A stretch of DNA of 64,000 nt, from assembly GCF_900105595.1 (NCBI RefSeq), contig NZ_LT629784.1, forward strand, positions 2,232,001 through 2,296,000, read 5' to 3'. Origin of the DNA: Stappia sp. ES.058 (GTDB lineage Bacteria; Pseudomonadota; Alphaproteobacteria; Rhizobiales; Stappiaceae). The translations under genes and the position numbers were made by a program. Positions 1 through 64,000 of this stretch are shown piece by piece; positions within the stretch are counted from its first letter, which is position 1, and every line of letters starts with the position of its first letter. The notes beneath the pieces are model-generated. The model searched no databases. It was not told where the DNA came from and saw nothing but the letters and a program-made list of their open reading frames with translations.

Positions 1-623
1 GCAGACGCCTCTATGGCGTCGAAGGCAAGCTCCGGCGCGATGCCCGAGGCCTCGGCGAGCGTCAGCGCCTCGGCCAGCGTCTGGTTAAGACCGTGGATAA
101 GGGAATTGACGGCAAGCTTCATCACCGAGCCCGCACCCGGGCGTTCCAGATAGATCGTCTTTCGCCCGACAGCATCGAACAGCGGGTGAAACTCCATCGC
201 CTCGGCCTCAGAGCAGCCGGCCATGATCATCAACTGCGCGTCGGCCGCCGCCTGTGTCGCACCGGACACCGGTGCATCGACCACCCGCACCCCGTCCGGG
301 GCCGAAGCGGCAAGGGCCGCGATATGCCCCGGGCTCATCGTTCCCATCTCAATCACCCTACGCCCCCCGGGTGCGGCGAAGAGACCATCCGGTCCGTCGT
401 GCACAGCCGTCGACGCCGCATCATCCGCCAACATTGTCATGACAGCATGTGTGGTCTCTGCAAGCTCGCGCGGAGTTGCCGCAACGGCGCAGCCAATTTC
501 CGCGGCCAGCGCATCCGCCTTGTCACGCGAGCGGTTCCAGAGCGTCACGTCATGCCCGGCGCGCGCGAGATTGCGCGCCATATGCGCGCCCATACGGCCC
601 AGGCCGGCAAATCCGACCCGCAT
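1..623 (-). CDS. 3-hydroxyisobutyrate dehydrogenase family protein (partial, C-terminus off window)
   Basis: NAD(P)-dependent beta-hydroxyacid dehydrogenase; the first ~207 residues of a family usually near 290 are visible. The N-terminus has the Rossmann motif GLGRMG (residues 7-12). Further in are the substrate-binding signature DAPVSG (about residue 115) and the catalytic-lysine region GSVMKLAVN (Lys near 170). The ATG at 623 overlaps the TGA of the upstream ABC ATPase (TGATG), so translation is probably coupled and this is the last visible gene of the sugar-importer operon. It probably oxidises a hydroxyacid intermediate derived from the imported compound; the substrate cannot be read from sequence. 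Confidence 0.88.
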   Translation of the reverse strand, partial: MRVGFAGLGRMGAHMARNLARAGHDVTLWNRSRDKADALAAEIGCAVAATPRELAETTHAVMTMLADDAASTAVHDGPDGLFAAPGGRRVIEMGTMSPGHIAALAASAPDGVRVVDAPVSGATQAAADAQLMIMAGCSEAEAMEFHPLFDAVGRKTIYLERPGAGSVMKLAVNSLIHGLNQTLAEALTLAEASGIAPELAFDAIEAS

Positions 624-2134
624 CACGCCACTTTTTCCGCACGAATGCCGGAAATTGCCTGAACGAGATTGTCCTCGGTCACTTCGGCTGCGGTGAACTC
701 GCGAATGATCTCGCCGCTGTACATGGCGATCACCCGGTCGGAGACATGCAGCACCTCCGGCATCTCCGAGGAGATCACGATGACCGCATAGCCGCTGCGC
801 GCCAGTTCGCGGATCAGATTGTGGATCTCCGACTTGGACCCGACGTCGATCCCCCGCGTCGGTTCATCCACGATCAGCACATTGGGCCGCATCGCCAGCC
901 ACTTGCCGATGACGATCTTCTGCTGGTTGCCGCCCGAGAGATTTTTGACCGCCTGACGCCAGCTTGGCGTCTTGATCTCCAGCCGGTCGCGGTACTGCTC
1001 GAAAATCGCCAGTTCCGCACCATCGGAGACGAACGGTCCCGCAGTCAAGTCGTCGACCTGCGGCAGGGTGATGTTGTCGCGGCAGTTCATGCCAAGCACC
1101 AGCCCCTGCTCCTTGCGGCTTTCGGGAACCAGCGAAATGCCGTTGGCGATCGCGTCCACCGGAGAGGAAATGCGAACCTCCTTGCCCTCCAGCAGGATCG
1201 TGCCGGAACTCGGCGTACGCAGGCCGAACAGCGTTTCGGCAATCTCCGTCCGCCCCGCCCCGACCAGACCGTAAAAGCCGACGACCTCGCCGGAGCGAAC
1301 ATTGAAGTTGATGTCACGATACAACGATCCGCAGGAAAGCCCGCGGACCTCGAGCTCCACGCCGCCGAACTCGGCGTGTTCGACATTGCGCGACAGGTCG
1401 AGGCTGCGCCCGATCATCAGCTGCGTGACTTCGTCTTCGTCGGTGTCCGCGGTGATCAGCGTTCCGCGATAGGTACCATCGCGCAGGACGCTGATCCGGT
1501 CGGAGATCGTGAAAATCTCCTCCATTCGGTGCGAAATGTAGACGATGCCGACGCCGCGCGCCTTGAGGTCGCGGATAACGTCGAAGAGCACCACCTTTTC
1601 CGCATCCGTGAGCGACGCTGTCGGCTCATCGAAGATCACCGCCTTGGCGTTGACGGTCAAAGCACGGGCGATCTCCACCATCTGTTTGTTGGCGATCGAC
1701 AGGTCGCTGACGCGCGTCTCGGGCCCGAACTTGCAATTGAGCCGCTTCAGGATCTCGCCGGCCTTGGCATAAAGCGTCTTCCAGTCGACCCGCCCGAAGC
1801 TCTTCACGGGCAATTCGCCGAGATAGATGTTTTCCGCCGCCGACATTTCCTCCGCGAGACTGAGCTCCTGGTGGATCAGCACAACGCCCTTGGACTTTGC
1901 CTCGAGCGGCGTGCGCATCACCACTTCGTTCTCCTCAATGAAGATGCGGCCCTCGTTTGGCTGATGCATGCCGGCGAGCGTCTTCATCAGGGTCGACTTG
2001 CCCGCGCCGTTCTCGCCGAGGAGCGCGTGAACCTCGCCGGGCAGCACCTCGAAGCTCACGCCATCGAGCGCGCGCACGCCGGGAAACGTCTTTACGATGC
2101 CCTCAAGCCGCAGGGCGGGAACGGACGCCATCAT
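623..2134 (-). CDS. Sugar-type ABC transporter ATP-binding protein (RbsA/MglA-like)
   Basis: Cytoplasmic ATPase of a carbohydrate importer, 503 residues, the usual size for this tandem-NBD family. The first domain carries a full Walker A (GENGAGKST) and an LSIANKQ signature; the second has a degenerate P-loop (GLVGAGRTE) with a good LSGGNQQK signature, the normal RbsA asymmetry. The reading frame stays open upstream, but the ATG at 2134 is chosen because it overlaps the upstream permease stop (ATGA) and is followed directly by the family start ASVPALRLEGI. It sits between permease and dehydrogenase genes in one leftward operon. Confidence 0.95.
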   Translation of the reverse strand: MMASVPALRLEGIVKTFPGVRALDGVSFEVLPGEVHALLGENGAGKSTLMKTLAGMHQPNEGRIFIEENEVVMRTPLEAKSKGVVLIHQELSLAEEMSAAENIYLGELPVKSFGRVDWKTLYAKAGEILKRLNCKFGPETRVSDLSIANKQMVEIARALTVNAKAVIFDEPTASLTDAEKVVLFDVIRDLKARGVGIVYISHRMEEIFTISDRISVLRDGTYRGTLITADTDEDEVTQLMIGRSLDLSRNVEHAEFGGVELEVRGLSCGSLYRDINFNVRSGEVVGFYGLVGAGRTEIAETLFGLRTPSSGTILLEGKEVRISSPVDAIANGISLVPESRKEQGLVLGMNCRDNITLPQVDDLTAGPFVSDGAELAIFEQYRDRLEIKTPSWRQAVKNLSGGNQQKIVIGKWLAMRPNVLIVDEPTRGIDVGSKSEIHNLIRELARSGYAVIVISSEMPEVLHVSDRVIAMYSGEIIREFTAAEVTEDNLVQAISGIRAEKVA

Positions 2135-3120
2135 GTCTTCAACTCCTGTTTTCCGCGACGGTTGAGCTGCTTGTCGAGAAACAGCACCGCAATCAGGATC
2201 ACACCCAGAATGACGAGAACGTAGAATGCGGGAACCTGCATCAGGTTCATGCCGTTGCGCAGGATGCCAATGGCAAGCACACCGCCGAACGTGCCGATGA
2301 TGTTGCCCGCCCCGCCGGTGAGTTTGGTGCCGCCCAGAACCGTCGCGGTGATCACCCAAAGCTCATAATCGCGCCCGAGGTTGGGCGTGGCCGCGCCCAT
2401 CTGAGACGACAGCGTCACCCCGGCGAGCGCCGCGAAGAACCCGATGAGCATGAAATTGATCATCATGTGCGGCCCGACCCGGATGCCGGCGTTGACGGCC
2501 GCTTCCCGGTTGCCGCCCACGGCATAGGTGTTGCGCCCGTGAACGGTGCGCGACAGCAAGAGATGCGTCAAAACGGTGAAGAGCAGGAACAGCACGGCGA
2601 GCGTCGGCAGGGGGCCGACCGCGCTTGAACCAAAGTCCGAATAGGCAAAATCCGAGGCGAAGAAGGATTCTTCGCGGGTATAGATGAACACCAGCCCGCG
2701 TACCCCGATCATCGCCCCGAGGGTTACGATGAAGGCATCCACGCCCGTCTTCCACACGATGAAGCCGTTCAACGCGCCAAGCGCGATGCCGGCGACAAGC
2801 GCCGCCGCCACAGCCGGCAGAATGGCCCAGCTTCCCCATGCGGCAAACACCTCCCAGCTTTGCAGATCAACCGCAAGACTGGCCGCCAGAGCCACCACAG
2901 CGCCCACGCTCAAGTCGATGTTGCCGTTGATCATGACCAGCGTCATTCCCAGCGCGATCAAACCGATGGTCGAGGTCTGCACGAGGATGTTTTGAAAGTT
3001 CTGCAGGTCGAAAAAATATTCGTTCGAGAAGCTGAAAAACACAAAGATGATGACGATGAAGCCCCAGATCGGGTTGCGCGTCAGCCAGGAGAGAAAGGCA
3101 TTTTTCGAGGTATCAGCCAT
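2131..3120 (-). CDS. Sugar-type ABC transporter permease (RbsC-like), copy 1
   Basis: Inner-membrane permease of the BPD_transp_2 family, 329 residues, with about 8-10 hydrophobic segments. Family features include GNIDLSVGAVVAL in the first third and GGTKLTGGAGNIIGT near the C-terminus, the conserved loop of ribose/xylose permeases. The ATG at 3120 is preceded by a strong GAGGAGAAA ribosome site, so the 23 extra in-frame upstream codons are rejected. It pairs with the permease at 3131-4105 to form a heterodimeric channel. Confidence 0.94.
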   Translation of the reverse strand: MADTSKNAFLSWLTRNPIWGFIVIIFVFFSFSNEYFFDLQNFQNILVQTSTIGLIALGMTLVMINGNIDLSVGAVVALAASLAVDLQSWEVFAAWGSWAILPAVAAALVAGIALGALNGFIVWKTGVDAFIVTLGAMIGVRGLVFIYTREESFFASDFAYSDFGSSAVGPLPTLAVLFLLFTVLTHLLLSRTVHGRNTYAVGGNREAAVNAGIRVGPHMMINFMLIGFFAALAGVTLSSQMGAATPNLGRDYELWVITATVLGGTKLTGGAGNIIGTFGGVLAIGILRNGMNLMQVPAFYVLVILGVILIAVLFLDKQLNRRGKQELKT

Positions 3121-3130
3121 GGTTTTCTCC

Positions 3131-4105
3131 TCAAGCGATCGGCGACAGCAGCCGGCCGCGTTTCGCCGCGATGTCCAGCCAGACCGCAAGAATGATGACC
3201 ACCCAGGTCACGAGCCACTGGGCGTAATAGGGATAGCCCATGAGCAGCAGTCCATTCTGGATGAACCCGAGAATGAGCACACCGATCACGGTCTTCAGAA
3301 TGTTGCCGGAACCGCCGAGAAGCGACGTTCCGCCGAGGATGACGCCGGCGAGCACAAGAAGCTCGTAGCCCTGCCCGACATTGTTCTGGCTGCCCATTAC
3401 CCGACTTCCCAGGATCAGCGCGGCGATGCCCGTCGTAAACGCCGAAATCAGATAGGTCGTAAACACCAGTCGCGAGCGGCGAATGCCGGAAAACACGGCG
3501 GCGGTCGGGTTGCCGCCGACCGCATAGACCCTGCGCCCGAACGGCGTATAGGCCATGACGACATGCATGAAGAGCGCGAGCCCGAGGAACATGACGATCG
3601 GCGTCGCGATGCCAAAGACATAGCCCCGCCCGAAAATCGCGAACCACGTCGTTTCCTGATCGAGAATGTCGACGTTCTTTCCACCGGTATAGATCAGGGT
3701 AAGCCCCTGGATCGCCGAAAGCATGCCGAGCGTGACGATCAGCGAATTCAGCCGCGCCACACCCACCAGAAATCCGTTGATCGCCCCGATGCACAGCGTT
3801 GCGGCCAGGGTCACCACAATGGCCATTTCCGGGCCGATCTTGTCGTGAAGGTCGACGACGAGGACGGTCGAAAACGACAGCATCGATCCGACAGACAGGT
3901 CGAGATTTCCGCCGATCACAACGACCGTGACGCCAATGGCCATGACACCGATGATCGACGCCTGCCGGATCACCGTAGCCAGATTTTCCGGTGTCAGAAA
4001 ACGGTCACTGAAGACCGCGAAGCCGATCAGGAATATTGCAAACGCGATCAGGATGCCCTGTCGGGCGAGCAGATCGCCGATGGATTTCAGGCGTGGGTCC
4101 GCCAT
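3131..4105 (-). CDS. Sugar-type ABC transporter permease (RbsC-like), copy 2
   Basis: Second BPD_transp_2 permease, 324 residues. It has GGNLDLSVGSMLSFS and GGTSLLGGSGNILKT, the same conserved loops as its partner, in a diverged sequence, so the importer probably has a heterodimeric membrane domain. A GGGGAGGAAAA ribosome site precedes the ATG at 4105. It lies 10 bp upstream of the other permease and 49 bp downstream of the short-chain dehydrogenase, all leftward. Confidence 0.94.
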   Translation of the reverse strand: MADPRLKSIGDLLARQGILIAFAIFLIGFAVFSDRFLTPENLATVIRQASIIGVMAIGVTVVVIGGNLDLSVGSMLSFSTVLVVDLHDKIGPEMAIVVTLAATLCIGAINGFLVGVARLNSLIVTLGMLSAIQGLTLIYTGGKNVDILDQETTWFAIFGRGYVFGIATPIVMFLGLALFMHVVMAYTPFGRRVYAVGGNPTAAVFSGIRRSRLVFTTYLISAFTTGIAALILGSRVMGSQNNVGQGYELLVLAGVILGGTSLLGGSGNILKTVIGVLILGFIQNGLLLMGYPYYAQWLVTWVVIILAVWLDIAAKRGRLLSPIA

Positions 4106-4154
4106 CCGGTTTTCCTCCCCGTATGTCCCGCCGGTCTTTGCAGCGGTTTCGGCG

Positions 4155-4952
4155 TCAGACCAATGTCATGCCGCCGTCAATCATGACGATTTGGCCCGTC
4201 ATGTAGTCGCTGTCGCGCGACGCCAGAAATGTTGTCGTGCCCGTGATATCGGCCGGCGTCGCAACCCGTCCCTTGAGGATTTCGGACGAAAACTCCTCCA
4301 TCGCCTGGCCGGGGCGCTCGGATGCTCCGATTGCCATGAGATCGCGGTCGACTTCCTCCCACATTTCCGTCGCCACCACGCCCGGCGCAAATCCGGTTAC
4401 GGTGATGTCATGTCGTGCGAGGTCGCGGGCACCCGATTGGGTGAGCGAGACCACCGCCCATTTGGATGCGCAGTAGGGCGCGACGTTATCGAAGCCCTGA
4501 CGACTGGCGATCGAGGCCGTGTTGACGATCTTGCCGCCACCGCCCTGCGCAATCATCTGCCGCGCAGCCTCCTGCATGCCGATGAGCACCCCAAGACCGT
4601 TCACATCCATGATGAACCGCCAGTTCTCCTCGGTCACGTCCAGAAAGTTCATCGGCCGATTCACGCCGGCATTGTTGAATTTCACATCGACGCGGCCGAA
4701 GGCATCAGCGACGCGTGCGATCATCTCCCGTACCTGCTCGCGCTTCGACACATCCACCGCGGCCGACATGACCTTGCCGCCGCCGGCGGCGGCACGCTCG
4801 GCGTTTTCCCCCGCCACATGCGCGACCTTTTCGCCATTGATGTCGGCGAAACAAACATCGGCCCCTTCGTCCAGCAACGCCTCGCCGATAGCACGGCCGA
4901 TACCCTGCGCTGCGCCCGTCACCAGACAGGTGCGCCCCGAGACACGTCCCAT
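4155..4952 (-). CDS. Short-chain dehydrogenase/reductase (SDR), classical type
   Basis: NAD(P)-dependent oxidoreductase of 265 residues. The cofactor motif TGAAQGIG is at residues 12-19, the NNAG motif follows in the middle, the catalytic serine lies in NTASIASR and the Tyr/Lys pair in YCASKWA. The C-terminus has the usual MTGQIVMIDGG. It lies between binding protein and permease genes and probably oxidises or reduces the imported polyol or sugar. It resembles the SDR at 8021-8827 in motif layout, so the two may act on related intermediates or be ancient duplicates. Confidence 0.92.
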   Translation of the reverse strand: MGRVSGRTCLVTGAAQGIGRAIGEALLDEGADVCFADINGEKVAHVAGENAERAAAGGGKVMSAAVDVSKREQVREMIARVADAFGRVDVKFNNAGVNRPMNFLDVTEENWRFIMDVNGLGVLIGMQEAARQMIAQGGGGKIVNTASIASRQGFDNVAPYCASKWAVVSLTQSGARDLARHDITVTGFAPGVVATEMWEEVDRDLMAIGASERPGQAMEEFSSEILKGRVATPADITGTTTFLASRDSDYMTGQIVMIDGGMTLV

Positions 4953-5027
4953 GACGCCTCCCCCCGTTTCAAAGCTTGAAAAGAAACGACGCGGACCCGC
5001 AAAGGGCCCGCGCCGAAGGTGGGAGGA

Positions 5028-5972
5028 TCAAAAGACGGGCTTGTCGAACTCGTCCATATTCGCCTTGGTGATCTTCGGGGTGTCGAAGTAGTTGAGGGCG
5101 GGCACATCCTTGCCGGAAAGCACGTCGAGCGCCGTCTTCAGCGCGGCTTCCGCATCGTCGACCGGCGACTGGTAGATCGAGCCGTAGTATTCGCCCCGCG
5201 CCATCGCCTCGTAACCGACGGCGAAGTTGGTTGCCCCCACGAAGGCGATGTCGCCGGCCCGACCGGCCGCCTTGGCGGCATTCAGCGCGCCCACGCCCAT
5301 GTTGTCGTCGCCGGCATAGACACCATCGATATTGTCGTATTTCACCAGGAAGCTTTCCATCACGCGCTGGGACTTCTCACGGTTCCAGTCGCCCGGTTGC
5401 GTTTCCATCAGCTCCACGTCCGGGCAAACTTCCGGAAGCCGGTCCTCGAACCCCTTGGCCCGCTCGATCGCGGTCGTATATCCCGGCTGGCCGGAGATCT
5501 GCACGATTTTGCCCTCACCGCCGAGTGCCTCACACATCAGTTCCGCGGACCGTGCGCCCTGGGTGATGTTGTCGGGACCGGAGAAGGAGGCGATGAACTG
5601 CAACCCTTCCTCGGCGATGTTGGAGTTTGTGACGACAACCGGAATTCCAGCCTGATGGGCCTTGCGAACGGCCGGGACGACGGCCTTGCCGTTGGTCGGC
5701 CAAATGATGATCGCATCGACATTCTGCTGGATCAGGTCCTGGATCTGCGCGATCTGGCGGGCGACGTCGCCGCCGGCGTCGAGCACCACCGCCTCGACAT
5801 TGTCGTTTTCATCCGCGGCAGCGATGAAGGCCTTTTCATATGTCGTTTGATAGCTGTCGACGCCGACATTGTTCTGCGTGATGCCGATCTTGTAGGTCTC
5901 TGCCTGGGCAACGCCGGACATGCCGACAAGGGCGGTGGTCGCGACGAGCGCGGCTGCGAGCTTGAGCGTCAT
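5028..5972 (-). CDS. Sugar-type ABC transporter periplasmic binding protein
   Basis: Periplasmic binding protein of the ribose/autoinducer-2 class (Peripla_BP_4), 314 residues. A clear Sec signal peptide runs from residue 1 to about 24 (MTLKLAAALVATT, ending in AQA before ETYKIG). The ATG at 5972 has a GGGAGGAAA ribosome site; an in-frame upstream extension of 26 codons is rejected because it would hide the signal. First gene of the leftward importer operon, with its promoter in the spacer shared with the divergent regulator at 6190. Such binding proteins decide transport specificity; the ligand is not recognisable here. Confidence 0.94.
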   Translation of the reverse strand: MTLKLAAALVATTALVGMSGVAQAETYKIGITQNNVGVDSYQTTYEKAFIAAADENDNVEAVVLDAGGDVARQIAQIQDLIQQNVDAIIIWPTNGKAVVPAVRKAHQAGIPVVVTNSNIAEEGLQFIASFSGPDNITQGARSAELMCEALGGEGKIVQISGQPGYTTAIERAKGFEDRLPEVCPDVELMETQPGDWNREKSQRVMESFLVKYDNIDGVYAGDDNMGVGALNAAKAAGRAGDIAFVGATNFAVGYEAMARGEYYGSIYQSPVDDAEAALKTALDVLSGKDVPALNYFDTPKITKANMDEFDKPVF

Positions 5973-6103
5973 AAGTGTTTCCTCCCATGGAAAATCATTC
6001 GTGCTGATTGCGCCTCGACCTCCCGGGCGGGGATTCGCATCCCGTAACAATCAGGTACCAAGATCATTCTCCCGGCGCCGCTTTTGTACCGCATGATTTT
6101 TAT

Positions 6104-6133
6104 CCATATTGGATATTTTTATATCCAAAGTGG
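6104..6133. promoter_or_regulatory. Inverted repeat in divergent spacer, likely operator
   Basis: CCATATTGGATAT and ATATCCAAAGTGG form 13-bp arms with two mismatches around TTTT; the inner eight bases, TTGGATAT/ATATCCAA, are perfect. Overlapping TATCCATATTGGATA gives an additional half-site. It lies in the only non-coding stretch between the divergent importer operon (start 5972) and the regulator-headed operon (start 6190), so it is the natural binding site for the regulator beside it. The assignment is inference. Confidence 0.55.
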
Positions 6134-6189
6134 ACGACTTGACGGTAACGTCACCAGCTCGGAAATGACCATTTTGAAAGAACATCGAT

Positions 6190-8001
6190 ATGACACGACG
6201 TTTTCGCTCTGCAGTCGACACCACAACGGAACCCAAAGTGACCGCCCTGTCTGCCCCGAACATCCAAAGCGGATATTCAGCTGACGCCCTCGTGGCGGGG
6301 CAGGCGGGCGACAACCGTGCCGAGATGCTCGATGTCATCGGCTTTCTTGAAGCCTTCGCCGGGGAAGTTGAAACCAGCATAGAACCGAGTGCTCCGAACC
6401 CATACTTCAATATGGCGATGCATCTGATGCGCAGCCACCTGGAAGGCCGTGTCGTCACCGCCTCGGCGCTGGTTTCGGCATCCGGCGTTCCCTACGCCAC
6501 CGCCATGCGAAAGCTCGCGGAAATGCAGAAAAGCGGGCTGATCGAGCAGCGTCCGCGCACCAGGAGCGGGCGAAGCTTCTCTCTGCATCCAAGTGCCGCC
6601 CTCATCCAGAAATGGCGGCAACTCTCCGACAGGCTGCAACGGATCGCGCAGCAGGCGTTCGGCGGAAGCCCGACCACAACCGAAGAAGCGGATTACTACT
6701 ACGGCGGGTCCTATATGGCCGGCCATTCGATCCAACCGCCACAGGTTCTGCCCGAACCGCTGGCGCTGCCCGGCGGCTTGCGGATCCTGGTTCATGGCGA
6801 TCCGACCTTCATGGTGATGGAAAACCTGAAACGCCAGTTCGAACAGCTGGTCGGCAGCAAGATCCACCAGCGCGCCTTTTCGATCGACCGGCTTCACGAG
6901 GAGACCCTGCGCAATTCCGAAAGGCCGGCAAGCCGCTACGATCTGATCGCCGTCGACCTTCCCTGGATCGGCGAGTTCGTGAAAAAGGGCATTCTGCTCC
7001 CGCTTGATGAAGTTCTGGACGTCGAACGCCTCGATCCCGGCGACTTTCACACCGCCGGCTGGCGCGCCGCGCATTGGAACGGGCGACCCTACGGTGTCCC
7101 AAGCCAGACCACGCCCGAGCTGTTCTTCTATCGCCGCGATCTCTTTGCCGAAGCCGGGCTCGAACCGCCATCGACATCCGATGCGGTGTTGGAGGCAGCC
7201 CGCAAACTGCACGATCCGACCCAAGGGCGCTACGGGATCGCATGGAACGCCGCGCGTGGCACCGCGCTTGGCCATACATTCATCATGACCTGCGCGGATT
7301 TCGGTCAACCGATCATCAACATGAAGCGGATCGCCGGGGGGTATGACGCAGACCATCTGGACAGACCCGATCTCGAACCGACCATAGACACGCCCCGCGC
7401 CCTCGAGGCGGCGGAATACCTCAAGGCGCTGCTGGACTTTTCACCACCCGATATCCTCTCCATGTCCTGGTACGAACGCGTGCGCCCCTATGCATCGGGC
7501 CGTGTCGCAATGGCCTATGGCTACACGCTGCTTGCTCCGTATTTCGAGCAGGATCCGAGTTCTCCGGCTTGCGGGCAGACCGGCTACCTGCCCCATCCGC
7601 CCGGCCCGAAGGGGTCCCCGGTCGCGCCGGTTGGCGGCTATGTGCTTGCCGTGCCCGCAAACCTTCCCGAGGAGCGACGGGCGGCTGCGGCCGAGGCCCT
7701 GATCGCCTTCACGTCACCGGAAGCGCAGAAGCTCTACGTCGTCAACGGCAGCCGCACCGCGCCGCGCTATTCGGTTGGCGCGGACCCGGAGGTTCGGCGC
7801 CTTTCCACCATTTTCGAGGCTGTGGACGCGATGTCCTGGCGCGACGAGCTTCAGTTCTGGCCACGCCCGCCGATCCCGGAAATCTCAAAGATCATCAGCA
7901 TCTGCGGGCAGGAGATGCACGACATGCTGCGGGGCGTCATCCCCCCGCGCGATGCTCTGGAGCGCGCCCAGGCGCGGGCGGCCCAGGTCATGAGACAATA
8001 A
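6190..8001 (+). CDS. Regulator: winged-helix DNA-binding domain fused to cytoplasmic type-1 solute-binding domain
   Basis: 603 residues with no signal peptide. Residues ~60-135 look like a MarR/GntR-type winged helix (ASALVSASGVPYATAMRKL as helix-turn-helix, then a wing rich in Arg). From ~175 to the end the protein resembles SBP_bac_1 sugar-binding proteins (for example YGVPSQTTPELFFYRRDLF, and VAPVGGYVLAVP near the C-terminus). With no export signal the binding domain should sense a ligand in the cytoplasm. It is divergent from the importer operon, with an inverted repeat in the spacer, and starts the rightward catabolic operon. I infer that it controls both. Other start codons inside the first 60 residues are possible. 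Confidence 0.85.
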   Translation: MTRRFRSAVDTTTEPKVTALSAPNIQSGYSADALVAGQAGDNRAEMLDVIGFLEAFAGEVETSIEPSAPNPYFNMAMHLMRSHLEGRVVTASALVSASGVPYATAMRKLAEMQKSGLIEQRPRTRSGRSFSLHPSAALIQKWRQLSDRLQRIAQQAFGGSPTTTEEADYYYGGSYMAGHSIQPPQVLPEPLALPGGLRILVHGDPTFMVMENLKRQFEQLVGSKIHQRAFSIDRLHEETLRNSERPASRYDLIAVDLPWIGEFVKKGILLPLDEVLDVERLDPGDFHTAGWRAAHWNGRPYGVPSQTTPELFFYRRDLFAEAGLEPPSTSDAVLEAARKLHDPTQGRYGIAWNAARGTALGHTFIMTCADFGQPIINMKRIAGGYDADHLDRPDLEPTIDTPRALEAAEYLKALLDFSPPDILSMSWYERVRPYASGRVAMAYGYTLLAPYFEQDPSSPACGQTGYLPHPPGPKGSPVAPVGGYVLAVPANLPEERRAAAAEALIAFTSPEAQKLYVVNGSRTAPRYSVGADPEVRRLSTIFEAVDAMSWRDELQFWPRPPIPEISKIISICGQEMHDMLRGVIPPRDALERAQARAAQVMRQ

Positions 8002-8020
8002 TCCACTCAGGGAGGAAAAA

Positions 8021-8827
8021 ATGGACCCCAATCGTCTCAAGGGAAAGAACATCTTGATCACCGGCGCCGCCCAGGGAATGGGGGCGGCCAATGCGGAGTA
8101 TTTCGCCGCGCAAGGCGCCAATGTCTGCATCGGTGACATCAATGTCGACGGGGTCCGCGAGGTGGCGGAACGCATCAACGCCGCCGGCAACGGCAAGGCC
8201 GTGGCGGTCAAGCTGGACGTCACCAAGCGCGAGGACAACACCGCCGCCGTGGCAAAGACGGTCGAGGCCTTTGGATCGATCAACATAGCCCTGCTCAATG
8301 CCGGGGTGAACAAGCCCAGAATGTTCCTCGATATCGACGAGGAAAACTGGGACTTGATCATGAATATCAATGCCAAGGGGCAGCTCTTCGGCATGCAGGA
8401 AGCCGCCAAGCAGATGATCGCGCAGGGCAAGGACAAAGGCCCCTACAAGATCGTCAACGTCGGCAGCATCGTATCCCGCACCGCCTTTCTGGATGTCATA
8501 CCTTATTCCTGCTCCAAATACTGCTCCCTTGCCCTGATCATCGGCGGCGCCAAGGCTCTGGCGGAGCACAACATTACTGTGAACGGCTATGCACCCGGCG
8601 TGGTGCGCACCGAGCTTTGGGAACAACTCGACAAGGACCTCGTCGAAATCGGGATGTTTGAGGAGGAAGGCCAGTCGATGGACCACCTCGCCAAGACCAT
8701 GATCACGATGAAGCGCTACTCCTACCCAGATGACGTCAAGGGAACGGCGGCTTTCCTGTGCTCCAACGAGAGCGATTACATGACCGGTCAGCTCATCATG
8801 ATCGACGGCGGCATGATCATGCAGTGA
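8021..8827 (+). CDS. Short-chain dehydrogenase/reductase (SDR)
   Basis: 268-residue SDR with the TGAAQGMG cofactor motif (residues 14-21), NAGVNKP, the serine in NVGSIVSR and the Tyr/Lys pair in PYSCSKYC. The C-terminus has MTGQLIMIDGG. A GGGAGG ribosome site lies 5 bp before the ATG. It starts 19 bp after the regulator, so it is in the same operon, and it resembles the SDR at 4155-4952 in the other arm of the locus. Substrate unknown; probably a polyol or hydroxy-ketone of the imported compound. Confidence 0.92.
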   Translation: MDPNRLKGKNILITGAAQGMGAANAEYFAAQGANVCIGDINVDGVREVAERINAAGNGKAVAVKLDVTKREDNTAAVAKTVEAFGSINIALLNAGVNKPRMFLDIDEENWDLIMNINAKGQLFGMQEAAKQMIAQGKDKGPYKIVNVGSIVSRTAFLDVIPYSCSKYCSLALIIGGAKALAEHNITVNGYAPGVVRTELWEQLDKDLVEIGMFEEEGQSMDHLAKTMITMKRYSYPDDVKGTAAFLCSNESDYMTGQLIMIDGGMIMQ

Positions 8828-8949
8828 CGCAACGCGCTGTGCGACACGGCGCGACACCATGTGCGGTTTAGTCCCGATAGCGGACCTTCATCACCAACAC
8901 CAAGATCGGCTGGCAAGCGCTGTGGCGCGCCGCCCAGGGAGACCTTTCC

Positions 8950-10248
8950 ATGACCAATGCTCTCAATCCCCGCATCCTGCAGCCGGGCGACATCGATCCA
9001 AACTGGCGCTGGGACAGGCATATTCCTGCTCTCGGGCACACTGCTGTCGACTTTGAGCGCCGTGTCGACCACGATCGGTTGCGCCGCTACCGCCTGTCGC
9101 GCACCAAGGACGCGCTGAAAAAGTCCGGGCTCGGCTCGCTGCTGACCTTCGACGTCAACAACATCCGCTACATCACCGGCACCAAGATCGGCGAGTGGGA
9201 ACGCGACAAGATGTGCCGCTTCGCGCTGCTCGCCGGCGACGAGGAACCCTACGTCTGGGATTTCGGTTCGGCCGCGGTGCATCACAAGGAGTATTGCGAC
9301 TGGCTCGATCCGGAGCGCTGCCGCGCCGGCGTCGTTGGCATGCGCGGCACGATCCCGCCGAGCTTCGGCCTGATGAAACGCTACGCGGAAGAGATTGCCT
9401 CTCTGATCAAGAAGGCCGGCATGGCCGACATGCCGGTGGGCGTCGACTATGCCGAAACGGCGATGTTCTTCGCGCTCCAGGAAGCGGGGCTGAACGTCGT
9501 CGACGGCCAGCAGGTCATGCTGGGTGCACGCGAGATCAAGAACATCGACGAGATCCAGTTGCTCAACCAGGCGGCCAGCATGGTCGACGGCGTCTATCAC
9601 ATGATCTGGCAGGAACTGCGTCCGGGCATTCGCGAAAACGACATCGTCGCGATGGCCAACAAGATGCTCTACGAGATGGGCTCCGACGACGTCGAGGCGA
9701 TCAACGCCATTGCCGGCGAGCGCTGCAATCCGCATCCGCACAACTTCACGGACAGGTATTTCCGCCCCGGCGACCAGGCGTTCTTCGACATCCTGCAGAG
9801 CTATCAGGGCTACCGCACCTGTTACTACCGCACGTTCAACGTCGGGCGCGCCACACCGTCGCAAACCGACGCCTATATCCGCTGCCGCGAGTGGCTGGAC
9901 AACGCCATCGCCCTGATCAAGCCGGGCGTGTCGACGGACACGGTCGCCAAGGCATTCCCCAAGGCGGAGGAGTTCGGCTTTCCCGACGAGCTTTCCGCCT
10001 TCGGGCTGCAGTTCGGTCACGGACTGGGCCTTGCCCTGCACGAACGCCCGATCATCAGCCGTGCGGTCTCGCTCGACAATCCGATGGAAATCCAGACCGG
10101 CATGGTGTTCGCGCTGGAGACCTACTGCCCGGCGTCCGATGGCTATTCCGCTGCGCGCATCGAGGAAGAGGTGGTCGTCACCGACAAGGGATGCACGGTG
10201 ATCAGCCTGTTCCCGGCCGAGGATCTTCCGATCGCCAACCGCTACTGA
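8950..10248 (+). CDS. M24-fold (pita-bread) protein with an altered metal site
   Basis: 432 residues, creatinase/Xaa-Pro-peptidase superfamily, with an N-terminal creatinase-like domain (to ~190) and a C-terminal pita-bread domain. M24 enzymes use five metal ligands (Asp, Asp, His, Glu, Glu). Here Asp280 is present, but the second Asp, eleven residues later, is Cys291; His357 (FGHGLG), Glu390 and the final Glu near 405-406 are kept. It may bind metal differently or, like creatinase, need none. DddP (DMSP lyase) belongs to the same superfamily, but its Asp ligand set is not matched. It stands between an SDR and the TPP-dependent dehydrogenase genes, suggesting lytic cleavage of the imported substrate; this is inference. 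Confidence 0.8.
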   Translation: MTNALNPRILQPGDIDPNWRWDRHIPALGHTAVDFERRVDHDRLRRYRLSRTKDALKKSGLGSLLTFDVNNIRYITGTKIGEWERDKMCRFALLAGDEEPYVWDFGSAAVHHKEYCDWLDPERCRAGVVGMRGTIPPSFGLMKRYAEEIASLIKKAGMADMPVGVDYAETAMFFALQEAGLNVVDGQQVMLGAREIKNIDEIQLLNQAASMVDGVYHMIWQELRPGIRENDIVAMANKMLYEMGSDDVEAINAIAGERCNPHPHNFTDRYFRPGDQAFFDILQSYQGYRTCYYRTFNVGRATPSQTDAYIRCREWLDNAIALIKPGVSTDTVAKAFPKAEEFGFPDELSAFGLQFGHGLGLALHERPIISRAVSLDNPMEIQTGMVFALETYCPASDGYSAARIEEEVVVTDKGCTVISLFPAEDLPIANRY

Positions 10249-10298
10249 CGAATACGGGCGCCGGCGTCGGCCGGCGCCGGCCAGGGAGGAGGCCAGAC

Positions 10299-11294
10299 AT
10301 GAGTGCCGCACGAAAAAAGAAGACGAATACGGAAGACTATCTGCGCATGTATCGCCAGATGATGCGCATTCGCGCCTTCGAGGACAGGGCCAACCAGCTC
10401 TATCTCTCCGCCAAGATGCCGGGCCTGACCCACATGTACTCCGGCCAGGAGGCCGTGGCGGTGGGCATTTGCGAGGCCCTGACGGAGACCGACAAGATCA
10501 CCTCGACCCATCGTGGCCACGGCCACTGCGTGGCCAAGGGCGCGAACTTCAAGGAGATGTTCTGCGAGCTCCTCGGCAAGGAGGAAGGTTATTGCCGGGG
10601 CAAGGGCGGATCGATGCATATCGCCGACCAGGGCAACGGCAACCTCGGCGCCAATGCCATCGTCGGCGGTTCGATGGGCATCGCCACCGGAGCGGCATTG
10701 AGCGCCAAGATGTTCAAGACAGGCGATGTCACGGTCTGTTTCTTCGGCGACGGGGCAACCGCCCAGGGGCTTTGGTACGAGGTCATGAACATGGCGGCAC
10801 TCTGGGGCCTGCCGGTGATCTATGCCTGCGAGAACAACGGCTACTCCGAATACACCAAGACCGCGGAAATCGCCGCCGGCTCGCTCACCGCGCGTGCCGA
10901 GGCCTTCGGCATCGAGGCGCATGTTGTGGACGGACAGGACGTGCTTGCCGTCAACGACCTGACCCAAAAGCTGGTGGCGCGGGCGCGCAAGGGCGAAGGC
11001 CCCTTTTTCATCCAGTTCGATACCTACCGCTACCATGGCCACCACGTCGGCGACATCAACCGCGAATACTACCGGGCCAAGGACGAGGAAGCGCTTTGGA
11101 AGACCGAGCGCGACCCGATCGTCAATTTCGGCAAGTGGCTGACCGACCAGGGCATTGCATCCTCCGAGGACCTTGAGAAGCTGAAGAGCGAGGTCGAAGA
11201 AGACGCGCAGGCCGCTGTCGCCTATGCGGAGGCCGCCCGCTATCCCGACGAGAACGAAGTGGACATGCATGTCTACGCGCCCAGTGCGGCATGA
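10299..11294 (+). CDS. TPP-dependent dehydrogenase E1 component, alpha subunit
   Basis: 331 residues, pyruvate/acetoin dehydrogenase E1-alpha type. The TPP-binding motif starts GDGATAQG and ends in ACENN about 27 residues on; the phosphorylation-loop region YRYHGHHVGD is conserved. The true start is the ATG at 10299, with an AGGGAGGAGG ribosome site; the longer open frame through the preceding gene is a shadow. It forms a heterotetramer with the next gene product. The substrate could be a 2-oxoacid or an acetoin-like ketol; sequence does not decide. Confidence 0.93.
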   Translation: MSAARKKKTNTEDYLRMYRQMMRIRAFEDRANQLYLSAKMPGLTHMYSGQEAVAVGICEALTETDKITSTHRGHGHCVAKGANFKEMFCELLGKEEGYCRGKGGSMHIADQGNGNLGANAIVGGSMGIATGAALSAKMFKTGDVTVCFFGDGATAQGLWYEVMNMAALWGLPVIYACENNGYSEYTKTAEIAAGSLTARAEAFGIEAHVVDGQDVLAVNDLTQKLVARARKGEGPFFIQFDTYRYHGHHVGDINREYYRAKDEEALWKTERDPIVNFGKWLTDQGIASSEDLEKLKSEVEEDAQAAVAYAEAARYPDENEVDMHVYAPSAA

Positions 11295-11305
11295 GGAGGC
11301 GCGAT

Positions 11306-12301
11306 ATGAGAGAGATCACACTGTCAAAAGCGGTGAACGAAGCGATCGCCGAGGAAATGCGCCGCGACGAAACCGTGTTCCTGCTTGGCGAGGACGTTGC
11401 CGAGGCCGGCACACCCTTCAAGGTGCTGTCGGGTCTTGTCGAGGAATTCGGCACCGAGCGCATCATCGACACGCCGATTTCCGAACCCGGCTTTACCGGC
11501 ATCGCCGTTGGTGCAGCGCTTACGGGATCGCGTCCGATCGTCGACCTTATGTTCGGGGACTTTCTGTTCCTGATCATGGACCAGCTCTGCAATCAGGCCG
11601 CCAAGGCCTATTACATGTCCGGCGGCAAGCTGAATGTGCCGATGGTGCTGCGCACCAACCTCGGCGCGACCCGCCGCTCGGCCGCTCAGCACTCGCAGTC
11701 GCTGCATGCGCTGGTCGCGCATATTCCCGGCCTGAAGGTGGCGCTTCCCTCCTCCGCCTATGAGGCGAAGGGGCTGATGAAGACGGCGATCCGCGACAAC
11801 AATCCCGTCGTAATCTTCGAAGACAAGCTGATGTATCAGGACAAGGCGCCGGTGCCGGAAGAGGAATACCTGATCCCCTTCGGCGAGGCGAACGTGAAGC
11901 GCGAGGGAAAGGACATCACCCTGATCGGCACCTCCTCCATGGTGCAGGTTGCCGAGGCCGCCGCCGAAGCGCTGGCAAAGGAAGGCATCGAGGCGGAGGT
12001 GATCGATCCGCGCACCATCGTGCCGCTTGACGAGGAGACCCTGCTGCGCTCGGTCAAGAAGACCTCCCGCGCCATCGTCATCGACGAGGGCCACCAGAGC
12101 TACGGCGTGACGGGGGAGATCGCCAGCCGACTGAACGAGAAAGCCTTCTATCACCTTGACGCGCCGGTGGTGCGCATGGGCGCAATGGATGTGCCGGTAC
12201 CCTTCTCCCCCGCGCTTGAGGATCTGACCGTCCCGACGGTCGACGCCGTGACGGCCATGGCCCGCAGGCTGGTGGCCGGGGAGATGATCCATGCCGCATG
12301 A
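11306..12301 (+). CDS. TPP-dependent dehydrogenase E1 component, beta subunit
   Basis: 331 residues, transketolase-like beta subunit of a 2-oxoacid/acetoin dehydrogenase. It opens with REITLSKAVNEAIAEEM and has the conserved GEDVAEAG loop, TPISEPGFTGIAVGAA and EVIDPRTIVPLD. An ATG at 11291 overlaps the alpha-subunit stop, but the ATG at 11306 is preferred because GGAGG sits seven bases before it. It pairs with the alpha subunit to decarboxylate substrate and pass the acyl group to a lipoyl domain, here supplied by the next gene. Confidence 0.93.
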   Translation: MREITLSKAVNEAIAEEMRRDETVFLLGEDVAEAGTPFKVLSGLVEEFGTERIIDTPISEPGFTGIAVGAALTGSRPIVDLMFGDFLFLIMDQLCNQAAKAYYMSGGKLNVPMVLRTNLGATRRSAAQHSQSLHALVAHIPGLKVALPSSAYEAKGLMKTAIRDNNPVVIFEDKLMYQDKAPVPEEEYLIPFGEANVKREGKDITLIGTSSMVQVAEAAAEALAKEGIEAEVIDPRTIVPLDEETLLRSVKKTSRAIVIDEGHQSYGVTGEIASRLNEKAFYHLDAPVVRMGAMDVPVPFSPALEDLTVPTVDAVTAMARRLVAGEMIHAA

Positions 12302-13631
12302 CGTCATCATGCCGGCTCTCGGCATGGCTCAGGATTCTGGCCTGATCGTCTCCTGGCTGAAGAGCCCGGGCGATGCGGTCAAGGCCGGCGACGCGCTGAT
12401 GGAGGTTGAAACGGACAAGGCGACCATGGAGGTCGAGGCGCAAGCCGACGGCTTTCTGACCAGGGTCACGGCGGCTGCCGGCGACAATGTGCCGGTCGGA
12501 AACGTGGTCGCGGTGATCGCCGAAACCGCCGACGCGGAAGAGGACGAGGCCGATCCCGCCGCGCAGCCGGAAGCTGTTGAAGAACCGCCAAACGAGTCCG
12601 CTTCCACCGACATGCCGGAGGGCAAATCCGTGATCATGCCGGCGCTCGGCATGGCCCAGGACACCGGTCTTCTGGTTTCCTGGCAAAAGGCGCCAGGGGA
12701 TGCGGTAGCAGCCGACGATGTGCTGTTTGAGGTCGAAACCGACAAGAGCACGATGGAAGTACCGGCGGGACACGACGGGTTTATCGCGGCCCTTCTGGCC
12801 GAAGCCGGCGACAGCGTACCGGTCGGCGAGAGCGTCGCGATCATCTCGGCCGAAAAGCCCGCAGATCCACAGCGCAGAAGCGCCGCAGCCGCCGCCAAGC
12901 CGGCGGCGGCATCGCCGGCGTCCGGCACAAGGGCGCAAGAGGCGCCGCCGGCCAAGGCGACCGCGCCGGTCAAACCGACACCCGCACCAGTCAAGGTCGC
13001 TGCAGTCGAAGGCGTCATTCTCGCTTCGCCCAAGGCCAGGCGGCTGGCGCTTGAGGAAGGCCTCAACCTCTCCCGCCTGGTAGAGGCCGGCCATCCCCAG
13101 CCCTTCCATGTCCGCGATCTCGAAACGCTAAGGACGATGCCGGCGCGGGACGCAGCAACGGCTGCGTCATCAGGAGAAACCGCAGCGCGCCATCTCTCGG
13201 CCCGCGTGTCTTCGGACGGGCTTGCCCGTTTCCTCGCATGGGCGCGTGAGGAAACCGACAGGTCCGCCGATGCAACGACGCTGCTTGCCGGTTTCGCCAA
13301 GGCGAGCCTTTCCGCCGTCGAAGGCCATGCGGATCCCGTAGTCCTTGTTGAAACCATGTACGGCTCGGCACGTTTTCCAGCACCTGCCCAGGACGATGAA
13401 TACACCGCGTCCGAAGAAGCGGACCTGATCGTTCGGGACCTGCGCGCCTCGTCGCTGAGCGGGTTGCGCATGGGCGCGGAAGCCGCACCCGTCCTGACCC
13501 TCGTGCAGGATGGCGAGACGCTCACCCTCACGCTGGAGTGCGCACCCGGAGATCTCGACGCGCGCGCGGCAATCGCACTCGTTTCCGAATTTGCCGGACG
13601 GCTCGAGAATCCGCTTCGCCACCTTCTTTGA
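12291..13631 (+). CDS. Double-lipoyl E2-like scaffold protein without catalytic motif
   Basis: 446 residues. Two lipoyl domains (residues ~1-78 and ~105-185) carry the lipoylation sites ETDKAT and ETDKST. A Pro/Ala-rich linker follows, then a peripheral-subunit-binding domain (ASPKARRLALEEGLNLSRL, ~244-280). The remaining ~150 residues resemble a shortened acyltransferase domain but lack the catalytic DHRxxxG motif, so this protein probably carries acyl groups but cannot transfer them. The missing activity is encoded at 15101-16009. It overlaps the E1-beta stop by 11 bp, so the genes are translationally coupled. Confidence 0.88.
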   Translation: MPHDVIMPALGMAQDSGLIVSWLKSPGDAVKAGDALMEVETDKATMEVEAQADGFLTRVTAAAGDNVPVGNVVAVIAETADAEEDEADPAAQPEAVEEPPNESASTDMPEGKSVIMPALGMAQDTGLLVSWQKAPGDAVAADDVLFEVETDKSTMEVPAGHDGFIAALLAEAGDSVPVGESVAIISAEKPADPQRRSAAAAAKPAAASPASGTRAQEAPPAKATAPVKPTPAPVKVAAVEGVILASPKARRLALEEGLNLSRLVEAGHPQPFHVRDLETLRTMPARDAATAASSGETAARHLSARVSSDGLARFLAWAREETDRSADATTLLAGFAKASLSAVEGHADPVVLVETMYGSARFPAPAQDDEYTASEEADLIVRDLRASSLSGLRMGAEAAPVLTLVQDGETLTLTLECAPGDLDARAAIALVSEFAGRLENPLRHLL

Positions 13632-13659
13632 ACTCAGGCTCTGACCCTTGGAGTTTCCG

Positions 13660-15090
13660 ATGGACTACACCGATCTCTACATCAACGGCGACTGGCGTCC
13701 CGGAGCCGAGAACGTCCGCTTCGACGTCATCAACCCGGCGACCGAAGAGGTTCTGGCCTCCGTCGCCTCGGCCGAGATCGCGGATGCCGATGCGGCTCTC
13801 GATGCGGCCCAGGCCGCCTTCGCCGAATGGGCCGGCTACACGCCGCGCCGGCGCTCGGAAGTGCTGCGCAAGGCGTGGGAACTGATGACCGCGCGGCTCG
13901 ATCACTTCGCCCGCCTGATCACGCTGGAAAATGGCAAGGCGCGTGGCGACGCCATCGGCGAGGCGACCTATGCCGCAGAATTCTTCCGCTGGTTCGCCGA
14001 GGAAGCCGTGCGTGCTGATGGCATGCTTACCCATGCGCCGGCCTCCGGCGCACGCATTCTCGTCCAGCACAAGCCGGCCGGCATCGCCGTGTTGGTGACG
14101 CCGTGGAACTATCCGGCCGCGATGGGAACGCGCAAGATCGCTCCGGCGCTCGCCGCCGGCTGTCCGGTGATCATCAAGCCGGCGTCGGAAACGCCGCTGA
14201 CGATGCTGGCGCTGATGCCGCTTCTGGAAGAAGCCGGCGTTCCGAAGGGCCTCGTCAATGTGCTGCCCTCGCGCCGCACCGGGGCGCTGGTCGACCACAT
14301 GCTTCACGACCCGCGCGTGCGCGTGGTATCCTTCACCGGATCCACCCAGGTCGGACGCAAGCTGCTGCATTCCGCAGCTGACCAGGTGCTGAAACCGGCG
14401 ATGGAGCTTGGCGGCAATGCACCGCTGATCGTCTTCGAGGACGCCGATCTCGACGTGGCGGTGGAAGGCGCGATGCTCGCCAAGATGCGCAATCTCGGCG
14501 AGGCCTGCACCGCCGCCAACCGCTTCTACGTCCATGAAAGCGTGGCGCAGGCCTTTACCGAAAAATATGTCACCGCCATGGGCAAGCTGAAGCTCGGCAA
14601 CGGCATCGAGGACGGCGTCGACGTCGGTCCGCTGGTCAATGCGGAGACCCGCGACAAGGTGGCTGAATTCGTCGAGGACGCGGTGCGCAAGGGCGCGGTC
14701 ATCGAACTCGGCGGAACCAAGCCTGACGGCACCGGCTTCTTCTATCCGCCCACGGTCCTCTCCGGTGTCCCCGAAACGGCGGACTGCGTGCACGACGAGA
14801 TCTTCGGTCCCGTCGCGGCGATCCAGACCTTCACCGACCAGGAAGACGTTATTCGACGTGCCAATGCGACCGAATACGGCCTTGTCGCCTATGTGTTTTC
14901 AAAAGACATGAAGTGGGCGCTGCAGGTCTGCGAAAGGCTGGAATACGGCATGGTCGGCCTCAACCGGGGCCTCGTCTCCGACCCCGCGGCGCCTTTTGGC
15001 GGGGTAAAGCAATCCGGTCTCGGCCGCGAGGGCGGGCACGAGGGCATGCTGGAATTCATGGAAACCCAGTACATTTCCGCAAGCTGGTAG
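13660..15090 (+). CDS. NAD(P)-dependent aldehyde dehydrogenase (succinate-semialdehyde-dehydrogenase-like)
   Basis: 476 residues, ALDH superfamily. The general-base Glu lies in MELGGNAPLIVFEDADLD and the catalytic Cys in NLGEACTAANR; the cofactor region has VTPWNYPAAM and SFTGSTQVGR. The ATG at 13660 is chosen because GGAG lies six bases upstream; a TTG four codons earlier is less likely. It lies between the two halves of the split E2 and presumably oxidises an aldehyde released in the same pathway. Closest in appearance to GabD-type semialdehyde dehydrogenases, but the true aldehyde is unknown. Confidence 0.93.
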   Translation: MDYTDLYINGDWRPGAENVRFDVINPATEEVLASVASAEIADADAALDAAQAAFAEWAGYTPRRRSEVLRKAWELMTARLDHFARLITLENGKARGDAIGEATYAAEFFRWFAEEAVRADGMLTHAPASGARILVQHKPAGIAVLVTPWNYPAAMGTRKIAPALAAGCPVIIKPASETPLTMLALMPLLEEAGVPKGLVNVLPSRRTGALVDHMLHDPRVRVVSFTGSTQVGRKLLHSAADQVLKPAMELGGNAPLIVFEDADLDVAVEGAMLAKMRNLGEACTAANRFYVHESVAQAFTEKYVTAMGKLKLGNGIEDGVDVGPLVNAETRDKVAEFVEDAVRKGAVIELGGTKPDGTGFFYPPTVLSGVPETADCVHDEIFGPVAAIQTFTDQEDVIRRANATEYGLVAYVFSKDMKWALQVCERLEYGMVGLNRGLVSDPAAPFGGVKQSGLGREGGHEGMLEFMETQYISASW

Positions 15091-15100
15091 GAGATCTGCA

Positions 15101-16009
15101 ATGTCCATCAATGCCTCTCCCTCGACCCGCGCCTATGCGCGTCAGCAGGGCGTCGATCTCGACGCCCTCGCCTCCAACACCGGACGCCAGACCCTGGCGC
15201 GTGAGGATGTGGACTGGCACCTGAGCGGCGAGCATGCCGCCCCGACTTCCGACCACAGCCGGTACTGGAACGTGGATCACTCCGCCTATGGCGCCGTCAG
15301 CGAGGAACCGCTTGGGCGCATGGCGCAGGTCGCCGCGAAGAACCTTGCCGCCGCCAATGCGATGATCCCGCAGGTGACCCATCACGACCGCGCCGACATG
15401 CGCGCGGTCGAGGCGTTTCGCGCCGGCCTGAAGGCGGAGGCGGCGGAGCGCGGCACGCGGCTGACGGCGCTTGCCTTCCACGTGAAGGCACTCGCACAGT
15501 GCCTGCATGAGTTCCCCCGGTTCAATGCATCGCTCTCCGCCGATGGCGAGACGCTCCATCTCAAGCACTTCGTCCATATCGGTATTGCCGTCGACACGCC
15601 AAACGGGTTGATGGTTCCGGTCGTGCGCGATGCCGACCGCAAGGGTCTTTGGCAGATCGCGGCGGAAATCTCCGATCTCGCGGCACGCGCGCAGGCCCGA
15701 AAGATCCGCGCGGAGGAAATGGGCGGGGCCTCCATGTCGATTTCCAGCCTCGGCGGGATCGGCGGTACCGCCTTCACGCCCATCGTCAATCCGCCGGAGG
15801 TTGCCATTTTGGGTCTCACCCGCATGGAGACCGTGCCGGCCTGGGAGAACGGAGACTGGACGCCCGTCCCCATGGTGCCGCTCGATCTCAGCTACGATCA
15901 CCGCGTCCTCAACGGCGCGGACGCGGCCCGCTTCTTGACCCGCTATGCGGCCCTCATCGGCGATCCGCGCAAGCTGGTGCTGGCAAATGTCGCAGCCCGG
16001 GCGACCTGA
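15101..16009 (+). CDS. Lipoyl-less dihydrolipoamide acyltransferase (E2 catalytic component)
   Basis: 302 residues. A peripheral-subunit-binding domain near the N-terminus (AYARQQGVDLDALASNTGR, residues ~11-30) is followed directly by a 2-oxoacid dehydrogenase acyltransferase domain ending in the catalytic DHRVLNGADAARF. No lipoyl domain is present; E2 proteins normally carry one to three. Together with the double-lipoyl protein at 12291 it makes up one complete E2 activity split over two polypeptides, separated by the aldehyde dehydrogenase gene. No E3 (dihydrolipoamide dehydrogenase) gene is in the cluster, so the housekeeping E3 is presumably shared. Confidence 0.9.
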   Translation: MSINASPSTRAYARQQGVDLDALASNTGRQTLAREDVDWHLSGEHAAPTSDHSRYWNVDHSAYGAVSEEPLGRMAQVAAKNLAAANAMIPQVTHHDRADMRAVEAFRAGLKAEAAERGTRLTALAFHVKALAQCLHEFPRFNASLSADGETLHLKHFVHIGIAVDTPNGLMVPVVRDADRKGLWQIAAEISDLAARAQARKIRAEEMGGASMSISSLGGIGGTAFTPIVNPPEVAILGLTRMETVPAWENGDWTPVPMVPLDLSYDHRVLNGADAARFLTRYAALIGDPRKLVLANVAARAT

Positions 16010-16011
16010 CC

Positions 16012-16791
16012 ATGACGCATCCGCCCCCCGCCTCGCCATTCGACCTCAGCGGGCGCACGGCACTGGTCACCGGATGCAGCCGAGGCATCGGGCGCGCGAT
16101 CACCGAAGCGCTTGCGCATGCCGGCGCCGATATCGTCGGCGTCAGCACCAGCCTTCCCGACGACGGCGGTGAGACCGGCGCAGCGGTTCGCGAAAAGGGA
16201 CGGGCTTTCCGGCACTATCGGACCGATCTCGGTGAGCGCGAGGCGGTCGCAGGTCTCATTGCCCGGCTGGATGAGGCCGACGAACGGATCGACATTCTGG
16301 TCAACAACGCCGGGATCATCCGTCGCGAGCCGCTTGTCAGCCATTCCGATGCCGATTGGGACGATGTTCTGGCCGTGAACCTCACCGCGCCCTTTCAACT
16401 CGCCCGCGATCTGGGTGCGAAGATGGTGGCTCGCGGAAGCGGCAAGATCGTCTTTCTCGCCTCCGTCCTGAGCTTTCAGGGCGGGCTTACCGTACCGGGC
16501 TACGCCGCCACCAAGGGCGCGGTCGCCAACCTGGTGAAATCCTTCGCCAACGAATGGGCGTCATCCGGCGTCAACGTCAACGCTGTCGCTCCCGGCTATA
16601 TCGCGACGGACAACACCGCAGCCCTTCGAGACGACGATGACCGCTCGAAGGACCTCCTCGCCCGCGTCCCGGCCGGCCGCTGGGGCGAACCGTCCGAGAT
16701 CGCCGATCCGGTCGTCTTTCTGGCAAGCGACGCCGCACGCTTCATGCATGGCACGACGCTGATCGTCGACGGCGGCTGGCTGGCGCGCTGA
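16012..16791 (+). CDS. Short-chain dehydrogenase/reductase (gluconate 5-dehydrogenase / KduD-like)
   Basis: 259 residues, SDR with TGCSRGIGRA, NNAGIIRREP, the serine in FLASVLSFQGG and Tyr/Lys in GYAATKGAV. The NNAGIIRREP and LSFQGG stretches resemble KduD/2-deoxy-gluconate-3-dehydrogenase-type enzymes, suggesting an acidic sugar or ketogluconate-like substrate; this is inference. The longer open frame starting inside the acyltransferase gene is a shadow; the ATG at 16012 lies 2 bp after the acyltransferase stop. Third SDR of the locus. Confidence 0.91.
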   Translation: MTHPPPASPFDLSGRTALVTGCSRGIGRAITEALAHAGADIVGVSTSLPDDGGETGAAVREKGRAFRHYRTDLGEREAVAGLIARLDEADERIDILVNNAGIIRREPLVSHSDADWDDVLAVNLTAPFQLARDLGAKMVARGSGKIVFLASVLSFQGGLTVPGYAATKGAVANLVKSFANEWASSGVNVNAVAPGYIATDNTAALRDDDDRSKDLLARVPAGRWGEPSEIADPVVFLASDAARFMHGTTLIVDGGWLAR

Positions 16792-16890
16792 CTGGCCCGC
16801 CCCGACAACTTGCTCCGGCGTGGCGAAGCGCCGATAAGGGGGAGACCCAGGCGCGAGCCGCAGGGTCGAAACCGCCCAGGGAGCCCGAGC

Positions 16891-17610
16891 GTGAGCGCAT
16901 TGTTTGAAGAACTCGACTATCGGCCGACCCCCATCGGCGCTTTGTCGCTGCGCCGCCGTCGACTTCTGGCGCTCGATGTCGACGTCTTCGAGATCATCCT
17001 CGGCGACGAACACCTAATGTCGAGCCTGTTCACGGCGTCCGAAATCGCGCTTGCGAAAATTGGCCTCGACGCCTGCACCGGCGATGCACTCGATGTCGTA
17101 GTCGGCGGGCTCGGGCTCGGCTACACCGCAAAGGCCGCGCTCGACCATCCGCGTCTCGCGTCTCTCACCGTTGTGGAGATGCTGGAACCGGTTCTCGACT
17201 GGCACCGCGAGGGTCTGTTGCCGCTCGGTGCGGAGTTGACCGCCGATCCGCGCTGCCGGCTCGAGCAAGGCGATTTCTTTGCACTCGCGCAGGGATCGAC
17301 CGGATTTGCAGGCGAACGCCCCCCCCGGTTGCTCGACGCGATCCTCGTCGACATCGATCACACGCCGGACGCGCTGCTCGACGAGCGCAGCACCGCTTTC
17401 TATGCGACACCCGGTCTGACGGCGCTTGCCGACCACCTGAAGCCCGGCGGCATCTTTGGCTTGTGGTCGGATGCGCGCGAGGACAAAGCCTTCACCAACC
17501 GTCTCGGCACCGTCTTCGCCGAGGCCTGGGCGGAACCGGTGACCTTCCACAATCCGTTGCAGGACAAGCCTTTCACCCAGACCGTCTATCTGGCGCGCAA
17601 AGGCGGATGA
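16891..17610 (+). CDS. Spermidine-synthase-like class I methyltransferase-fold protein
   Basis: 239 residues from a GTG start at 16891, supported by CCAGGGAG a few bases upstream. The nucleotide-binding loop DVVVGGLGLGYTAKAAL and the acidic strand SLTVVEMLEPVLDWH resemble the spermidine synthase fold, and DAILVDIDHTPD occupies the later acidic position. It lacks the full N-terminal beta domain of true polyamine synthases, so it may be an S-adenosylmethionine-dependent methyltransferase or a non-catalytic relative. The next gene overlaps by four bases. Confidence 0.75.
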   Translation: MSALFEELDYRPTPIGALSLRRRRLLALDVDVFEIILGDEHLMSSLFTASEIALAKIGLDACTGDALDVVVGGLGLGYTAKAALDHPRLASLTVVEMLEPVLDWHREGLLPLGAELTADPRCRLEQGDFFALAQGSTGFAGERPPRLLDAILVDIDHTPDALLDERSTAFYATPGLTALADHLKPGGIFGLWSDAREDKAFTNRLGTVFAEAWAEPVTFHNPLQDKPFTQTVYLARKGG

Positions 17611-18269
17611 CAGCACGCATGCCGCCTGATGCCTGTCCGGTGTGCCGCTGCGCGACCGTTCACGCGCTCGCCCCCATCGACGGGCTGACCTACTGGCGCT
17701 GCGACACCTGCGAGGCGACCGTCCTCGATCCCCGGCATTTTCTGTCAATGGAAGACGAACGCGCCCACTACCTTACCCATGACAACCGGCCGGACGACCC
17801 CGGTTACCGGCGGTTCATGATGCGCCTTGCGGTCCCGCTGATGGAGCGGCTTTCGCCGGGGTCAAAAGGCCTCGACTATGGCAGCGGGCCGGGGTCGGCT
17901 CTCGCCGCGATCCTGCGCGAGGCCGGGCACGATGTGGCGCTCTACGACCCGTTCTTTCACGACGACCCGAGCGTGCTGAAGCGGCGCTATGATTTCGTGA
18001 CCTGTAGCGAAACGGCGGAACACTTCCACGCCCCCTTCGCGGAATTCGACCGCATGGCCGCGCTGCTGCGTCCCGGCGGGCTGCTTGGCGTCATGACGCT
18101 GTTTCAGACCGACGACGCAAAGTTTGCCGGCTGGCGCTATCGGCGCGATCCGACCCATGTGGTTTTTTATCGCGCGGCGACCCTGCGCCATATCGCGAAA
18201 ACCCGGGAATGGCGCTGCGACATCCCGGACAAGGACATCGCCCTGATGCACGTACCGGAAACCGGTTAA
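17607..18269 (+). CDS. Zinc-ribbon class I SAM-dependent methyltransferase
   Basis: 220 residues from the ATG at 17607, which overlaps the preceding stop (ATGA). The N-terminus has two CxxC knuckles (CPVC and CDTC) forming a small zinc ribbon, followed by a Methyltransf_23-type domain with GLDYGSGPGSAL as SAM loop, then TCSETAEHFHAP and LLRPGGLLGVMTL. Proteins of this layout are often annotated 2-polyprenyl-3-methyl-hydroxyquinone-type methyltransferases, but the substrate is not established. An ATG at 17619 is an alternative start. It converges with the leftward gene ending at 18266. Confidence 0.82.
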   Translation: MTARMPPDACPVCRCATVHALAPIDGLTYWRCDTCEATVLDPRHFLSMEDERAHYLTHDNRPDDPGYRRFMMRLAVPLMERLSPGSKGLDYGSGPGSALAAILREAGHDVALYDPFFHDDPSVLKRRYDFVTCSETAEHFHAPFAEFDRMAALLRPGGLLGVMTLFQTDDAKFAGWRYRRDPTHVVFYRAATLRHIAKTREWRCDIPDKDIALMHVPETG

Positions 18270-19003
18270 GCCTGCGCCATCAACTGTCCGAACCCCGGCG
18301 CCATCGGGGCACCGGCAAGCTTGCAAAGATGCCAGGCAAGCACCTGGTTGCTTGAAAACACCGGCTTGCCGATGCGCACCTCCACCTCTTCGAGCAGGTC
18401 GAGCGTGCGCAGGTTGGTGCAGGAGAGAAACACCGCCTCGACTGAAGGATCCGCGCCCAGACGGGTTGCCGCGTCGATCACGGACGCAGGGGCTATCCGC
18501 GCCACCTTGGACTCTTCCGCCACGTTGAAGGATCCGAACACGGGAGTGTCCACGCCCCCTCCCGCCAGCCGCTGCCGCAACATGTCCGAGACATCCTCGA
18601 CATAGGGCGACAAGAGCGCAAGACGGGTGATCCCGCCAGCGCGGCAGGCCGCAATGAGCGCCTGAACCGGATCTGTGATTGCCTCGACATTCGCCCCGGC
18701 GCGGACCAGTTCGGCCACGCGCGCACTGCCGATCACCGAGGCACCGGAGGTACAGGCATAGCCGACGGCGTCGAAGCGCAGCGCATCGGGAAAGAGCCCC
18801 GCCGCCGCCGGAAGATGCGCCTGCATGGCAAGCAGCGTTTCCTGCGTGACCTCAAGCCCGCTCGGCACGCGCGAAACATGGACCGCGGTCTCCATCGGCA
18901 GGAGGCGCCGGAAGTCGCGCTCAATGGTCTCGTCCGCCTGAAGGATGATCAGCCCGAGGCGGACGGGATCGGGCGTGTCGAGATCGAAGGAAAAGACAGT
19001 CAT
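18266..19003 (-). CDS. Maleate isomerase / Asp-Glu racemase superfamily protein
   Basis: 245 residues. Two cysteines in the positions used by the Asp/Glu racemase, arylmalonate decarboxylase and maleate cis-trans isomerase group are visible: Cys84 in YACTSGASVI and Cys195 in FLSCTNLRTL. The ATG at 19003 overlaps the upstream M24 stop (ATGA). Third gene of a leftward three-gene module with an M24 hydrolase and a PLP lyase. The same three families occur in the ectoine-degradation eut operons (EutA, EutD, EutB), but the cyclodeaminase and desuccinylase partners are missing, so that function is not claimed. Confidence 0.82.
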   Translation of the reverse strand: MTVFSFDLDTPDPVRLGLIILQADETIERDFRRLLPMETAVHVSRVPSGLEVTQETLLAMQAHLPAAAGLFPDALRFDAVGYACTSGASVIGSARVAELVRAGANVEAITDPVQALIAACRAGGITRLALLSPYVEDVSDMLRQRLAGGGVDTPVFGSFNVAEESKVARIAPASVIDAATRLGADPSVEAVFLSCTNLRTLDLLEEVEVRIGKPVFSSNQVLAWHLCKLAGAPMAPGFGQLMAQA

Positions 19004-20172
19004 CGCCGCGCCTCAAGGCACAGGATTTCCGGATCCGCCCGCGTCGAGAGAAATTCCGCGCCGTGATCGCCGATCACGATGTTCTCCTCATGCACGAGGA
19101 TACGACCCGGTTCCACCTCGATGCCGGGTTCCAGCGTCAGCGCCATGCCGGTCGCAATGCGTGTGCGGTCCTGCGGGATCAGCGAGGGCCATTCGGTCAG
19201 TTGCGTGCCGAGCCCGTGGCCGAGCCGTCCGGTATCGCTGCCGCCCTGCCCACCGGTGACGATCTTGTCCATCGCATGAAAAAGGTCCGCCGCCGTAACG
19301 CCCGGACGGGCGATGTCCATTGCCGCGTCGACGGCGTCGAGGAGTTTGCGATGCGCCGCGCGAACGGCCTGTGACGGCGCACCAATGGCGAAGTTGCGGT
19401 CGAAATCGCAGAAATAGCCGTCATGAACCAGTCCGGTGTCGAGCATGAGCACATCGCCCGGTGCAAAGACGTGACCATCAGCAGGTGAGATCACGTCATG
19501 ATATCCGCCGGGTCCGCAGGGGCAGGCGAGATAGGGCACCCAGTCGGCCCCCTCCTCCAGACACAGCATCTGGAAACGGCGCGCCACGTCGTCGAGCCTT
19601 GCACCCGCCCCCGCGATTTCGCCGACACGGGCAAAGGCACGGTCGGCGACCTCGCACGCCTTGCGGATCTTTTCGACTTCCGCCGGTGATTTGCGGATGC
19701 GCAGCGCACGCATGATCCCGGCGTCGCCGACAAATGTGACCGGGGACAGCGCGGCTTCCAGCCGTTTAAAGTCGGCGAGAGGCATGCGCAGGGAGGATTC
19801 CGCGCCCATAGGCAGGCCGAGCCGCCGGTTTACGCCCGCAACCTCACGCAGGGCCTCCGCCAGCAGCGAGACGCCATCGTCTTCAAGGTCCGGCGAGCGC
19901 CAGCTGCGGACGTCCTCGATCCAGGTCTGCGCCATCAGGCTCGCGCCGATGGAGGGGATCACGGCCACCGGATCGCCGCCCGCCGGCACCACCAGGAACC
20001 AGGGCCGCGTCGGGCTTTCCCAGAAGCGCGTCAGAAAGCCCGAGAAGTAGCGCACATCCGGCTCGCTGGTCAGCAACAGCGCATCGAGCCCCGCGTCAGC
20101 CATCGCCACCTGCGCCCGCGCGACGCGGGCGCGGTATTCCGTTACGGGAAATCCGCGCCCTTCCCCGCTCAT
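19000..20172 (-). CDS. M24 family metallopeptidase / hydrolase
   Basis: 390 residues, with a creatinase N-terminal domain and a pita-bread catalytic domain. Unlike the M24 protein at 8950-10248, all five usual ligands are present: the two Asp in LDTGLVHDGYFCDFDRNF, His in RLGHGLGTQ, Glu in TLEPGI and Glu in HEENIVI. Size and partners recall the DoeA/EutD ectoine hydrolases, but general Xaa-Pro dipeptidases look the same at this level. The ATG at 20172 overlaps the upstream PLP-lyase stop (ATGA). Confidence 0.88.
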   Translation of the reverse strand: MSGEGRGFPVTEYRARVARAQVAMADAGLDALLLTSEPDVRYFSGFLTRFWESPTRPWFLVVPAGGDPVAVIPSIGASLMAQTWIEDVRSWRSPDLEDDGVSLLAEALREVAGVNRRLGLPMGAESSLRMPLADFKRLEAALSPVTFVGDAGIMRALRIRKSPAEVEKIRKACEVADRAFARVGEIAGAGARLDDVARRFQMLCLEEGADWVPYLACPCGPGGYHDVISPADGHVFAPGDVLMLDTGLVHDGYFCDFDRNFAIGAPSQAVRAAHRKLLDAVDAAMDIARPGVTAADLFHAMDKIVTGGQGGSDTGRLGHGLGTQLTEWPSLIPQDRTRIATGMALTLEPGIEVEPGRILVHEENIVIGDHGAEFLSTRADPEILCLEARR

Positions 20173-21239
20173 GCGCCCGCCTCCTCACTGACGATTGCAA
20201 GGATCCGGCTGTCCGGCCCGAGGCCGAGCGCGGCCCGCTCATCGCCGTTGGCAGTCATCACCGCGGCAAGTCCGGCTCCACCCGACGGCGTTGTCGCCAA
20301 ATCGGAATCCGCCAGTCGCGCCAACACACCCTCGACATCCCGGTCATCAATGGTCACAAAAAAATCGGCATCGCGCGAAAGTCCCTTAAGCGCAATCAGC
20401 GAGGGAACCTTGCAGTCAAGCCGGCCCATCGACGATACGCCGCCCTGCGCTACCCGCACCTGGCGTGCGCGGATCGCCCCCTGGAGCGCTGGCGCCTGCG
20501 ACGGTTCGACAACGACAATGGCCGGCGCATCGCCCCATACGGCCCGGGCACGCGCAGCAGCCGATGCGGCAAGCCCGCCGACACCGGCCTGCAGGAAGAT
20601 ATGCGTCGGCGGCCCGGGAATTTCCGTAAAGACCTCTTCCATCAACGCGAGGTAGCCCTCCATCAAGCGCAGGGGCCGATCCATGTAGCCCGGCCAGGAG
20701 CTGTCGGAAAGAAGACGCCATCCGTTGGTGTCGGCAGCCTTTAGTGCCGCAGCCATGCTCGCCTCATAATCCGCGCCCTCGCGCATCACATCCGCACCCT
20801 TGGCGCGCAACCGTTCCGCAAAGGCCTCCGGCACCGTATCGGCGATATAGACCACCGCGCGGGCACCGAACACACGTGCCCCCGCCGCGACGGAAAGTCC
20901 GTGGTTTCCGGCGCTCGCGGTGACATAGGTGACCCCCTCGAGCGCATGAGCCGGCACCTCGACACCAATATCCATCGCATCGCAGGCCACCACATAGGCA
21001 GCGCCCAGCGCCTTGAAGCTGCCAAGACCCATGCGCGCGCGTTCATCCTTGACGAAAAGGCTTGCAACCCCGGCGCTGCGCGCAAGGCCAACGGCGTTGA
21101 CGAGCGGTGTCGGCTCTGCCGCAGGACACCGATCAAGGAGCGACAGGACCCGGTCCGCACCAATGCTGGGAACCAGCACTCCCGCAAGCCCGGCGACCGC
21201 ATCGTCGCACCCACGTCCGGCATTCTTCAAGACCTGCAA
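20169..21239 (-). CDS. PLP-dependent fold-II lyase (diaminopropionate ammonia-lyase / threonine dehydratase-like)
   Basis: 356 residues. The PLP lysine is probably Lys76 in MGLGSFKALGAAY, a signature closer to diaminopropionate ammonia-lyase than to threonine dehydratase; the SAGNHG phosphate loop follows, and AGVGGLAA binds the cofactor phosphate. The start is taken as TTG at 21239 because GGGGAGAGG lies just before it. No ATG fits. First gene of a module with ATGA overlaps to the M24 hydrolase and the racemase-type enzyme, so an amino acid released by the hydrolase could be deaminated here. The amino acid is not known. Confidence 0.8.
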   Translation of the reverse strand: MQVLKNAGRGCDDAVAGLAGVLVPSIGADRVLSLLDRCPAAEPTPLVNAVGLARSAGVASLFVKDERARMGLGSFKALGAAYVVACDAMDIGVEVPAHALEGVTYVTASAGNHGLSVAAGARVFGARAVVYIADTVPEAFAERLRAKGADVMREGADYEASMAAALKAADTNGWRLLSDSSWPGYMDRPLRLMEGYLALMEEVFTEIPGPPTHIFLQAGVGGLAASAAARARAVWGDAPAIVVVEPSQAPALQGAIRARQVRVAQGGVSSMGRLDCKVPSLIALKGLSRDADFFVTIDDRDVEGVLARLADSDLATTPSGGAGLAAVMTANGDERAALGLGPDSRILAIVSEEAGA

Positions 21240-21516
21240 CAGCGCCTCTCCCCAACAGCAATTCCCCGATCAAGGCACGGTCGCGCGGATTGACAAAAAT
21301 GTCGAGCCTCCACCGGGAAACGCCGGCGGAACCGATCGAAAAGCTGGCCGTATGCCGGTTGGGGGCGGCGACATGTCGGCCTGGCGCCGTTTCACCGTCT
21401 GCAGGCTATGAACGATAGGCCCCACGTGTGTTGTGGAGGCTAGAAAATTTTGCGCATTTCCAGCACCTTCGCGCCTGCTGTCGGAACCAGGTCGTCTCCT
21501 ACCGACCCTGCCGCAT

Positions 21517-22314
21517 TCACGAGCCTTCGACTTCAGGCAGCGGCTGGCAGACCTCGCAAGCGAACGCACGCCGCGTATCGATCTCCATACGGACAATCGC
21601 CCCGTCGCATTTCGGGCAGCGATCCTTGTTGAAGATGTTCACCCGCTCGCGGTAGCGGCTGCGGCCGGGCGACACATTGTCGATGGTGACAATCGCGTTC
21701 TTGCGCACGCCGATTTCCAGCAAATGCACGGCATCGGTCCAAATCGCCTCGAATTCCTCGCGTGTGATCTCGCGACCGAAACGATGCGGATGGATCCCCT
21801 GCCGCCAAAGGATCTCGGTGCGATAGATATTGCCGATCCCGGCCATCACCGCCTGGTTCATGATCAGCCGGCCGATGCTCGTGCGGCTGCGAGAGATCCG
21901 GGTGAACGCCCGCTCCGGATCGGCGTCCTCTCGCAAGACATCCGGACCGATGCGCCCCTTCAACGCCTCGAAACCGTCCACATCCAACGCTTCGCAAATC
22001 GCCGGTCCGTTGATGTCGACCAGATGGGTGTCGCCCTCAAGCCTGACACGAACCGCGCCAACGGGATCGGGCGCGGGCAATTTACGCTTCCGGACCCGCC
22101 CGAAGAGGCCGAGGTGGACATGCAGATAGTCCTCCCCGTCGAACCGATAGACGAGATGTTTGCCATAGGCTTCGACGTCGAGACAGGCGCGCCCGTCGAG
22201 ATGGTCCGCGCCCGCACTGAACCGCCCCTGCGGCGAGGATACGCGCAAGGACCGCCCCGCAAGGATGCGGCGGTGGTCGCGCGCAGCGCGGTGGATCGTA
22301 TGCCCCTCGGGCAT
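21517..22314 (-). CDS. nei: Fpg/Nei family DNA glycosylase-AP lyase
   Basis: 265 residues. The mature N-terminus PEGHTIHR provides the catalytic Pro and Glu of the family and matches Nei rather than Fpg (PELPE). An H2TH region (SIGRLIMNQAVMAGIGNIY) follows, and a C-terminal zinc finger with CPKC and CEVC. It removes oxidised bases from DNA. The ATG at 22314 has a GGAGG site; 16 codons of upstream open frame are rejected because the catalytic proline must follow the initiator methionine. It is monocistronic and unrelated in function to its neighbours. Confidence 0.92.
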   Translation of the reverse strand: MPEGHTIHRAARDHRRILAGRSLRVSSPQGRFSAGADHLDGRACLDVEAYGKHLVYRFDGEDYLHVHLGLFGRVRKRKLPAPDPVGAVRVRLEGDTHLVDINGPAICEALDVDGFEALKGRIGPDVLREDADPERAFTRISRSRTSIGRLIMNQAVMAGIGNIYRTEILWRQGIHPHRFGREITREEFEAIWTDAVHLLEIGVRKNAIVTIDNVSPGRSRYRERVNIFNKDRCPKCDGAIVRMEIDTRRAFACEVCQPLPEVEGS

Positions 22315-22459
22315 GGTACCTCCTTGCGAAATAGGGGAAAGACGCGACCGGACACGGCGCATGGCAAAAGTTACGCATCCCGGGCGTCGGTCGGATCAGT
22401 GATCCGAAAACCGGCCCGAAATATCCGTTCCGCGACCACGCCGGGGCCTTTGGTCGGTC

Positions 22460-22486
22460 AGATTGCAACAACGGCAATTGCAATCT
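22460..22486. promoter_or_regulatory. Inverted repeat upstream of dioxygenase operon
   Basis: AGATTGCAA and TTGCAATCT are perfect 9-bp arms around a 9-bp spacer. Directly downstream, TTGAGTATACAATG (from 22486) contains GTATACAAT, a half-site often seen in GntR/FadR-type operators. The only gene downstream on this strand is the dioxygenase at 22541, so this is the likely control region of the five-gene operon. The cognate regulator is not identified. Confidence 0.45.
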
Positions 22487-22540
22487 TGAGTATACAATGT
22501 AAAATCGCACAACCCGCCAAGAGGCACAGGATGCGCGATC

Positions 22541-23263
22541 ATGGACCACATCGGATTTCATCTCGGACCACTCGGGTACAGGATACTGGAGATGCCTCCG
22601 CTCTCTCCCCAGGCGCACGCCAATTTCGGCCAATTGCCGGAGGATCCCTACTACAAGGAGCGCTGGCGCCAGTTCTCCCAGTACATCCTGTTTCACGAGC
22701 ACGACCGCTGGGCCTGCCGGGTGCTGACCCATCGGCCCTTCATCCAGGCAAAGGCCTACAACCAGAAAGTCGGCGGCGTGCGCCGGGAATTCGAACCGAT
22801 CACAAGCGTCGATCCCACACCCCAGTTCGCAACGATTGCCGAGGCATTGCGCTTCGACACGCGTGCGGTGTTCCAGGTCAATCTCCACCAGTGGCGCACC
22901 CGCGTTGACGCGGTGTTTCAGGGCAAGACCATCCCCGAAGGCCCGCATCGCGACGGTCATCACATCACCAGCGTGACGGTCTGGGCGCGCTCCAATGTCA
23001 CCGGAGGGGACTCCACCCTCTACCAGATCGGCAAGACCGAACCGTTCTTCGAGCAGGTGCTGGACCCGGGACAATGCCTCATCATGCGCGACGAGGACAT
23101 GGTCCACGGCGCCCGCGACATATGCGCCGCCTCCGAGGAAGGCGGCTATCGCGACATCTGGGTCATTTCGATCAACCCCTGGGCCGACCGGCGTTACGGA
23201 CAGGAATTCGAGGATTTCGCAACCGCCGACGCCTCACCGCCGAGCTCCGTGGCCGCCGAATGA
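22541..23263 (+). CDS. 2-oxoglutarate/Fe(II)-dependent dioxygenase (amino-acid hydroxylase type)
   Basis: 240 residues, similar in layout to the 2OG-Fe dioxygenase family that includes L-isoleucine 4-hydroxylase (PF10014 type). The iron ligands would be His136 and Asp138 (PHRDGHH) and His189 (DEDMVHGARD); an Arg near 204 (YRDIWVIS) could hold 2-oxoglutarate. It probably hydroxylates a free amino acid. First gene of a tight operon: decarboxylase 19 bp on, then sulfotransferase, ligase and exporter, so the hydroxyl group it installs may be the one later modified. Substrate not known. Confidence 0.82.
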   Translation: MDHIGFHLGPLGYRILEMPPLSPQAHANFGQLPEDPYYKERWRQFSQYILFHEHDRWACRVLTHRPFIQAKAYNQKVGGVRREFEPITSVDPTPQFATIAEALRFDTRAVFQVNLHQWRTRVDAVFQGKTIPEGPHRDGHHITSVTVWARSNVTGGDSTLYQIGKTEPFFEQVLDPGQCLIMRDEDMVHGARDICAASEEGGYRDIWVISINPWADRRYGQEFEDFATADASPPSSVAAE

Positions 23264-23282
23264 TGCAGCCGGACGCCTGACC

Positions 23283-24632
23283 ATGCTCGCTCTGACGGCC
23301 CGCGAGCCCTTCATCGACCTTAGCGCCCGGGAGATCCAGTCGCTTGCCGAGCGCCACGGCACGCCGCTCTTCGTCTATGACGACGCCTGTTTTCGCGACG
23401 GCGTGTCGGCGTTTTTGAAGACGTGGCAATCGGCATTCGCAAACACAAAGGCCTATCTCTCCTACAAGACGAACTACATGCCCGCACTCTGCCGCTCCGC
23501 TCACGCGCTTGGCATGGGGGCCGATGTGGTGTCCGGTTTCGAGATGGAGCATGCACTGCGTCTGTGCGCGACCCGCGACATCGTGTTCAACGGTCCGTTG
23601 AAGCGTGCCGAGGAACTTGAGAGCGCCGCCCGCAAAGGCGTCACCGTCAACATCGACCTTGCGGAGGAGATCGAAACGCTTGTGGCGCTGCGCGCCGCAG
23701 GACGGATCGCCGATGCGCGTCTCGGGCTTCGGGTCAATCCGGGCCTCCCCGTCTTTTCCGCGCACGACCCAAGTTTCGTTCAGGCGCATGCCGCAAAGCA
23801 GCGTTCGGCAAAGTTCGGATGGCCGCTCGACAACGGTCTGGCGCGGCACATGGCCGAGCGAATATCGGCTTCAGGGTTTCGTTTCGAAACCGTGCACGCG
23901 CATCTCAATTCACAGATCACCGGCGAGAAGCTCCTTCTCGCAGCACTGGAACCGCTGCTCGGCTTCGTGGCTGACCTGCGCGCATCCGGCACGGACATTC
24001 GCGAACTCAATGTTGGCGGCGGCTTTGGCGTTCCCGGGATGCAGCGCAGCAAGAGAGGCTGGTGGAGCGCCCTCAAGACCACGATGGGCGAACGCCCCGA
24101 GGACGATCCCGACGAGGCGTTCGACATGGCCGCCTTCACCCGGGCGCTTGCCCGGCGCCTGCGCGACCACGGGCTCGACGGTCTTTGCATCAGTTGCGAG
24201 CCCGGCCGCTACCTGATGTCGGCCAGCGTGGCGCTCGTTACCCGCGTCGCCGGCGTGAAAGCGCTGCCTGACAAGCAATGGGTGGTGATCGACGGCGGCC
24301 TGAACATCCTCCCCACCGCAGCCTTCGGGGAACGGCGCCGGCTTCGCTTCGTCCGGGCCGGCGAAGAACTGTCGGTGCAGAAGGACGACCCGGATTGCGC
24401 CCTCGGGGGGCCACTCTGCTTTGAAGGCGACGTGGTCATGGACCACGCAAGGGTGCCTGCATCCCTTTCCGGCGGGGATCTCGTCGTCCTCTCGGATGCC
24501 GGCGCCTATACGATCTCGCGCTCCACCAACTTCAACCAGTTGCGCGCCGCGGTCGCCCGGCGCGACGGCAGCGACGGGACCCTCGTCTGGCGAAGGGAAA
24601 CATACGATGACGTCTTCAGCTTTTCGGATTGA
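23283..24632 (+). CDS. Type III (alanine-racemase-fold) PLP-dependent decarboxylase
   Basis: 449 residues, diaminopimelate/ornithine decarboxylase family. The PLP lysine is probably Lys62 in LSYKTNY, where typical members have AxKAN; the glycine-rich phosphate loop is NVGGGFGVPG, CEPGRYLM follows, and the second-subunit Cys379 and Asp383 lie in GPLCFEGD. HLNSQ replaces the usual HVGSQ. The ATG at 23283 is chosen because the family N-terminus starts there; the longer open frame lies inside the dioxygenase gene. It presumably decarboxylates the hydroxylated amino acid to an amine. Confidence 0.87.
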   Translation: MLALTAREPFIDLSAREIQSLAERHGTPLFVYDDACFRDGVSAFLKTWQSAFANTKAYLSYKTNYMPALCRSAHALGMGADVVSGFEMEHALRLCATRDIVFNGPLKRAEELESAARKGVTVNIDLAEEIETLVALRAAGRIADARLGLRVNPGLPVFSAHDPSFVQAHAAKQRSAKFGWPLDNGLARHMAERISASGFRFETVHAHLNSQITGEKLLLAALEPLLGFVADLRASGTDIRELNVGGGFGVPGMQRSKRGWWSALKTTMGERPEDDPDEAFDMAAFTRALARRLRDHGLDGLCISCEPGRYLMSASVALVTRVAGVKALPDKQWVVIDGGLNILPTAAFGERRRLRFVRAGEELSVQKDDPDCALGGPLCFEGDVVMDHARVPASLSGGDLVVLSDAGAYTISRSTNFNQLRAAVARRDGSDGTLVWRRETYDDVFSFSD

Positions 24633-25413
24633 GCCGGCCCCCCTCGTCGGGGAAAAGCCCGAAACTGACGGGCGCATTTTCCTGTGGGCGACACCACGCT
24701 CGATTTCCACGGCGCTGGAACGGGTGATGAAGAATGCCGATGACCTCGACGTTCTGCACGAGCCATACACCGACACTTATTATTTCAGTTCGAAGCGGCG
24801 CTCGCGGCGTTACGGCGATCCGGCCACCCTGGCACAAGATCCCTTTGAGGCGGAAGCGGTCAACGCCCGGCTGGAAGAGGCTGGCCGGCGCGGGCCGGTT
24901 TTCGTCAAGGAACTCGCCTTCCAGGGCGAACCCTATGTCACGGACGCTTTGCTGAAGACCGCCAGGAACGTGTTCCTGACCCGCGATCCCCTCAAGGTCT
25001 ATGCCTCGCTCATCCGCATCAAACCGGATTTCACCGAGGACGAATTCGGCTTCACGGCGCTGGAACGCGTGTGGACCCGCGTCCACGCGCTGCGCGCTGC
25101 GGCAATCGCCCTCGACGGAGAGGAGTTTCGCGCCGACCCGCATGCAATCGCATACAAGCTTTGCGTGTGGAGCGACATTCGCTATTCTGCGGAAATGTTG
25201 ACATGGGACGACGGTCGCATCCGGAACTGGGCGCCTCACGAGGAACTCTCCCAGGCAAAGTGGCACGCAACCCTGGAGCAAAGTCGCGCAATCCTGCCGC
25301 CCGCGGCCGACACACCGGTGCGTGTCGATGCGGCTCACCGCGAGATGGTAGCGCGTGCGCAGAGGATCTACCACCGGTTGACGGCGAACAGGTTGAGAAC
25401 GGATCCCAGATGA
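24607..25413 (+). CDS. Sulfotransferase family protein
   Basis: 268 residues. Near the N-terminus WATPRSISTALERVM is a 5'-phosphosulfate-binding loop of PAPS-dependent sulfotransferases, followed by LHEPYTD; FLTRDPLKVYASL, about 120 residues in, fits the 3'-phosphate motif. The type is that often found next to branched-chain-aminotransferase-like genes, in which sulfotransfer has rarely been tested. It overlaps the decarboxylase end by 26 bp and the next gene by 4 bp, so it is firmly part of the operon. Expected role: sulfation of the hydroxyl made by the dioxygenase. Confidence 0.8.
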   Translation: MTSSAFRIEPAPLVGEKPETDGRIFLWATPRSISTALERVMKNADDLDVLHEPYTDTYYFSSKRRSRRYGDPATLAQDPFEAEAVNARLEEAGRRGPVFVKELAFQGEPYVTDALLKTARNVFLTRDPLKVYASLIRIKPDFTEDEFGFTALERVWTRVHALRAAAIALDGEEFRADPHAIAYKLCVWSDIRYSAEMLTWDDGRIRNWAPHEELSQAKWHATLEQSRAILPPAADTPVRVDAAHREMVARAQRIYHRLTANRLRTDPR

Positions 25414-26633
25414 GTGCCGCGCCCCGAACCCTCGTTCTCTTTCCCGATGCCCATGGCATTGCGCGCGGCAAGCTCATCAACCGGGACCTGTCCAGAAACG
25501 CGCGGGTCGGCTTTTCCTCCGGCGTCTTTTCCAAGGATGTCTATGGCCACCCGGTGCTGTTTTCCGTTCTTGCCGAGCCCTTTGGTGCGGCCGACATCAA
25601 GGTTGACGTCAGCGCAAGGGATGCGGTGCTGCTCACCGACGGCGCGGCACTCGCGCTCGGAACCACCGCCCTTGCCATTGGATCCGTGACCGACCCGCGG
25701 GGAAAGCCGCACCCGCTCGACATTCGCGCGCATCTGGACGCATTCCTGTCCGCCACGCCACAGTTGAAGCGCCTGCGCATCGGCGCGGAGCTTGAATTCA
25801 ACCTGATCGACGGTCCGGCCAGGGCTTCCCATCTCGCTCCAGACGGACAGGCCTATGCCTTCGGCGGAATCGGGATCCGCCAGCGCTGCCTGTCCGACAT
25901 GCTGGACGCGCTGGACGGCGCCGGCATCGATTGGCGCGACCTGTCACAGGAAAACGAAGTCGACCAATACGAGATCGCGCTGGCGCATACCGATCCGCTT
26001 GACCAGGCCGACCGGATCTTCCTCGCGCGCCTGATCTGTCGGATGGTCGCCGCACGTCATGGGTTGCGATGCACCTTCATCGCCGTTCGCGACCAGCAGG
26101 TATCGCCCAGCAACCTACACCTGCATGTCTCTGACCCTAACGCGAAAGAAGACCGTCGGGCGACCGCGACACGGATCGCATGCGCAATGCTGCGGGTGCT
26201 GGACGAAGCGTTTCTGGCAATCTGCCCGACGCTCAACAGCCGCCATGCAGAGCACATTGCCTCCTTCCGTTCCGGGACAAGCAATGTCAGTGACGGCGGC
26301 CGCTTCTCGACGCTGCGACAGCTGGAGGAAAACGGCACGCCGCGGGTGGAACTTCGCACACCAACCGCCGACGCCAATCCCTATCTCGCGATCTTGATGG
26401 TCCTTGCCGGCGTGAGCATGGCAGAGGCAACCGATGCGCTTCCTGCTCCCAGGCCGCTTGACTTCGTCTTTGCCAACAGCATCGCAGCCTTTGAGGAAAG
26501 CCGGCTTGTCCGCGCTGCGTTGCCGGCCGAGGCCATCTCGCTTTTTGCGTCAATGAAACGCCACGAAGCCCTGAAGGCCGCCGAGTTCGCGACCTTCGAG
26601 GCGGAACGCGATGCGCTGCTGAAGGCCCTGTGA
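25410..26633 (+). CDS. Glutamine-synthetase-like ATP-dependent ligase
   Basis: 407 residues, GS family, close in size to gamma-glutamyl-polyamine/ethanolamine synthetases. Visible elements: ELEFNLIDGP (metal Glu), SQENEVDQYEIAL, SPSNLHLHVSD (the family's HxH region) and the C-terminal RVELRTPTADANPY with the conserved Arg. The ATG at 25410 overlaps the sulfotransferase stop (ATGA). In this operon it is the natural candidate to join glutamate, or another acid, to the amine left by the decarboxylase. True glutamine synthetase is unlikely given the context and divergence. Confidence 0.86.
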   Translation: MSAAPRTLVLFPDAHGIARGKLINRDLSRNARVGFSSGVFSKDVYGHPVLFSVLAEPFGAADIKVDVSARDAVLLTDGAALALGTTALAIGSVTDPRGKPHPLDIRAHLDAFLSATPQLKRLRIGAELEFNLIDGPARASHLAPDGQAYAFGGIGIRQRCLSDMLDALDGAGIDWRDLSQENEVDQYEIALAHTDPLDQADRIFLARLICRMVAARHGLRCTFIAVRDQQVSPSNLHLHVSDPNAKEDRRATATRIACAMLRVLDEAFLAICPTLNSRHAEHIASFRSGTSNVSDGGRFSTLRQLEENGTPRVELRTPTADANPYLAILMVLAGVSMAEATDALPAPRPLDFVFANSIAAFEESRLVRAALPAEAISLFASMKRHEALKAAEFATFEAERDALLKAL

Positions 26634-27287
26634 ATGGTTCCGTCGACCGAACTCGCGACCGCCCTCGGCATTCAGGCCGTCGCGATGTTGGTCCCCGGTC
26701 CCAACCAGTTCCTACTGCTCACGTTGTCGCAACGCAGACCCGCCACACGGCTTTCCGCCGTGGTCGGCATCGCCACGGCGGGCCTTGTGTTTTCCTCCGG
26801 CGCCTGCACGGCGATCTATTTCGCCGGAGAAGCCACAAGCGAACGCGTCTTCCTGCTACTGAACGTTCTGGGCAGCCTGTATTTGATCTATCTGGGCGCA
26901 AGAATGCTGATCGACATGGTCGCACCCGGGCGACAACCGCTTGTCGAACAGCGAATAGACGAGGCTCCGGCCGCCCGGTGGCACGCCTTCCCGAGTGGGT
27001 TCCTCGTCAATATCGCCAATCCGAAGTCGGCCGTGTTCTTCGGCTCGGTGTTTGCGACCACCCTGCCGCTCGCGGCAATGACGCCATCGGACTATGTGCT
27101 TGTGGTTCTTCTGTTCTTCGTGAACTCTGTGATCGTTCACGGTGGGGTCTCGCAAGCCTTCGCGCTGCCCGGCCTTCAGCACGTTCTGCGTGCCCGGCGC
27201 AGGCTGATCGCCTCCGGTTCCGCGCTCGTCTTCCTCGCTTTCGGGCTGACGACGCTTGCCCATGTGGGGCTCAGGCTCACGAGGTAA
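26634..27287 (+). CDS. LysE/RhtB family amino-acid exporter
   Basis: 217 residues with about six membrane segments. Family marks: MLVPGPNQFLLLTLSQ in the first helix region and GFLVNIANPKSAVFFGSVF in the centre. The ATG directly follows the ligase TGA with no gap, so the genes are translationally coupled. It is the last gene of the five-gene operon and most simply exports the sulfated or gamma-glutamylated amino-acid product. It converges with the TRAP operon, with only 16 bp between stop codons and no clear terminator hairpin. Confidence 0.9.
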   Translation: MVPSTELATALGIQAVAMLVPGPNQFLLLTLSQRRPATRLSAVVGIATAGLVFSSGACTAIYFAGEATSERVFLLLNVLGSLYLIYLGARMLIDMVAPGRQPLVEQRIDEAPAARWHAFPSGFLVNIANPKSAVFFGSVFATTLPLAAMTPSDYVLVVLLFFVNSVIVHGGVSQAFALPGLQHVLRARRRLIASGSALVFLAFGLTTLAHVGLRLTR

Positions 27288-27303
27288 CGCCGCCCGGCTG
27301 GAG

Positions 27304-28626
27304 CTATCCAATCACCAGTTGCGGAAACAATGCAATCAGCACCAGCACGCCAAGCATCACCCCAACGAACGGCAGCGCACCGGCAAAAATCGACTCCAGC
27401 GACGTCTTTCGATCTCCCAGTGTGGAATGCACCGTAAAGATCGAGATCCCGAACGGCGGTGTCAGAAGGCCGACCTCAACCGCGATCACGGTAATGATGC
27501 CGAAATGTACCAGGTCGAAGCCAAGCCCCTGGGCGATGGGCGCGGCAATCGGCACGACAATCAACAGGATGGAACTGCTGTCGAGGATCATGCCGAGCAG
27601 CAGAACGAGCAGGACATAGATCACCAGGAAGCCCGTCGCGCCAAACCCGCTGTTCTGGACGAAATCCCCGATGGCATTGGGGATGCCGGCAACGGCCAGC
27701 ATCTGGCTGTAGAAGCCGGCAGCCACGAGCAGGATGAGGATCCCCACGGAAATCGACCCGGTCTGCGTCAGCACGCTCCAGGAGCGCCGCAGGTTCAGGC
27801 TTCGGCGCAGGATCGCGATCACAAGCGCGGCAAACGCACCGACACCGCCGGCTTCCGTCGGTGTGAAGAAGCCGGAATAGAGCCCGCCGAGAACAAAGGC
27901 GACGAGAACGATGATCGGCAATGACTTGAAGAGGATTTCGCTGCCGGACAACCTTGGCGCGTCCTCCGTCTGACGGCTCTTTTGCTCAAGATGGTCCCGG
28001 GTGAAAACGAAGCCCGGCGCGAATTTCGCCAACATCAGGATCATGATCACGAAGCCGCCCGCCAGCAGCGCGCCCGGAACCAGTCCAGCGATGAACATGC
28101 GCCCGATCGATTGTTCCGCGAGCACGCCATAAATGATCAGAAGCAGGCTGGGCGGCACCAGCATGCCAAGGACCGAACTCCCCGCAACGGTGCCTGCGGA
28201 AAACGACGGCCGGTAGCCGTGCCGCGTCATTTCCGGCACCGCCACCTTTGTGAAGACGGCGGCGGAGGCGATGGAGACGCCGGTCACGGCGGCAAACACG
28301 GTGTTGGCCGTGACGGTCGCGATGCCCAGTCCGCCGAGCAGTCGGCGCAACAATGTCTCGGCCACATCGAAGGTGTCCTTGCCGACATTCGAAACGCTGA
28401 CGAGATGCCCCATCAAAACGAACAGCGGGATCGTCGCGAACAGGTAATTGGCAACGCCGTTGTAGGCGGCGATCGACATCAGCTTCATCGCGAGATCGAA
28501 GTTCCCGCGAATGATCCACACACCGGCAAAGCCGACGGCAAGAAGCGCGACCGCAATCCGCATACCCATGACCACGAGCACGAACAGGACACCGATCAGC
28601 AGCAATCCGATGGAAATATCGCTCAT
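27304..28626 (-). CDS. dctM: TRAP transporter large permease (DctM)
   Basis: 440 residues, multi-pass membrane protein of the DctM family. Landmarks: GMRIAVALLAVGFAGV, the central SSVLGMLVPPSLLLIIYG with conserved prolines, GILILLVAAGFYSQML, and the C-terminal FTVHSTLGDRKTSLESIFAGALPF. The ATG at 28626 lies 1 bp beyond the DctQ stop. Last gene of a leftward operon that starts with the molybdenum-hydroxylase subunits, so it probably imports the substrate of that enzyme. Confidence 0.94.
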   Translation of the reverse strand: MSDISIGLLLIGVLFVLVVMGMRIAVALLAVGFAGVWIIRGNFDLAMKLMSIAAYNGVANYLFATIPLFVLMGHLVSVSNVGKDTFDVAETLLRRLLGGLGIATVTANTVFAAVTGVSIASAAVFTKVAVPEMTRHGYRPSFSAGTVAGSSVLGMLVPPSLLLIIYGVLAEQSIGRMFIAGLVPGALLAGGFVIMILMLAKFAPGFVFTRDHLEQKSRQTEDAPRLSGSEILFKSLPIIVLVAFVLGGLYSGFFTPTEAGGVGAFAALVIAILRRSLNLRRSWSVLTQTGSISVGILILLVAAGFYSQMLAVAGIPNAIGDFVQNSGFGATGFLVIYVLLVLLLGMILDSSSILLIVVPIAAPIAQGLGFDLVHFGIITVIAVEVGLLTPPFGISIFTVHSTLGDRKTSLESIFAGALPFVGVMLGVLVLIALFPQLVIG

Positions 28627-28627
28627 C

Positions 28628-29173
28628 TCAAAGTGCCCTGCCAGGTCCGAGGATCGGCAGTCTGCCAAGAGCCTCGACGAAAAATGCAAGCGCTGTCGCG
28701 GCAGAACCGCCAACGACGATCATCCGGAACGGCAGCGTGGGCAGGGTCCAGACACCGCGCACGCCAAAGAATTCGTCGCTCGTCCAGGCCCGGACGGTGT
28801 CAGGCCATGCCGCAAGCGCAACGAGCGCGAACAGGACCGCCCCGGTCAACCCGAACAGCACCTCAAGCGTCACGACAGACTTGGGTGCGAGCCGGTTCAG
28901 CCCGCGCTGGAGAAAGTCGGCACGGATCAAGGTGCCGTTGAGGGCCGCCGCGGGAAGCATCAGGAAAACGATCGCAACCACTGAACGGGCCGCGATCTCC
29001 GCGACGCCGATGATCGGCATCGCGAAGAAATTGCGGCCGACGACGTCGGCCACGATCAGCAGCATGATCGCAAAGATCCAGAGCGTCCCCACCGCGGCAA
29101 CGGCGTTGAGCACGCCTTGCAGACCCCGCCGGAACCAGCTTGCGTTTGCTGACATCGACCTGTCCTGCTGCAT
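28628..29173 (-). CDS. dctQ: TRAP transporter small permease (DctQ)
   Basis: 181 residues with four hydrophobic segments, as in DctQ proteins; MLLIVADVVGRNFF is the characteristic motif of the first half. The ATG at 29173 is used; an ATG six codons in (29155) has a comparable ribosome site and may be the real start. It couples the binding protein to DctM in sodium-driven uptake of organic anions. Confidence 0.88.
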   Translation of the reverse strand: MQQDRSMSANASWFRRGLQGVLNAVAAVGTLWIFAIMLLIVADVVGRNFFAMPIIGVAEIAARSVVAIVFLMLPAAALNGTLIRADFLQRGLNRLAPKSVVTLEVLFGLTGAVLFALVALAAWPDTVRAWTSDEFFGVRGVWTLPTLPFRMIVVGGSAATALAFFVEALGRLPILGPGRAL

Positions 29174-29218
29174 GTTTCACCCCGTCGTCGCGCTGTTGGA
29201 CACAAATCGCCTTTTTGC

Positions 29219-30292
29219 TCAGGCCTCGGCAGCCCAGTCGCGGGCCGGAGTGATGCCACGCTCCCTGAGAGCCGCGAAATAGGCCTTCAGGACCTTTGCC
29301 GCTGCCGGACCATTTGCATCCAGCCAGGGCTTTGCGACATTCGGCAGCGTCGCCGCCCAACGTTCACGCTCGGCCTGTGCCATGTCGTTCACCTGAAGTC
29401 CGGCAGCCACCATCTCCTTCATGGCATTGGTCGCGCGTTCGGTCACATAGTCGCCGTGACTGCGCGACGTGATGCGGCCGGCCTCGCGAAGCGCCGTCTG
29501 CACGTCCGCCGGGAGCGCGTCGTAGAAGGTTTTGTTGACCGCAATGCCGCCGAAATACATCGACCCGAAGCCGACTCGCGCAAGCTTGGGTGCAACCTCA
29601 TAGACACGCGTCGGCTGGATGCCGCTGGCAAAGGACAGCGTGCCTTCAGAAACGCCGGTCTGGATGTCCGTGTAATAGGTGGTCAGCGCACCGTCGACCG
29701 GCGTGCAGCCCGTGTCGGCCAGCCAGTTGGCCGAGGTGCCCGGCGCATTCAGACGACGGTTCTTGATGTCGTCGACCGAGTTGATGTCGAAATTGGCATA
29801 GACATCGTAGTTGTCGGTCACCAGCGAGGACAGATGCACCATGTTCTGGTCGGTCCAACCGGCCTTCAGCTCCGGCAGTTCCTCGGTGAGGCGGTCGAAG
29901 ACGTCGATGACGACGTTGTGGTCGGAATTGGCGAAAGGCGTGAAATAGGTCACGTTCTGCAAGGGCATGGACGAGCCCTCCCAGACGGTTCCGACCATGC
30001 CGATGTCGACAATGCCGTCGCGCACCGCTGCGCGCGTGTCCTTGAACTTGTAGAGCGTGCCGCCGTAGTTCTCACCCCAGTTGACGACGTAGTTGCCGCC
30101 GGCATCCGCCAGGAGCTTGTCGAGCGCCGGCTGCAGCGCCGTCTGCATCGCATAGACCCAGATGTTGTTGGTCGGATGGCTTGAGCCGATCTGGATGCTG
30201 ATGGTCTCCGCCGCAATGGAGCGCGTGTTGAGATAGGGCATGGCAAGAAGCGCGGACGTGCCGGCCAGGAAACTTCTGCGTGTCGGGTTCAT
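29219..30292 (-). CDS. dctP: TRAP transporter substrate-binding protein (DctP)
   Basis: 357 residues, periplasmic TRAP binding protein. The N-terminus has a Tat-like signal (TRRSFLAGTSALLAM). Central features include NDDV-free but typical segments such as KNRRLNAPGTSANWL (region of the anion-binding Arg) and GGIAVNKTFYDALPADVQ, the usual C-terminal signature. It lies 93 bp downstream of coxG and 45 bp upstream of dctQ. The ligand is probably a carboxylate or aromatic acid to be hydroxylated by the neighbouring molybdenum enzyme. Confidence 0.92.
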   Translation of the reverse strand: MNPTRRSFLAGTSALLAMPYLNTRSIAAETISIQIGSSHPTNNIWVYAMQTALQPALDKLLADAGGNYVVNWGENYGGTLYKFKDTRAAVRDGIVDIGMVGTVWEGSSMPLQNVTYFTPFANSDHNVVIDVFDRLTEELPELKAGWTDQNMVHLSSLVTDNYDVYANFDINSVDDIKNRRLNAPGTSANWLADTGCTPVDGALTTYYTDIQTGVSEGTLSFASGIQPTRVYEVAPKLARVGFGSMYFGGIAVNKTFYDALPADVQTALREAGRITSRSHGDYVTERATNAMKEMVAAGLQVNDMAQAERERWAATLPNVAKPWLDANGPAAAKVLKAYFAALRERGITPARDWAAEA

Positions 30293-30385
30293 TTGGGTTC
30301 CTCCCTCTGTATATCCCGTGCGTTGCGCGGGTTTTTCGTTGCACAGTCGAGCTTCCGGCGGTTGGCCCGCCGGGTCGTTTTCAAT

Positions 30386-30862
30386 TCACTCCGCCGGTTC
30401 CGGCGCCAGCACGGGTTCCGTGCGTTCCGCCAGGATTTTCTGGAAGTTGGCAAAGAATTCACCGGCAAGCTTTTGCGCCGTCGACTTGATAAGACGGTTT
30501 CCAAGCGACGCCAGCTTGCCGCCGACCGCCGCCTCCGCGGTATAGGTCAGACGCGTCATCTCCCCGTCCTGCTCTAGCGCGACCCTTGCCGCGCCCCTGG
30601 CGAATCCGGCGATGCCCCCCGACCCCTTGCCGGACAGGATGCAGGAGACGAGCGGCACGATGTCGCTGAGTTCGACGCCGCCCATGAACCGGGCCGACAC
30701 CGGCCCGACCTTGAGCTTCACCGTCGCGGCGAACTCGGTCTCGCTGGTCTGCTCCAGCGTCTCGCAGCCCGGGATCGCGCGTTCCAAAACGTCTCGGTCG
30801 AAGAGCGCCGCCCACACGGTTTGCGGATCGGCATTCAGTTCCTGTGTGCCCTCAAGCTCCAT
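30386..30862 (-). CDS. coxG: CoxG family protein (SRPBCC fold)
   Basis: 158 residues, carbon monoxide dehydrogenase subunit G family. It opens with MELEGTQELNADPQTVWAAL and has LERAIPGCETLEQ, both standard in CoxG, plus the AAVGGKLASLGNRLI stretch. CoxG proteins have a START-like fold and act as membrane anchors or assembly partners for xanthine-dehydrogenase-type enzymes. Placed directly after the molybdenum subunit gene, 26 bp apart, it belongs to this hydroxylase, which need not oxidise CO. Confidence 0.9.
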   Translation of the reverse strand: MELEGTQELNADPQTVWAALFDRDVLERAIPGCETLEQTSETEFAATVKLKVGPVSARFMGGVELSDIVPLVSCILSGKGSGGIAGFARGAARVALEQDGEMTRLTYTAEAAVGGKLASLGNRLIKSTAQKLAGEFFANFQKILAERTEPVLAPEPAE

Positions 30863-30888
30863 TGCAGGCCCCCTTTTGAAACAGATGA

Positions 30889-33267
30889 TCAGACATGGCC
30901 GAGCGCCTTCAGCACACGCAGCGGCGTCATCGGGGTTTGGTGGATCTGCGCGCCAAGCGGGCCGAGCGCGTCATTGACGGCATTGAGTGCTGCAGCTCCC
31001 GCGGCAGCCGTGCCGGCCTCGCCGACGCCCTTTGCCCCGAGGATCGTGTCGTTCGTCGGCGTTTCCACATGACCGATCACGATGTCCGGCATCTCGCAGG
31101 CCATCGGCACCAGATAGTCGGCGAGGGAGGCATTGGTCATCTGGCCGGTCTCGTCGTAGAGGCACTCCTCGAAGAGCGCCGGACCAAGCCCCTGAACCAC
31201 ACCGCCACGGATCTGCTCGTCGACCAGCAGCGGATTGATGATCCTGCCGCAATCCTCGACAACCCAGTGCTTGAGAAGGCGGACGATGCCGGTTTCAATA
31301 TCGACCTCGACAAGGCTTGCCTGAATGCCGTTGGTGAAATCGAAAGGATAGCCGGACGGCGCGAAATGCTGTGCGGCTGTCAGGGAATTGTCGGCTCCTT
31401 CCGGAAGCGTGTCGGGCCGATAGGTCGCAATCCGTCCGAGCTCGGCAAGCGGCATGCGCCGGGTTCCGCCGCGCGCATCGACCACATGGCCGTCGGCAAG
31501 GGCAAGATCGGCCGGGTCGCTTTGCAGGATCTGCCCGGCGAGCGCCAGGATCTGGCCCTGAAGCTTTCGCCCGGCGCGCAAGGCCGTTTCACCGCCAATG
31601 CCCGCACCCCGACAGGCCCAGGTGGCGCCGCCGCTGGGCGTGGTGTCGGTGTCGCCCGTCGTGACCTTCACCTGATCCGGCGACACGCCGAGCTGGTCGG
31701 CGACAATCTGGGAGATGACGGTTTCCGTCCCCTGCCCCTGCTCCGTGACAGAGATCGCACAATGCACATCGCCAGACGGCGTCAGGCGCACGACCGCGCC
31801 GTCCTGCGCGGAAATCCGCGCCCCGCCGACGCCGTAGAATGCGGCGCCCGGATTGGTGATCTCGACGAAGGGCGCGATGCCGATGCCGCGATAGACGCCG
31901 GTCTTGCGAAGCGCGGCCTGTTCGGCACGCAGCACGTCGTAATCCATCAGCACGCGCAACTTGGCCAGACAGGCTTCATGCGAGAGCTTCTCGAAGCTGT
32001 AGCCGGTTGCGGAGACGAAGGGATACGCGTCGTCCGGCACCAGATTGCGCGCGCGCATCTCGAAGGGATCGAGGCCCAGCTTTAAGGCCGCCTTGTCGAC
32101 CAGCGCCTCCGTCACCGCGCAGGCAATCGGGTGGCCAACAGCGCGATACTGACTGGTTTGAACCTTGTTCTGGAATACGACGGCCAGGCGTCCGCGATAG
32201 TCGGACATCTTGTAGGGCGCGCCCATCAGGCGCACGACCTGGTTGCCCTCCGCCACACTGGTGCGGGGATAGGTGGAAAAAGCGCCGATCTGGGTCATGT
32301 CGTCGACATCCATCGCCAGGATGGTGCCATCGGCATCAAGCGCCATGCGCGCCGAAACCTTGTGGTCGCGCGCATGAATGTCGGACACGAAGCTTTCCAG
32401 CCGGTCCGCGACGAATTTCACCGGCCGGCTGAGTTGGAGACTTGCTGCGACAGCCGCCATCTCCTCGTTGTAGAGATGCAGCTTCATGCCGAAGGAACCG
32501 CCGACATCGGGCGCGATCACCCGCACGCGGCTCTCGGGCAAACCGAAGTGGCGGGCGTAGATGTCCTGGAACTGATAAGGAGTCTGCGTGCCGTGGTGAA
32601 CGGTCAACTGTCCGCTCGCCGCATCGAAATCGGCCACGACCGCGCGGGGCTCGAGCGTCACCGCCGTATGACGGCCGAAGGTGAAATCTCCCTCGACGAC
32701 ATGAGCCGCGCGGGCGAAGGCATCATCGACCGCCTTGGTTTCCAGCACCGTTTCAAAACACAGGTTGCTGTCGAGGCCGGGCGCCGCGCATGACGCATTT
32801 TTGGCAAGGGCGGCATGCCCGTCGACGCAAGCCTCGCGCTCTTCGATGTCGAGCACCACCAGTTCGCAGGCGTCTTCGGCCTCCGCGCGTGTACGCGCCA
32901 GGATCATCGCGACCGGGTGCCCCGCCCAAAGAACCTCTTCGTCCGCAAGGATGTTTTGCGGCGTACTCACCATCGACGCAAAGTGGTCGAGCGTGCCCGT
33001 CCATGGCTCACACAGCGAATTGAGATCTTGGGCCGTAAACACCCGCGCGACGCCAGGAGCTTGCGCCGCGTCCCGGGTATCAATTTCGACGATACGCCCC
33101 TTGGCCATAGGCGAGCGCACGAAGGCGGCATGAAGCATGCGCGGCAGCGCAATGTCAGTCACGAACCGGCCACGCCCGGCAAGGTGCCGGCGCGCGGTCT
33201 GACGGCGATGGGCCTGACCGATATGCGGGTCGCGCTCGGAAACCGTGCGGGTGTCGCAGGAACTCAT
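30889..33267 (-). CDS. Molybdenum hydroxylase large subunit (xanthine dehydrogenase family)
   Basis: 792 residues, aldehyde oxidase/xanthine dehydrogenase molybdopterin subunit. Cofactor loops include DVGGSFGMKLH and QGQGTETVISQI; the catalytic Glu lies in GVGEAGTAAAG near the C-terminus. The active-site loop reads QYRAVGHPIACAVTEA, where CO dehydrogenase CoxL has AYRCSFR, so CO oxidation is not expected. The ATG at 33267 overlaps the iron-sulfur subunit stop (ATGA); 28 further upstream codons are a shadow. With TRAP import genes in the same operon, the substrate is probably an anionic heterocycle or aldehyde. Confidence 0.93.
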   Translation of the reverse strand: MSSCDTRTVSERDPHIGQAHRRQTARRHLAGRGRFVTDIALPRMLHAAFVRSPMAKGRIVEIDTRDAAQAPGVARVFTAQDLNSLCEPWTGTLDHFASMVSTPQNILADEEVLWAGHPVAMILARTRAEAEDACELVVLDIEEREACVDGHAALAKNASCAAPGLDSNLCFETVLETKAVDDAFARAAHVVEGDFTFGRHTAVTLEPRAVVADFDAASGQLTVHHGTQTPYQFQDIYARHFGLPESRVRVIAPDVGGSFGMKLHLYNEEMAAVAASLQLSRPVKFVADRLESFVSDIHARDHKVSARMALDADGTILAMDVDDMTQIGAFSTYPRTSVAEGNQVVRLMGAPYKMSDYRGRLAVVFQNKVQTSQYRAVGHPIACAVTEALVDKAALKLGLDPFEMRARNLVPDDAYPFVSATGYSFEKLSHEACLAKLRVLMDYDVLRAEQAALRKTGVYRGIGIAPFVEITNPGAAFYGVGGARISAQDGAVVRLTPSGDVHCAISVTEQGQGTETVISQIVADQLGVSPDQVKVTTGDTDTTPSGGATWACRGAGIGGETALRAGRKLQGQILALAGQILQSDPADLALADGHVVDARGGTRRMPLAELGRIATYRPDTLPEGADNSLTAAQHFAPSGYPFDFTNGIQASLVEVDIETGIVRLLKHWVVEDCGRIINPLLVDEQIRGGVVQGLGPALFEECLYDETGQMTNASLADYLVPMACEMPDIVIGHVETPTNDTILGAKGVGEAGTAAAGAAALNAVNDALGPLGAQIHQTPMTPLRVLKALGHV

Positions 33268-33752
33268 GCCGGCGCCTCCGCATCCGAGGCACGCTTGCGC
33301 GCCGTTGCGGAAATCGCGTCGACAATGGCTTCGTAGCCCGTGCATCGACAATAATTCCCCGACAGCGCGTCGCGAATCTCCTCGCGCTCGGGCGACGGAT
33401 TGTCAGCAAGCAGCGCATGAGCATTGACGATCATTCCGGTCGTGCAGAAACCGCATTGCAGCGCATTCCGGTCATGGAAGGCGGACTGAAGATCGGCAAT
33501 CGCACCGCGCTCACTCAACCCTTCCACGGTTTCCACCGCTTCGCCCGCAGCCTGAACCGCGAGAACGAGACAAGCATGCACCGGCCTACCGCCAAGCAGG
33601 ACGAGGCAGGCGCCACAGGCGCCCATTTCGCAGCCAAGATGGGTGCCGGTCAGTTGCAACCGCTCGCGCAGAAAATCCGCAAGGCTCATGCGCGGCTCGA
33701 CGCTCTCGCGCACCTGCTCGCCATTGACTGTGAATTCGATGTCCATGCTCAT
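33264..33752 (-). CDS. Molybdenum hydroxylase [2Fe-2S] subunit
   Basis: 162 residues with two iron-sulfur domains: the plant-ferredoxin-type set in GCEMGACGACLVLL and the alpha-helical set CGFCTTGM plus NYCRCTGYEAIV. It passes electrons from the molybdenum centre to FAD. The ATG at 33752 overlaps the FAD subunit stop (ATGA). Order FAD, FeS, Mo subunit is one of the common arrangements of these three-subunit hydroxylases. Confidence 0.95.
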   Translation of the reverse strand: MSMDIEFTVNGEQVRESVEPRMSLADFLRERLQLTGTHLGCEMGACGACLVLLGGRPVHACLVLAVQAAGEAVETVEGLSERGAIADLQSAFHDRNALQCGFCTTGMIVNAHALLADNPSPEREEIRDALSGNYCRCTGYEAIVDAISATARKRASDAEAPA

Positions 33753-34609
33753 TCCGTCGTTCCCAGGTGTCCCAACAGCCGCCCGAGCAGCACGCGTGCC
33801 AGATGCCGGCGTACAGAGGCCGGCATCTGCGGCTCGTCGGAAGGCTCGAGGTCCCCATCGAGCGCCGCCTGCGCGGCAGCAATGGTGGTATCGTCCAAGG
33901 CCTTCTCGCGCAGTGCGGCCTCGGCCGAGCCTGCACGGGTCGGTTTGTTGCCGACGGAGAAGAACGCGATGCTGATATCGGTGAGACCCGGCCCGTCAAA
34001 CTCGGCCTGCACGGCCGCCCCGACCATCGCGTAGTCGCCCCGGCGGCGAGCCAGTTCATCGAAAACGGCGACCTGACCCGCCCGCACCGGCGGAACGAGA
34101 ATGGCCTGGAGGATCTCGCCGGGCTCCATCGCCGTCTCGTAGATGTCGAGAAAGAAATCATCCGCCTTCACCCGCCGGATCCCGTCCGCACCCGCAATCT
34201 CCATCTCCGCACGCAGTGCAAGGGCAACGGCTGGAAACTCGGACGCGGGATCAGCGAGCGAAAGGCTTCCCCCAAGCGTTCCACGATTTCGGATCGCTGG
34301 ATGCGCAACATGAGGCGCTGCAAGATGGAAAAGCCGCGCATGCTCGCGGATCAGGGGATCGGAAGCGATCTCGGCATGCCGGGTCATGGCGCCGATGCGC
34401 AACCACCCGCCCTGAAGCGAAATGCCGGAAAGAGCATCAATGCCGGACAGATCGATCAGCGCCGCGGGCGCCTGCAGGCGCAGCGTCAGGGACGGCACGA
34501 CGCTGTGGCCACCGGCAAGATAGACACCTTCCCCCTCCAGTGAGCGATAGGCCTCAAGCGCATCGGCAACGGAGTTCACCCGAATGTAGTCGAATGCCGG
34601 TGATTTCAT
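33749..34609 (-). CDS. Molybdenum hydroxylase FAD-binding subunit
   Basis: 286 residues, FAD_binding_5 followed by CO_deh_flav_C. The FAD loops are visible as YLAGGHSVVPSL and, in the middle, IRNRGTLGGSLSLADPASEFP. First gene of the leftward operon; its start at 34609 faces a 147-bp spacer with two TetR-type palindromes. It completes a canonical three-subunit aldehyde-oxidase-type enzyme. Confidence 0.93.
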   Translation of the reverse strand: MKSPAFDYIRVNSVADALEAYRSLEGEGVYLAGGHSVVPSLTLRLQAPAALIDLSGIDALSGISLQGGWLRIGAMTRHAEIASDPLIREHARLFHLAAPHVAHPAIRNRGTLGGSLSLADPASEFPAVALALRAEMEIAGADGIRRVKADDFFLDIYETAMEPGEILQAILVPPVRAGQVAVFDELARRRGDYAMVGAAVQAEFDGPGLTDISIAFFSVGNKPTRAGSAEAALREKALDDTTIAAAQAALDGDLEPSDEPQMPASVRRHLARVLLGRLLGHLGTTE

Positions 34610-34644
34610 TCATCCCCCCGGGTGCGGTCTTGTGGCCGCATTAG

Positions 34645-34658
34645 TAACCAACTGGTCA
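34645..34658. promoter_or_regulatory. TetR-type palindrome, site 1 (imperfect)
   Basis: TAACCAACTGGTCA matches the perfect palindrome at 34699 (TGACCA, two bases, TGGTCA) in all but one arm base. It lies 36 bp upstream of the FAD-subunit start. The two centres are 54 bp apart, about five helical turns. It probably overlaps the hydroxylase operon promoter. Confidence 0.6.
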
Positions 34659-34698
34659 CTTTTGTACCCTCCCCCGGCGCATCCGATCAAGCAAAAAA

Positions 34699-34712
34699 TG
34701 ACCACTTGGTCA
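34699..34712. promoter_or_regulatory. TetR-type palindrome, site 2 (perfect)
   Basis: TGACCACTTGGTCA, perfect 6-bp arms around CT, 45 bp upstream of the TetR gene start. The same core, ACCA-NN-TGGT, recurs before the second TetR gene at 37141. A self-regulating TetR repressor bound between the divergent genes is the simplest reading. Confidence 0.65.
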
Positions 34713-34756
34713 CTTCCTGTGGACTTGCTAAACATTGGGAAACGCAAGAGAGCAAG

Positions 34757-35433
34757 ATGCCCGTCACGAAAGATGCCCGCAGCCAACCCGCGCCGCGCCG
34801 CAAGAACATGCGCGCCCAGGACCGGGAAAAACTGATTGTCGAGGAAGCCGTGCGCTTCTTCGCCGAATGTGGTTTCGAGGGCCAGACCCGTGAGCTGGCG
34901 AAGCGGATGGGGATCTCGCATGCCGTCATCTACAAGCACTTCGACAGCAAGGACGCCCTGATCGAACGGGTCTATGAACACATCTACCTGCGCGCTGGAA
35001 TCCGGCCTGGGAAACGGTAATCCTCGACCGCGATCGCCCCCTTCAAGACCGGCTGACGCAGTTCTACCGGGAATATGCGGACCGCGTCTTCGACTACGAC
35101 TGGGTTCGTATCTTCGTGTCTTCGGGCCTCAAGTCCTACGATCTCACCCAGCGCTATCTCTCGCTGATCCGCGACAAGGTGATCGTTCCAGCTGCCCTGG
35201 AACTGCGTCATGAGCTTGGTCAGGACGATAACGACACCCCGCCGGACGATCAGGAACTGGAGCTGTTCTGGGGACTTCACGGCGGCATCTTCTACATCGC
35301 GATCCGCCGCTTCGTGTACAATGTACGAACGAACATCGACCTTGGCGCTGCGGCCGAAAATGCGGTTGAGGTCTTCTTCAACGGCGTCGAAGTCGCCCAT
35401 CGGAAGGCGGGCTTCCACGATCCAAAGACGTAA
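34757..35433 (+). pseudogene. TetR/AcrR family regulator, frameshifted
   Basis: The N-terminal part (ATG at 34757) has a good TetR helix-turn-helix (TRELAKRMGISHAVIYKHF) and then, after HIYLR, runs to a stop at 35020. A second frame continues the protein: from 34993 it reads RWNPAWETVILDRDR and stays open to 35433 with a ligand-domain-like sequence. The break lies at CTGCGCGCTGG; one lost C (CTGCGCCGCTGG) restores a 226-residue protein. It is divergent from the molybdenum-hydroxylase operon and its natural repressor. Either the gene is inactive here or this is a base-calling error. Confidence 0.8.
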
Positions 35434-35476
35434 GACCCCGACCACGGGTGTCCACGCGCCGCACGCTGCAGCCCCG

Positions 35477-36709
35477 TCAGTCCTTGTCGCGCTGAACCTC
35501 CGACAATCCAAAGGCGAAAACCGTCGACAGCAAGCTCATGAATGCGAGCAAGGCAAGCACGGTCTCGGGGCCGGCCCAGTCGGCAAGCAGGCCAAGCGCG
35601 CCGCCAGCGAGCAGAAGCAGCCCGACCACGGAATTCGACACGGCGGTGTAGATCGCCTTGCGGTCGTGAGTATCCATGTCCGTGAGATGCGTCTTTCGAC
35701 CACCCCGCGCGCCCTGATAGGCAATCTGGGCAAAAAAGACGAAGCTGGCGACTGCCAGACCTGCCACGGATGATGCGGAAAAATAGGCTGTCAGCGCCGC
35801 TGCCGCCAAGGTCAGGGCGGCAAGCATGCCCGCAAGCATCATCGTTTGACGGCTCGACCGGTCGGAAAGCGCGCCCCACAGATAGGACGACACGATCGCG
35901 GCAACGGAGGATGCAAGAATCAACAGGCCCAGATTTCCGAACTCCGCGTTTCTGGCGTTCCCCAGCATGACCATAAATGGCGGGGCGAGCGCGGTGGAAA
36001 TCAGAAGCCCGCGGGTGGCGATATAGGTCCGCAGTTCCGCATCCTCCCGCAACGGACGAAGCATGCCCGCAAGCGCATCGTTGGCTTCTGCGTCTTCGCC
36101 ATTCGGCTTTTCATCCAGCAAGAAAAACACCGCAGCAGCAAATATCCAGAGCCCCCCGGCGACAGCAACGGCCCCTGCCACAAAACGCGGCTCGCGCGGA
36201 AGCAGTCCGGTCGCCAACAAGATTGCGAACCCAAAAACCGCGATTGCAGACACCGTGCCGGCCAGGCCGGAGACACGGCCACGCTGCCCCTGTTCAATCG
36301 TGCGCGCCAGAACGTCCTTGTAGCTGACCGAACACGCCGACCGTGCGACCGCGAGGGTCGCGAGGCACGCCAGAATGATCCAGGCCGCGGTGCTGCCCGT
36401 CAGCATGAGCGCGGCCGCCGCGATCCCGAAGGCTGCCAGGCCCTGCACGGCTGACCCCGCCACCCACCAGTACTTGCGTCGGGTGGCGCGCTGAACGCTG
36501 CGCGCCAGCAGAAGCTGCGGGAGCAAAGAGCCCGCCTCCCGGATCGGAACAAGCAGGCCAATAAGGAAGCCCGGCGCGCCGATCGTGCTCATCAGCCAGG
36601 CCAGCACCAGCTTCGGATCGATCAGACCATCCGCCGTCTTGGTCGCCGTCAGCGCGCTGACATGCACGGCGATCTGCTTGTTCAGGGTCGAGAGGGGCCC
36701 TGCCTTCAT
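35477..36709 (-). CDS. MFS transporter
   Basis: 410 residues with about 10-12 hydrophobic segments. An MFS-like loop is seen in LWGALSDRSSRQTMMLAG, and a charged central loop (DEKPNGEDAEANDAL) divides two halves. The N-terminus has GLLVPIREAGSLLPQLLL. The ATG at 36709 is chosen because upstream in-frame residues are polar and unlike a membrane protein. No substrate can be assigned. It converges with the broken TetR gene and is separated by a long spacer from the next TetR gene. Confidence 0.85.
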   Translation of the reverse strand: MKAGPLSTLNKQIAVHVSALTATKTADGLIDPKLVLAWLMSTIGAPGFLIGLLVPIREAGSLLPQLLLARSVQRATRRKYWWVAGSAVQGLAAFGIAAAALMLTGSTAAWIILACLATLAVARSACSVSYKDVLARTIEQGQRGRVSGLAGTVSAIAVFGFAILLATGLLPREPRFVAGAVAVAGGLWIFAAAVFFLLDEKPNGEDAEANDALAGMLRPLREDAELRTYIATRGLLISTALAPPFMVMLGNARNAEFGNLGLLILASSVAAIVSSYLWGALSDRSSRQTMMLAGMLAALTLAAAALTAYFSASSVAGLAVASFVFFAQIAYQGARGGRKTHLTDMDTHDRKAIYTAVSNSVVGLLLLAGGALGLLADWAGPETVLALLAFMSLLSTVFAFGLSEVQRDKD

Positions 36710-37140
36710 GACGGATTTGCTCCTGTACTTCCGATGTGATCGCCCATTTCCCGTTTTACTCCGCTCTGTCGCGACCCGCGAACCCTCGTTTTGCTCACCC
36801 GGCATCAATCTTTGATGCCGCAATCGCGGAGCATTCCTCAAAGCGAAGACGCTCAGCCGACAAACTGGCTCGCAACAGGCCGACGACAAGAGGGCCGCGA
36901 ACCATCGTCACGAGCACCAAATGGATCAGGGCCAACAAGACATGCCGGCAAGCCCCGCGTCGAAGCCCCGCGCGGCCTCATCGCACCGGCACGAATGACC
37001 AAATACGATGCCCGCCGGGAACAACCAAAAGGACACCGAACGTGCTCGGGGAACGAGCTTTGTTGCACTGCAAAAAAACGATTGCCGAGGTGCTGGAACC
37101 GGATATATAACCAAATGGTCGGAAAAATATCAGGACGCAA
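36710..37140. other. Intergenic region with TetR-type palindrome
   Basis: No convincing gene in 431 bp: the open frames are Arg- and Pro-rich, without ribosome sites or family-like motifs. Close to the right end, at 37110-37119, ACCAAATGGT is a palindrome with the same ACCA-NN-TGGT core as the sites at 34645 and 34699, 22 bp before the TetR start at 37141. It probably is the operator of the efflux operon that follows. Confidence 0.5.
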
Positions 37141-37737
37141 ATGGGACGCAAACGCTCCATAGAACCCGATGCGGTGCTCGATGCCGCCGAGAAGGTGGTG
37201 ATGCGCGACGGTGCAGCCCGACTGACACTGGATGCGGTTGCCTGCATTGCCGGCATCAGCAAGGCGAGCGTTCTATACGACTACAAGACAAAGCAGGCCT
37301 TGATCAGGGCAGTGGTCGAGCGTCGTCTCGCCGCGCATCGGGCGTGTGAACGCGACGCCGCTGACGAACTCGGTGACACGGCGGATGCCGCGATACGCGG
37401 TCGAATTTCTGTGTCTTCCCATTCCCTGACCGACGAGGATCGCGCGGTGGCGCTCGGTCTTCTCGCATCCCTTGCCCAGGATGCGGAGTTGCGCGAGCCG
37501 GTTGCCCGGGCCTATCGCGAACGCCTCGCCGAGGTCGAGCAGACGTCACGCAAGCCACGCGGCGCATTGCTCGCCTTTCTCGCCCTTGAGGGATTGATGT
37601 CCCTGGAATGGCTTGGACTGCACACCTGGGCGCGCGATGAGCGCGCCCGTTTGATTTCGGAGATCGGCTGGCTGGTGGATCAAGACCCTGCGCCTGCCTC
37701 TCCCCCCGAAAGGTCGACGACATGTACCGGAAACTGA
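37141..37737 (+). CDS. TetR family transcriptional regulator of efflux operon
   Basis: 198 residues. The N-terminal helix-turn-helix is LTLDAVACIAGISKASVLYDY; the rest is a helical TetR_C-like domain of unknown ligand. It overlaps the next gene (membrane fusion protein) by 16 bp and is thus cotranscribed with the pump. A palindrome lies 22 bp upstream. Typical role: repressor of its own operon, released by a pump substrate. Confidence 0.9.
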   Translation: MGRKRSIEPDAVLDAAEKVVMRDGAARLTLDAVACIAGISKASVLYDYKTKQALIRAVVERRLAAHRACERDAADELGDTADAAIRGRISVSSHSLTDEDRAVALGLLASLAQDAELREPVARAYRERLAEVEQTSRKPRGALLAFLALEGLMSLEWLGLHTWARDERARLISEIGWLVDQDPAPASPPERSTTCTGN

Positions 37738-38888
37738 CCGCCGTTTTCTTCAGCGCGGCTTTGCTCGCAGGCTGCAATGATGCCTCCGACAAGAGCGCTT
37801 CGAATGCCGCCAGGGCGATGCCGCCGACCGCGGTGAGTTTTGTCGAAGTCGCTGCGGAGACGCTACCGATCACCAACGAACTTCCGGGACGCATTGCGCC
37901 GACGGGGATAGCCGAGGTGCGCCCGCGGGTTTCCGGCATCCTGGTCGAACGTGTCTTCGAGCAAGGCACTGTGGTGAAGGAGGGAGACGTTCTTTATCGC
38001 ATCGATCCCCGGACATTCCGTGTCCAGGTGGCGAGCGCAAAGGCCACTTTGCAACGCGCCAAGGCGACGCAGCTTCAGGCTCGCCAGCAGGCGGACCGGC
38101 AGAAGGAGCTGCGCAATCGCAAGGTGACCAGTGCACAGGCCTTCGAAAATGCGACCGCGCAACTCGCCCAGGCCGATGCTGACGTGGCGTTGGCCCATGC
38201 CGGTCTCGACGCGGCCGAACTGAACCTGCAGTTCTCCGAGGTGCGCGCGCCGATTTCGGGGCGCATCGGCCGGGCAATGCTCACCGAAGGAGCACTGGTC
38301 GACCCCTCCGGCGAGGTTCTTGCGACAATCCAGCAGCTGGATCCGGTCTATGCGGACTTCACCCAGTCGGCCAACCAGTTGCTGCGCCTGCGCCGCTCGC
38401 TTGATGTCGGCGCACTGAACGGACCGGGAGCCGGCCAGGCGAAGGTTCGTCTGTTGCTCGACGACGGCCAGGAATATGCGCATTCCGGCCTCCTGCTCTT
38501 CTCCGAGGCAACCGTCGACACGACCACCGGGCAAATCACCTTGCGCGGTCAGTTTTCCAACCCTGACGGCGACCTGTTGCCGGGAATGTATGTCCGCGTC
38601 CTGATTGACCAGGGCGAGGAGAAAAACGCGATCGCCGTGCCGCAACAGGCTGTGCAGCGCAATGCCGGCGGGCAGGCGCAGGTCTACATGGTCGGCGCCG
38701 AGGACAAAGCCGAACTGCGCTCGGTCGAGACCGGCCGCGTCCTCGGATCCCGCTGGGTGATCACCAAAGGGCTCGCGCCCGGCGACAAGGTGATTGTCGA
38801 AGGTTTCCAGAAACTGCGCCCCGGTGCGCCCTTGGCCACGACGCCGTGGGCCGAGGCGTCCAAGACGGCGGATCTTGCCGCCAAGTGA
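37722..38888 (+). CDS. RND efflux periplasmic adaptor subunit (AcrA-like lipoprotein)
   Basis: 388 residues. A lipoprotein signal ends in LLAGC (Cys19), so it should be anchored in the inner membrane. Features of the HlyD/AcrA family: EVRPRVSGILVERVFEQG (first barrel-sandwich half), an alpha-hairpin with GDVLYRIDPRTF before it, and the beta-barrel segment GQITLRGQFSNPDGDLLPGMYVRV split over two strands. It links the RND pump to an outer-membrane channel; no channel gene is nearby. Confidence 0.94.
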   Translation: MYRKLTAVFFSAALLAGCNDASDKSASNAARAMPPTAVSFVEVAAETLPITNELPGRIAPTGIAEVRPRVSGILVERVFEQGTVVKEGDVLYRIDPRTFRVQVASAKATLQRAKATQLQARQQADRQKELRNRKVTSAQAFENATAQLAQADADVALAHAGLDAAELNLQFSEVRAPISGRIGRAMLTEGALVDPSGEVLATIQQLDPVYADFTQSANQLLRLRRSLDVGALNGPGAGQAKVRLLLDDGQEYAHSGLLLFSEATVDTTTGQITLRGQFSNPDGDLLPGMYVRVLIDQGEEKNAIAVPQQAVQRNAGGQAQVYMVGAEDKAELRSVETGRVLGSRWVITKGLAPGDKVIVEGFQKLRPGAPLATTPWAEASKTADLAAK

Positions 38889-38997
38889 ACCCCGGAAGGG
38901 ATCCGGTCACCTCTTCCGGGCCGGTTCCTTTTCACCATGACACGACGGATCGGACGACGGCGCCCTCGCGCCTCCCGGTCCAGCAGGATGTGATCGC

Positions 38998-41900
38998 ATG
39001 CCGTCCTTTTTCATTGACCGGCCGGTCTTTGCCTGGGTTATCGCCATTTTCATCACGCTCGCCGGTGTGATCGCGATTCCCTTCATGCCGGTTTCCCAAT
39101 ACCCGACCGTTGCCCCGCCACAGATCTCGATCCAGACCAACTATCCAGGCGTTTCCCCCGAGGACGCCTATCTGAGCGTCACCCGGCCGATCGAAGAGGA
39201 ACTCAACGGCGTCGAAGGGCTGATCTATTTTGAATCCACGTCGGAGAGCTCGGGACGGATCTCGATCACCGCGACATTTTCCCCCGGCACGGAAATCTCG
39301 CAAGCAGCCGTCGACGTTCAAAACAGCATCCGCCGCGTCGAGCCGCGCCTGCCGCGAACCGTTACGCAGCAAGGCATCCGCATCGAGCAGGCCGGCGCCG
39401 GCTTTCTCATGGTCGTATCAGTCACGTCCACCGACGGCACGCTCGATGTGGTCGACCTCGGCGACTACCTGAGCCGCAACGTCGTCGGCGAAGTCCGCCG
39501 CGTGAACGGCGTCGGCAGCGCCCAGCTCTTCGCCACTCAGCGCTCAATGCGGATCTGGATGGATCCGGACAAGATGCTCGGCCTCAATCTGACGGCAAGC
39601 GACGTTATCGCGGCGATCCAGACGCAAAACGCTCAGGTGGCCGCCGGACGCATCGGCGCCCAACCCAATCCGGTGACACAGCAGATCTCGGCGACCGTGC
39701 TGGTCAAGGGGCAGCTCACCTCGGCCGAGGAGTTCGGCGCCATCGTGCTGCGCGCCAATCCGGACGGATCGACCGTGCGACTGTCCGATGTCGCGCGGGT
39801 CGAAATCGGCGGCGAGAGCTACAATTTTTCTACCCGCCTGAACGGCCAGCCGAGTGCCGCCATCGGTGTCCAGCTGTCGTCCACAGGCAATGCCCTGGCG
39901 ACATCGGAATCCGTCCGCGCGAAAATGGAGGAACTCGCCCAGTTCTTCCCGCCCGGCATCGCCTATGAGATCCCCTATGACACATCCCCCTTCGTCGAGG
40001 CGTCGATTGAAAAGGTGATCTACACGCTGTTTGAGGCGGTTGGTCTCGTCTTCGTGGTGATGTTCCTGTTTCTGCAAAGCTTTCGCTACACTGTCATTCC
40101 GACGCTGGTGGTGCCTGTCGCCTTGCTCGGCACCTGTGCAGTGATGCTCGCCGCCGGATTCTCGATCAATGTGCTGACCATGTTCGCCATGGTGCTCGCC
40201 ATCGGCATCCTGGTGGACGACGCCATCGTCGTGGTGGAGAACGTCGAGCGCATCATGGCCGAGGAAGGCCTGTCGCCCCGCGCGGCCACACGCAAGGCAA
40301 TGAAGCAGATCTCCGGCGCCATCATCGGCATCACCCTGGTGCTGACAGCCGTCTTCGTGCCGATGGCCTTCTTCCCCGGCGCGGTCGGCATCATCTACCA
40401 GCAGTTCAGCCTGACGATGGTCGTATCGATCCTGTTTTCCGGCTTTCTGGCGTTGTCCTTCACACCGGCGCTTTGTGCCAGCATGCTGAAGCCTGTCCCG
40501 GAAGGGCATCACGAGAAAAGAGGCTTCTTCGGCTGGTTCAATCGCGGCTTCGGCCGCACCACAAAGGGCTACAGTGCCACGGTGGGCTGGCTGTCGCGGC
40601 GCGCAGGGCGGATGATGATCATCTATCTGGCGCTGCTTGCCGGCCTCGGCTGGGCCTATACCCGGTTGCCATCGTCCTTCCTGCCGAACGAGGACCAGGG
40701 CTATCTGCTGGTCAACATTCAGGCGCCGCCCGAGGCGAGCGCCAACCGGACGCTGGAGGTGATCAAGCAGGTCGAGGAGATCTTCGGCAAGGAAAGCGCC
40801 GTGTCGCGCATCGTCGGCATTCTCGGCTTCAGTTTCTCCGGCACGGGCCAGAATGCCGGCCTTGCCTTTGTGACCCTCAAGGACTGGTCGGAACGCGGCC
40901 CGGATGAATCCGCCAGCGCGATCGCCGCGCGCGGCAACGGTCAGCTTTTCGGACTGAAGGACGCAATTTCCTTCGCCCTGTCGCCGCCGGCGATCCAGGG
41001 CCTCGGCACCTCGAACGGCTTCTCCTTCCGCCTGCAGGACCGCGGCGGTCGCGGCACGGACGCACTCGCTGTCGCCCGCGAGCAGTTGATGGCAGCAGCC
41101 CGCGAGAACCCCGTTCTGACCGGCCTTCGCATCGATGGCCTGCCCGATGCCGCGCAGGTGGATCTCGAGGTCAACCGCGAAAAGGCGAATGCCTTCGGCG
41201 TCGCCTTCGCCGACATTAACGCCACCATCTCGGCGCATCTCGGCTCGAGCTACGTCAACGACTTTCCCAATTCCGGACGCATGCAACGGGTCACCGTGCA
41301 GGCCGACCAGGACGCCCGCATGCAAACGGACGACCTGCTGAAACTGACCGTGCGCAACACCAATGGAGGCATGGTGCCCCTGTCGGCTTTCGCGACGGTA
41401 AACTGGGTAAAGGGACCGTCGCAGATCGTCGGATACAACGGCTATCCCTCGATCCGCATTTCGGGCCAGGCCGCGCCCGGCTACTCCTCCGGCGATGCGA
41501 TCGCGGAGATGGAGCGCATCGCGGCCTCGCTGCCTGCCGGCTTCGGCTACGAATGGACCGGCCAGTCGCTCCAGGAGATCCAGTCGGGCTCCCAGGCGCC
41601 TTTCCTGATCGGCCTCAGCATTCTGTTCGTGTTCCTGCTGCTGGCGGCGCTCTATGAAAGCTGGTCGATCCCGGTTGCCGTCATGATGGTCGTACCACTC
41701 GGAGTCATCGGTTCGGTGACCGCCGTAACGCTGCGCGGCATGCCGAACGACGTCTATTTCACCGTCGGCCTGATCGCCATCGTGGGGCTTTCGGCGAAGA
41801 ACGCGATCCTCATCATCGAGTTCGCCAAGGATCTGATGGCGGAGGGCCGGACAATGTATGAAGCCACCGTCGAAGCAGCGCATCTACGCTTCCGCCCGAT

Positions 41901-42162
41901 CCTGATGACATCGCTTGCCTTCACGCTCGGAGTGACCCCGCTGGCGATCGCCAACGGTGCCAGCGCGGGAAGCCAGAACGCCATCGGAACCGGCGTGATG
42001 GGTGGCATGATTTCCGGGACGGTGCTCGCGATCTTCTTCGTGCCGGCATTCTACGTCTTCGTCATGCGCGTCTTCGCCCGCGTTCCGCTCGACGAAAAAC
42101 CTCGCAACGCCGAGACTGACGCCACCAAAGGCGTCGCTCCGGCCGGGACGCCGGCCGAATAG
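38998..42162 (+). CDS. RND multidrug efflux transporter (AcrB-like)
   Basis: 1054 residues, the usual size for HAE1-type pumps. It opens with FFIDRPVFAWVIAIFITLAG, typical of AcrB; in the fourth membrane helix GILVDDAIVVVENVERIM holds the two proton-relay Asp. The second half repeats the fold, ending in GLSAKNAILIIEFAKDL with the relay Lys. Located 109 bp after its adaptor gene. Proton-driven export of hydrophobic or amphiphilic compounds across the cell envelope. Confidence 0.96.
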   Translation: MPSFFIDRPVFAWVIAIFITLAGVIAIPFMPVSQYPTVAPPQISIQTNYPGVSPEDAYLSVTRPIEEELNGVEGLIYFESTSESSGRISITATFSPGTEISQAAVDVQNSIRRVEPRLPRTVTQQGIRIEQAGAGFLMVVSVTSTDGTLDVVDLGDYLSRNVVGEVRRVNGVGSAQLFATQRSMRIWMDPDKMLGLNLTASDVIAAIQTQNAQVAAGRIGAQPNPVTQQISATVLVKGQLTSAEEFGAIVLRANPDGSTVRLSDVARVEIGGESYNFSTRLNGQPSAAIGVQLSSTGNALATSESVRAKMEELAQFFPPGIAYEIPYDTSPFVEASIEKVIYTLFEAVGLVFVVMFLFLQSFRYTVIPTLVVPVALLGTCAVMLAAGFSINVLTMFAMVLAIGILVDDAIVVVENVERIMAEEGLSPRAATRKAMKQISGAIIGITLVLTAVFVPMAFFPGAVGIIYQQFSLTMVVSILFSGFLALSFTPALCASMLKPVPEGHHEKRGFFGWFNRGFGRTTKGYSATVGWLSRRAGRMMIIYLALLAGLGWAYTRLPSSFLPNEDQGYLLVNIQAPPEASANRTLEVIKQVEEIFGKESAVSRIVGILGFSFSGTGQNAGLAFVTLKDWSERGPDESASAIAARGNGQLFGLKDAISFALSPPAIQGLGTSNGFSFRLQDRGGRGTDALAVAREQLMAAARENPVLTGLRIDGLPDAAQVDLEVNREKANAFGVAFADINATISAHLGSSYVNDFPNSGRMQRVTVQADQDARMQTDDLLKLTVRNTNGGMVPLSAFATVNWVKGPSQIVGYNGYPSIRISGQAAPGYSSGDAIAEMERIAASLPAGFGYEWTGQSLQEIQSGSQAPFLIGLSILFVFLLLAALYESWSIPVAVMMVVPLGVIGSVTAVTLRGMPNDVYFTVGLIAIVGLSAKNAILIIEFAKDLMAEGRTMYEATVEAAHLRFRPILMTSLAFTLGVTPLAIANGASAGSQNAIGTGVMGGMISGTVLAIFFVPAFYVFVMRVFARVPLDEKPRNAETDATKGVAPAGTPAE

Positions 42163-42256
42163 ACGCCACCGGGCGACCTCGACAACGAAAGACGGATCAA
42201 GACGGCCGTTGGGACCCATCCCGGCGGCCGCTTCCACGTAGGGATGTTTCCAGCTC

Positions 42257-42514
42257 TCAGTTGGCGAGATCGCGTGACGTCGCCTCGGCCTGAAAGGCAC
42301 GCTCTCGCTCAGGCCATCGCGTCTTGATCCAGGCGAGCCCGTTGCGCAGTTCCTCATCGGCGTAGACCTCGGAGAAACCCTGCATGTCGCTCTCGTATCC
42401 GTCTCCAACACCGGCCGCCGTTCCCCGCCACATGATCTCGAAAAGCAGCCGGTCCGGATGAGGCCATATATGCCCGGCCCCTGAGCCGTCGGAAGGCCGT
42501 GAACAACGGACCAC
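42257..42514 (-). pseudogene. C-terminal remnant of a cytochrome c family protein
   Basis: The frame reads GHIWPHPDRLLFEIMWRG, then GYESDMQGFSEVYADEE and NGLAWIKTRWPERERAFQAE. This matches the final third of small c-type cytochromes that often accompany copper-ATPase/DUF305 genes (form: GH-W-HPD, GY-SDMP-F, LAYIKSTWP). The CxxCH haem motif and signal peptide that should precede it are absent; the P-type ATPase stop codon is 6 bp upstream. It therefore looks like a truncated gene left after a deletion. Whether it is translated is unknown. Confidence 0.6.
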
Positions 42515-42519
42515 TGAGA

Positions 42520-44892
42520 TCAGAGCTTCAAACGCCGCAGCCTCAATGCGTTGCCGATCACCGATACGGAGGAGAGCGACATGGCCGCCGCCGCGACCAT
42601 TGGCGACAACAGCAGGCCGAACACCGGATAGAGCGCACCAGCCGCGATCGGGACACCGACCGCATTGTAGAAAAAGGCGAAGAACAGGTTCTGCTTGATG
42701 TTCCGGAGGGTCGCCTTCGCCAGAATGCGAGCCCGCACGATGCCGGACAGGTCGCCGGCGAGAAGCGTCAAGCCCGCACTGTCAACCGCGACATCGGCGC
42801 CGGTGCCCATGGCGATACCGACATCCGCCGCCGCGAGCGCCGGCGCATCGTTCACGCCATCGCCGGCCATGGCGATGCGTGCGCCTTGATCGCGCAACTC
42901 GTCCACCAGGATCTTCTTGTCTTCAGGCAACACGCCGGCGCGCACCTCGTCGATGCCGAGCTTCGCCGCAACGGCGTCTGCCGTGCGCTGGTTGTCGCCG
43001 GTCGCCATGATGACGCGCAGGCCCTGCCTGTGCAGTTCGCGGATCGCCGCCTCCGTCGTCTCCTTGATCGGATCGGCGACCGCAACCAGTCCGGCAAGCC
43101 GCCCGTCGAGGGCGACATACATCGCCGTCTTTCCTTCCGACCGCAAGGCATCGGCGGTGTCGTCGGCATCCGTCGTTTCAATTCCAAGCGATTGCATCAG
43201 GCCGAGATTGCCAAGCGCGATCGAGCGGTCCTCGACCCGCCCCGTCACCCCCTTGCCGGTCACGGCCTCGAACTCCAAGACCTTGGCCATGGTCAGTCCC
43301 CGCTCTTCCGCCCCCCCGATGATCGCATCGGCCAAAGGATGCTCCGAGCCCCGCTCGAGCGCGGCGGCGCTTGCAAGCACATCGTCTTCGGCCCCCGCCT
43401 TCAAAGCGATCACCTCGGTCAGCCTCGGCTTGCCCTCGGTCAGTGTTCCGGTCTTGTCGACGACAAGCGTATCGACGCGCGCCATACGTTCAAGCGCCTC
43501 CGCATCCTTGATCAGAACGCCGGCCTGAGCACCTCGGCCAGCGGCTGTCGTAATCGAGATCGGTGTCGCCAGTCCAAGCGCACAGGGACAGGCGATGATC
43601 AGGACAGAAACAGCCGCCGCGATGGCAAAGACGAAGGCCGGGCTCGGTCCCATCACAAGCCAGGCAACGAAGGCGAGAATGGCGACGCCGACAACCGTCG
43701 GCACGAAGATTTCGGAAACGCGATCGGCAAGGCCCTGGATTGGCGCCTTGGACCGGCGAGCTCCCGCCACCATATCGACGATCTGCGCCAGCACGGTTTC
43801 AGCACCGACATCTGTCGCGCGGATCGCCAGCGTACCGTTCTTGTTGATCGTCCCGCCGGTCACCCGGTCTCCGACCGTCTTTTCGATCGGAACCGGCTCG
43901 CCCGTGATCATGCTCTCGTCGACAGACGAGCGCCCCTCCACCACCTCACCATCGACCGGGACACTGTCGCCGGGACGCACGCGCAAGAGATCGCCCGCGA
44001 CGATGTTTTCCAAAGGAGCATCATATTCGGATCCGTCTGGCAAAATGCGTCGCGCCGTCTTGGGCGCCAGATTCATCAGCGACTTGATCGCATCGCCTGT
44101 GCGCTCGCGGGCCCTCAGTTCGAGAACCTGGCCGACAAAAATCAGCGTCACGATCACCACGGCAGCCTCGAAATAGGTTCCGACCATGCCGCCGATCCCC
44201 CGATACTGATCCGGAAAGACCCCCGGCAGAAATGTCGCGACAAGCGAATAGAGATAGGCGGCGCCAACGCCGAGCGAAATCAGCGTCCACATGTTGGGCG
44301 CGCGATTGACAACAGAGCTCACCCCGCGCTGGAAGAACGGCAAGGCCGCCCACAACACGATGGGCGTGGCGAGCAGGAACTCGAGATAAACCGCGAACTG
44401 ATGGCCAATCCAGTCGCGCACCGGGATACCAACCGCCTCGCCCATGGTGAGGATCACCAGCGGCACCGCCGCGACGGCGCTGATCCAAAGACGACGGGTG
44501 AAGTCCGTCAGTTCCTCGCTCGGCTCGTCCGACGGCACCATCGGCTCCAGCGCCATGCCGCAGATCGGGCAGGCGCCGGGCTCGTCGCTGACGAACTCGG
44601 GGTGCATCGGGCAGGTCCATTGCGCGCCCGGCGCTGCCGCCTTCTCTACCTTCGCGGCATTGCCGGAGGCATAGAAATACGGGTCCGCGTCGAATTTCGT
44701 CCGGCAGCCCTCAGAGCAGAAATAATAGGTCTCGCCGCCATAGTCTCGCGACCAGGCCTCAGGCCCCGGGGTGACGGACATCCCGCAAACCGGATCCTTC
44801 ACACCGGCTTCATCCGAGTTGGTACGGGTTTGCGTGTGGCCGCAACTTTCATCGGTGTGATCGTGGTGATGGCGGTGCGCATCCTGCGTCAT
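42520..44892 (-). CDS. Heavy-metal P1B-type ATPase (copper-type) with YHS-like and heavy-metal-binding domains
   Basis: 790 residues. The N-terminus is His-rich ([12 protein letters not shown]), then a YHS/TRASH-type domain (DPVCGMSV ... [12 protein letters not shown]) and a CPMHP ... CPICGM metal-binding domain in place of HMA domains. The ATPase core has TGEP, the [13 protein letters not shown] ion motif, DKTGTLTEG (phosphorylated Asp), SEHPLA and [10 protein letters not shown]. The CPC motif indicates Cu(I)/Ag(I). The ATG at 44892 has GGAG six bases before it; a TTG four codons earlier is less likely. Confidence 0.94.
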
Positions 44893-44998
44893 TTCAGACT
44901 CCAATCTGACTTGACGGCCAATCTGCTCCCTCCAGTCACGGGAAGGTCAAGGCCTGCCCTGTTCTCTATTCCGATATGCCGGCGCGCAAAGCGGCCGG

Positions 44999-46306
44999 TC
45001 ACGGGCGGTGGTGATCATGCTGTTTGGCCGGCGGATTGCGTCGCAAAAACACGCCCTCGAATAGAAAAACCGAGACCATGCCCAAGACCGCAATCACCAC
45101 GATTGTCGGATCCGTCCGCCATTTCATGGCGGCGAAAGCGGAAAGCACGATCGCATCGAAGGCGATTGCGATCAGCAGGATCCACCCGCGAGCCTCGATT
45201 TCATGGCGCAGATTCCGGAAAACACCCCAATGAATAAGGACATCCATCACGAGATAGAAGAACACGCCGAGTGACGCAATCCGGTTGAGGTCGAAGAAGA
45301 TCGTGAGCACCGCGGCCACAACCACCGTATAGACCAGCGTGTGATCCTGAATTTTGCCGGGCATCTTGAAATGACGGTGCGGGATGAGCTGCATGTCGGT
45401 GAGCATCGCCAGCATGCGCGACACCGCAAAGACGCTGGCGATCAGACCCGAAGCCGTCGCAACGATCGCAAGCGCGACGGTGAGGTAGAAGCCGATCTGA
45501 CCCAGCGACGGCTCGGCAGCCTCGGCCAGCGCATAGTCCTTTGCATCGATGATGCGGTCCAGCGGCAAGCTCGAACCGACAGCAAAGGCCACAAGCAGGT
45601 AGACGACAACGCAGATCAGGATCGAGAAGATAATCGCGCGCCCGACATTGCGATGCGGCTCGGTGATCTCGGCACCACTGTTGGTGATCGTCGTAAACCC
45701 CTTGAATGCGAGGATCGCCAACGCGACAGAGGCGAGAACTCCGCCAGGTTCGCTTTCGCCGCTCGTGGCCTCGAAGCTGAACCCGCCGACCCAGAGAGCG
45801 GACACACCGAACACAGCGATACCGCCCACTTTCAAAACCGCCATCAGGATCGAGAACAGTCCGACTGAGCGGTTGCCGGACACGTTCACCAACCAGGCGA
45901 ACACGATCAATCCTACGCCAAGCAAAGGCACCGGCCAGCCGCCGGGTTCCACTCCGAACCCGCGCAGTGTATAGGATGCGAATGTCCGTGCGACGAGGCT
46001 TTCGTTGATGACCATCGACAGCGCCATCAACAGCGACGCCCCTGCCGCGACAGTGGTCGGCCCATAGGCCTTGGCGAGGATCATCGCGATGCCGCCGGCC
46101 GAGGGATAGGCATTGGACATCTTGATGTAGGTGTAGGCGCTGAAGGCCGTGACGATCGCGCCGGCCACGAACGAGAGCGGAAACAGCGGCCCAGCCAGTT
46201 CCGCCATCTGTCCGGTAAGGGCGAGAATGCCCGCCCCGATCATGACACCGGTCCCCATGGCAACAGCGCCTGGAAGGGTAATGCTGTCTTTTGTATAGTC
46301 CGACAT
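44999..46306 (-). CDS. APC superfamily amino acid permease
   Basis: 435 residues, about 12 membrane segments. The first helix has GTGVMIGAGILALTGQ, the APC unwound-helix motif, and the sixth-helix region reads LAFKGFTTITNSGAEITEP. The C-terminal tail is His-rich (KQHDHHRP), possibly metal-related. It lies within an apparent metal-handling gene set, but APC permeases move amino acids or amines, so its role here is unclear. Confidence 0.9.
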   Translation of the reverse strand: MSDYTKDSITLPGAVAMGTGVMIGAGILALTGQMAELAGPLFPLSFVAGAIVTAFSAYTYIKMSNAYPSAGGIAMILAKAYGPTTVAAGASLLMALSMVINESLVARTFASYTLRGFGVEPGGWPVPLLGVGLIVFAWLVNVSGNRSVGLFSILMAVLKVGGIAVFGVSALWVGGFSFEATSGESEPGGVLASVALAILAFKGFTTITNSGAEITEPHRNVGRAIIFSILICVVVYLLVAFAVGSSLPLDRIIDAKDYALAEAAEPSLGQIGFYLTVALAIVATASGLIASVFAVSRMLAMLTDMQLIPHRHFKMPGKIQDHTLVYTVVVAAVLTIFFDLNRIASLGVFFYLVMDVLIHWGVFRNLRHEIEARGWILLIAIAFDAIVLSAFAAMKWRTDPTIVVIAVLGMVSVFLFEGVFLRRNPPAKQHDHHRP

Positions 46307-46422
46307 GCTCTTCGCTCCTGGAAGACAATGGTTCCGGCTTCATCGGAGACCTCGAAGATGCGCCGCATTATCCGGAGGCTGGCATCCTCCAGCCACCGGA
46401 AGGTCAAGTCAGATCACGTGGA

Positions 46423-47190
46423 TCAGAGCAAGAAAGACCGCAGCGGCATCCAGATCCCCATCGCCATCATCATGAGGTTTTCCGTCAGGGAAACAAAACC
46501 GAGCGGCACGGACGTGGCGCCGCCGACGCAGGCGCATTTGAGCTTGCGTCGGTCGATGTAGACGGCCTTGAAGACGCTGATTGCGCCGATCGTGCCGATG
46601 AACAGGGCGATCGGTGCCGAGATCCAGACGAGTACGCCGGCGGTCATCAGGATGCCGGCGAGCGCCTCCCCAAAGGGATAGACACTGCCATAGGGCACCC
46701 AACGACGGGCCAGCAGGTCGTAGTTCAGGAACATGGTCGAAAAGCTCTCGACATCCTGCAGTTTCTGAACAGCCAGGATCGTCATCGACAGCGAGATGAA
46801 CCACTCGACCGCCCGCACGCTGAGGACGGTTCCATACTGGTGAAACGACAGGCCCAGCGCGAGCAGGGCCGCGACGGAGAAAATCGCGATGACCGGTTTG
46901 TAGCTGGTATCGCTTTGCTCCTCGAAGGGCGGATCAACGCCGAGGTGCACTCGCAGCTCCTCATAGCCACCGATCCGCTTGCCACCGATAAAGACCTGCG
47001 GTGTCGTCTCCACCGCATGCTCCTCCATGAAGGCTTCAGTCTCTTCGCGGGTCGTCAGCGGGTGGTCTTCCACCGAGAAGCCCTGACGTTCCAAAAGATC
47101 CTTGGTCTTCAACCCGAAAGGGCAAAGGTGGTCCGGCATGACCATCCTGTAGAGCCGCGCAATGTCAGGTTTGCTTTTCGTCATTGCCAT
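46423..47190 (-). CDS. Glutaredoxin-MauE/DoxX fusion membrane protein
   Basis: 255 residues. Residues ~10-85 form a glutaredoxin-like domain with CPFGLK in place of the CPYC active site (one Cys only) and the TTPQVFIGGKRIGGYEEL region. From ~100 on, four membrane segments resemble MauE (PYGSVYPFGEALAGILM; CACVGGATSVPLGFVSLTEN). Such fusions occur next to copper-resistance and DUF305 genes and may move reducing equivalents across the membrane. An ATG two codons in (47184) is also possible. Confidence 0.87.
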   Translation of the reverse strand: MAMTKSKPDIARLYRMVMPDHLCPFGLKTKDLLERQGFSVEDHPLTTREETEAFMEEHAVETTPQVFIGGKRIGGYEELRVHLGVDPPFEEQSDTSYKPVIAIFSVAALLALGLSFHQYGTVLSVRAVEWFISLSMTILAVQKLQDVESFSTMFLNYDLLARRWVPYGSVYPFGEALAGILMTAGVLVWISAPIALFIGTIGAISVFKAVYIDRRKLKCACVGGATSVPLGFVSLTENLMMMAMGIWMPLRSFLL

Positions 47191-47193
47191 CTC

Positions 47194-47445
47194 CTATTGC
47201 TTTGCACAGGCATATTGGCCCCGGAACCCAGCCCGGTACTCGGGGCCCGCAGTCACGATCAGATCGAAAAGACCTTCGTCTCCTGTCGGAAGGAGATTGG
47301 CGGAAAGGGGACCCGCTTCGAAGCCGGCGCCGTTCGTGTCCGCCTCTTGCGCTCCAAGGCGCACAAGGTCCCCGCTGATCTTGACGAGCGCAACCGGCCC
47401 GCGCGCGGTCTCCCCGACGACCAGAACGGGCGGACTATCCTGCGT
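47194..47445 (-). pseudogene. In-frame continuation of the DUF305 gene after an internal stop (unknown domain)
   Basis: Directly beyond the TAA that ends the DUF305 protein, the same frame stays open for 83 codons, reading QDSPPVLVVGETARGPVALV and GDLVRLGAQEADTNG, and closing with AGPEYRAGFRGQYACAKQ and TAG at 47194. The sequence looks like real protein, with alternating hydrophobic strands, but has no ATG or ribosome site of its own. Either it is the lost C-terminal domain of a longer DUF305 protein or a truncated separate gene. No family was recognised. Confidence 0.5.
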
Positions 47446-48051
47446 TTAGGTAAAATGACAGGGGCTCCCGGCACCGGAAAAAACCGTTGCGATCTCTTCA
47501 TCGGACAGGAATTCAGGATCGACCTTCGACACGGTTTCGCTGGAAAGCGCGTCCTCGGCAGTGACGAGCATGGCCGGTTGGCTTGTCGTTGCGGACGATC
47601 GCAGCCCGTTGGCATCGATGTCCGCGATCAGATACCGCATTTCGGCGATCTCCTTGTCCTGGGCATAGATGATGTCGTCGGCCAGGGTTCGCACCCGCGT
47701 ATCGGAGATGTTGGCGCGACTTGAGGTCATGATCGCGATGGAATGATGCGGGATCATCGCGCTCATGAAACTGCGATCCCCGACGGTCACCTGGCTGCGC
47801 ACCAGCCAGAGCGCGGCGGCAAAAACGATAATGGAACCAGCGAAGATGGCGACGTTCAAGGAGCGGTTCGTATACATCGAAAGCATGTAGGCGAGCATGA
47901 TGGCCGCCATCGTCGCGCCCATGACGATGGCCATATAGGCGCGCGTCTCTGACCAGAACGCGTGATCGACGAGATAGGTATTCAGGTACATCAGCCCGAA
48001 CATCACCACCGTCGACGTGGCAATCATCGCAAAGAATCGACCATAGTTCAT
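47446..48051 (-). CDS. DUF305 domain membrane protein
   Basis: 201 residues from the ATG at 48051 (GGAGG site before it). Three hydrophobic segments (ATSTVVMFGLMYLNTYLV; MAIVMGATMAAIMLAYML; VAIFAGSIIVFAAALWLV) precede the DUF305 signature MSAMIPHHSIAIMTSSRA and DDIIYAQDKEIAEMRYLI. The family is frequent in copper-rich gene sets; the HH pair may bind metal. The end sequence DEEIATVFSGAGSPCHFT is followed by a stop and then an open continuation in the same frame. Confidence 0.88.
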   Translation of the reverse strand: MNYGRFFAMIATSTVVMFGLMYLNTYLVDHAFWSETRAYMAIVMGATMAAIMLAYMLSMYTNRSLNVAIFAGSIIVFAAALWLVRSQVTVGDRSFMSAMIPHHSIAIMTSSRANISDTRVRTLADDIIYAQDKEIAEMRYLIADIDANGLRSSATTSQPAMLVTAEDALSSETVSKVDPEFLSDEEIATVFSGAGSPCHFT

Positions 48052-48638
48052 CCTTGCCTCCATTTGTTGCCCTTTGGATCGCAAAGAACTTTCAGCGTCG
48101 AAAGTTCCCCCGGCGCAAGGGCTGATGCGCGCCGCGCCTGGCCGGCGGCGCCAGACCGGGTCCCTGCCACGAGAACGCTTCCAGCAACTGGAGGGTCAAC
48201 ACCACCCAATGCGCCCACCGTCCATGCGTTGAAATTGAGCTGTCAGGAAAATCTGGGACGAGTGTGCCGCAAGCGGAGCCGACCGCAGCCAGCGGTCTGA
48301 ACCAAACACCTAACCGAGAGTACTTGATGCCTTGCTCTCATACCCGAAAATCGCTGCGTTCGTGGTCGGAGTTTCGCGATGTAACTTCCCGGCCGGGAGA
48401 CGAAACGAAGACTTAAAAGGCGTCGAAGTTTTCAGGGATCAGAGCAGGCCACGCGGAATTTGGCCGTTTGGTGCTCCTGGTCCAGCCCTTGAACTGTCCC
48501 AGCTTCACGCTCTTTTGCGTCGTTCATCCGACGATCCGTATCCAGATCGGAAGATGAATTTCAGCTTCAATGAAAAATTTCATCTAAAATAAATGTTCAA
48601 GGCAAATCACAGCGTAGAATTATTTTTCGCGAAAGTCT
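48052..48638. other. Intergenic region, 587 bp
   Basis: No supported gene. An 86-codon frame at 48332-48592 lacks a ribosome site and resembles nothing known. The last ~100 bp are markedly AT-rich (AAAATTTCATCTAAAATAAATG), unlike the neighbouring coding DNA, and mark the boundary between the metal gene set and the biosynthetic cluster. It should hold the promoter of the leftward DUF305 operon; I could not define it. Confidence 0.4.
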
Positions 48639-49115
48639 TTAGTCCAGCATACTTTGCACCACATCCACAGATATAGCCGTCTCAGACTTGTAGGTCTCGG
48701 ACACGAAGTGAGTCGTGTAGCGAACGACACTGCCGACATCATCAAAAATCCGGTCGCAAACTTCTTGATACTCAGCCATGTCTCTGAAATGGCCGAAGAG
48801 CACCGCATCGACCTCACCGGTCACTCCCCAGGCGCAAGATATGGATGGCTCCGCACGTATGCATGAGGCCAGTTTTTCCCGATCCGCGCGGGTGTTCTCT
48901 TTCGTTGTCGCCGTAATCACAGCCATGACCGGTCGCCCGAGCCGCGCCGCATCGGCAACATAGACATTTGCTGTCAGAACGCCCGATTCCTGAAGAACGC
49001 GGACACGCCGAAGACAGGTCGACGAAGTGGAATTGACCGTTTCGGCCAGCTCGGCGTGTGTCAGATCGCCTCGCCGCTGAAGAGCCTCCACGATCCGGAT
49101 ATCAAGTGCGTCCAT
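48639..49115 (-). CDS. Lrp/AsnC family transcriptional regulator
   Basis: 158 residues from the ATG at 49115, matching the family size of ~150-160. It opens with MDALDIRIVEALQRRGDLTH, then a helix-turn-helix (ELAETVNSTSSTCLRRVRVL) and a C-terminal RAM domain that would sense an amino acid. It is divergent from the EamA exporter with only 94 bp between, the usual setting for an Lrp-type activator of an amino-acid exporter. It probably controls export, and perhaps the biosynthetic genes to the right. Confidence 0.92.
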   Translation of the reverse strand: MDALDIRIVEALQRRGDLTHAELAETVNSTSSTCLRRVRVLQESGVLTANVYVADAARLGRPVMAVITATTKENTRADREKLASCIRAEPSISCAWGVTGEVDAVLFGHFRDMAEYQEVCDRIFDDVGSVVRYTTHFVSETYKSETAISVDVVQSMLD

Positions 49116-49209
49116 GTCGGTTGCAATATTTCTCCATAATACCTCAGATTTCAACCGTATCCTGCGCGACTTTTCCATAGAGTATTCAGAAATTGGGGAA
49201 ATTTCATAT
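49116..49209. promoter_or_regulatory. Divergent promoter region, Lrp regulator / exporter
   Basis: The 94-bp spacer is AT-rich (TTGCAATATTTCTCCATAATACC near the left end, ATAGAGTATTCAGAAATT near the right), as expected for Lrp-family binding sites, which have loose AT-rich consensus. No single operator can be fixed by eye. Confidence 0.4.
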
Positions 49210-50226
49210 ATGTCGCGCTTTCAGATCGGCCTGTTCTGCTGTCTGTCTTTCGTTTCGCTCGAAGCGTTCCAGGCGGTTTATCTCGGCTCCGTATTCCAGA
49301 ATGTGGATTCCTTCCTGGTGGGAATGTGGGTGTTTGGCATCTCTGTCGCCGGGTGCACCCTTGCAACGGCGATACGAAGACCGATCGAGCTGATTGCGTC
49401 CGTGCGAGCGTGGAGAATTGTTCTTGTCCTGAACCTGTATGCGGCCTTGACGTGGACGACCTATTTCTTCGCGGTGCAGCTTATCGAGCCGGCAGTGGTC
49501 TTTACCGTCTTTTCCGGCATGGTGCCTCTCGGCACAGTCATCGGTGCTTGGACAGGCTTGCCCGAAGCCGCCGGTCCGAAGCGACGGCTCACGCGTTACG
49601 GCAACCTGCTGATCTTGATTTCCATCCTTTTTCTGGCGGCAATCACGACGTTCGGTCTTTCCGGTTTCGTTCGTGGCGGTGCTTTGACGGCCTTGCTAGG
49701 TGTCGGCCTTTCCGCCCTGTCGGGGGCATGCACCGCCTTCGTGATCCTGTATTCGGTTCGCCTCAACCGGAATGGTGTGGGTCCGCTCGCACAGTTCGGT
49801 CTTCGTTTCATCCTTTACACCTTGCTGGCGAGCGCGGCCTTTCTTTGGGGATTGGACGACAAAGGGACTGCCAGCGCACCGGTGGACCTGGCCGTGATCG
49901 TTATGATCGGCCTGCTCGTCATCGCCTTTCCGCTTTACCTGGTCCAGAAAGCCGTGCCGCTCGTTCCGGCATCGACCATTACGGCCATGACCGCACTGGG
50001 GCCGGTCATGGTCTTCGGAATGCAGCTCTTCGACGGACGTGTCGATTATTCGGCTGCGACCCTCGCCGGTTTGATGATCTACATTGCCGGTGCGTTTCTG
50101 GCGGTTTACAGCGCGACGGTCCAATCTGCCGCCCGCCTCGACCCTTCGGGATACGAAGGCAGAATCCGTGACGCGCCGGTTGCGGCGCATTCGCAAACAG
50201 CTGAGGAAAATGCGGATGGCCCGTGA
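49210..50226 (+). CDS. EamA/DMT family exporter
   Basis: 338 residues with about ten hydrophobic segments in two EamA-like halves (for example VFTVFSGMVPLGTVIGAW and ITAMTALGPVMVFGMQL). The ATG at 49210 is preferred over upstream frames because the polar leader does not fit a membrane protein and TTGGGGAAA lies about ten bases before. The C-terminal tail is soluble. Divergent from the Lrp-type regulator and beside the diaminopropionate genes, it is a candidate for product export or self-protection. Confidence 0.87.
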   Translation: MSRFQIGLFCCLSFVSLEAFQAVYLGSVFQNVDSFLVGMWVFGISVAGCTLATAIRRPIELIASVRAWRIVLVLNLYAALTWTTYFFAVQLIEPAVVFTVFSGMVPLGTVIGAWTGLPEAAGPKRRLTRYGNLLILISILFLAAITTFGLSGFVRGGALTALLGVGLSALSGACTAFVILYSVRLNRNGVGPLAQFGLRFILYTLLASAAFLWGLDDKGTASAPVDLAVIVMIGLLVIAFPLYLVQKAVPLVPASTITAMTALGPVMVFGMQLFDGRVDYSAATLAGLMIYIAGAFLAVYSATVQSAARLDPSGYEGRIRDAPVAAHSQTAEENADGP

Positions 50227-50262
50227 CAGACAGGCCATGCCTGGCGGCCGATGAGGATCTGA

Positions 50263-51030
50263 TCATGCGAACGGGCGGTCTTCCCGTTCGGCATGAATCA
50301 CGACACCGCCAACCATTCCATTGCGAATTGTCTCGAGGGTTCCTGCATAAAGCCCGCGGGCATGGTCGTACCAGCCCGGTCCACACACGTCTTCGATCTG
50401 AGAACGCTTTTCATCGATCTGCACCACAAGGTCGGCGTACCAGCGTTCGTATTCTTCATCGATCCGCCGGGCACTGCGAATGCTCCAGCCACCATCTGAA
50501 TACAGGCGGTCAATATCGGACCAGACGAAAGGCGTCCCCAGAAAGGAGATGTCGTTTTCCATCACCGGGGAACGCCAGTATCCCCCCAGGTCAACATAGT
50601 CGAAGACGACAATCTGACCCGAAGACGCCGCGAGTTTTGCAAGCGCTGCCAGCCCCGCGCGCTGATCCGGCAGCGCATGGAAAACATTGAAAAGGACAAT
50701 CAGATCGAAACTGCCGTTCAGGCAATTGACCGCCTCCTCAACACTGCAGGCATGAAATGAAATGTGAGGAAACCTGCGGGTCGCTTCCTCGATCGAACTG
50801 GCCTCGATATCGAAGCCGACGACGTCGCCCCAACCATGCGCCTTCAGATATGCGCCGGTCCCCCCACGTCCGCATCCGGCATCGAGTATTCGGCGTTTTG
50901 GATCCTTGGGAATATCGGCCATCCCGACCTCGATGCCCGCGACGCCGCCCGCATGCGCATAATCGCCGTCCCGCACCAGGGCGAGCAAGCGTTTGCCTTC
51001 ATATGAGTTCATAACAAGCTTCGGCGTCAT
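50263..51030 (-). CDS. Class I SAM-dependent methyltransferase
   Basis: 255 residues. The SAM loop is ILDAGCGRGGTGAYL, followed by the acidic VGFDIEAS and the FDLIVLFNVFHAL motif-IV region. The ATG at 51030 has AGGGAAG six bases upstream and is preferred to the ATG at 51055-51057, which has no ribosome site. It is the last gene of the leftward biosynthetic run and converges with the exporter. A small amino or carboxyl group is a likely target; not determined. Confidence 0.85.
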   Translation of the reverse strand: MTPKLVMNSYEGKRLLALVRDGDYAHAGGVAGIEVGMADIPKDPKRRILDAGCGRGGTGAYLKAHGWGDVVGFDIEASSIEEATRRFPHISFHACSVEEAVNCLNGSFDLIVLFNVFHALPDQRAGLAALAKLAASSGQIVVFDYVDLGGYWRSPVMENDISFLGTPFVWSDIDRLYSDGGWSIRSARRIDEEYERWYADLVVQIDEKRSQIEDVCGPGWYDHARGLYAGTLETIRNGMVGGVVIHAEREDRPFA

Positions 51031-51071
51031 GTGTTCTTCCCTGACTTGAGCGGACATGGGTTCGGTTTCGG

Positions 51072-52109
51072 CTAGGACGGATCGTCCGGACCAAGCAGAT
51101 CGATGAGTATGGCGTTGAGGAATGCGGTGAATGCCGGATTGCGGCCCGGCAGTGCAACGCAATGGCCCCAGTCCGACGCGTAGGGCTTGAGGGTGGCTTT
51201 GCGCATGCCGGCAACCGCTTGCACACTGTCTGCAACCGCGAAAAACAGGTCGGTCGTACAAGGCACGATCACGGCGCGCGCCATGATCGAGGCGAGAGCC
51301 TTGTCGAGGTCGCCCCGGAACTCCGGGGTGTCTGCAATGTCGAAGACGCGCCAGGTCCTGAGCATCGACGCCAGGTCGCCCGGGTGCCAGGCTAGATGAT
51401 CCTGTTCCCAGTCATCCAGCAGGTGCCGGGGAGATGAATAGCCAAGCGACGTGTAGGTTTTTCGAGTAAAGAACTCGCGGGAAAAAGCCCAGCCGGCATA
51501 AACCCGGCCGAACGCCCCAAGGTCTGCGCCTTCCAGGACATCCGTCCTTCCGTCATCGCGCCACACCGGCCCGAGGATGGCGCCCAGGCCGTCGATCTGC
51601 ACCTTCGTATAAGCGGACGTCCTCGCGGTGCCGCAGATCGGCAGGATCGCGTCGACCAAGTCGGGAAACTGCACCGCCCACTGGAAGGCCTGGCAAGCTG
51701 CCATCGACCATCCCATAACGAGGCGCAGCCGAGTTATTCCGAACTCCGACCTGAGCAGCTCCGCTTGGCACTCCACATTGTCCTGCAGGGAAACGACAGG
51801 AAACCCGTCTCCAGAGGCAGATGGCGGGACGTTGCTTGGCGAGGTCGACAGCGAATTGCCGAACATGTTGATCGACACGATAAAGTATCGGTCGGGATCG
51901 AGTGCCGGCATGCTTTCGATGTAACCGGCGCTGCGCCGATGGCACCCGGTGAAGAAAGTCGGAATGAGTATGACATTATCCCGGTTGCCGTTGAGGCGTC
52001 CCCAGGTCTCATAGACGAGCTGGGCATCCGTCAGCAGGTGCCCTGACGCGAGCCGGATATCACCGAGCCTGTAAATCCTGCCCTCAGACATCGCTGATCC
52101 CGTCTGCAC
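51072..52109 (-). CDS. Alpha/beta hydrolase fold acyltransferase, MetX-like
   Basis: 345 residues from a GTG at 52109, which has GAGGGGAG six bases before it. The homoserine O-acetyltransferase layout is clear: nucleophile Ser135 in VMGWSMAACQAFQWA, Asp287 in PCTTDLFF and His316 in DWGHCVALPG. MetX proper has GGSMGGMQ, so this is a diverged member, perhaps acting on another hydroxy-amino acid or as a hydrolase. In this cluster it may acylate a seryl-type hydroxyl to prepare beta-substitution. Confidence 0.82.
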   Translation of the reverse strand: MQTGSAMSEGRIYRLGDIRLASGHLLTDAQLVYETWGRLNGNRDNVILIPTFFTGCHRRSAGYIESMPALDPDRYFIVSINMFGNSLSTSPSNVPPSASGDGFPVVSLQDNVECQAELLRSEFGITRLRLVMGWSMAACQAFQWAVQFPDLVDAILPICGTARTSAYTKVQIDGLGAILGPVWRDDGRTDVLEGADLGAFGRVYAGWAFSREFFTRKTYTSLGYSSPRHLLDDWEQDHLAWHPGDLASMLRTWRVFDIADTPEFRGDLDKALASIMARAVIVPCTTDLFFAVADSVQAVAGMRKATLKPYASDWGHCVALPGRNPAFTAFLNAILIDLLGPDDPS

Positions 52110-52319
52110 AAGGCACTCCCCTCACGAAAACTGCAGCATCCGCATGAAACATGCGGTTCGCCGTGGCCGCAGATCGACTTCCGGGCACTCCCACCGACGC
52201 GTGCGTCAGGATGCGGCAACGAAGTTTTCGCTTTGGCCGGCACATGCGGTGTTCCGATTTGAAAAGATGCTGACCCGGCAGACATCGAAGGAGTGCCGCC
52301 AGGGAGATTTCCGCGGCTT

Positions 52320-54157
52320 TCACAGTTCAATGTGTCTTGGCCGGGAAACATCCGCTGTTGCGGCCGCCCCGACTGCTTCGGATCCCCGGAAACAGCATTT
52401 GACCGCATTGTGGGCATCCCACTGTGCGCGGCCGTACCCCCCGGGCGATGGCACGTAATGGTTGTAGTATGAGGACCCCTCCACTGAAGGACCGAAAATC
52501 CAAAGGTGAGGGTCGACCGAACCATCGGGCCGGATAACCCGACCTCCCGGCGTGACGGCGGGCCCGTCATGCCTATCGGCGGACTCCGAAACCCGTATCA
52601 GGCCGCCTGCCTGCATGCTGGCGAACAATCCGCTGTCGCGACGCGAAACACCGCTGGCCGGGACATGGCCGGCAAAAACATGAGCGGGTCGCACCCGGAG
52701 AGCGTCGCGTCCGGCTACTTTCGGATCCGCGATTTGGATCGTTGCGATCCCCGCGTCGATCAGGCAGGCCAATTCCTCGATCCGTTCGACCTGTGGACCG
52801 GCGACAAGCCGATTGATCATGGGTGCCTTTTCATCGAAGAATCGCCGATGGGACGACGCGCTAAGCAGGCCGCGATCGATGACGCGACGGATCGTCTCGC
52901 GAAGGTCTCGCCAGACTTCCAGGGCCGCTTTGCACGGATCTCGGGAAAGACCTCTGCGGCACGCACGGATATCAGCGCGCAGGAATTCGCGGAACCACTG
53001 TTGATGACCGCTAACGAGGTACTCCGGTGGCGCTGATAGCAGCAGCTCCGCACTCGGATCGAAAGCGTCCCCGCCATTCCGTCGATTGCAAGATGATCCC
53101 CCCGAGCATCCCGCTTCCAAGTCTCGGCAAACGCGAGCGCAACCTTGGGATCCGCCTCCCGTGTCGCACGATATGCGGAAAACATCTCGGCATGAATGAG
53201 CGGTTCCACATGTGCATCGAAGTCGACCCGACCTGCACCGTAGCGCTGTTCAAGCGCATCGAGCGCCTTTTCATTGAAGATCAGGCCGGGCCGGGCATGC
53301 CTGTCCCCACGAAGCATCGGCCGGCCACGATACGGAAGACCGCTGCGTGTAATGAATTCCAGCCGCCCTTCATTTCCGGAGGCAATGTAGTTTATCGTCC
53401 CGTCCCGACGATTTTCGAACTGTCCGCCCCAGAGATCGATGACACCGGCCATCAGGTCCATTGCGGAAAGACCGACCCCCAGGATCTGCACCTCTTCTTT
53501 CTCGCGCACCCGCTGCAGAGCTCGCGATACCGGATATGCAGGAATGACGGCATCGGGCGGTTCGATGCAGTCGCCGGCGTGATCGATACCGTGGCCGGTC
53601 GTGATGAACGTATGATCGACGGACACCGCCGCACCGCCTTCGCTAACCAGTTCGGTTACCTTTTCGCCCGGAGGCCGGCGCAAGCCTATGATCTTCGTCC
53701 GGTGGATCGCGATGTTCATTGAGGGCGGGGCCCGCCGCAATACCTCATCCGTGAACCAGGCGAGGTAATCTCCCAGAATACGACGAGGAAGGAAATCCGC
53801 CGCCTCAACAGGCCTTGGCGGTGTCCCGCCCGGCGCATGATCTTCGGCAATGCATGTGCCGTTCCGTTTGCACCAGTCGAACAGGGATGCCCCATGCCAC
53901 GGGACACCGTCCTCCGCCCCGATGTCGCCGGGAAACATGGTCACCTGGCCGGCCACGGTATTGAGTTTGAGATAGCCCGGTTGAGCCGGCGAGTGGATCC
54001 CGACCCCGGGCTCGTTGCGATCGTACACGAAGACCTTGACCGAACGTTGCCGGTGCTTGCGGGCGAAGGCAACCATTCGCTCCAGAACGATCAGACCCCG
54101 AGGGCCAAATCCGACAATTCCGACGCGCAACTCCGACGGATTGACCGACACTTTCAT
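52320..54157 (-). pseudogene. FAD/NAD(P)-binding protein, frameshifted
   Basis: The first part (ATG at 54157, GGGGAGGGG site) is a dinucleotide-binding flavoprotein of the FAD_NAD_binding_9 type: VGIVGFGPRGLIVLERM, FITTGHG and ILGVGLSAMDLMAG. At GCGGGGACGC (reverse strand; CCCC at 53069-53072) the good coding moves to another frame, which reads DAFDPSAELLLSAP and continues to HLWIFGPSVEGSSYYNHYVPS, a typical flavoprotein end, with a stop at 52320. One extra G restores ~612 residues, a normal length. The next gene upstream overlaps by ATGA. Inactive, or a homopolymer miscall. Confidence 0.82.
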
Positions 54158-55173
54158 CGTGCCCCTCCCCAGCGGGCGGTCTCACCGATGAAGTCGCTGA
54201 CCGTTATCACTCCCTCAGCCTGTCGCGCAAAGCCGAGCACCTCGCGAGCCACCGCCAGATCGAGAATACCCAAACCGAAGGGCGAGAATATTCTCGCTTT
54301 GCCTTCGGGTGGACTGATCCGGCCGTCGATTACATCCGCGATTGTGCCCGCTATGAAACGACGGTGCCCCACTTCACGGGCGGCGAGATCCGGCGAGGTG
54401 CCGGCCTTCAGGCATTGTTCGACATCGTCGACGATGTTCCAGCCGGCCAGGATGAGATCCGGTGCCAAGTCTCTGAGCGAGATGTTGAGGACAACCTGAT
54501 CCGGTCGCAAAAGGTCGACCTGGTCGATGTAGGGACTCGTTGCAGACGTGGCGAGAACCACCAAATCGCAACTGAAACAGCTGGAGTAATCATCAGCCGG
54601 CGTTGCGGACTTGCTGAGTTCTGTCTGAGCATGGTGAACCAAGGCTTCGCAGCTATCCCGATTGATGTCAAAGACGACAATCTCTTCGACAGACCCGATA
54701 CGCTGGCACAGAAGATTAAGAATCGTTCTGGCGATGACCCCGCCACCCACCACGCCGATCCGGCGGTATTTTCTGCCTCTCGGCTGCAGCACCTGCGCCC
54801 CGAGAACGGCGGAAGCCGCCGTCCGCTGGGCGCTGATCCCGGCCGCCTCCAGGAAGGCCAGAGGCAAGCCGGTTCGCGCGTCATTGAGAACCATCACGGC
54901 TGAAGCCCGAGGGACGTTCTGCTCGATATTGTCGGGATAACTCGCGATCCACTTGATTCCGCTGATGGGGGCATCGTCGCGCAGCGCTGCGGGCAAGGCG
55001 ATAATCCGATTGCGCTCTTCGTTAGGAAAGCGCAGAAACTGGCTGCTTGGATTAACGGTTCCACCGTTTGCGTGCAGGCGGTAGGTTTCCGCGACAATGT
55101 CGACCACACGATCGCCCAGCGCGTTCAGCGCACGGACAACCACCGCGCCGGGAATAATGTGAACTTCAGTCAT
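54154..55173 (-). CDS. sbnB: SbnB-like N-(2-amino-2-carboxyethyl)-L-glutamate dehydrogenase (ornithine cyclodeaminase family)
   Basis: 339 residues from the ATG at 55173. Strong similarity by eye to staphylococcal SbnB: RIIALPAALRDDAPISGIKW, ASAVMVLNDARTGLPLAFLE and QRTAASAVLGAQVL, then the NAD loop IGVVGGGVIARTIL. SbnB oxidises the SbnA product to L-2,3-diaminopropionate and 2-oxoglutarate. The longer open frame reaches back into the sbnA-like gene and is a shadow; the two genes overlap by 8 bp. This pair is the strongest functional anchor of the cluster. Confidence 0.88.
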   Translation of the reverse strand: MTEVHIIPGAVVVRALNALGDRVVDIVAETYRLHANGGTVNPSSQFLRFPNEERNRIIALPAALRDDAPISGIKWIASYPDNIEQNVPRASAVMVLNDARTGLPLAFLEAAGISAQRTAASAVLGAQVLQPRGRKYRRIGVVGGGVIARTILNLLCQRIGSVEEIVVFDINRDSCEALVHHAQTELSKSATPADDYSSCFSCDLVVLATSATSPYIDQVDLLRPDQVVLNISLRDLAPDLILAGWNIVDDVEQCLKAGTSPDLAAREVGHRRFIAGTIADVIDGRISPPEGKARIFSPFGLGILDLAVAREVLGFARQAEGVITVSDFIGETARWGGAR

Positions 55174-56194
55174 GGCAAACCTCTGAAATTTTTTTCGGTC
55201 CGAATTGCCGAACCACGACTTGTCCCGCGTCAGGCGGACCAAGCGAGGGAATGAGCGCATCGCTGCCGAAGCGATCCTGCACCCAGTCGTCGTCGTAGAT
55301 GGTATCGAGATACGGCTCGCCCCCGTCCGGAGCGATCGCGACCACGACATCGTCCGGGGAAAAACTCGCCTGGAATGCGCGGATCGCCGCCAGCACGGAC
55401 CCGGTGGACCCGCCGGCGAGGATGCCCTGGCGCCGCGCAAGATATCGGCAGTTCGCAATGGCGACGCTTTCGGGAACGAGTGCAATCGCATACAGACCGG
55501 CCGGGTCGAACAGCGGCGGCTGCCGGCTCGCCCCAAGCCCCGGAATATGGCGCGGTCCGGGAGGGGATCCCAATGTCACCGAGCCGACGCTGTCGACAGC
55601 GACGATCCTGGGCGCCGGTCTGCGTCGGCTCAGCCGCGCGACACAGCCCATCAGCGTGCCTGTCGTGCCAGCACCGATGAATACATAGTCGAGCTTGTCG
55701 AAAGACCGGTCGATCGATAGGCCGGTCGTGTCGCGATGAATGCGCGGATTGGCCTCGTTGGCATATTGATTGATCCAGTGATAGCGCGGATCGCGGTCGA
55801 TCAACAAACGGATGTGGTCGATGCGCGAGCCCAGAAAGCCGCCGTTGGCGTCCGGCGTGGTGACTTCGACGATGGACGCGCCAAAGACCTTCATTCGCCG
55901 GATGTTCTGTCGGCTTGTGTTCGGGTCGACCACACATGTGAAGTCGTAGCCGCGTGCCGCGCAGATCATGCTGACTGCAACGCCGAGATTTCCCGAGGAA
56001 GATTCAATCAGCCGTTTTCCATTCGCGAGCACCCCTTTCGCTTCGCAGTCTTCAATCAAGCCCAGCGCGGTTTTGAACTTGATCGAACCGGCGGGGTTCA
56101 GACTTTCAAGCTTGAGGTAGGGCGCCGGCTGTTCGGGCCAGGGCAGGGCAAGAAAATTCTCGTCGCCCAGGAATGCCGTGAGCCGGTTGATCAT
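55166..56194 (-). CDS. sbnA: SbnA-like N-(2-amino-2-carboxyethyl)-L-glutamate synthase (cysteine synthase family)
   Basis: 342 residues, PLP fold type II. The cofactor lysine is Lys39 in LNPAGSIKFKTAL; the phosphate loop IESSSGNLGVAVSM and the stretches FTCVVDPNTSRQN, DANGGFLGSRI and HWINQYANEANP closely match SbnA rather than CysK. ILAGGSTGSVLAAI closes the active site. SbnA joins O-phospho-L-serine with L-glutamate. With sbnB next door the cell should make L-2,3-diaminopropionate, a building block of metallophores and peptide antibiotics. Confidence 0.88.
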   Translation of the reverse strand: MINRLTAFLGDENFLALPWPEQPAPYLKLESLNPAGSIKFKTALGLIEDCEAKGVLANGKRLIESSSGNLGVAVSMICAARGYDFTCVVDPNTSRQNIRRMKVFGASIVEVTTPDANGGFLGSRIDHIRLLIDRDPRYHWINQYANEANPRIHRDTTGLSIDRSFDKLDYVFIGAGTTGTLMGCVARLSRRRPAPRIVAVDSVGSVTLGSPPGPRHIPGLGASRQPPLFDPAGLYAIALVPESVAIANCRYLARRQGILAGGSTGSVLAAIRAFQASFSPDDVVVAIAPDGGEPYLDTIYDDDWVQDRFGSDALIPSLGPPDAGQVVVRQFGPKKISEVCHD

Positions 56195-57156
56195 GACCGG
56201 GCCTCCTGTGAAAACACCACGCCGGTTGACGCCGCGCCGAGGTTTTTCCAGACGAGTGTCGCTCTCTCGTTTTCCCCGCCTACAAACCGGGCCGGGCCAA
56301 AGACTGTCGGCACGCCGTCAAAACAGGGAGGAACGGATCGGGCGGATTGCGCCGCGCGGCGCAGAGCCAGATTGGCGACGAGCTGAACGGCGGCGATCAC
56401 TTCGTGAAAGTATGTTCCAGGCTCTTCACCGAAGAGATTTCGATGATGCGCAGCAAACGGCCGGGCACCCTCCAGATCTCTTGAATCAGGAACCGCGAGG
56501 GCTTCGACGTCACCCATGGACGTCAGCTCGCGTGTTACCGACGGATCGGCGGCATCGTCGGAAAACAGCACTGGTTCGGCTTCTCCCCCTTGGCGAAAAC
56601 CACGAAGCCAGTCCCGCGATGCTTCCAGCCGCCCGAGAAAAACCGTGGCCATCGGATGCTGAGCCGGGACGATATCGTCTGTCGACACGGCTGCGGTCGC
56701 CAGCAGACGTTCAACCTTCGACTTCAGAGCCAGGTAATGGGGCGACCCATCGGACAGCACACGGATCGTTTGAAATCCTCGCTCGCGAATTCTGTCGAGG
56801 ATGGCCTGTGCAATCGCCCGGTCGTTGGGACAAAGGCGAAACACCCCCTCGGGCAGCGCGCCCAAGTCAATGGTCGCGGCAGGCAGGAACACCGGGATGC
56901 CGGCGGCGACATAGAGGTGGAGCGCGCCGACGACTGCATCCGATCCGAAGGGCCCGATCAGGGCATCGATGTCATGGCCGATCAACTGCCGCGCCGCCTG
57001 CTCCGCGCCGTTGGCGGTCGCGCCGTCGTCGACCCGGTCGAACGCCAGTCGCCCGGCGCCGGGCACCTTGTCCCGAGCAACGGCGAGTGCCCTTTCGAGC
57101 GTGCGGGCGTGCGCTGTTGCTTGAGGATCGAAAAGCGCGCTGATCCCGACCTTCAT
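56191..57156 (-). CDS. Periplasmic-binding-fold protein without signal peptide (LivJ-like)
   Basis: 321 residues. The sequence runs as a type-1 periplasmic binding fold (Peripla_BP_6 type): MKVGISALFDPQ, GHDIDALIGPFGSDAV, AAGIPVFLPAATIDLG, and later FHEVIAAVQLVANLAL. It starts directly with the first beta strand, so it should remain in the cytoplasm, and no transporter permease or ATPase is near. The ATG at 57156 overlaps the upstream oxidase stop, and its own stop overlaps the SbnA start. Perhaps an amino-acid-binding or carrier-type subunit of the pathway; function unknown. Confidence 0.75.
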   Translation of the reverse strand: MKVGISALFDPQATAHARTLERALAVARDKVPGAGRLAFDRVDDGATANGAEQAARQLIGHDIDALIGPFGSDAVVGALHLYVAAGIPVFLPAATIDLGALPEGVFRLCPNDRAIAQAILDRIRERGFQTIRVLSDGSPHYLALKSKVERLLATAAVSTDDIVPAQHPMATVFLGRLEASRDWLRGFRQGGEAEPVLFSDDAADPSVTRELTSMGDVEALAVPDSRDLEGARPFAAHHRNLFGEEPGTYFHEVIAAVQLVANLALRRAAQSARSVPPCFDGVPTVFGPARFVGGENERATLVWKNLGAASTGVVFSQEARS

Positions 57157-58307
57157 GCCGCCCCCTGCGTTGCGTCCAGCTCCACCGGCATCCGTCGGGC
57201 GAAGCGGTCGGGTTTCAGGGCACGGGCGAACCAGTCAGCCGTTGCGTCCATAGGTTTGTCGGTCAGCGCCTCATGGACGAGTTGAGCCACCACCAGTCCG
57301 GCTCCGGGCGCCAGCTTGTATCCGATGCCGGCAAACCCGGTCGCCACGAACACACGCCGCTGCCCCAGCCGACCAATGACCGGTCTGTCGTCGGCCGAAT
57401 AAGCGTCATGGCCTTCAACGATATCGAAAGCGGTCGCCAGTCGCGGGGTCCCGGCAATTTCAGCAAATTTCGCACAGCCGTCGGCGAGAATCGCTTCGGC
57501 AGGCCATGTCAGGCCTTCGACCGTCTCCGCTTCCGATCGGCACCCGGCTCCCACGCCGATAAGCCGACCGCCGAGAGGCACTAGATAGGAACCGGCGCGA
57601 AAGTCGATCACCGGACAGGGCAACTGCTGTTGTTCGACGACCATCCGCACCTGCGGAACCGACCGGGCCCGTATCGGGACATCGCGGACAATGCCAGCCG
57701 TCCAGGCGCCACCCGCGACGACGATGTAGCGGGAGCGAAGATCGCCAAAGGCGAACCGAAGCGTCACTTCCGACGCGCCCTCTTCGATCCGGAGGGGGCC
57801 GGCATTCTCCACAACGGTGATATCCAGACCGGTCTTGAACACCACGGCGCGGGCACTCGAGCGTGCATTGCCGTACCCGCCCTCGGGCTCCCATATCACA
57901 GGGCCCTGCCCGTCAGGGGTGATAAAACCGGTTGCCTCCGCCGCCTGCCGGCGGCTCACGAGACGGAGCCCCCCGGACGTCAGTTCGTCGACCTCAACGG
58001 CTGAATCGGGAACAAGATAGACACCCGTTCGCGCAATGGTCGACGCATAGGCCCGGCCGACCCGGGATCGGGCCATGTGTTTCATCGACATGCGCGTGAA
58101 TTCCCGGATCACGGGATCACGATCATACGTGCGCAGGATCCCTCCGGACCGGGCAGTTGCGCCGGCGCTCCCGATACAGCTGCGGTCAACCAATGCGACC
58201 GTATGGCCGAGATTGGCAATTTCGGCAGCGGCCGCCGCTCCGATCACGCCTCCCCCTATGACGAGGGCGTCAAAGACTGCGCTGCAGTTCCCGGCCATCG
58301 CGCTCAC
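57153..58307 (-). CDS. FAD-dependent oxidoreductase, D-amino-acid oxidase (DAO) family
   Basis: 384 residues. The FAD loop is LVIGGGVIGAAAAAEIANLG near residue 16, with SAGATARSGGILRTYD as the family's second motif; the C-terminus has DRPVIGRLGQRRVFVATGFAGIG. Enzymes of this kind oxidise glycine-, sarcosine- or D-amino-acid-type amines. The start is a GTG at 58307 that overlaps the MetRS-like stop (GTGA); an ATG three codons in (58298) is the alternative. In this cluster it may oxidise an amino-acid precursor or an aminoacyl intermediate. Confidence 0.87.
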   Translation of the reverse strand: MSAMAGNCSAVFDALVIGGGVIGAAAAAEIANLGHTVALVDRSCIGSAGATARSGGILRTYDRDPVIREFTRMSMKHMARSRVGRAYASTIARTGVYLVPDSAVEVDELTSGGLRLVSRRQAAEATGFITPDGQGPVIWEPEGGYGNARSSARAVVFKTGLDITVVENAGPLRIEEGASEVTLRFAFGDLRSRYIVVAGGAWTAGIVRDVPIRARSVPQVRMVVEQQQLPCPVIDFRAGSYLVPLGGRLIGVGAGCRSEAETVEGLTWPAEAILADGCAKFAEIAGTPRLATAFDIVEGHDAYSADDRPVIGRLGQRRVFVATGFAGIGYKLAPGAGLVVAQLVHEALTDKPMDATADWFARALKPDRFARRMPVELDATQGAA

Positions 58308-59809
58308 GCTTCCATAAAAGTGGACTGGCGTTTCTGCGGCACCGGATCGTCCTCGGCACCATCCAGTGCGGTCTTTATTCGCTGGGACAGCTCAGGGTGC
58401 AGCGCCGCGCCCAGTTCACCGACCGTTTCGACCAGATCCGCAACCGGCAGGCCCCGGCTTGCGCGGGCATCGGCCATCGCAACAAGATCGAGAACGATCG
58501 CCGCGAGCGCCTGCATTGAGAAGCTGTCGATGTCGGTTGCACGTTTCCAACGGCGCCGTGCACTGTCGAGAAGCGCAGTGTCGTCGGCGCCGATCGGCGA
58601 CCGGAAGCCGGTTTCCCGGCGCTCGGTCCTTGCGAGATCGATCAGGCGATCAATGGCCCCTTGCCAGACCGTCCGGTACCAGCTCTGGAACACCGCAACC
58701 TCAAAGTCGGTTTCCCTTTCCTCCGGCGACACGGAAGCGAGGAACAATCGGACGGCATCCCGGTCATAGTCGACAGCCAGATCGCGCGCCCAGATTGTGT
58801 GCCCTCTGCTGGTCGACAGGTTCTTTCCGTTCAGCTTCATGAATTGGTTCGGATAGAATTTCGGCATCAGGGAAAGACCGGGAACCATCGACAGCAGAGA
58901 CGGGTACACAACCATGTGACTGTAAGCACAATCGTACCCGAGGAACTCGACCAGGCGTGCGTCCCGATCCGCCCAAAAAGCGGTCGCGAGCGCCCCATCC
59001 CCGACAACGTCTTCGGCATATTCCGCAACAGCTGCGATGTAACCAGCCAGACCGAGAAACCAGGTGTGAAGCCGGCAGGCCTCGTTCCCGCCGAGATCGA
59101 GGCCGGCTTCCCCGGGGCGCGTAATCGCCCAGAGTCTGGGCCCGCGTTCCAGCACCTCATTCGCCCATTCGGCCATTGGCGGTCGGATCGGCTGGCTGCT
59201 GTAGAGTCCACTCAAGAAGCCTGCAAAGCGCTCGACATCGAGGAATTCGCGCTCCACCTCCGGCCAGTCGAACTTTCCGCCGCAAAGCTTGCAGACGAAA
59301 TCCTCCATGAGTGCGGCCTCGGGCGGATAGGCACATTGCTCGCACTGGCTGGCATCGGAATCAGAGCCGCAATAGTTGCAGTTGCCGCGGCCAAAGGCCT
59401 CATAGCCCCAGGTCCCGCAGGAAGGACACCAGGGCTCGCACGATGTCCGTTTGACGACAGCTCCCGCTTCGACCGCCGCCGCGTAGACCTGCGCTGCCGC
59501 GCCATGAAAGTGCCGGTTCTCGTAGCTCGACAACCAGTGGCTCATCTCGATGCCCAATGCAGCGAGAGTGCCCTTTATCCGTTCGGTGTTTTCGTTGGCG
59601 ATCTGAATGCGATCGACGCCCAGTTCAAGTTCCTTGCGGTGCATGTAGGACTGGTAGTCGTCGGAATAGGACACGAGAATGCAATCGTGTCCTTTCGCTC
59701 GCTGCACCCGCGTAAACACATCCGCCGACAGGAAAGGTCCGGCGATATGCCCGATATGCAAGTCGCCGTTGGGTGTCGGAGGCGTGACGGAAACGATCAG
59801 TCTAGGCAT
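58304..59809 (-). CDS. Methionyl-tRNA-synthetase-like protein, shortened
   Basis: 501 residues, class I aminoacyl-tRNA synthetase of MetRS type. HIGH is intact (His18-His21 in GDLHIGHIAGP); the KMSKS position reads KNLSTSR (329-335). A cysteine-rich insert carries CPSC (128-131), CNYC (144-147), CEQC (156-159) and CKLC (173-176), the knuckle domain of MetRS. The C-terminal anticodon-binding part is short and diverged, and no tRNA-binding EMAP domain follows. It probably adenylates an amino acid; whether it acts on tRNA or as an amide ligase (as CysRS-like MshC does) or as a resistant MetRS is open. Confidence 0.85.
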   Translation of the reverse strand: MPRLIVSVTPPTPNGDLHIGHIAGPFLSADVFTRVQRAKGHDCILVSYSDDYQSYMHRKELELGVDRIQIANENTERIKGTLAALGIEMSHWLSSYENRHFHGAAAQVYAAAVEAGAVVKRTSCEPWCPSCGTWGYEAFGRGNCNYCGSDSDASQCEQCAYPPEAALMEDFVCKLCGGKFDWPEVEREFLDVERFAGFLSGLYSSQPIRPPMAEWANEVLERGPRLWAITRPGEAGLDLGGNEACRLHTWFLGLAGYIAAVAEYAEDVVGDGALATAFWADRDARLVEFLGYDCAYSHMVVYPSLLSMVPGLSLMPKFYPNQFMKLNGKNLSTSRGHTIWARDLAVDYDRDAVRLFLASVSPEERETDFEVAVFQSWYRTVWQGAIDRLIDLARTERRETGFRSPIGADDTALLDSARRRWKRATDIDSFSMQALAAIVLDLVAMADARASRGLPVADLVETVGELGAALHPELSQRIKTALDGAEDDPVPQKRQSTFMEA

Positions 59810-60194
59810 GACACGCTTCCGGGTTCTTCTTCATTTCCTCCAGATATTCCCGGGCGTGCGGCTCATCCCACCAAACCACGTAGAAATGAAAGTCCTCATC
59901 CGTATTATTCTCGACGTAGTGATCGACATGCTTGGGAATTGCAGCGATGTCGCCCTGACCGAATTCATGGGATTTGTCATCAACAACCAGCGTCGCGGAG
60001 CCCTTGATTGCGATGAAGATTTCCTGATCGATCTGAGTGTGCGAGTCGCTGACCGTGCCCGGCCGAACGACACACCAAGCACCACTGAACGGCATCGGGT
60101 AGTTCTCCCATGGCCGCAACCGGGATCCGTCCAGTCCGTATTCGTGCTTAAGACCGGACCAATCCATGGATCGAAAGATCGTGAAGTCAGCCAT
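59802..60194 (-). CDS. Cupin-domain protein
   Basis: 130 residues from the ATG at 60194. Cupin motif 1 is recognisable as SDSHTQIDQEIFIAIKGSATLVV split over two strands, and motif 2 as GDIAAIPKHVDHYVEN. The putative metal ligands are His and Glu in HTQIDQE and His in HVDHYVEN. It overlaps the MetRS-like start by 8 bp. Could be an isomerase, a dioxygenase or a ligand sensor; small single-domain cupins are too diverse to name further. Confidence 0.82.
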   Translation of the reverse strand: MADFTIFRSMDWSGLKHEYGLDGSRLRPWENYPMPFSGAWCVVRPGTVSDSHTQIDQEIFIAIKGSATLVVDDKSHEFGQGDIAAIPKHVDHYVENNTDEDFHFYVVWWDEPHAREYLEEMKKNPEACHA

Positions 60195-60322
60195 TGTTGT
60201 CACCTTCCCACTGATACGACGTGATATTTTCCGACGCCGGCCAACCAGCGCCGCCGGCTTGCGCCCGCCTGCAAGTGTCTTGATGAAAACCCGCAGGCAC
60301 ACCGGTCGGGCCTGACCGGTCG

Positions 60323-60742
60323 CTAGACAAAGTCCTCCCGTTGATAGGACTCGAGATCCGCGTATTTGATGTAGATCTCCTCGTCCGCCGCGATGTCTCT
60401 GGTGGTCACCGCCAGAACGCGAGGAAAGGGTTCGCCCGACTTCCAGTCGAGCCGGCAGTTCTCCTCGTTCGAGTGATTGATGATCGAGGACGCCCCGAAA
60501 GCGAGTTGCAGGCCTCGCTCGCCCTGCTCCTTCAATAGCGGGTCACGATCGGCAAACAGATGATTGCGCAGAGATGTGGCGCAAACGACCTGCGCATCGT
60601 GAGAGCCGATCCTGCGACAAAGATCCTGCAGGATGACCGTCCCCGCCTCGATCTGGCGCCGCGCAAACACTCCGACCCCCCGGCCCGGCGAAGACCGGTA
60701 GCTGCAATACCGATTGACGACCATTTCCACCCTGCCTGGCAT
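60323..60742 (-). CDS. Small SET-domain protein
   Basis: 139 residues from the ATG at 60742 (AAGGA seven bases before). It is almost only a SET domain: GRGVGVFARRQIEAGTVI at the start, SIINHSNEENCRLDW as the NHS knot motif and ADEEIYIKYAD as the terminal Tyr motif. SET proteins transfer methyl groups to lysine side chains. A bacterial stand-alone SET gene at the head of a biosynthetic operon is uncommon; it might methylate a small amine or a carrier protein. Confidence 0.78.
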   Translation of the reverse strand: MPGRVEMVVNRYCSYRSSPGRGVGVFARRQIEAGTVILQDLCRRIGSHDAQVVCATSLRNHLFADRDPLLKEQGERGLQLAFGASSIINHSNEENCRLDWKSGEPFPRVLAVTTRDIAADEEIYIKYADLESYQREDFV

Positions 60743-61344
60743 TGCAATCCTTGGTGAACTTTGCAAATTAATACACCAATAAGTATGCATACCCCGCGAG
60801 CCCGGCGCAAGAAACTTCTATTTATAATTGCAAAATAATAATCCACACCTTTCACGTGCTTTGGAGATTGTCGTAGCGGCACGCTCCACCCGGCCACAGT
60901 CAAGCCTGCGATGAATGCGGCTTTTTGATGCGCCGCTCCCGACATTGAGTATGAGCAAACACAAACACTGTCTTTTTGCTCTTCATCGACATCAGCGCAC
61001 CCGATGACGTGATCCCGTTAGGTCGCGTCGAAACGCCGGACAAACCCGTCGGCAACATCTCGAGTGAGACTGAAGCGGCCATCGACACCTGCCCTGACGC
61101 AGGCCGTTTTAATGAGAGACCCTGACATGTCGCACCATCGGCTCGAGCGACGCCTGGCGAATGTTCGCGTGAACGTCCGCATCTTCATTCGACACCTCCC
61201 CGTCCCGATCGCGATCTGGAGCGGAGCTCCCCCTTTTTCAAGACACTCAGGCTACAGGTTGAAAAAAACAACTTTTAATAATCATATTAGACTCTATGCA
61301 TTTTATAGGTGTAGTATCCAAAATCGGACGGTACAGCACAGGAG
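60743..61344. other. Divergent intergenic region of the biosynthetic cluster, 602 bp
   Basis: Separates the leftward run (SET gene first) from the rightward SHMT-like gene. It is AT-rich at both ends, with a GTATGCATAC palindrome at 60783-60792 and ATTGCAAT/ATTGCAAA elements near 60741 and 60829. The central part has normal GC. A 53-codon open stretch from about 60955 (reading PDDVIPLGRVETPDKPVG) looks protein-like but has no start codon or ribosome site and follows a stop directly; it may be a gene scar. Confidence 0.45.
61259..61287 (+). promoter_or_regulatory. Possible promoter of the SHMT-like gene
   Basis: TTGAAA at 61259-61264 and TCATAT at 61282-61287 are spaced by 17 bp, inside a strongly AT-rich stretch, 57 bp before the start codon. 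The -10 match is poor, so this is a suggestion only. Confidence 0.3.
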
Positions 61345-62544
61345 ATGACATTGGTCATGAGAAATGTCGCAATCGTCGCAAAACAAGAAATTGGAAATAT
61401 TGCCAATACTCTTGTTGATGAAGCTGCAAACTCATTGCGTGAATGTACAAACCTCGTCGCAGCCACAAATCGCCCATCCGACTACGTCTTGAATTGCATG
61501 AGACAGGCAACCGACTCTGTTCAGCTCGAAGGGCACTGCGGCAAGCGTTTTCATGAGGGGGCAGGTGCCTATGACGAGGTCGAACGCTACTGCATCAAGA
61601 GCGCTTCCGAATTGTTTGGCGCAACGCACGCGTCCGTGCAGGCATGGCGATGCACGAACGGGTTGCTGAGCGTCACCCGGGCACTTGCCAAACCTGGTGA
61701 AAAGGTTCTCGGTCTTGAGTGTGCCAGCGGCGGATATTATGCAACATCGACCAAGGCGCACCTGATCGGAAAACTATACGATGTTGCGACGTACACGGTG
61801 TCGGAAACCACCCTTCGGCTCGACTACGACCTGATCAGGGACCGTGCTCGAAAAGAACGCCCCAGGATCATTTTCGCGGGCGACACAAGCTACTCGCGTG
61901 ACTGGAATTGGGCGGCAATGCGCGACATTGCCGATGAGGTCGGCGCATACCTTGTCGCCGACGTCTCGCAGGTTGCCGGACTGATTGTCGGCAACGCCTT
62001 TTCGTCCCCGGTTCAGTTTGCCGACGTCACGCTTTTTGCAACCTACAAAACGTTTCGCGGACCGCACGGTTGCATTGTCCTGACCAATTCCGCTGAGATA
62101 TGGAAGGCAATCCGGAGCCGCCTCTACCCGGAACTTCAAGGGAGCGTGGTGGCCTCAACGCTTGCCGGCCTTGCCGCCACACTGGAAGAAGCAGGCACCC
62201 TCGAATATGCCGAATACCAGCATCGAACAGTTGACCTGAGCCGGCGGTTGGCTAAGGGCGTTGCCGCTCAGGGTGTGGAGATCGTGACTGGCGGGACGGA
62301 CAATCACGGGTTCATTGCCGTCGTTCCGGCCGAATGCCGCGCCAGTGCCGCCGACGCATGCGGGATGCTTTCGCAACAAGGCATCCTGACCAACAAGACG
62401 CCAATCCCCTTCGATCGCCGGTCACTGCTTGAGTCAAGCGGCGTTCGGATCGGCGCGTCTTTTGTCGCGAATCTCGAGATCAGCAACGACGAGATCGACA
62501 GCATTGCGGGCTGCATTGGGAGAACGATCAGGTCTCTTCATTGA
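61345..62544 (+). CDS. Serine-hydroxymethyltransferase-like PLP enzyme (fold type I)
   Basis: 399 residues, SHMT family by order of motifs: LEGHCGKRFHEGAGAYDEVE, then the PLP lysine Lys235 in LFATYKTFRGPHGC. The cofactor Asp206 is kept in VADVSQVAGL. Two usual SHMT residues differ: the PLP-stacking His (QPHSGSQAN in SHMT) is Trp101 in QAWRCTNGL, and the His of DMAHVAG is Gln209. A transaldolase or other aldol-type amino-acid synthesis is more likely than housekeeping SHMT. GGAG abuts the ATG at 61345, so the in-frame ATG at 61357 may be the real start. Confidence 0.82.
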   Translation: MTLVMRNVAIVAKQEIGNIANTLVDEAANSLRECTNLVAATNRPSDYVLNCMRQATDSVQLEGHCGKRFHEGAGAYDEVERYCIKSASELFGATHASVQAWRCTNGLLSVTRALAKPGEKVLGLECASGGYYATSTKAHLIGKLYDVATYTVSETTLRLDYDLIRDRARKERPRIIFAGDTSYSRDWNWAAMRDIADEVGAYLVADVSQVAGLIVGNAFSSPVQFADVTLFATYKTFRGPHGCIVLTNSAEIWKAIRSRLYPELQGSVVASTLAGLAATLEEAGTLEYAEYQHRTVDLSRRLAKGVAAQGVEIVTGGTDNHGFIAVVPAECRASAADACGMLSQQGILTNKTPIPFDRRSLLESSGVRIGASFVANLEISNDEIDSIAGCIGRTIRSLH

Positions 62545-62572
62545 TCACCATGCGGATATTATTGGTGCGATA

Positions 62573-64000
62573 ATGAAATTGAAAAATATCTTGGTCTGGT
62601 CAATACCGCGAAGCCGATCTACTGCGTTCGAGCGCTCGGTAATGCAGCGCCACGATCTGACAGTTTTGCATGAGACCCTGTCGGCGCCTTACCTCGAATT
62701 GCACTCCAGAAGGCGCGCCAAAAAAATTGCGACGGCCAGACAGGAACAGGATTTGCCATCGGGCGAAGAGGATTATGTTGCAGCTTTGAACGCCTTGGCG
62801 GTTACGTCAAAGGGCCGTGTGACCCTGTCGAAGGAACTGATTTGCTTCTTCGATACCGCACAGATCGAGGATGCCTGGCTTCGGCATTTCGCTCACGTCT
62901 TTCTGGTGCGCGATCCGGCAGCGGCATTGCGTTCATTGTGGCGCGTGTCATGCGCGGGACCAACCACCTATTATGATCCGAACGAGGTCGACTACGCGCG
63001 CATGCGCAACGTCTACAGCCGCGTCGTCGATGCCTGCGGAATGAACTCTGCCATGGTGCTTGAGGCGGATGACGACCTGCTCGCCGACACCGAAAACGCG
63101 TTGCGACGGTTCTGTGAATTCGCAGGCCTGGATTTCTGCCCGGCTATGCTCGAATGGAAAGCAGAAGACGTCCAGCCCTGGAACGTCTGGAAGGGCTGGC
63201 ACGATGACGCCGCGAAATCGTCCGGTTTCCAGGCGCCTACGCATGAAACGCCCACGATACCCGAGAGCATTGCGGCCGACATCGCCGAACGCGCCGTTGA
63301 AGCGGCACCTGTCTACCAGGCATTCTCCCTGGCGGCGGCAAGAGAACGGCACAAATTTTCCGGAAGCGCCGTGAAACCGTTGCTGCCGTTGCCCGACGCG
63401 CAGGCGCAACTCCTTTTTCCGACCGATATTAAGGCCGGAATTGACGACCTTGTCACCTATGCTGGCGGATCTTCGAACGCGTTCGAGGTTATCGGACTGG
63501 ATTGCGCGCGACTGGAAGGCCTTGGCGCCACCGACGCAGGGGAAGCTGCGCGCATCCTGGATCGCCCGTTGCTCTTGCCTGCGGGAGCGGAGGCGGCACA
63601 AAAAGCGGTTGCGAAGGGTCTTGGCCTCAAGCCCGCTCTCCTGCCGCCATTGTCGGCCGCGCCCGGCACGCAACGGATTGCGGAGTTGCGGCAGGAAGCC
63701 GTCGCGGCCGTTGAGGCGGCCGTCGCGGAAACCACGGACCACGTCTTGAAGGCGAACGCGAAAACACGGATCGGGCCATGTCCCGCCGATTTCGCTGTTG
63801 CCATGTCCTCGGTTGCCAAGGCACATCCGGATCTCTGCGTCCTGACGGATGGATCGGCAAGCTACACAGCCTCCCAATACGCCGCGGAACTGGTCCGCGT
63901 CGGAAACATTCTCCGGCAGACGGTAGGCGGTCGCGCACTTGAGCCGCGCTGGATCGTGATCTTTGCAACGCGCAGCGCGGAAACAGTCCTTGCGATGAGC
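62573..64000 (+). CDS. Sulfotransferase domain fused to probable adenylation domain (partial, runs off window)
   Basis: 476 codons are open to the window end. The N-terminal ~260 residues are a sulfotransferase: 5' loop IPRSRSTAFERSV (11-23), LHETLSAPY, and 3' motif VFLVRDPAAALRSL (109-122). A helical Ala-rich linker (~265-400) follows. From residue ~404, PADFAVAMSSVAKAHPDLCV, LTDGSASYTASQYAAELVR and IVIFATRSAETVLAMS have the order and spacing of the first 70 residues of an AMP-binding (NRPS-type) adenylation domain. It lies 28 bp after the SHMT-like gene, without a clear ribosome site. The rest of the protein should be to the right. Confidence 0.78.
   Translation, partial: MKLKNILVWSIPRSRSTAFERSVMQRHDLTVLHETLSAPYLELHSRRRAKKIATARQEQDLPSGEEDYVAALNALAVTSKGRVTLSKELICFFDTAQIEDAWLRHFAHVFLVRDPAAALRSLWRVSCAGPTTYYDPNEVDYARMRNVYSRVVDACGMNSAMVLEADDDLLADTENALRRFCEFAGLDFCPAMLEWKAEDVQPWNVWKGWHDDAAKSSGFQAPTHETPTIPESIAADIAERAVEAAPVYQAFSLAAARERHKFSGSAVKPLLPLPDAQAQLLFPTDIKAGIDDLVTYAGGSSNAFEVIGLDCARLEGLGATDAGEAARILDRPLLLPAGAEAAQKAVAKGLGLKPALLPPLSAAPGTQRIAELRQEAVAAVEAAVAETTDHVLKANAKTRIGPCPADFAVAMSSVAKAHPDLCVLTDGSASYTASQYAAELVRVGNILRQTVGGRALEPRWIVIFATRSAETVLAMS

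Follow-up and report, generated by a model that had tools for sequence, protein, structure and literature searches.

Organisation of the locus

The window, the whole stretch of 64,000 nt from Stappia sp. ES.058 that was analysed, was explored by open reading frame (ORF) and profile scans, and these bore out the gene content and strands given in an earlier note on this DNA, all the genes named there being present. The features are as follows.

48639..49178, minus strand: Lrp/AsnC regulator (HTH_24, 4.3e-13; AsnC_trans_reg, 2.2e-11)
49114..50226, plus strand: EamA-type exporter candidate (EamA, 5.1e-6, 27.3 bits)
50263..51057, minus strand: SAM methyltransferase (Methyltransf_23, 1.2e-14; start inferred)
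51072..52091, minus strand: MetX-like alpha/beta-hydrolase-fold protein (NF005757, 346.1 bits against 332; start inferred)
52320..54157, minus strand: NAD_binding_9 flavoprotein, split into two ORFs (PF13454, 1.5e-28 on the N-terminal ORF)
54154..55173, minus strand: SbnB-like dehydrogenase (TIGR03944; start coordinate inferred)
55166..56194, minus strand: SbnA-like PLP enzyme (TIGR03945; S. aureus SbnA top in PDB)
56191..57156, minus strand: leaderless amino-acid-binding-fold protein (Peripla_BP_6, 2.4e-10)
57153..58307, minus strand: DAO-type FAD oxidase (Pfam DAO, 4.3e-30; position shared with relatives)
58304..59809, minus strand: MetRS-like aminoacyl-adenylating ligase (top solved match, PyrN domain)
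59802..60194, minus strand: standalone Cupin_2 protein (Pfam Cupin_2, 9.4e-15; start inferred at the ATG of MADFTIF)
60323..60790, minus strand: SET-domain protein (SET, 8.3e-13)
61345..62544, plus strand: SHMT-like enzyme of the divergent arm (SHMT, 3.9e-72)
62573..64000, plus strand: start of a sulfotransferase–A–T–reductase synthetase (1367 aa, running past the window)

The cupin and MetRS-like genes overlap by 8 bp, as do the SbnA- and SbnB-like genes, whose claimed overlap thus stands provided that SbnB starts at the inferred position 55173, while overlaps of 4 bp are found between MetRS-like and DAO, DAO and binding-fold, binding-fold and SbnA, and SbnB and flavoprotein genes. An additional ORF (52031-52570) is probably spurious, given that it overlaps its neighbours and gets no hit in Pfam. 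Regarding the proposed flanking EamA exporter, the gene is there, but its score falls slightly short of the 28.2 bits set as curated cut-off; the protein announced as a MetX-like acyltransferase passes the PRK07581 profile (NF005757) but fails that of MetX (120.3 against 331).

Conservation of the core in relatives

Other genomes carry the core as well. Upon searching for the SbnA–SbnB–MetRS-like neighbourhood, SbnA and SbnB genes were found beside a MetRS-like/cupin pair in 53 of the 80 loci fetched (hereafter L-2,3-diaminopropionate-type, or Dap-type, loci), 49 of them in Pseudomonas records; these 80 are the best of 365 confirmed stretches, which skews the Dap-type share upward, and their flanks reach at most 10 kb, so that genes farther out would be missed. 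In Pseudomonas and Burkholderia-group genomes the conserved order is cupin–MetRS–DAO–binding-fold protein–[N-monooxygenase]–SbnA–SbnB–flavoprotein, and its recurrence across genera indicates that the grouping goes beyond chance. Eight gene-order variants lacking a binding-fold or DAO label are ORF-calling artefacts, the genes in question being detected there by tblastn. In other relatives a diaminobutyrate (DABA)-type transaminase replaces SbnA and SbnB, mostly together with an N-monooxygenase.

On the contrary, the genes surrounding the core, which the earlier note had counted as parts of the cluster, are not shared: the MetX-like, methyltransferase, SET and SHMT-like genes have zero matches in the 80 loci, and the SHMT/sulfotransferase arm has no counterpart in Dap-type loci save a weak generic match of its alcohol dehydrogenase (ADH; 23-29% in a number of these loci), read as unrelated zinc dehydrogenases. 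The rightward extension suggested for finding further NRPS modules did show the fusion continuing as a sulfotransferase–A–T–reductase synthetase; beyond it come the ADH, another DAO, genes for a flavodoxin-like protein and a SABATH-type methyltransferase, and an EamA gene. The synthetase has four other homologues among the matches listed; searches of 86 other genomes of the family at E 1e-80 and of 15 Dap-type genomes at 1e-60 did not detect it, the latter search having been run without positive control. Membership of the SHMT-like and synthetase genes in the pathway is doubtful.

Predicted diaminopropionate supply

In Staphylococcus aureus, SbnA and SbnB convert O-phosphoserine and glutamate into Dap. 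Both window proteins score above the curated NCBIfam equivalog cut-offs for these enzymes, the SbnA-like one with 374.3 against 349.95 (TIGR03945) and the SbnB-like one with 375.3 against 326.9 (TIGR03944). The Dap reading of the earlier note thus holds, and these values, being profile scores rather than a phylogeny, speak against a grouping with ordinary CysK or ornithine cyclodeaminase. Among solved structures, S. aureus SbnA comes first for the SbnA-like protein (216.8 bits), followed by CmnB (172.0 bits), the best PDB chain named cysteine synthase reaching 163.2 bits. No description of such a Dap-based small-molecule cluster came up in literature searches of limited depth, and to that extent the claim of the earlier note is supported.

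A putative split hydrazine synthetase and the proposed pathway around it

In PyrN and RHS1, an adenylated amino acid is esterified to a hydroxylamine by the MetRS-like part, after which rearrangement by the cupin turns this ester into an N–N bonded product, standalone MetRS-like/cupin pairs being already described (PMC8664883). The window ligase passes a profile named methionine--tRNA ligase (NF008859, 584.7 against 553), and its predicted model retains a C-terminal helical part, so that tRNA binding may persist. Nonetheless, its top solved match, in both sequence and predicted fold, is the hydrazine-synthetase domain of PyrN, above every true MetRS listed; a spare or housekeeping methionyl-tRNA synthetase was discarded on this ranking among the matches listed. 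Judging by sequence and predicted fold, this ligase and the cupin next to it resemble a hydrazine synthetase divided over two proteins, a pairing that the earlier note had missed, and an N–N bonded compound becomes the best reading of the cluster. We propose, with a probability of roughly 60%, that the core (52320-60194) encodes a split hydrazine-synthetase pathway having Dap as its diamine.

In such a pathway, (i) SbnA and SbnB, assigned to their families above, would supply Dap, (ii) the aspartate-N-hydroxylase-like flavoprotein would hydroxylate one of its amino groups, probably N3, (iii) the MetRS-like protein would, by homology, adenylate an amino acid and esterify it onto the resulting hydroxylamine, (iv) the cupin, likewise judging by its homologues, would rearrange the ester into the N–N bond, and (v) the DAO-type oxidase is proposed to oxidise or cleave the hydrazine, perhaps giving a 3-hydrazinoalanine-type amino acid, in analogy with Apy10, described in PMC11705231 as acting on a diaminobutyrate–alanine conjugate. 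An EamA- or LysE-type exporter would carry the product out. The leaderless binding-fold protein (AlphaFold pLDDT 87.9; LivJ/LivK-type binding proteins as top Foldseek matches) might, speculatively, act as carrier or chaperone holding a labile intermediate.

The flavoprotein and the additional N-monooxygenase

The gene for the FAD/NAD(P)-binding protein of the earlier note is there, but no single reading frame covers it: ORFs 52817-54157 and 52320-53120 each hold a part, the shift falling at ~53170-53030, and all 50 relatives compared match both. The pathway may hence be off in this genome, although a mononucleotide run close to the shift makes an assembly error possible. An intact relative has L-aspartate N-hydroxylase 8cp2 as its best solved match (5.1e-45), and N62, R266, R409 and R412 of the aspartate N-hydroxylase core are present in 50/50 relatives and in the window pieces; the equivalent of R276 in the window is R in one alignment and A in another. 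The aspartate-binding N413 is replaced by D or E in 48 of the 50 relatives (E in the window), for which reason the protein was not filed as an aspartate hydroxylase. This acidic residue is general among the homologues examined (110 of 117, from the best 120 of 980), which were taken irrespective of gene context, and need not be specific to Dap clusters. Nitrite formation by the flavoprotein was set aside, considering the change at N413 and the absence, among the cluster proteins scanned, of an aspartase/fumarase-type lyase, the family of CreD.

All 53 other Dap-type loci contain, between the binding-fold gene and SbnA, an additional N-monooxygenase (PF13434 in the five of five proteins scanned with Pfam, the rest being assigned by clustering), while no lysine/ornithine-type N-monooxygenase was found in the window cluster. 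Its absence, together with the split flavoprotein, suggests that the window copy may be inactive. It is accordingly possible, with the odds against it, that the cluster persists in this genome only as a non-functional remnant of an acquired Dap–hydrazine pathway, which is compatible with the preferred reading for the relatives. This possibility is in line with the distribution of the MetRS-like protein, which has no match at E <= 1e-60 in 384 other genomes of the class and 396 other genomes of the order (overlapping samples) and whose best match among 13 other same-genus genomes reaches 5.6e-43 at 28% identity. Against decay, the other core ORFs are open across the regions compared, and the frame change may stem from assembly.

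The N-monooxygenase of the relatives raises the alternative that Dap is hydroxylated by this PF13434 enzyme and that the hydrazine is a later substrate of the flavoprotein, leaving the window without a Dap hydroxylase. The occurrence of the enzyme family in 53/53 other Dap-type loci and the fact that hydrazine synthetases usually partner lysine/ornithine-type monooxygenases (PMC11705231) favour this arrangement. Nonetheless, three Photorhabdus/Serratia loci carry both a shared-branch N-monooxygenase after the binding-fold gene and a second one beside a DABA-type transaminase, which makes the shared branch an improbable diamine hydroxylase, and the sole full-length PF13434 match of this genome, at ~1.31 Mb, sits beside an IucA/IucC siderophore gene; we regard the alternative as unlikely. 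The N-monooxygenase tree behind these branches, with one Rhizobium and two Vibrio rows outside both, holds 42 of 78 rows, and a second tree 19 of 54 Dap-type rows including the window, both thinned by script and carrying long-branch or make-up warnings.

The cupin site and the remaining alternatives

The window cupin shows the motif H-x-Q-x3-E followed by H 34 residues on, so that, with positions matched by spacing, RHS1 D63, H65, E69 and H103 correspond to H, Q, E and H. The Glu and the last His are invariant in 69/69 aligned cupins, whereas at the position of H65 the window and all 53 other Dap-type loci have Q, the remaining 15 cupins having N or H instead. Cupin decay was set aside as the source of this Q, given its presence in those loci. 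Considering that the H65A variant of RHS1 loses zinc (PMC8664883), zinc binding must differ or fail here. The top solved match is plu4264 (4mv2), and the RHS1 structure is not among the 21 PDB matches at E 0.001.

This divergent ligand set would suit a pathway in which ligase and cupin merely attach the amino acid to Dap through an amide or ester linkage and N–N bond formation does not occur. The PyrN MetRS-like domain, when deprived of cupin activity, likewise forms an ester, which then converts to the amide (PMC8664883). Such an outcome is very unlikely, considering that a cupin is called next to the MetRS-like gene in 53/53 other Dap-type loci, that the E69 position is invariant, and that the MetRS-like match lies inside a 733-aa frame in two same-genus genomes, the frame read in one of them (L087) being a cupin–MetRS fusion next to a DAO gene. 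A Dap-containing metallophore, suggested by the known place of SbnA and SbnB in the staphyloferrin B pathway (PMC3179956), is the least probable reading and was set aside, as no IucA/IucC-type siderophore synthetase occurs among the cluster proteins scanned (one such gene lying at 1.31 Mb), the conserved core corresponds to hydrazine synthetases, and transporters near Dap-type loci are LysE-type in 29/53 and EamA-type in 15/53, with neither in 9. As to the split hydrazine-synthetase reading, the points that count against it are the cupin Q, the unmatched RHS1, the missing N-monooxygenase, the generality of acidic 413 and the flavoprotein split.

Relation to known systems and implications

PyrN, RHS1 with its standalone MetRS-like partner, Spb40 and Tri28 share the MetRS-like ligase and cupin, here encoded by adjacent genes, and DAO-type oxidases (Spb39, Tri27) accompany the latter synthetases as in the window (PMC11705231). 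The Dap-type core differs from these systems in drawing its diamine from SbnA/SbnB, in a putative hydroxylase of aspartate-N-hydroxylase rather than lysine/ornithine type, in the Q replacing H65 of RHS1, and in the conserved leaderless binding-fold protein. In the actinopyridazinone pathway (Apy9 synthetase, Apy10 oxidase, Apy11 hydroxylase; PMC11705231, with the Apy proteins compared by description only), a short diamine is likewise N-hydroxylated, coupled to an amino acid and oxidised, but it is DABA joined to alanine instead of Dap and the hydroxylase belongs to another family; by gene content, the DABA-type loci found here, for example L054, L064 and L071, are nearer to it. L-alanosine biosynthesis has Dap in common, with N3-hydroxy-Dap as proposed intermediate, but leads to a diazeniumdiolate through an acyl-CoA-dehydrogenase-like hydroxylase, the distal nitrogen source being debated (nitrite or NO); the passage on it in the same source leaves the role of its cupin–AraC protein AlnA unsettled and names no MetRS-like partner. 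Staphyloferrin B shares the Dap-forming pair, but the cluster proteins scanned here include none of its siderophore synthetases.

In general, the analysis predicts an overlooked N–N pathway in a much-studied bacterial group, with 53 Dap-type loci among the best 80, hidden because databases list its central enzyme under the name methionine--tRNA ligase (record names; NF008859). It suggests that diamine supply is modular, DABA and Dap being swapped around a fixed N–N machine, offers an orphan flavoprotein family a substrate that can be tested, and suggests a function for the solved cupin plu4264, the best match of the window cupin. More tentatively, and with considerable doubt, plant-associated Pseudomonas may widely make undescribed Dap-derived N–N amino acids (3-hydrazinoalanine or a cyclised aza-analogue of cycloserine) by a route in which a relative of aspartate N-hydroxylase has been recruited to N-hydroxylate Dap for the hydrazine synthetase, the window then being a distant, acquired copy with extra tailoring genes.

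Core genes and their proposed reading

Every gene named in the earlier note, which had described a biosynthetic cluster built around L-2,3-diaminopropionate (Dap), was located in the window (bases 2,232,001-2,296,000 of a 4.63 Mb, single-contig genome). The cluster as observed was thus confirmed, while its interpretation, a modified Dap-containing peptide, antimetabolite or metallophore, stood only in part, the core now being best read as a split hydrazine synthetase pathway fed by Dap, a variant of already known MetRS/cupin systems.

Core genes, from right to left (window positions)
59802-60194, minus: cupin, rightmost (start inferred)
58304-59809, minus: MetRS-like protein
57153-58307, minus: DAO oxidase
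56191-57156, minus: binding-fold protein
55166-56194, minus: SbnA
54154-55173, minus: SbnB (start inferred)
52320-54157, minus: NAD_binding_9 flavoprotein, leftmost

Core neighbours overlap by 4-8 bp, in an arrangement resembling that of a translationally coupled operon, and both SbnA and SbnB pass curated equivalog cut-offs. No Dap-fed MetRS/cupin pathway, in Pseudomonas syringae or elsewhere, was found described in the literature searched, mostly by title and abstract; an earlier description is possible in subscription papers or supplements, outside the scope of that search. In passages of the review PMC11705231 the hydroxylamines are traced to lysine, ornithine, diaminobutyrate (DABA), putrescine and DAPN, Dap not being among those named there, and Por11 of Pseudomonas orientalis is among the entries; hydrazinoacetate-derived diazo compounds are the topic of PMC10445470 and PMC13061610.

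Conserved gene order in relatives

The query for a scan of species-representative genomes was a set of 27 aligned MetRS-like proteins, and the best 80 of the 365 confirmed stretches were searched with the window proteins and their ORFs clustered. SbnA/SbnB adjoin the MetRS/cupin pair in 53 of these 80 (Dap-type loci; by record 49 Pseudomonas, two Burkholderia and two Paraburkholderia), in the order cupin–MetRS–DAO–binding-fold–N-monooxygenase–SbnA–SbnB–flavoprotein. Of the 53, 50 include the flavoprotein; two others (L007 and L018) stop at a contig end, and the P. syringae pv. cilantro locus (L035), with SbnA and no match to SbnB or the flavoprotein, is apparently truncated. The N-monooxygenase family, defined by ORF clustering and matching PF13434 in 5/5 proteins scanned, occurs in 53/53 Dap-type loci, and no member was found in the window cluster.

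Among the 27 loci without SbnA/SbnB the flavoprotein was never found (0/27), and 19 encode a class III transaminase, itself found in 0/53 Dap-type loci, with an N-monooxygenase also in 17 of those 19. A scan of four of these 19 enzymes placed each of them above a cut-off of a model bearing the name diaminobutyrate--2-oxoglutarate transaminase. Transporter genes near the 53 Dap-type loci, labelled by Pfam on representatives, are LysE-type in 29, EamA-type in 15 and neither in nine; the window cluster is flanked by EamA genes on both sides, the right one outside the window.

Cluster boundaries

Within Dap-type flanks of at most 10 kb, no tblastn match (1e-5) was obtained for the methyltransferase, MetX-like, SET or SHMT proteins or the sulfotransferase part, and the right-arm ADH gave weak matches (23-29%) in some loci. 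The sulfotransferase-A-T-reductase (1367 aa; 3574-7677 of fetched locus L003, window 62573 onward) has four other homologues among the matches listed, one named Pseudomonas sp. WS 5021, was not found in 86 other genomes of the family, and may have been added locally or belong to a cluster of its own. Left of the cluster lie a full-length RND efflux pump (ACR_tran; 38998-42162, plus) and a DUF305 protein (47446-48084, minus).

The cupin

The top solved relative of the window cupin is plu4264 (4mv2, 1.7e-36), a Photorhabdus protein that may itself be an N–N forming cupin. Photorhabdus loci (e.g. L054) carry cupin–MetRS–DAO, two N-monooxygenases and a transaminase of the DABA type. Matched by spacing, the ligand positions D63, H65, E69 and H103 of the characterised hydrazine synthetase RHS1 correspond to H, Q, E and H in the window cupin. 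Across 69 cupins, the window's own among them, the first H is kept in 68, and E and the last H in all 69. At the H65 position Q occurs in 54 cupins, those of the window and of all 53 other Dap-type loci, the remaining 15 having N or H. Q thus marks the Dap type, and decay was rejected as its explanation.

The flavoprotein and a proposed module exchange

An intact flavoprotein relative from Pseudomonas graminis (L010) matches 8cp2 (5.1e-45), the L-aspartate N-hydroxylase of Streptomyces sp. V2 (PMC10404684). N62, R266, R409 and R412 are kept in 50/50 flavoprotein relatives and R13 and R416 in 48/50. Among the best 120 of 980 homologues, less three short ones (117 in all), N62, R266, R409, R412 and R416 are invariant. 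At position 413, N in 8cp2, the 50 relatives show D (32), E (16) or N (two), the window shows E, and the 117 homologues have D in 107 and E in three. The N413E change is reported in PMC10404684 to abolish aspartate hydroxylation. An acidic 413 would fit a substrate bearing an amino group where aspartate has its side-chain carboxylate. Such a residue is general in the 117 homologues, and may not be particular to Dap clusters.

The N-monooxygenase tree shows two branches (forks 100/98 and 100/99), one mostly beside the transaminase and the other, which also holds four Sphingomonas rows, after the binding-fold gene; three rows fall outside both, and both branches are represented at two loci of Photorhabdus and one of Serratia. 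In the MetRS tree these two-N-monooxygenase loci form the sister group (100/97) of a clade (100/98) that unites the window and every sampled Dap-type row with one Erwinia locus that lacks SbnA/SbnB and nine database proteins whose gene context is unchecked. The simplest reading is that the transaminase and its N-hydroxylase were replaced by SbnA, SbnB and the flavoprotein, which would make the flavoprotein the likely Dap hydroxylase.

State and origin of the window copy

All 50 flavoprotein relatives match one window frame down to ~53171 and another from ~53030 (medians), and because a mononucleotide run lies within this stretch the frame change is possibly an assembly error. This frame change and the missing N-monooxygenase make pathway activity in this strain uncertain. 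The sole full-length PF13434 match of the genome lies beside an IucA/IucC-FhuF gene at 1.31 Mb, in a separate siderophore-type locus (L108, 1.304-1.322 Mb).

The cluster looks acquired, judging by comparisons of the MetRS-like protein, as no match at E <= 1e-60 was found in 384 other genomes of the class and 396 of the order (overlapping samples), and the best match in 13 other same-genus genomes reached only 5.6e-43 (28% identity). Stretch 17-3144 of L087 holds the latter, a 683-aa cupin–MetRS fusion right after a DAO gene; ~28% identical to the window protein, it is a canonical-looking fused hydrazine synthetase of a sister species, differing from the protein of the window.
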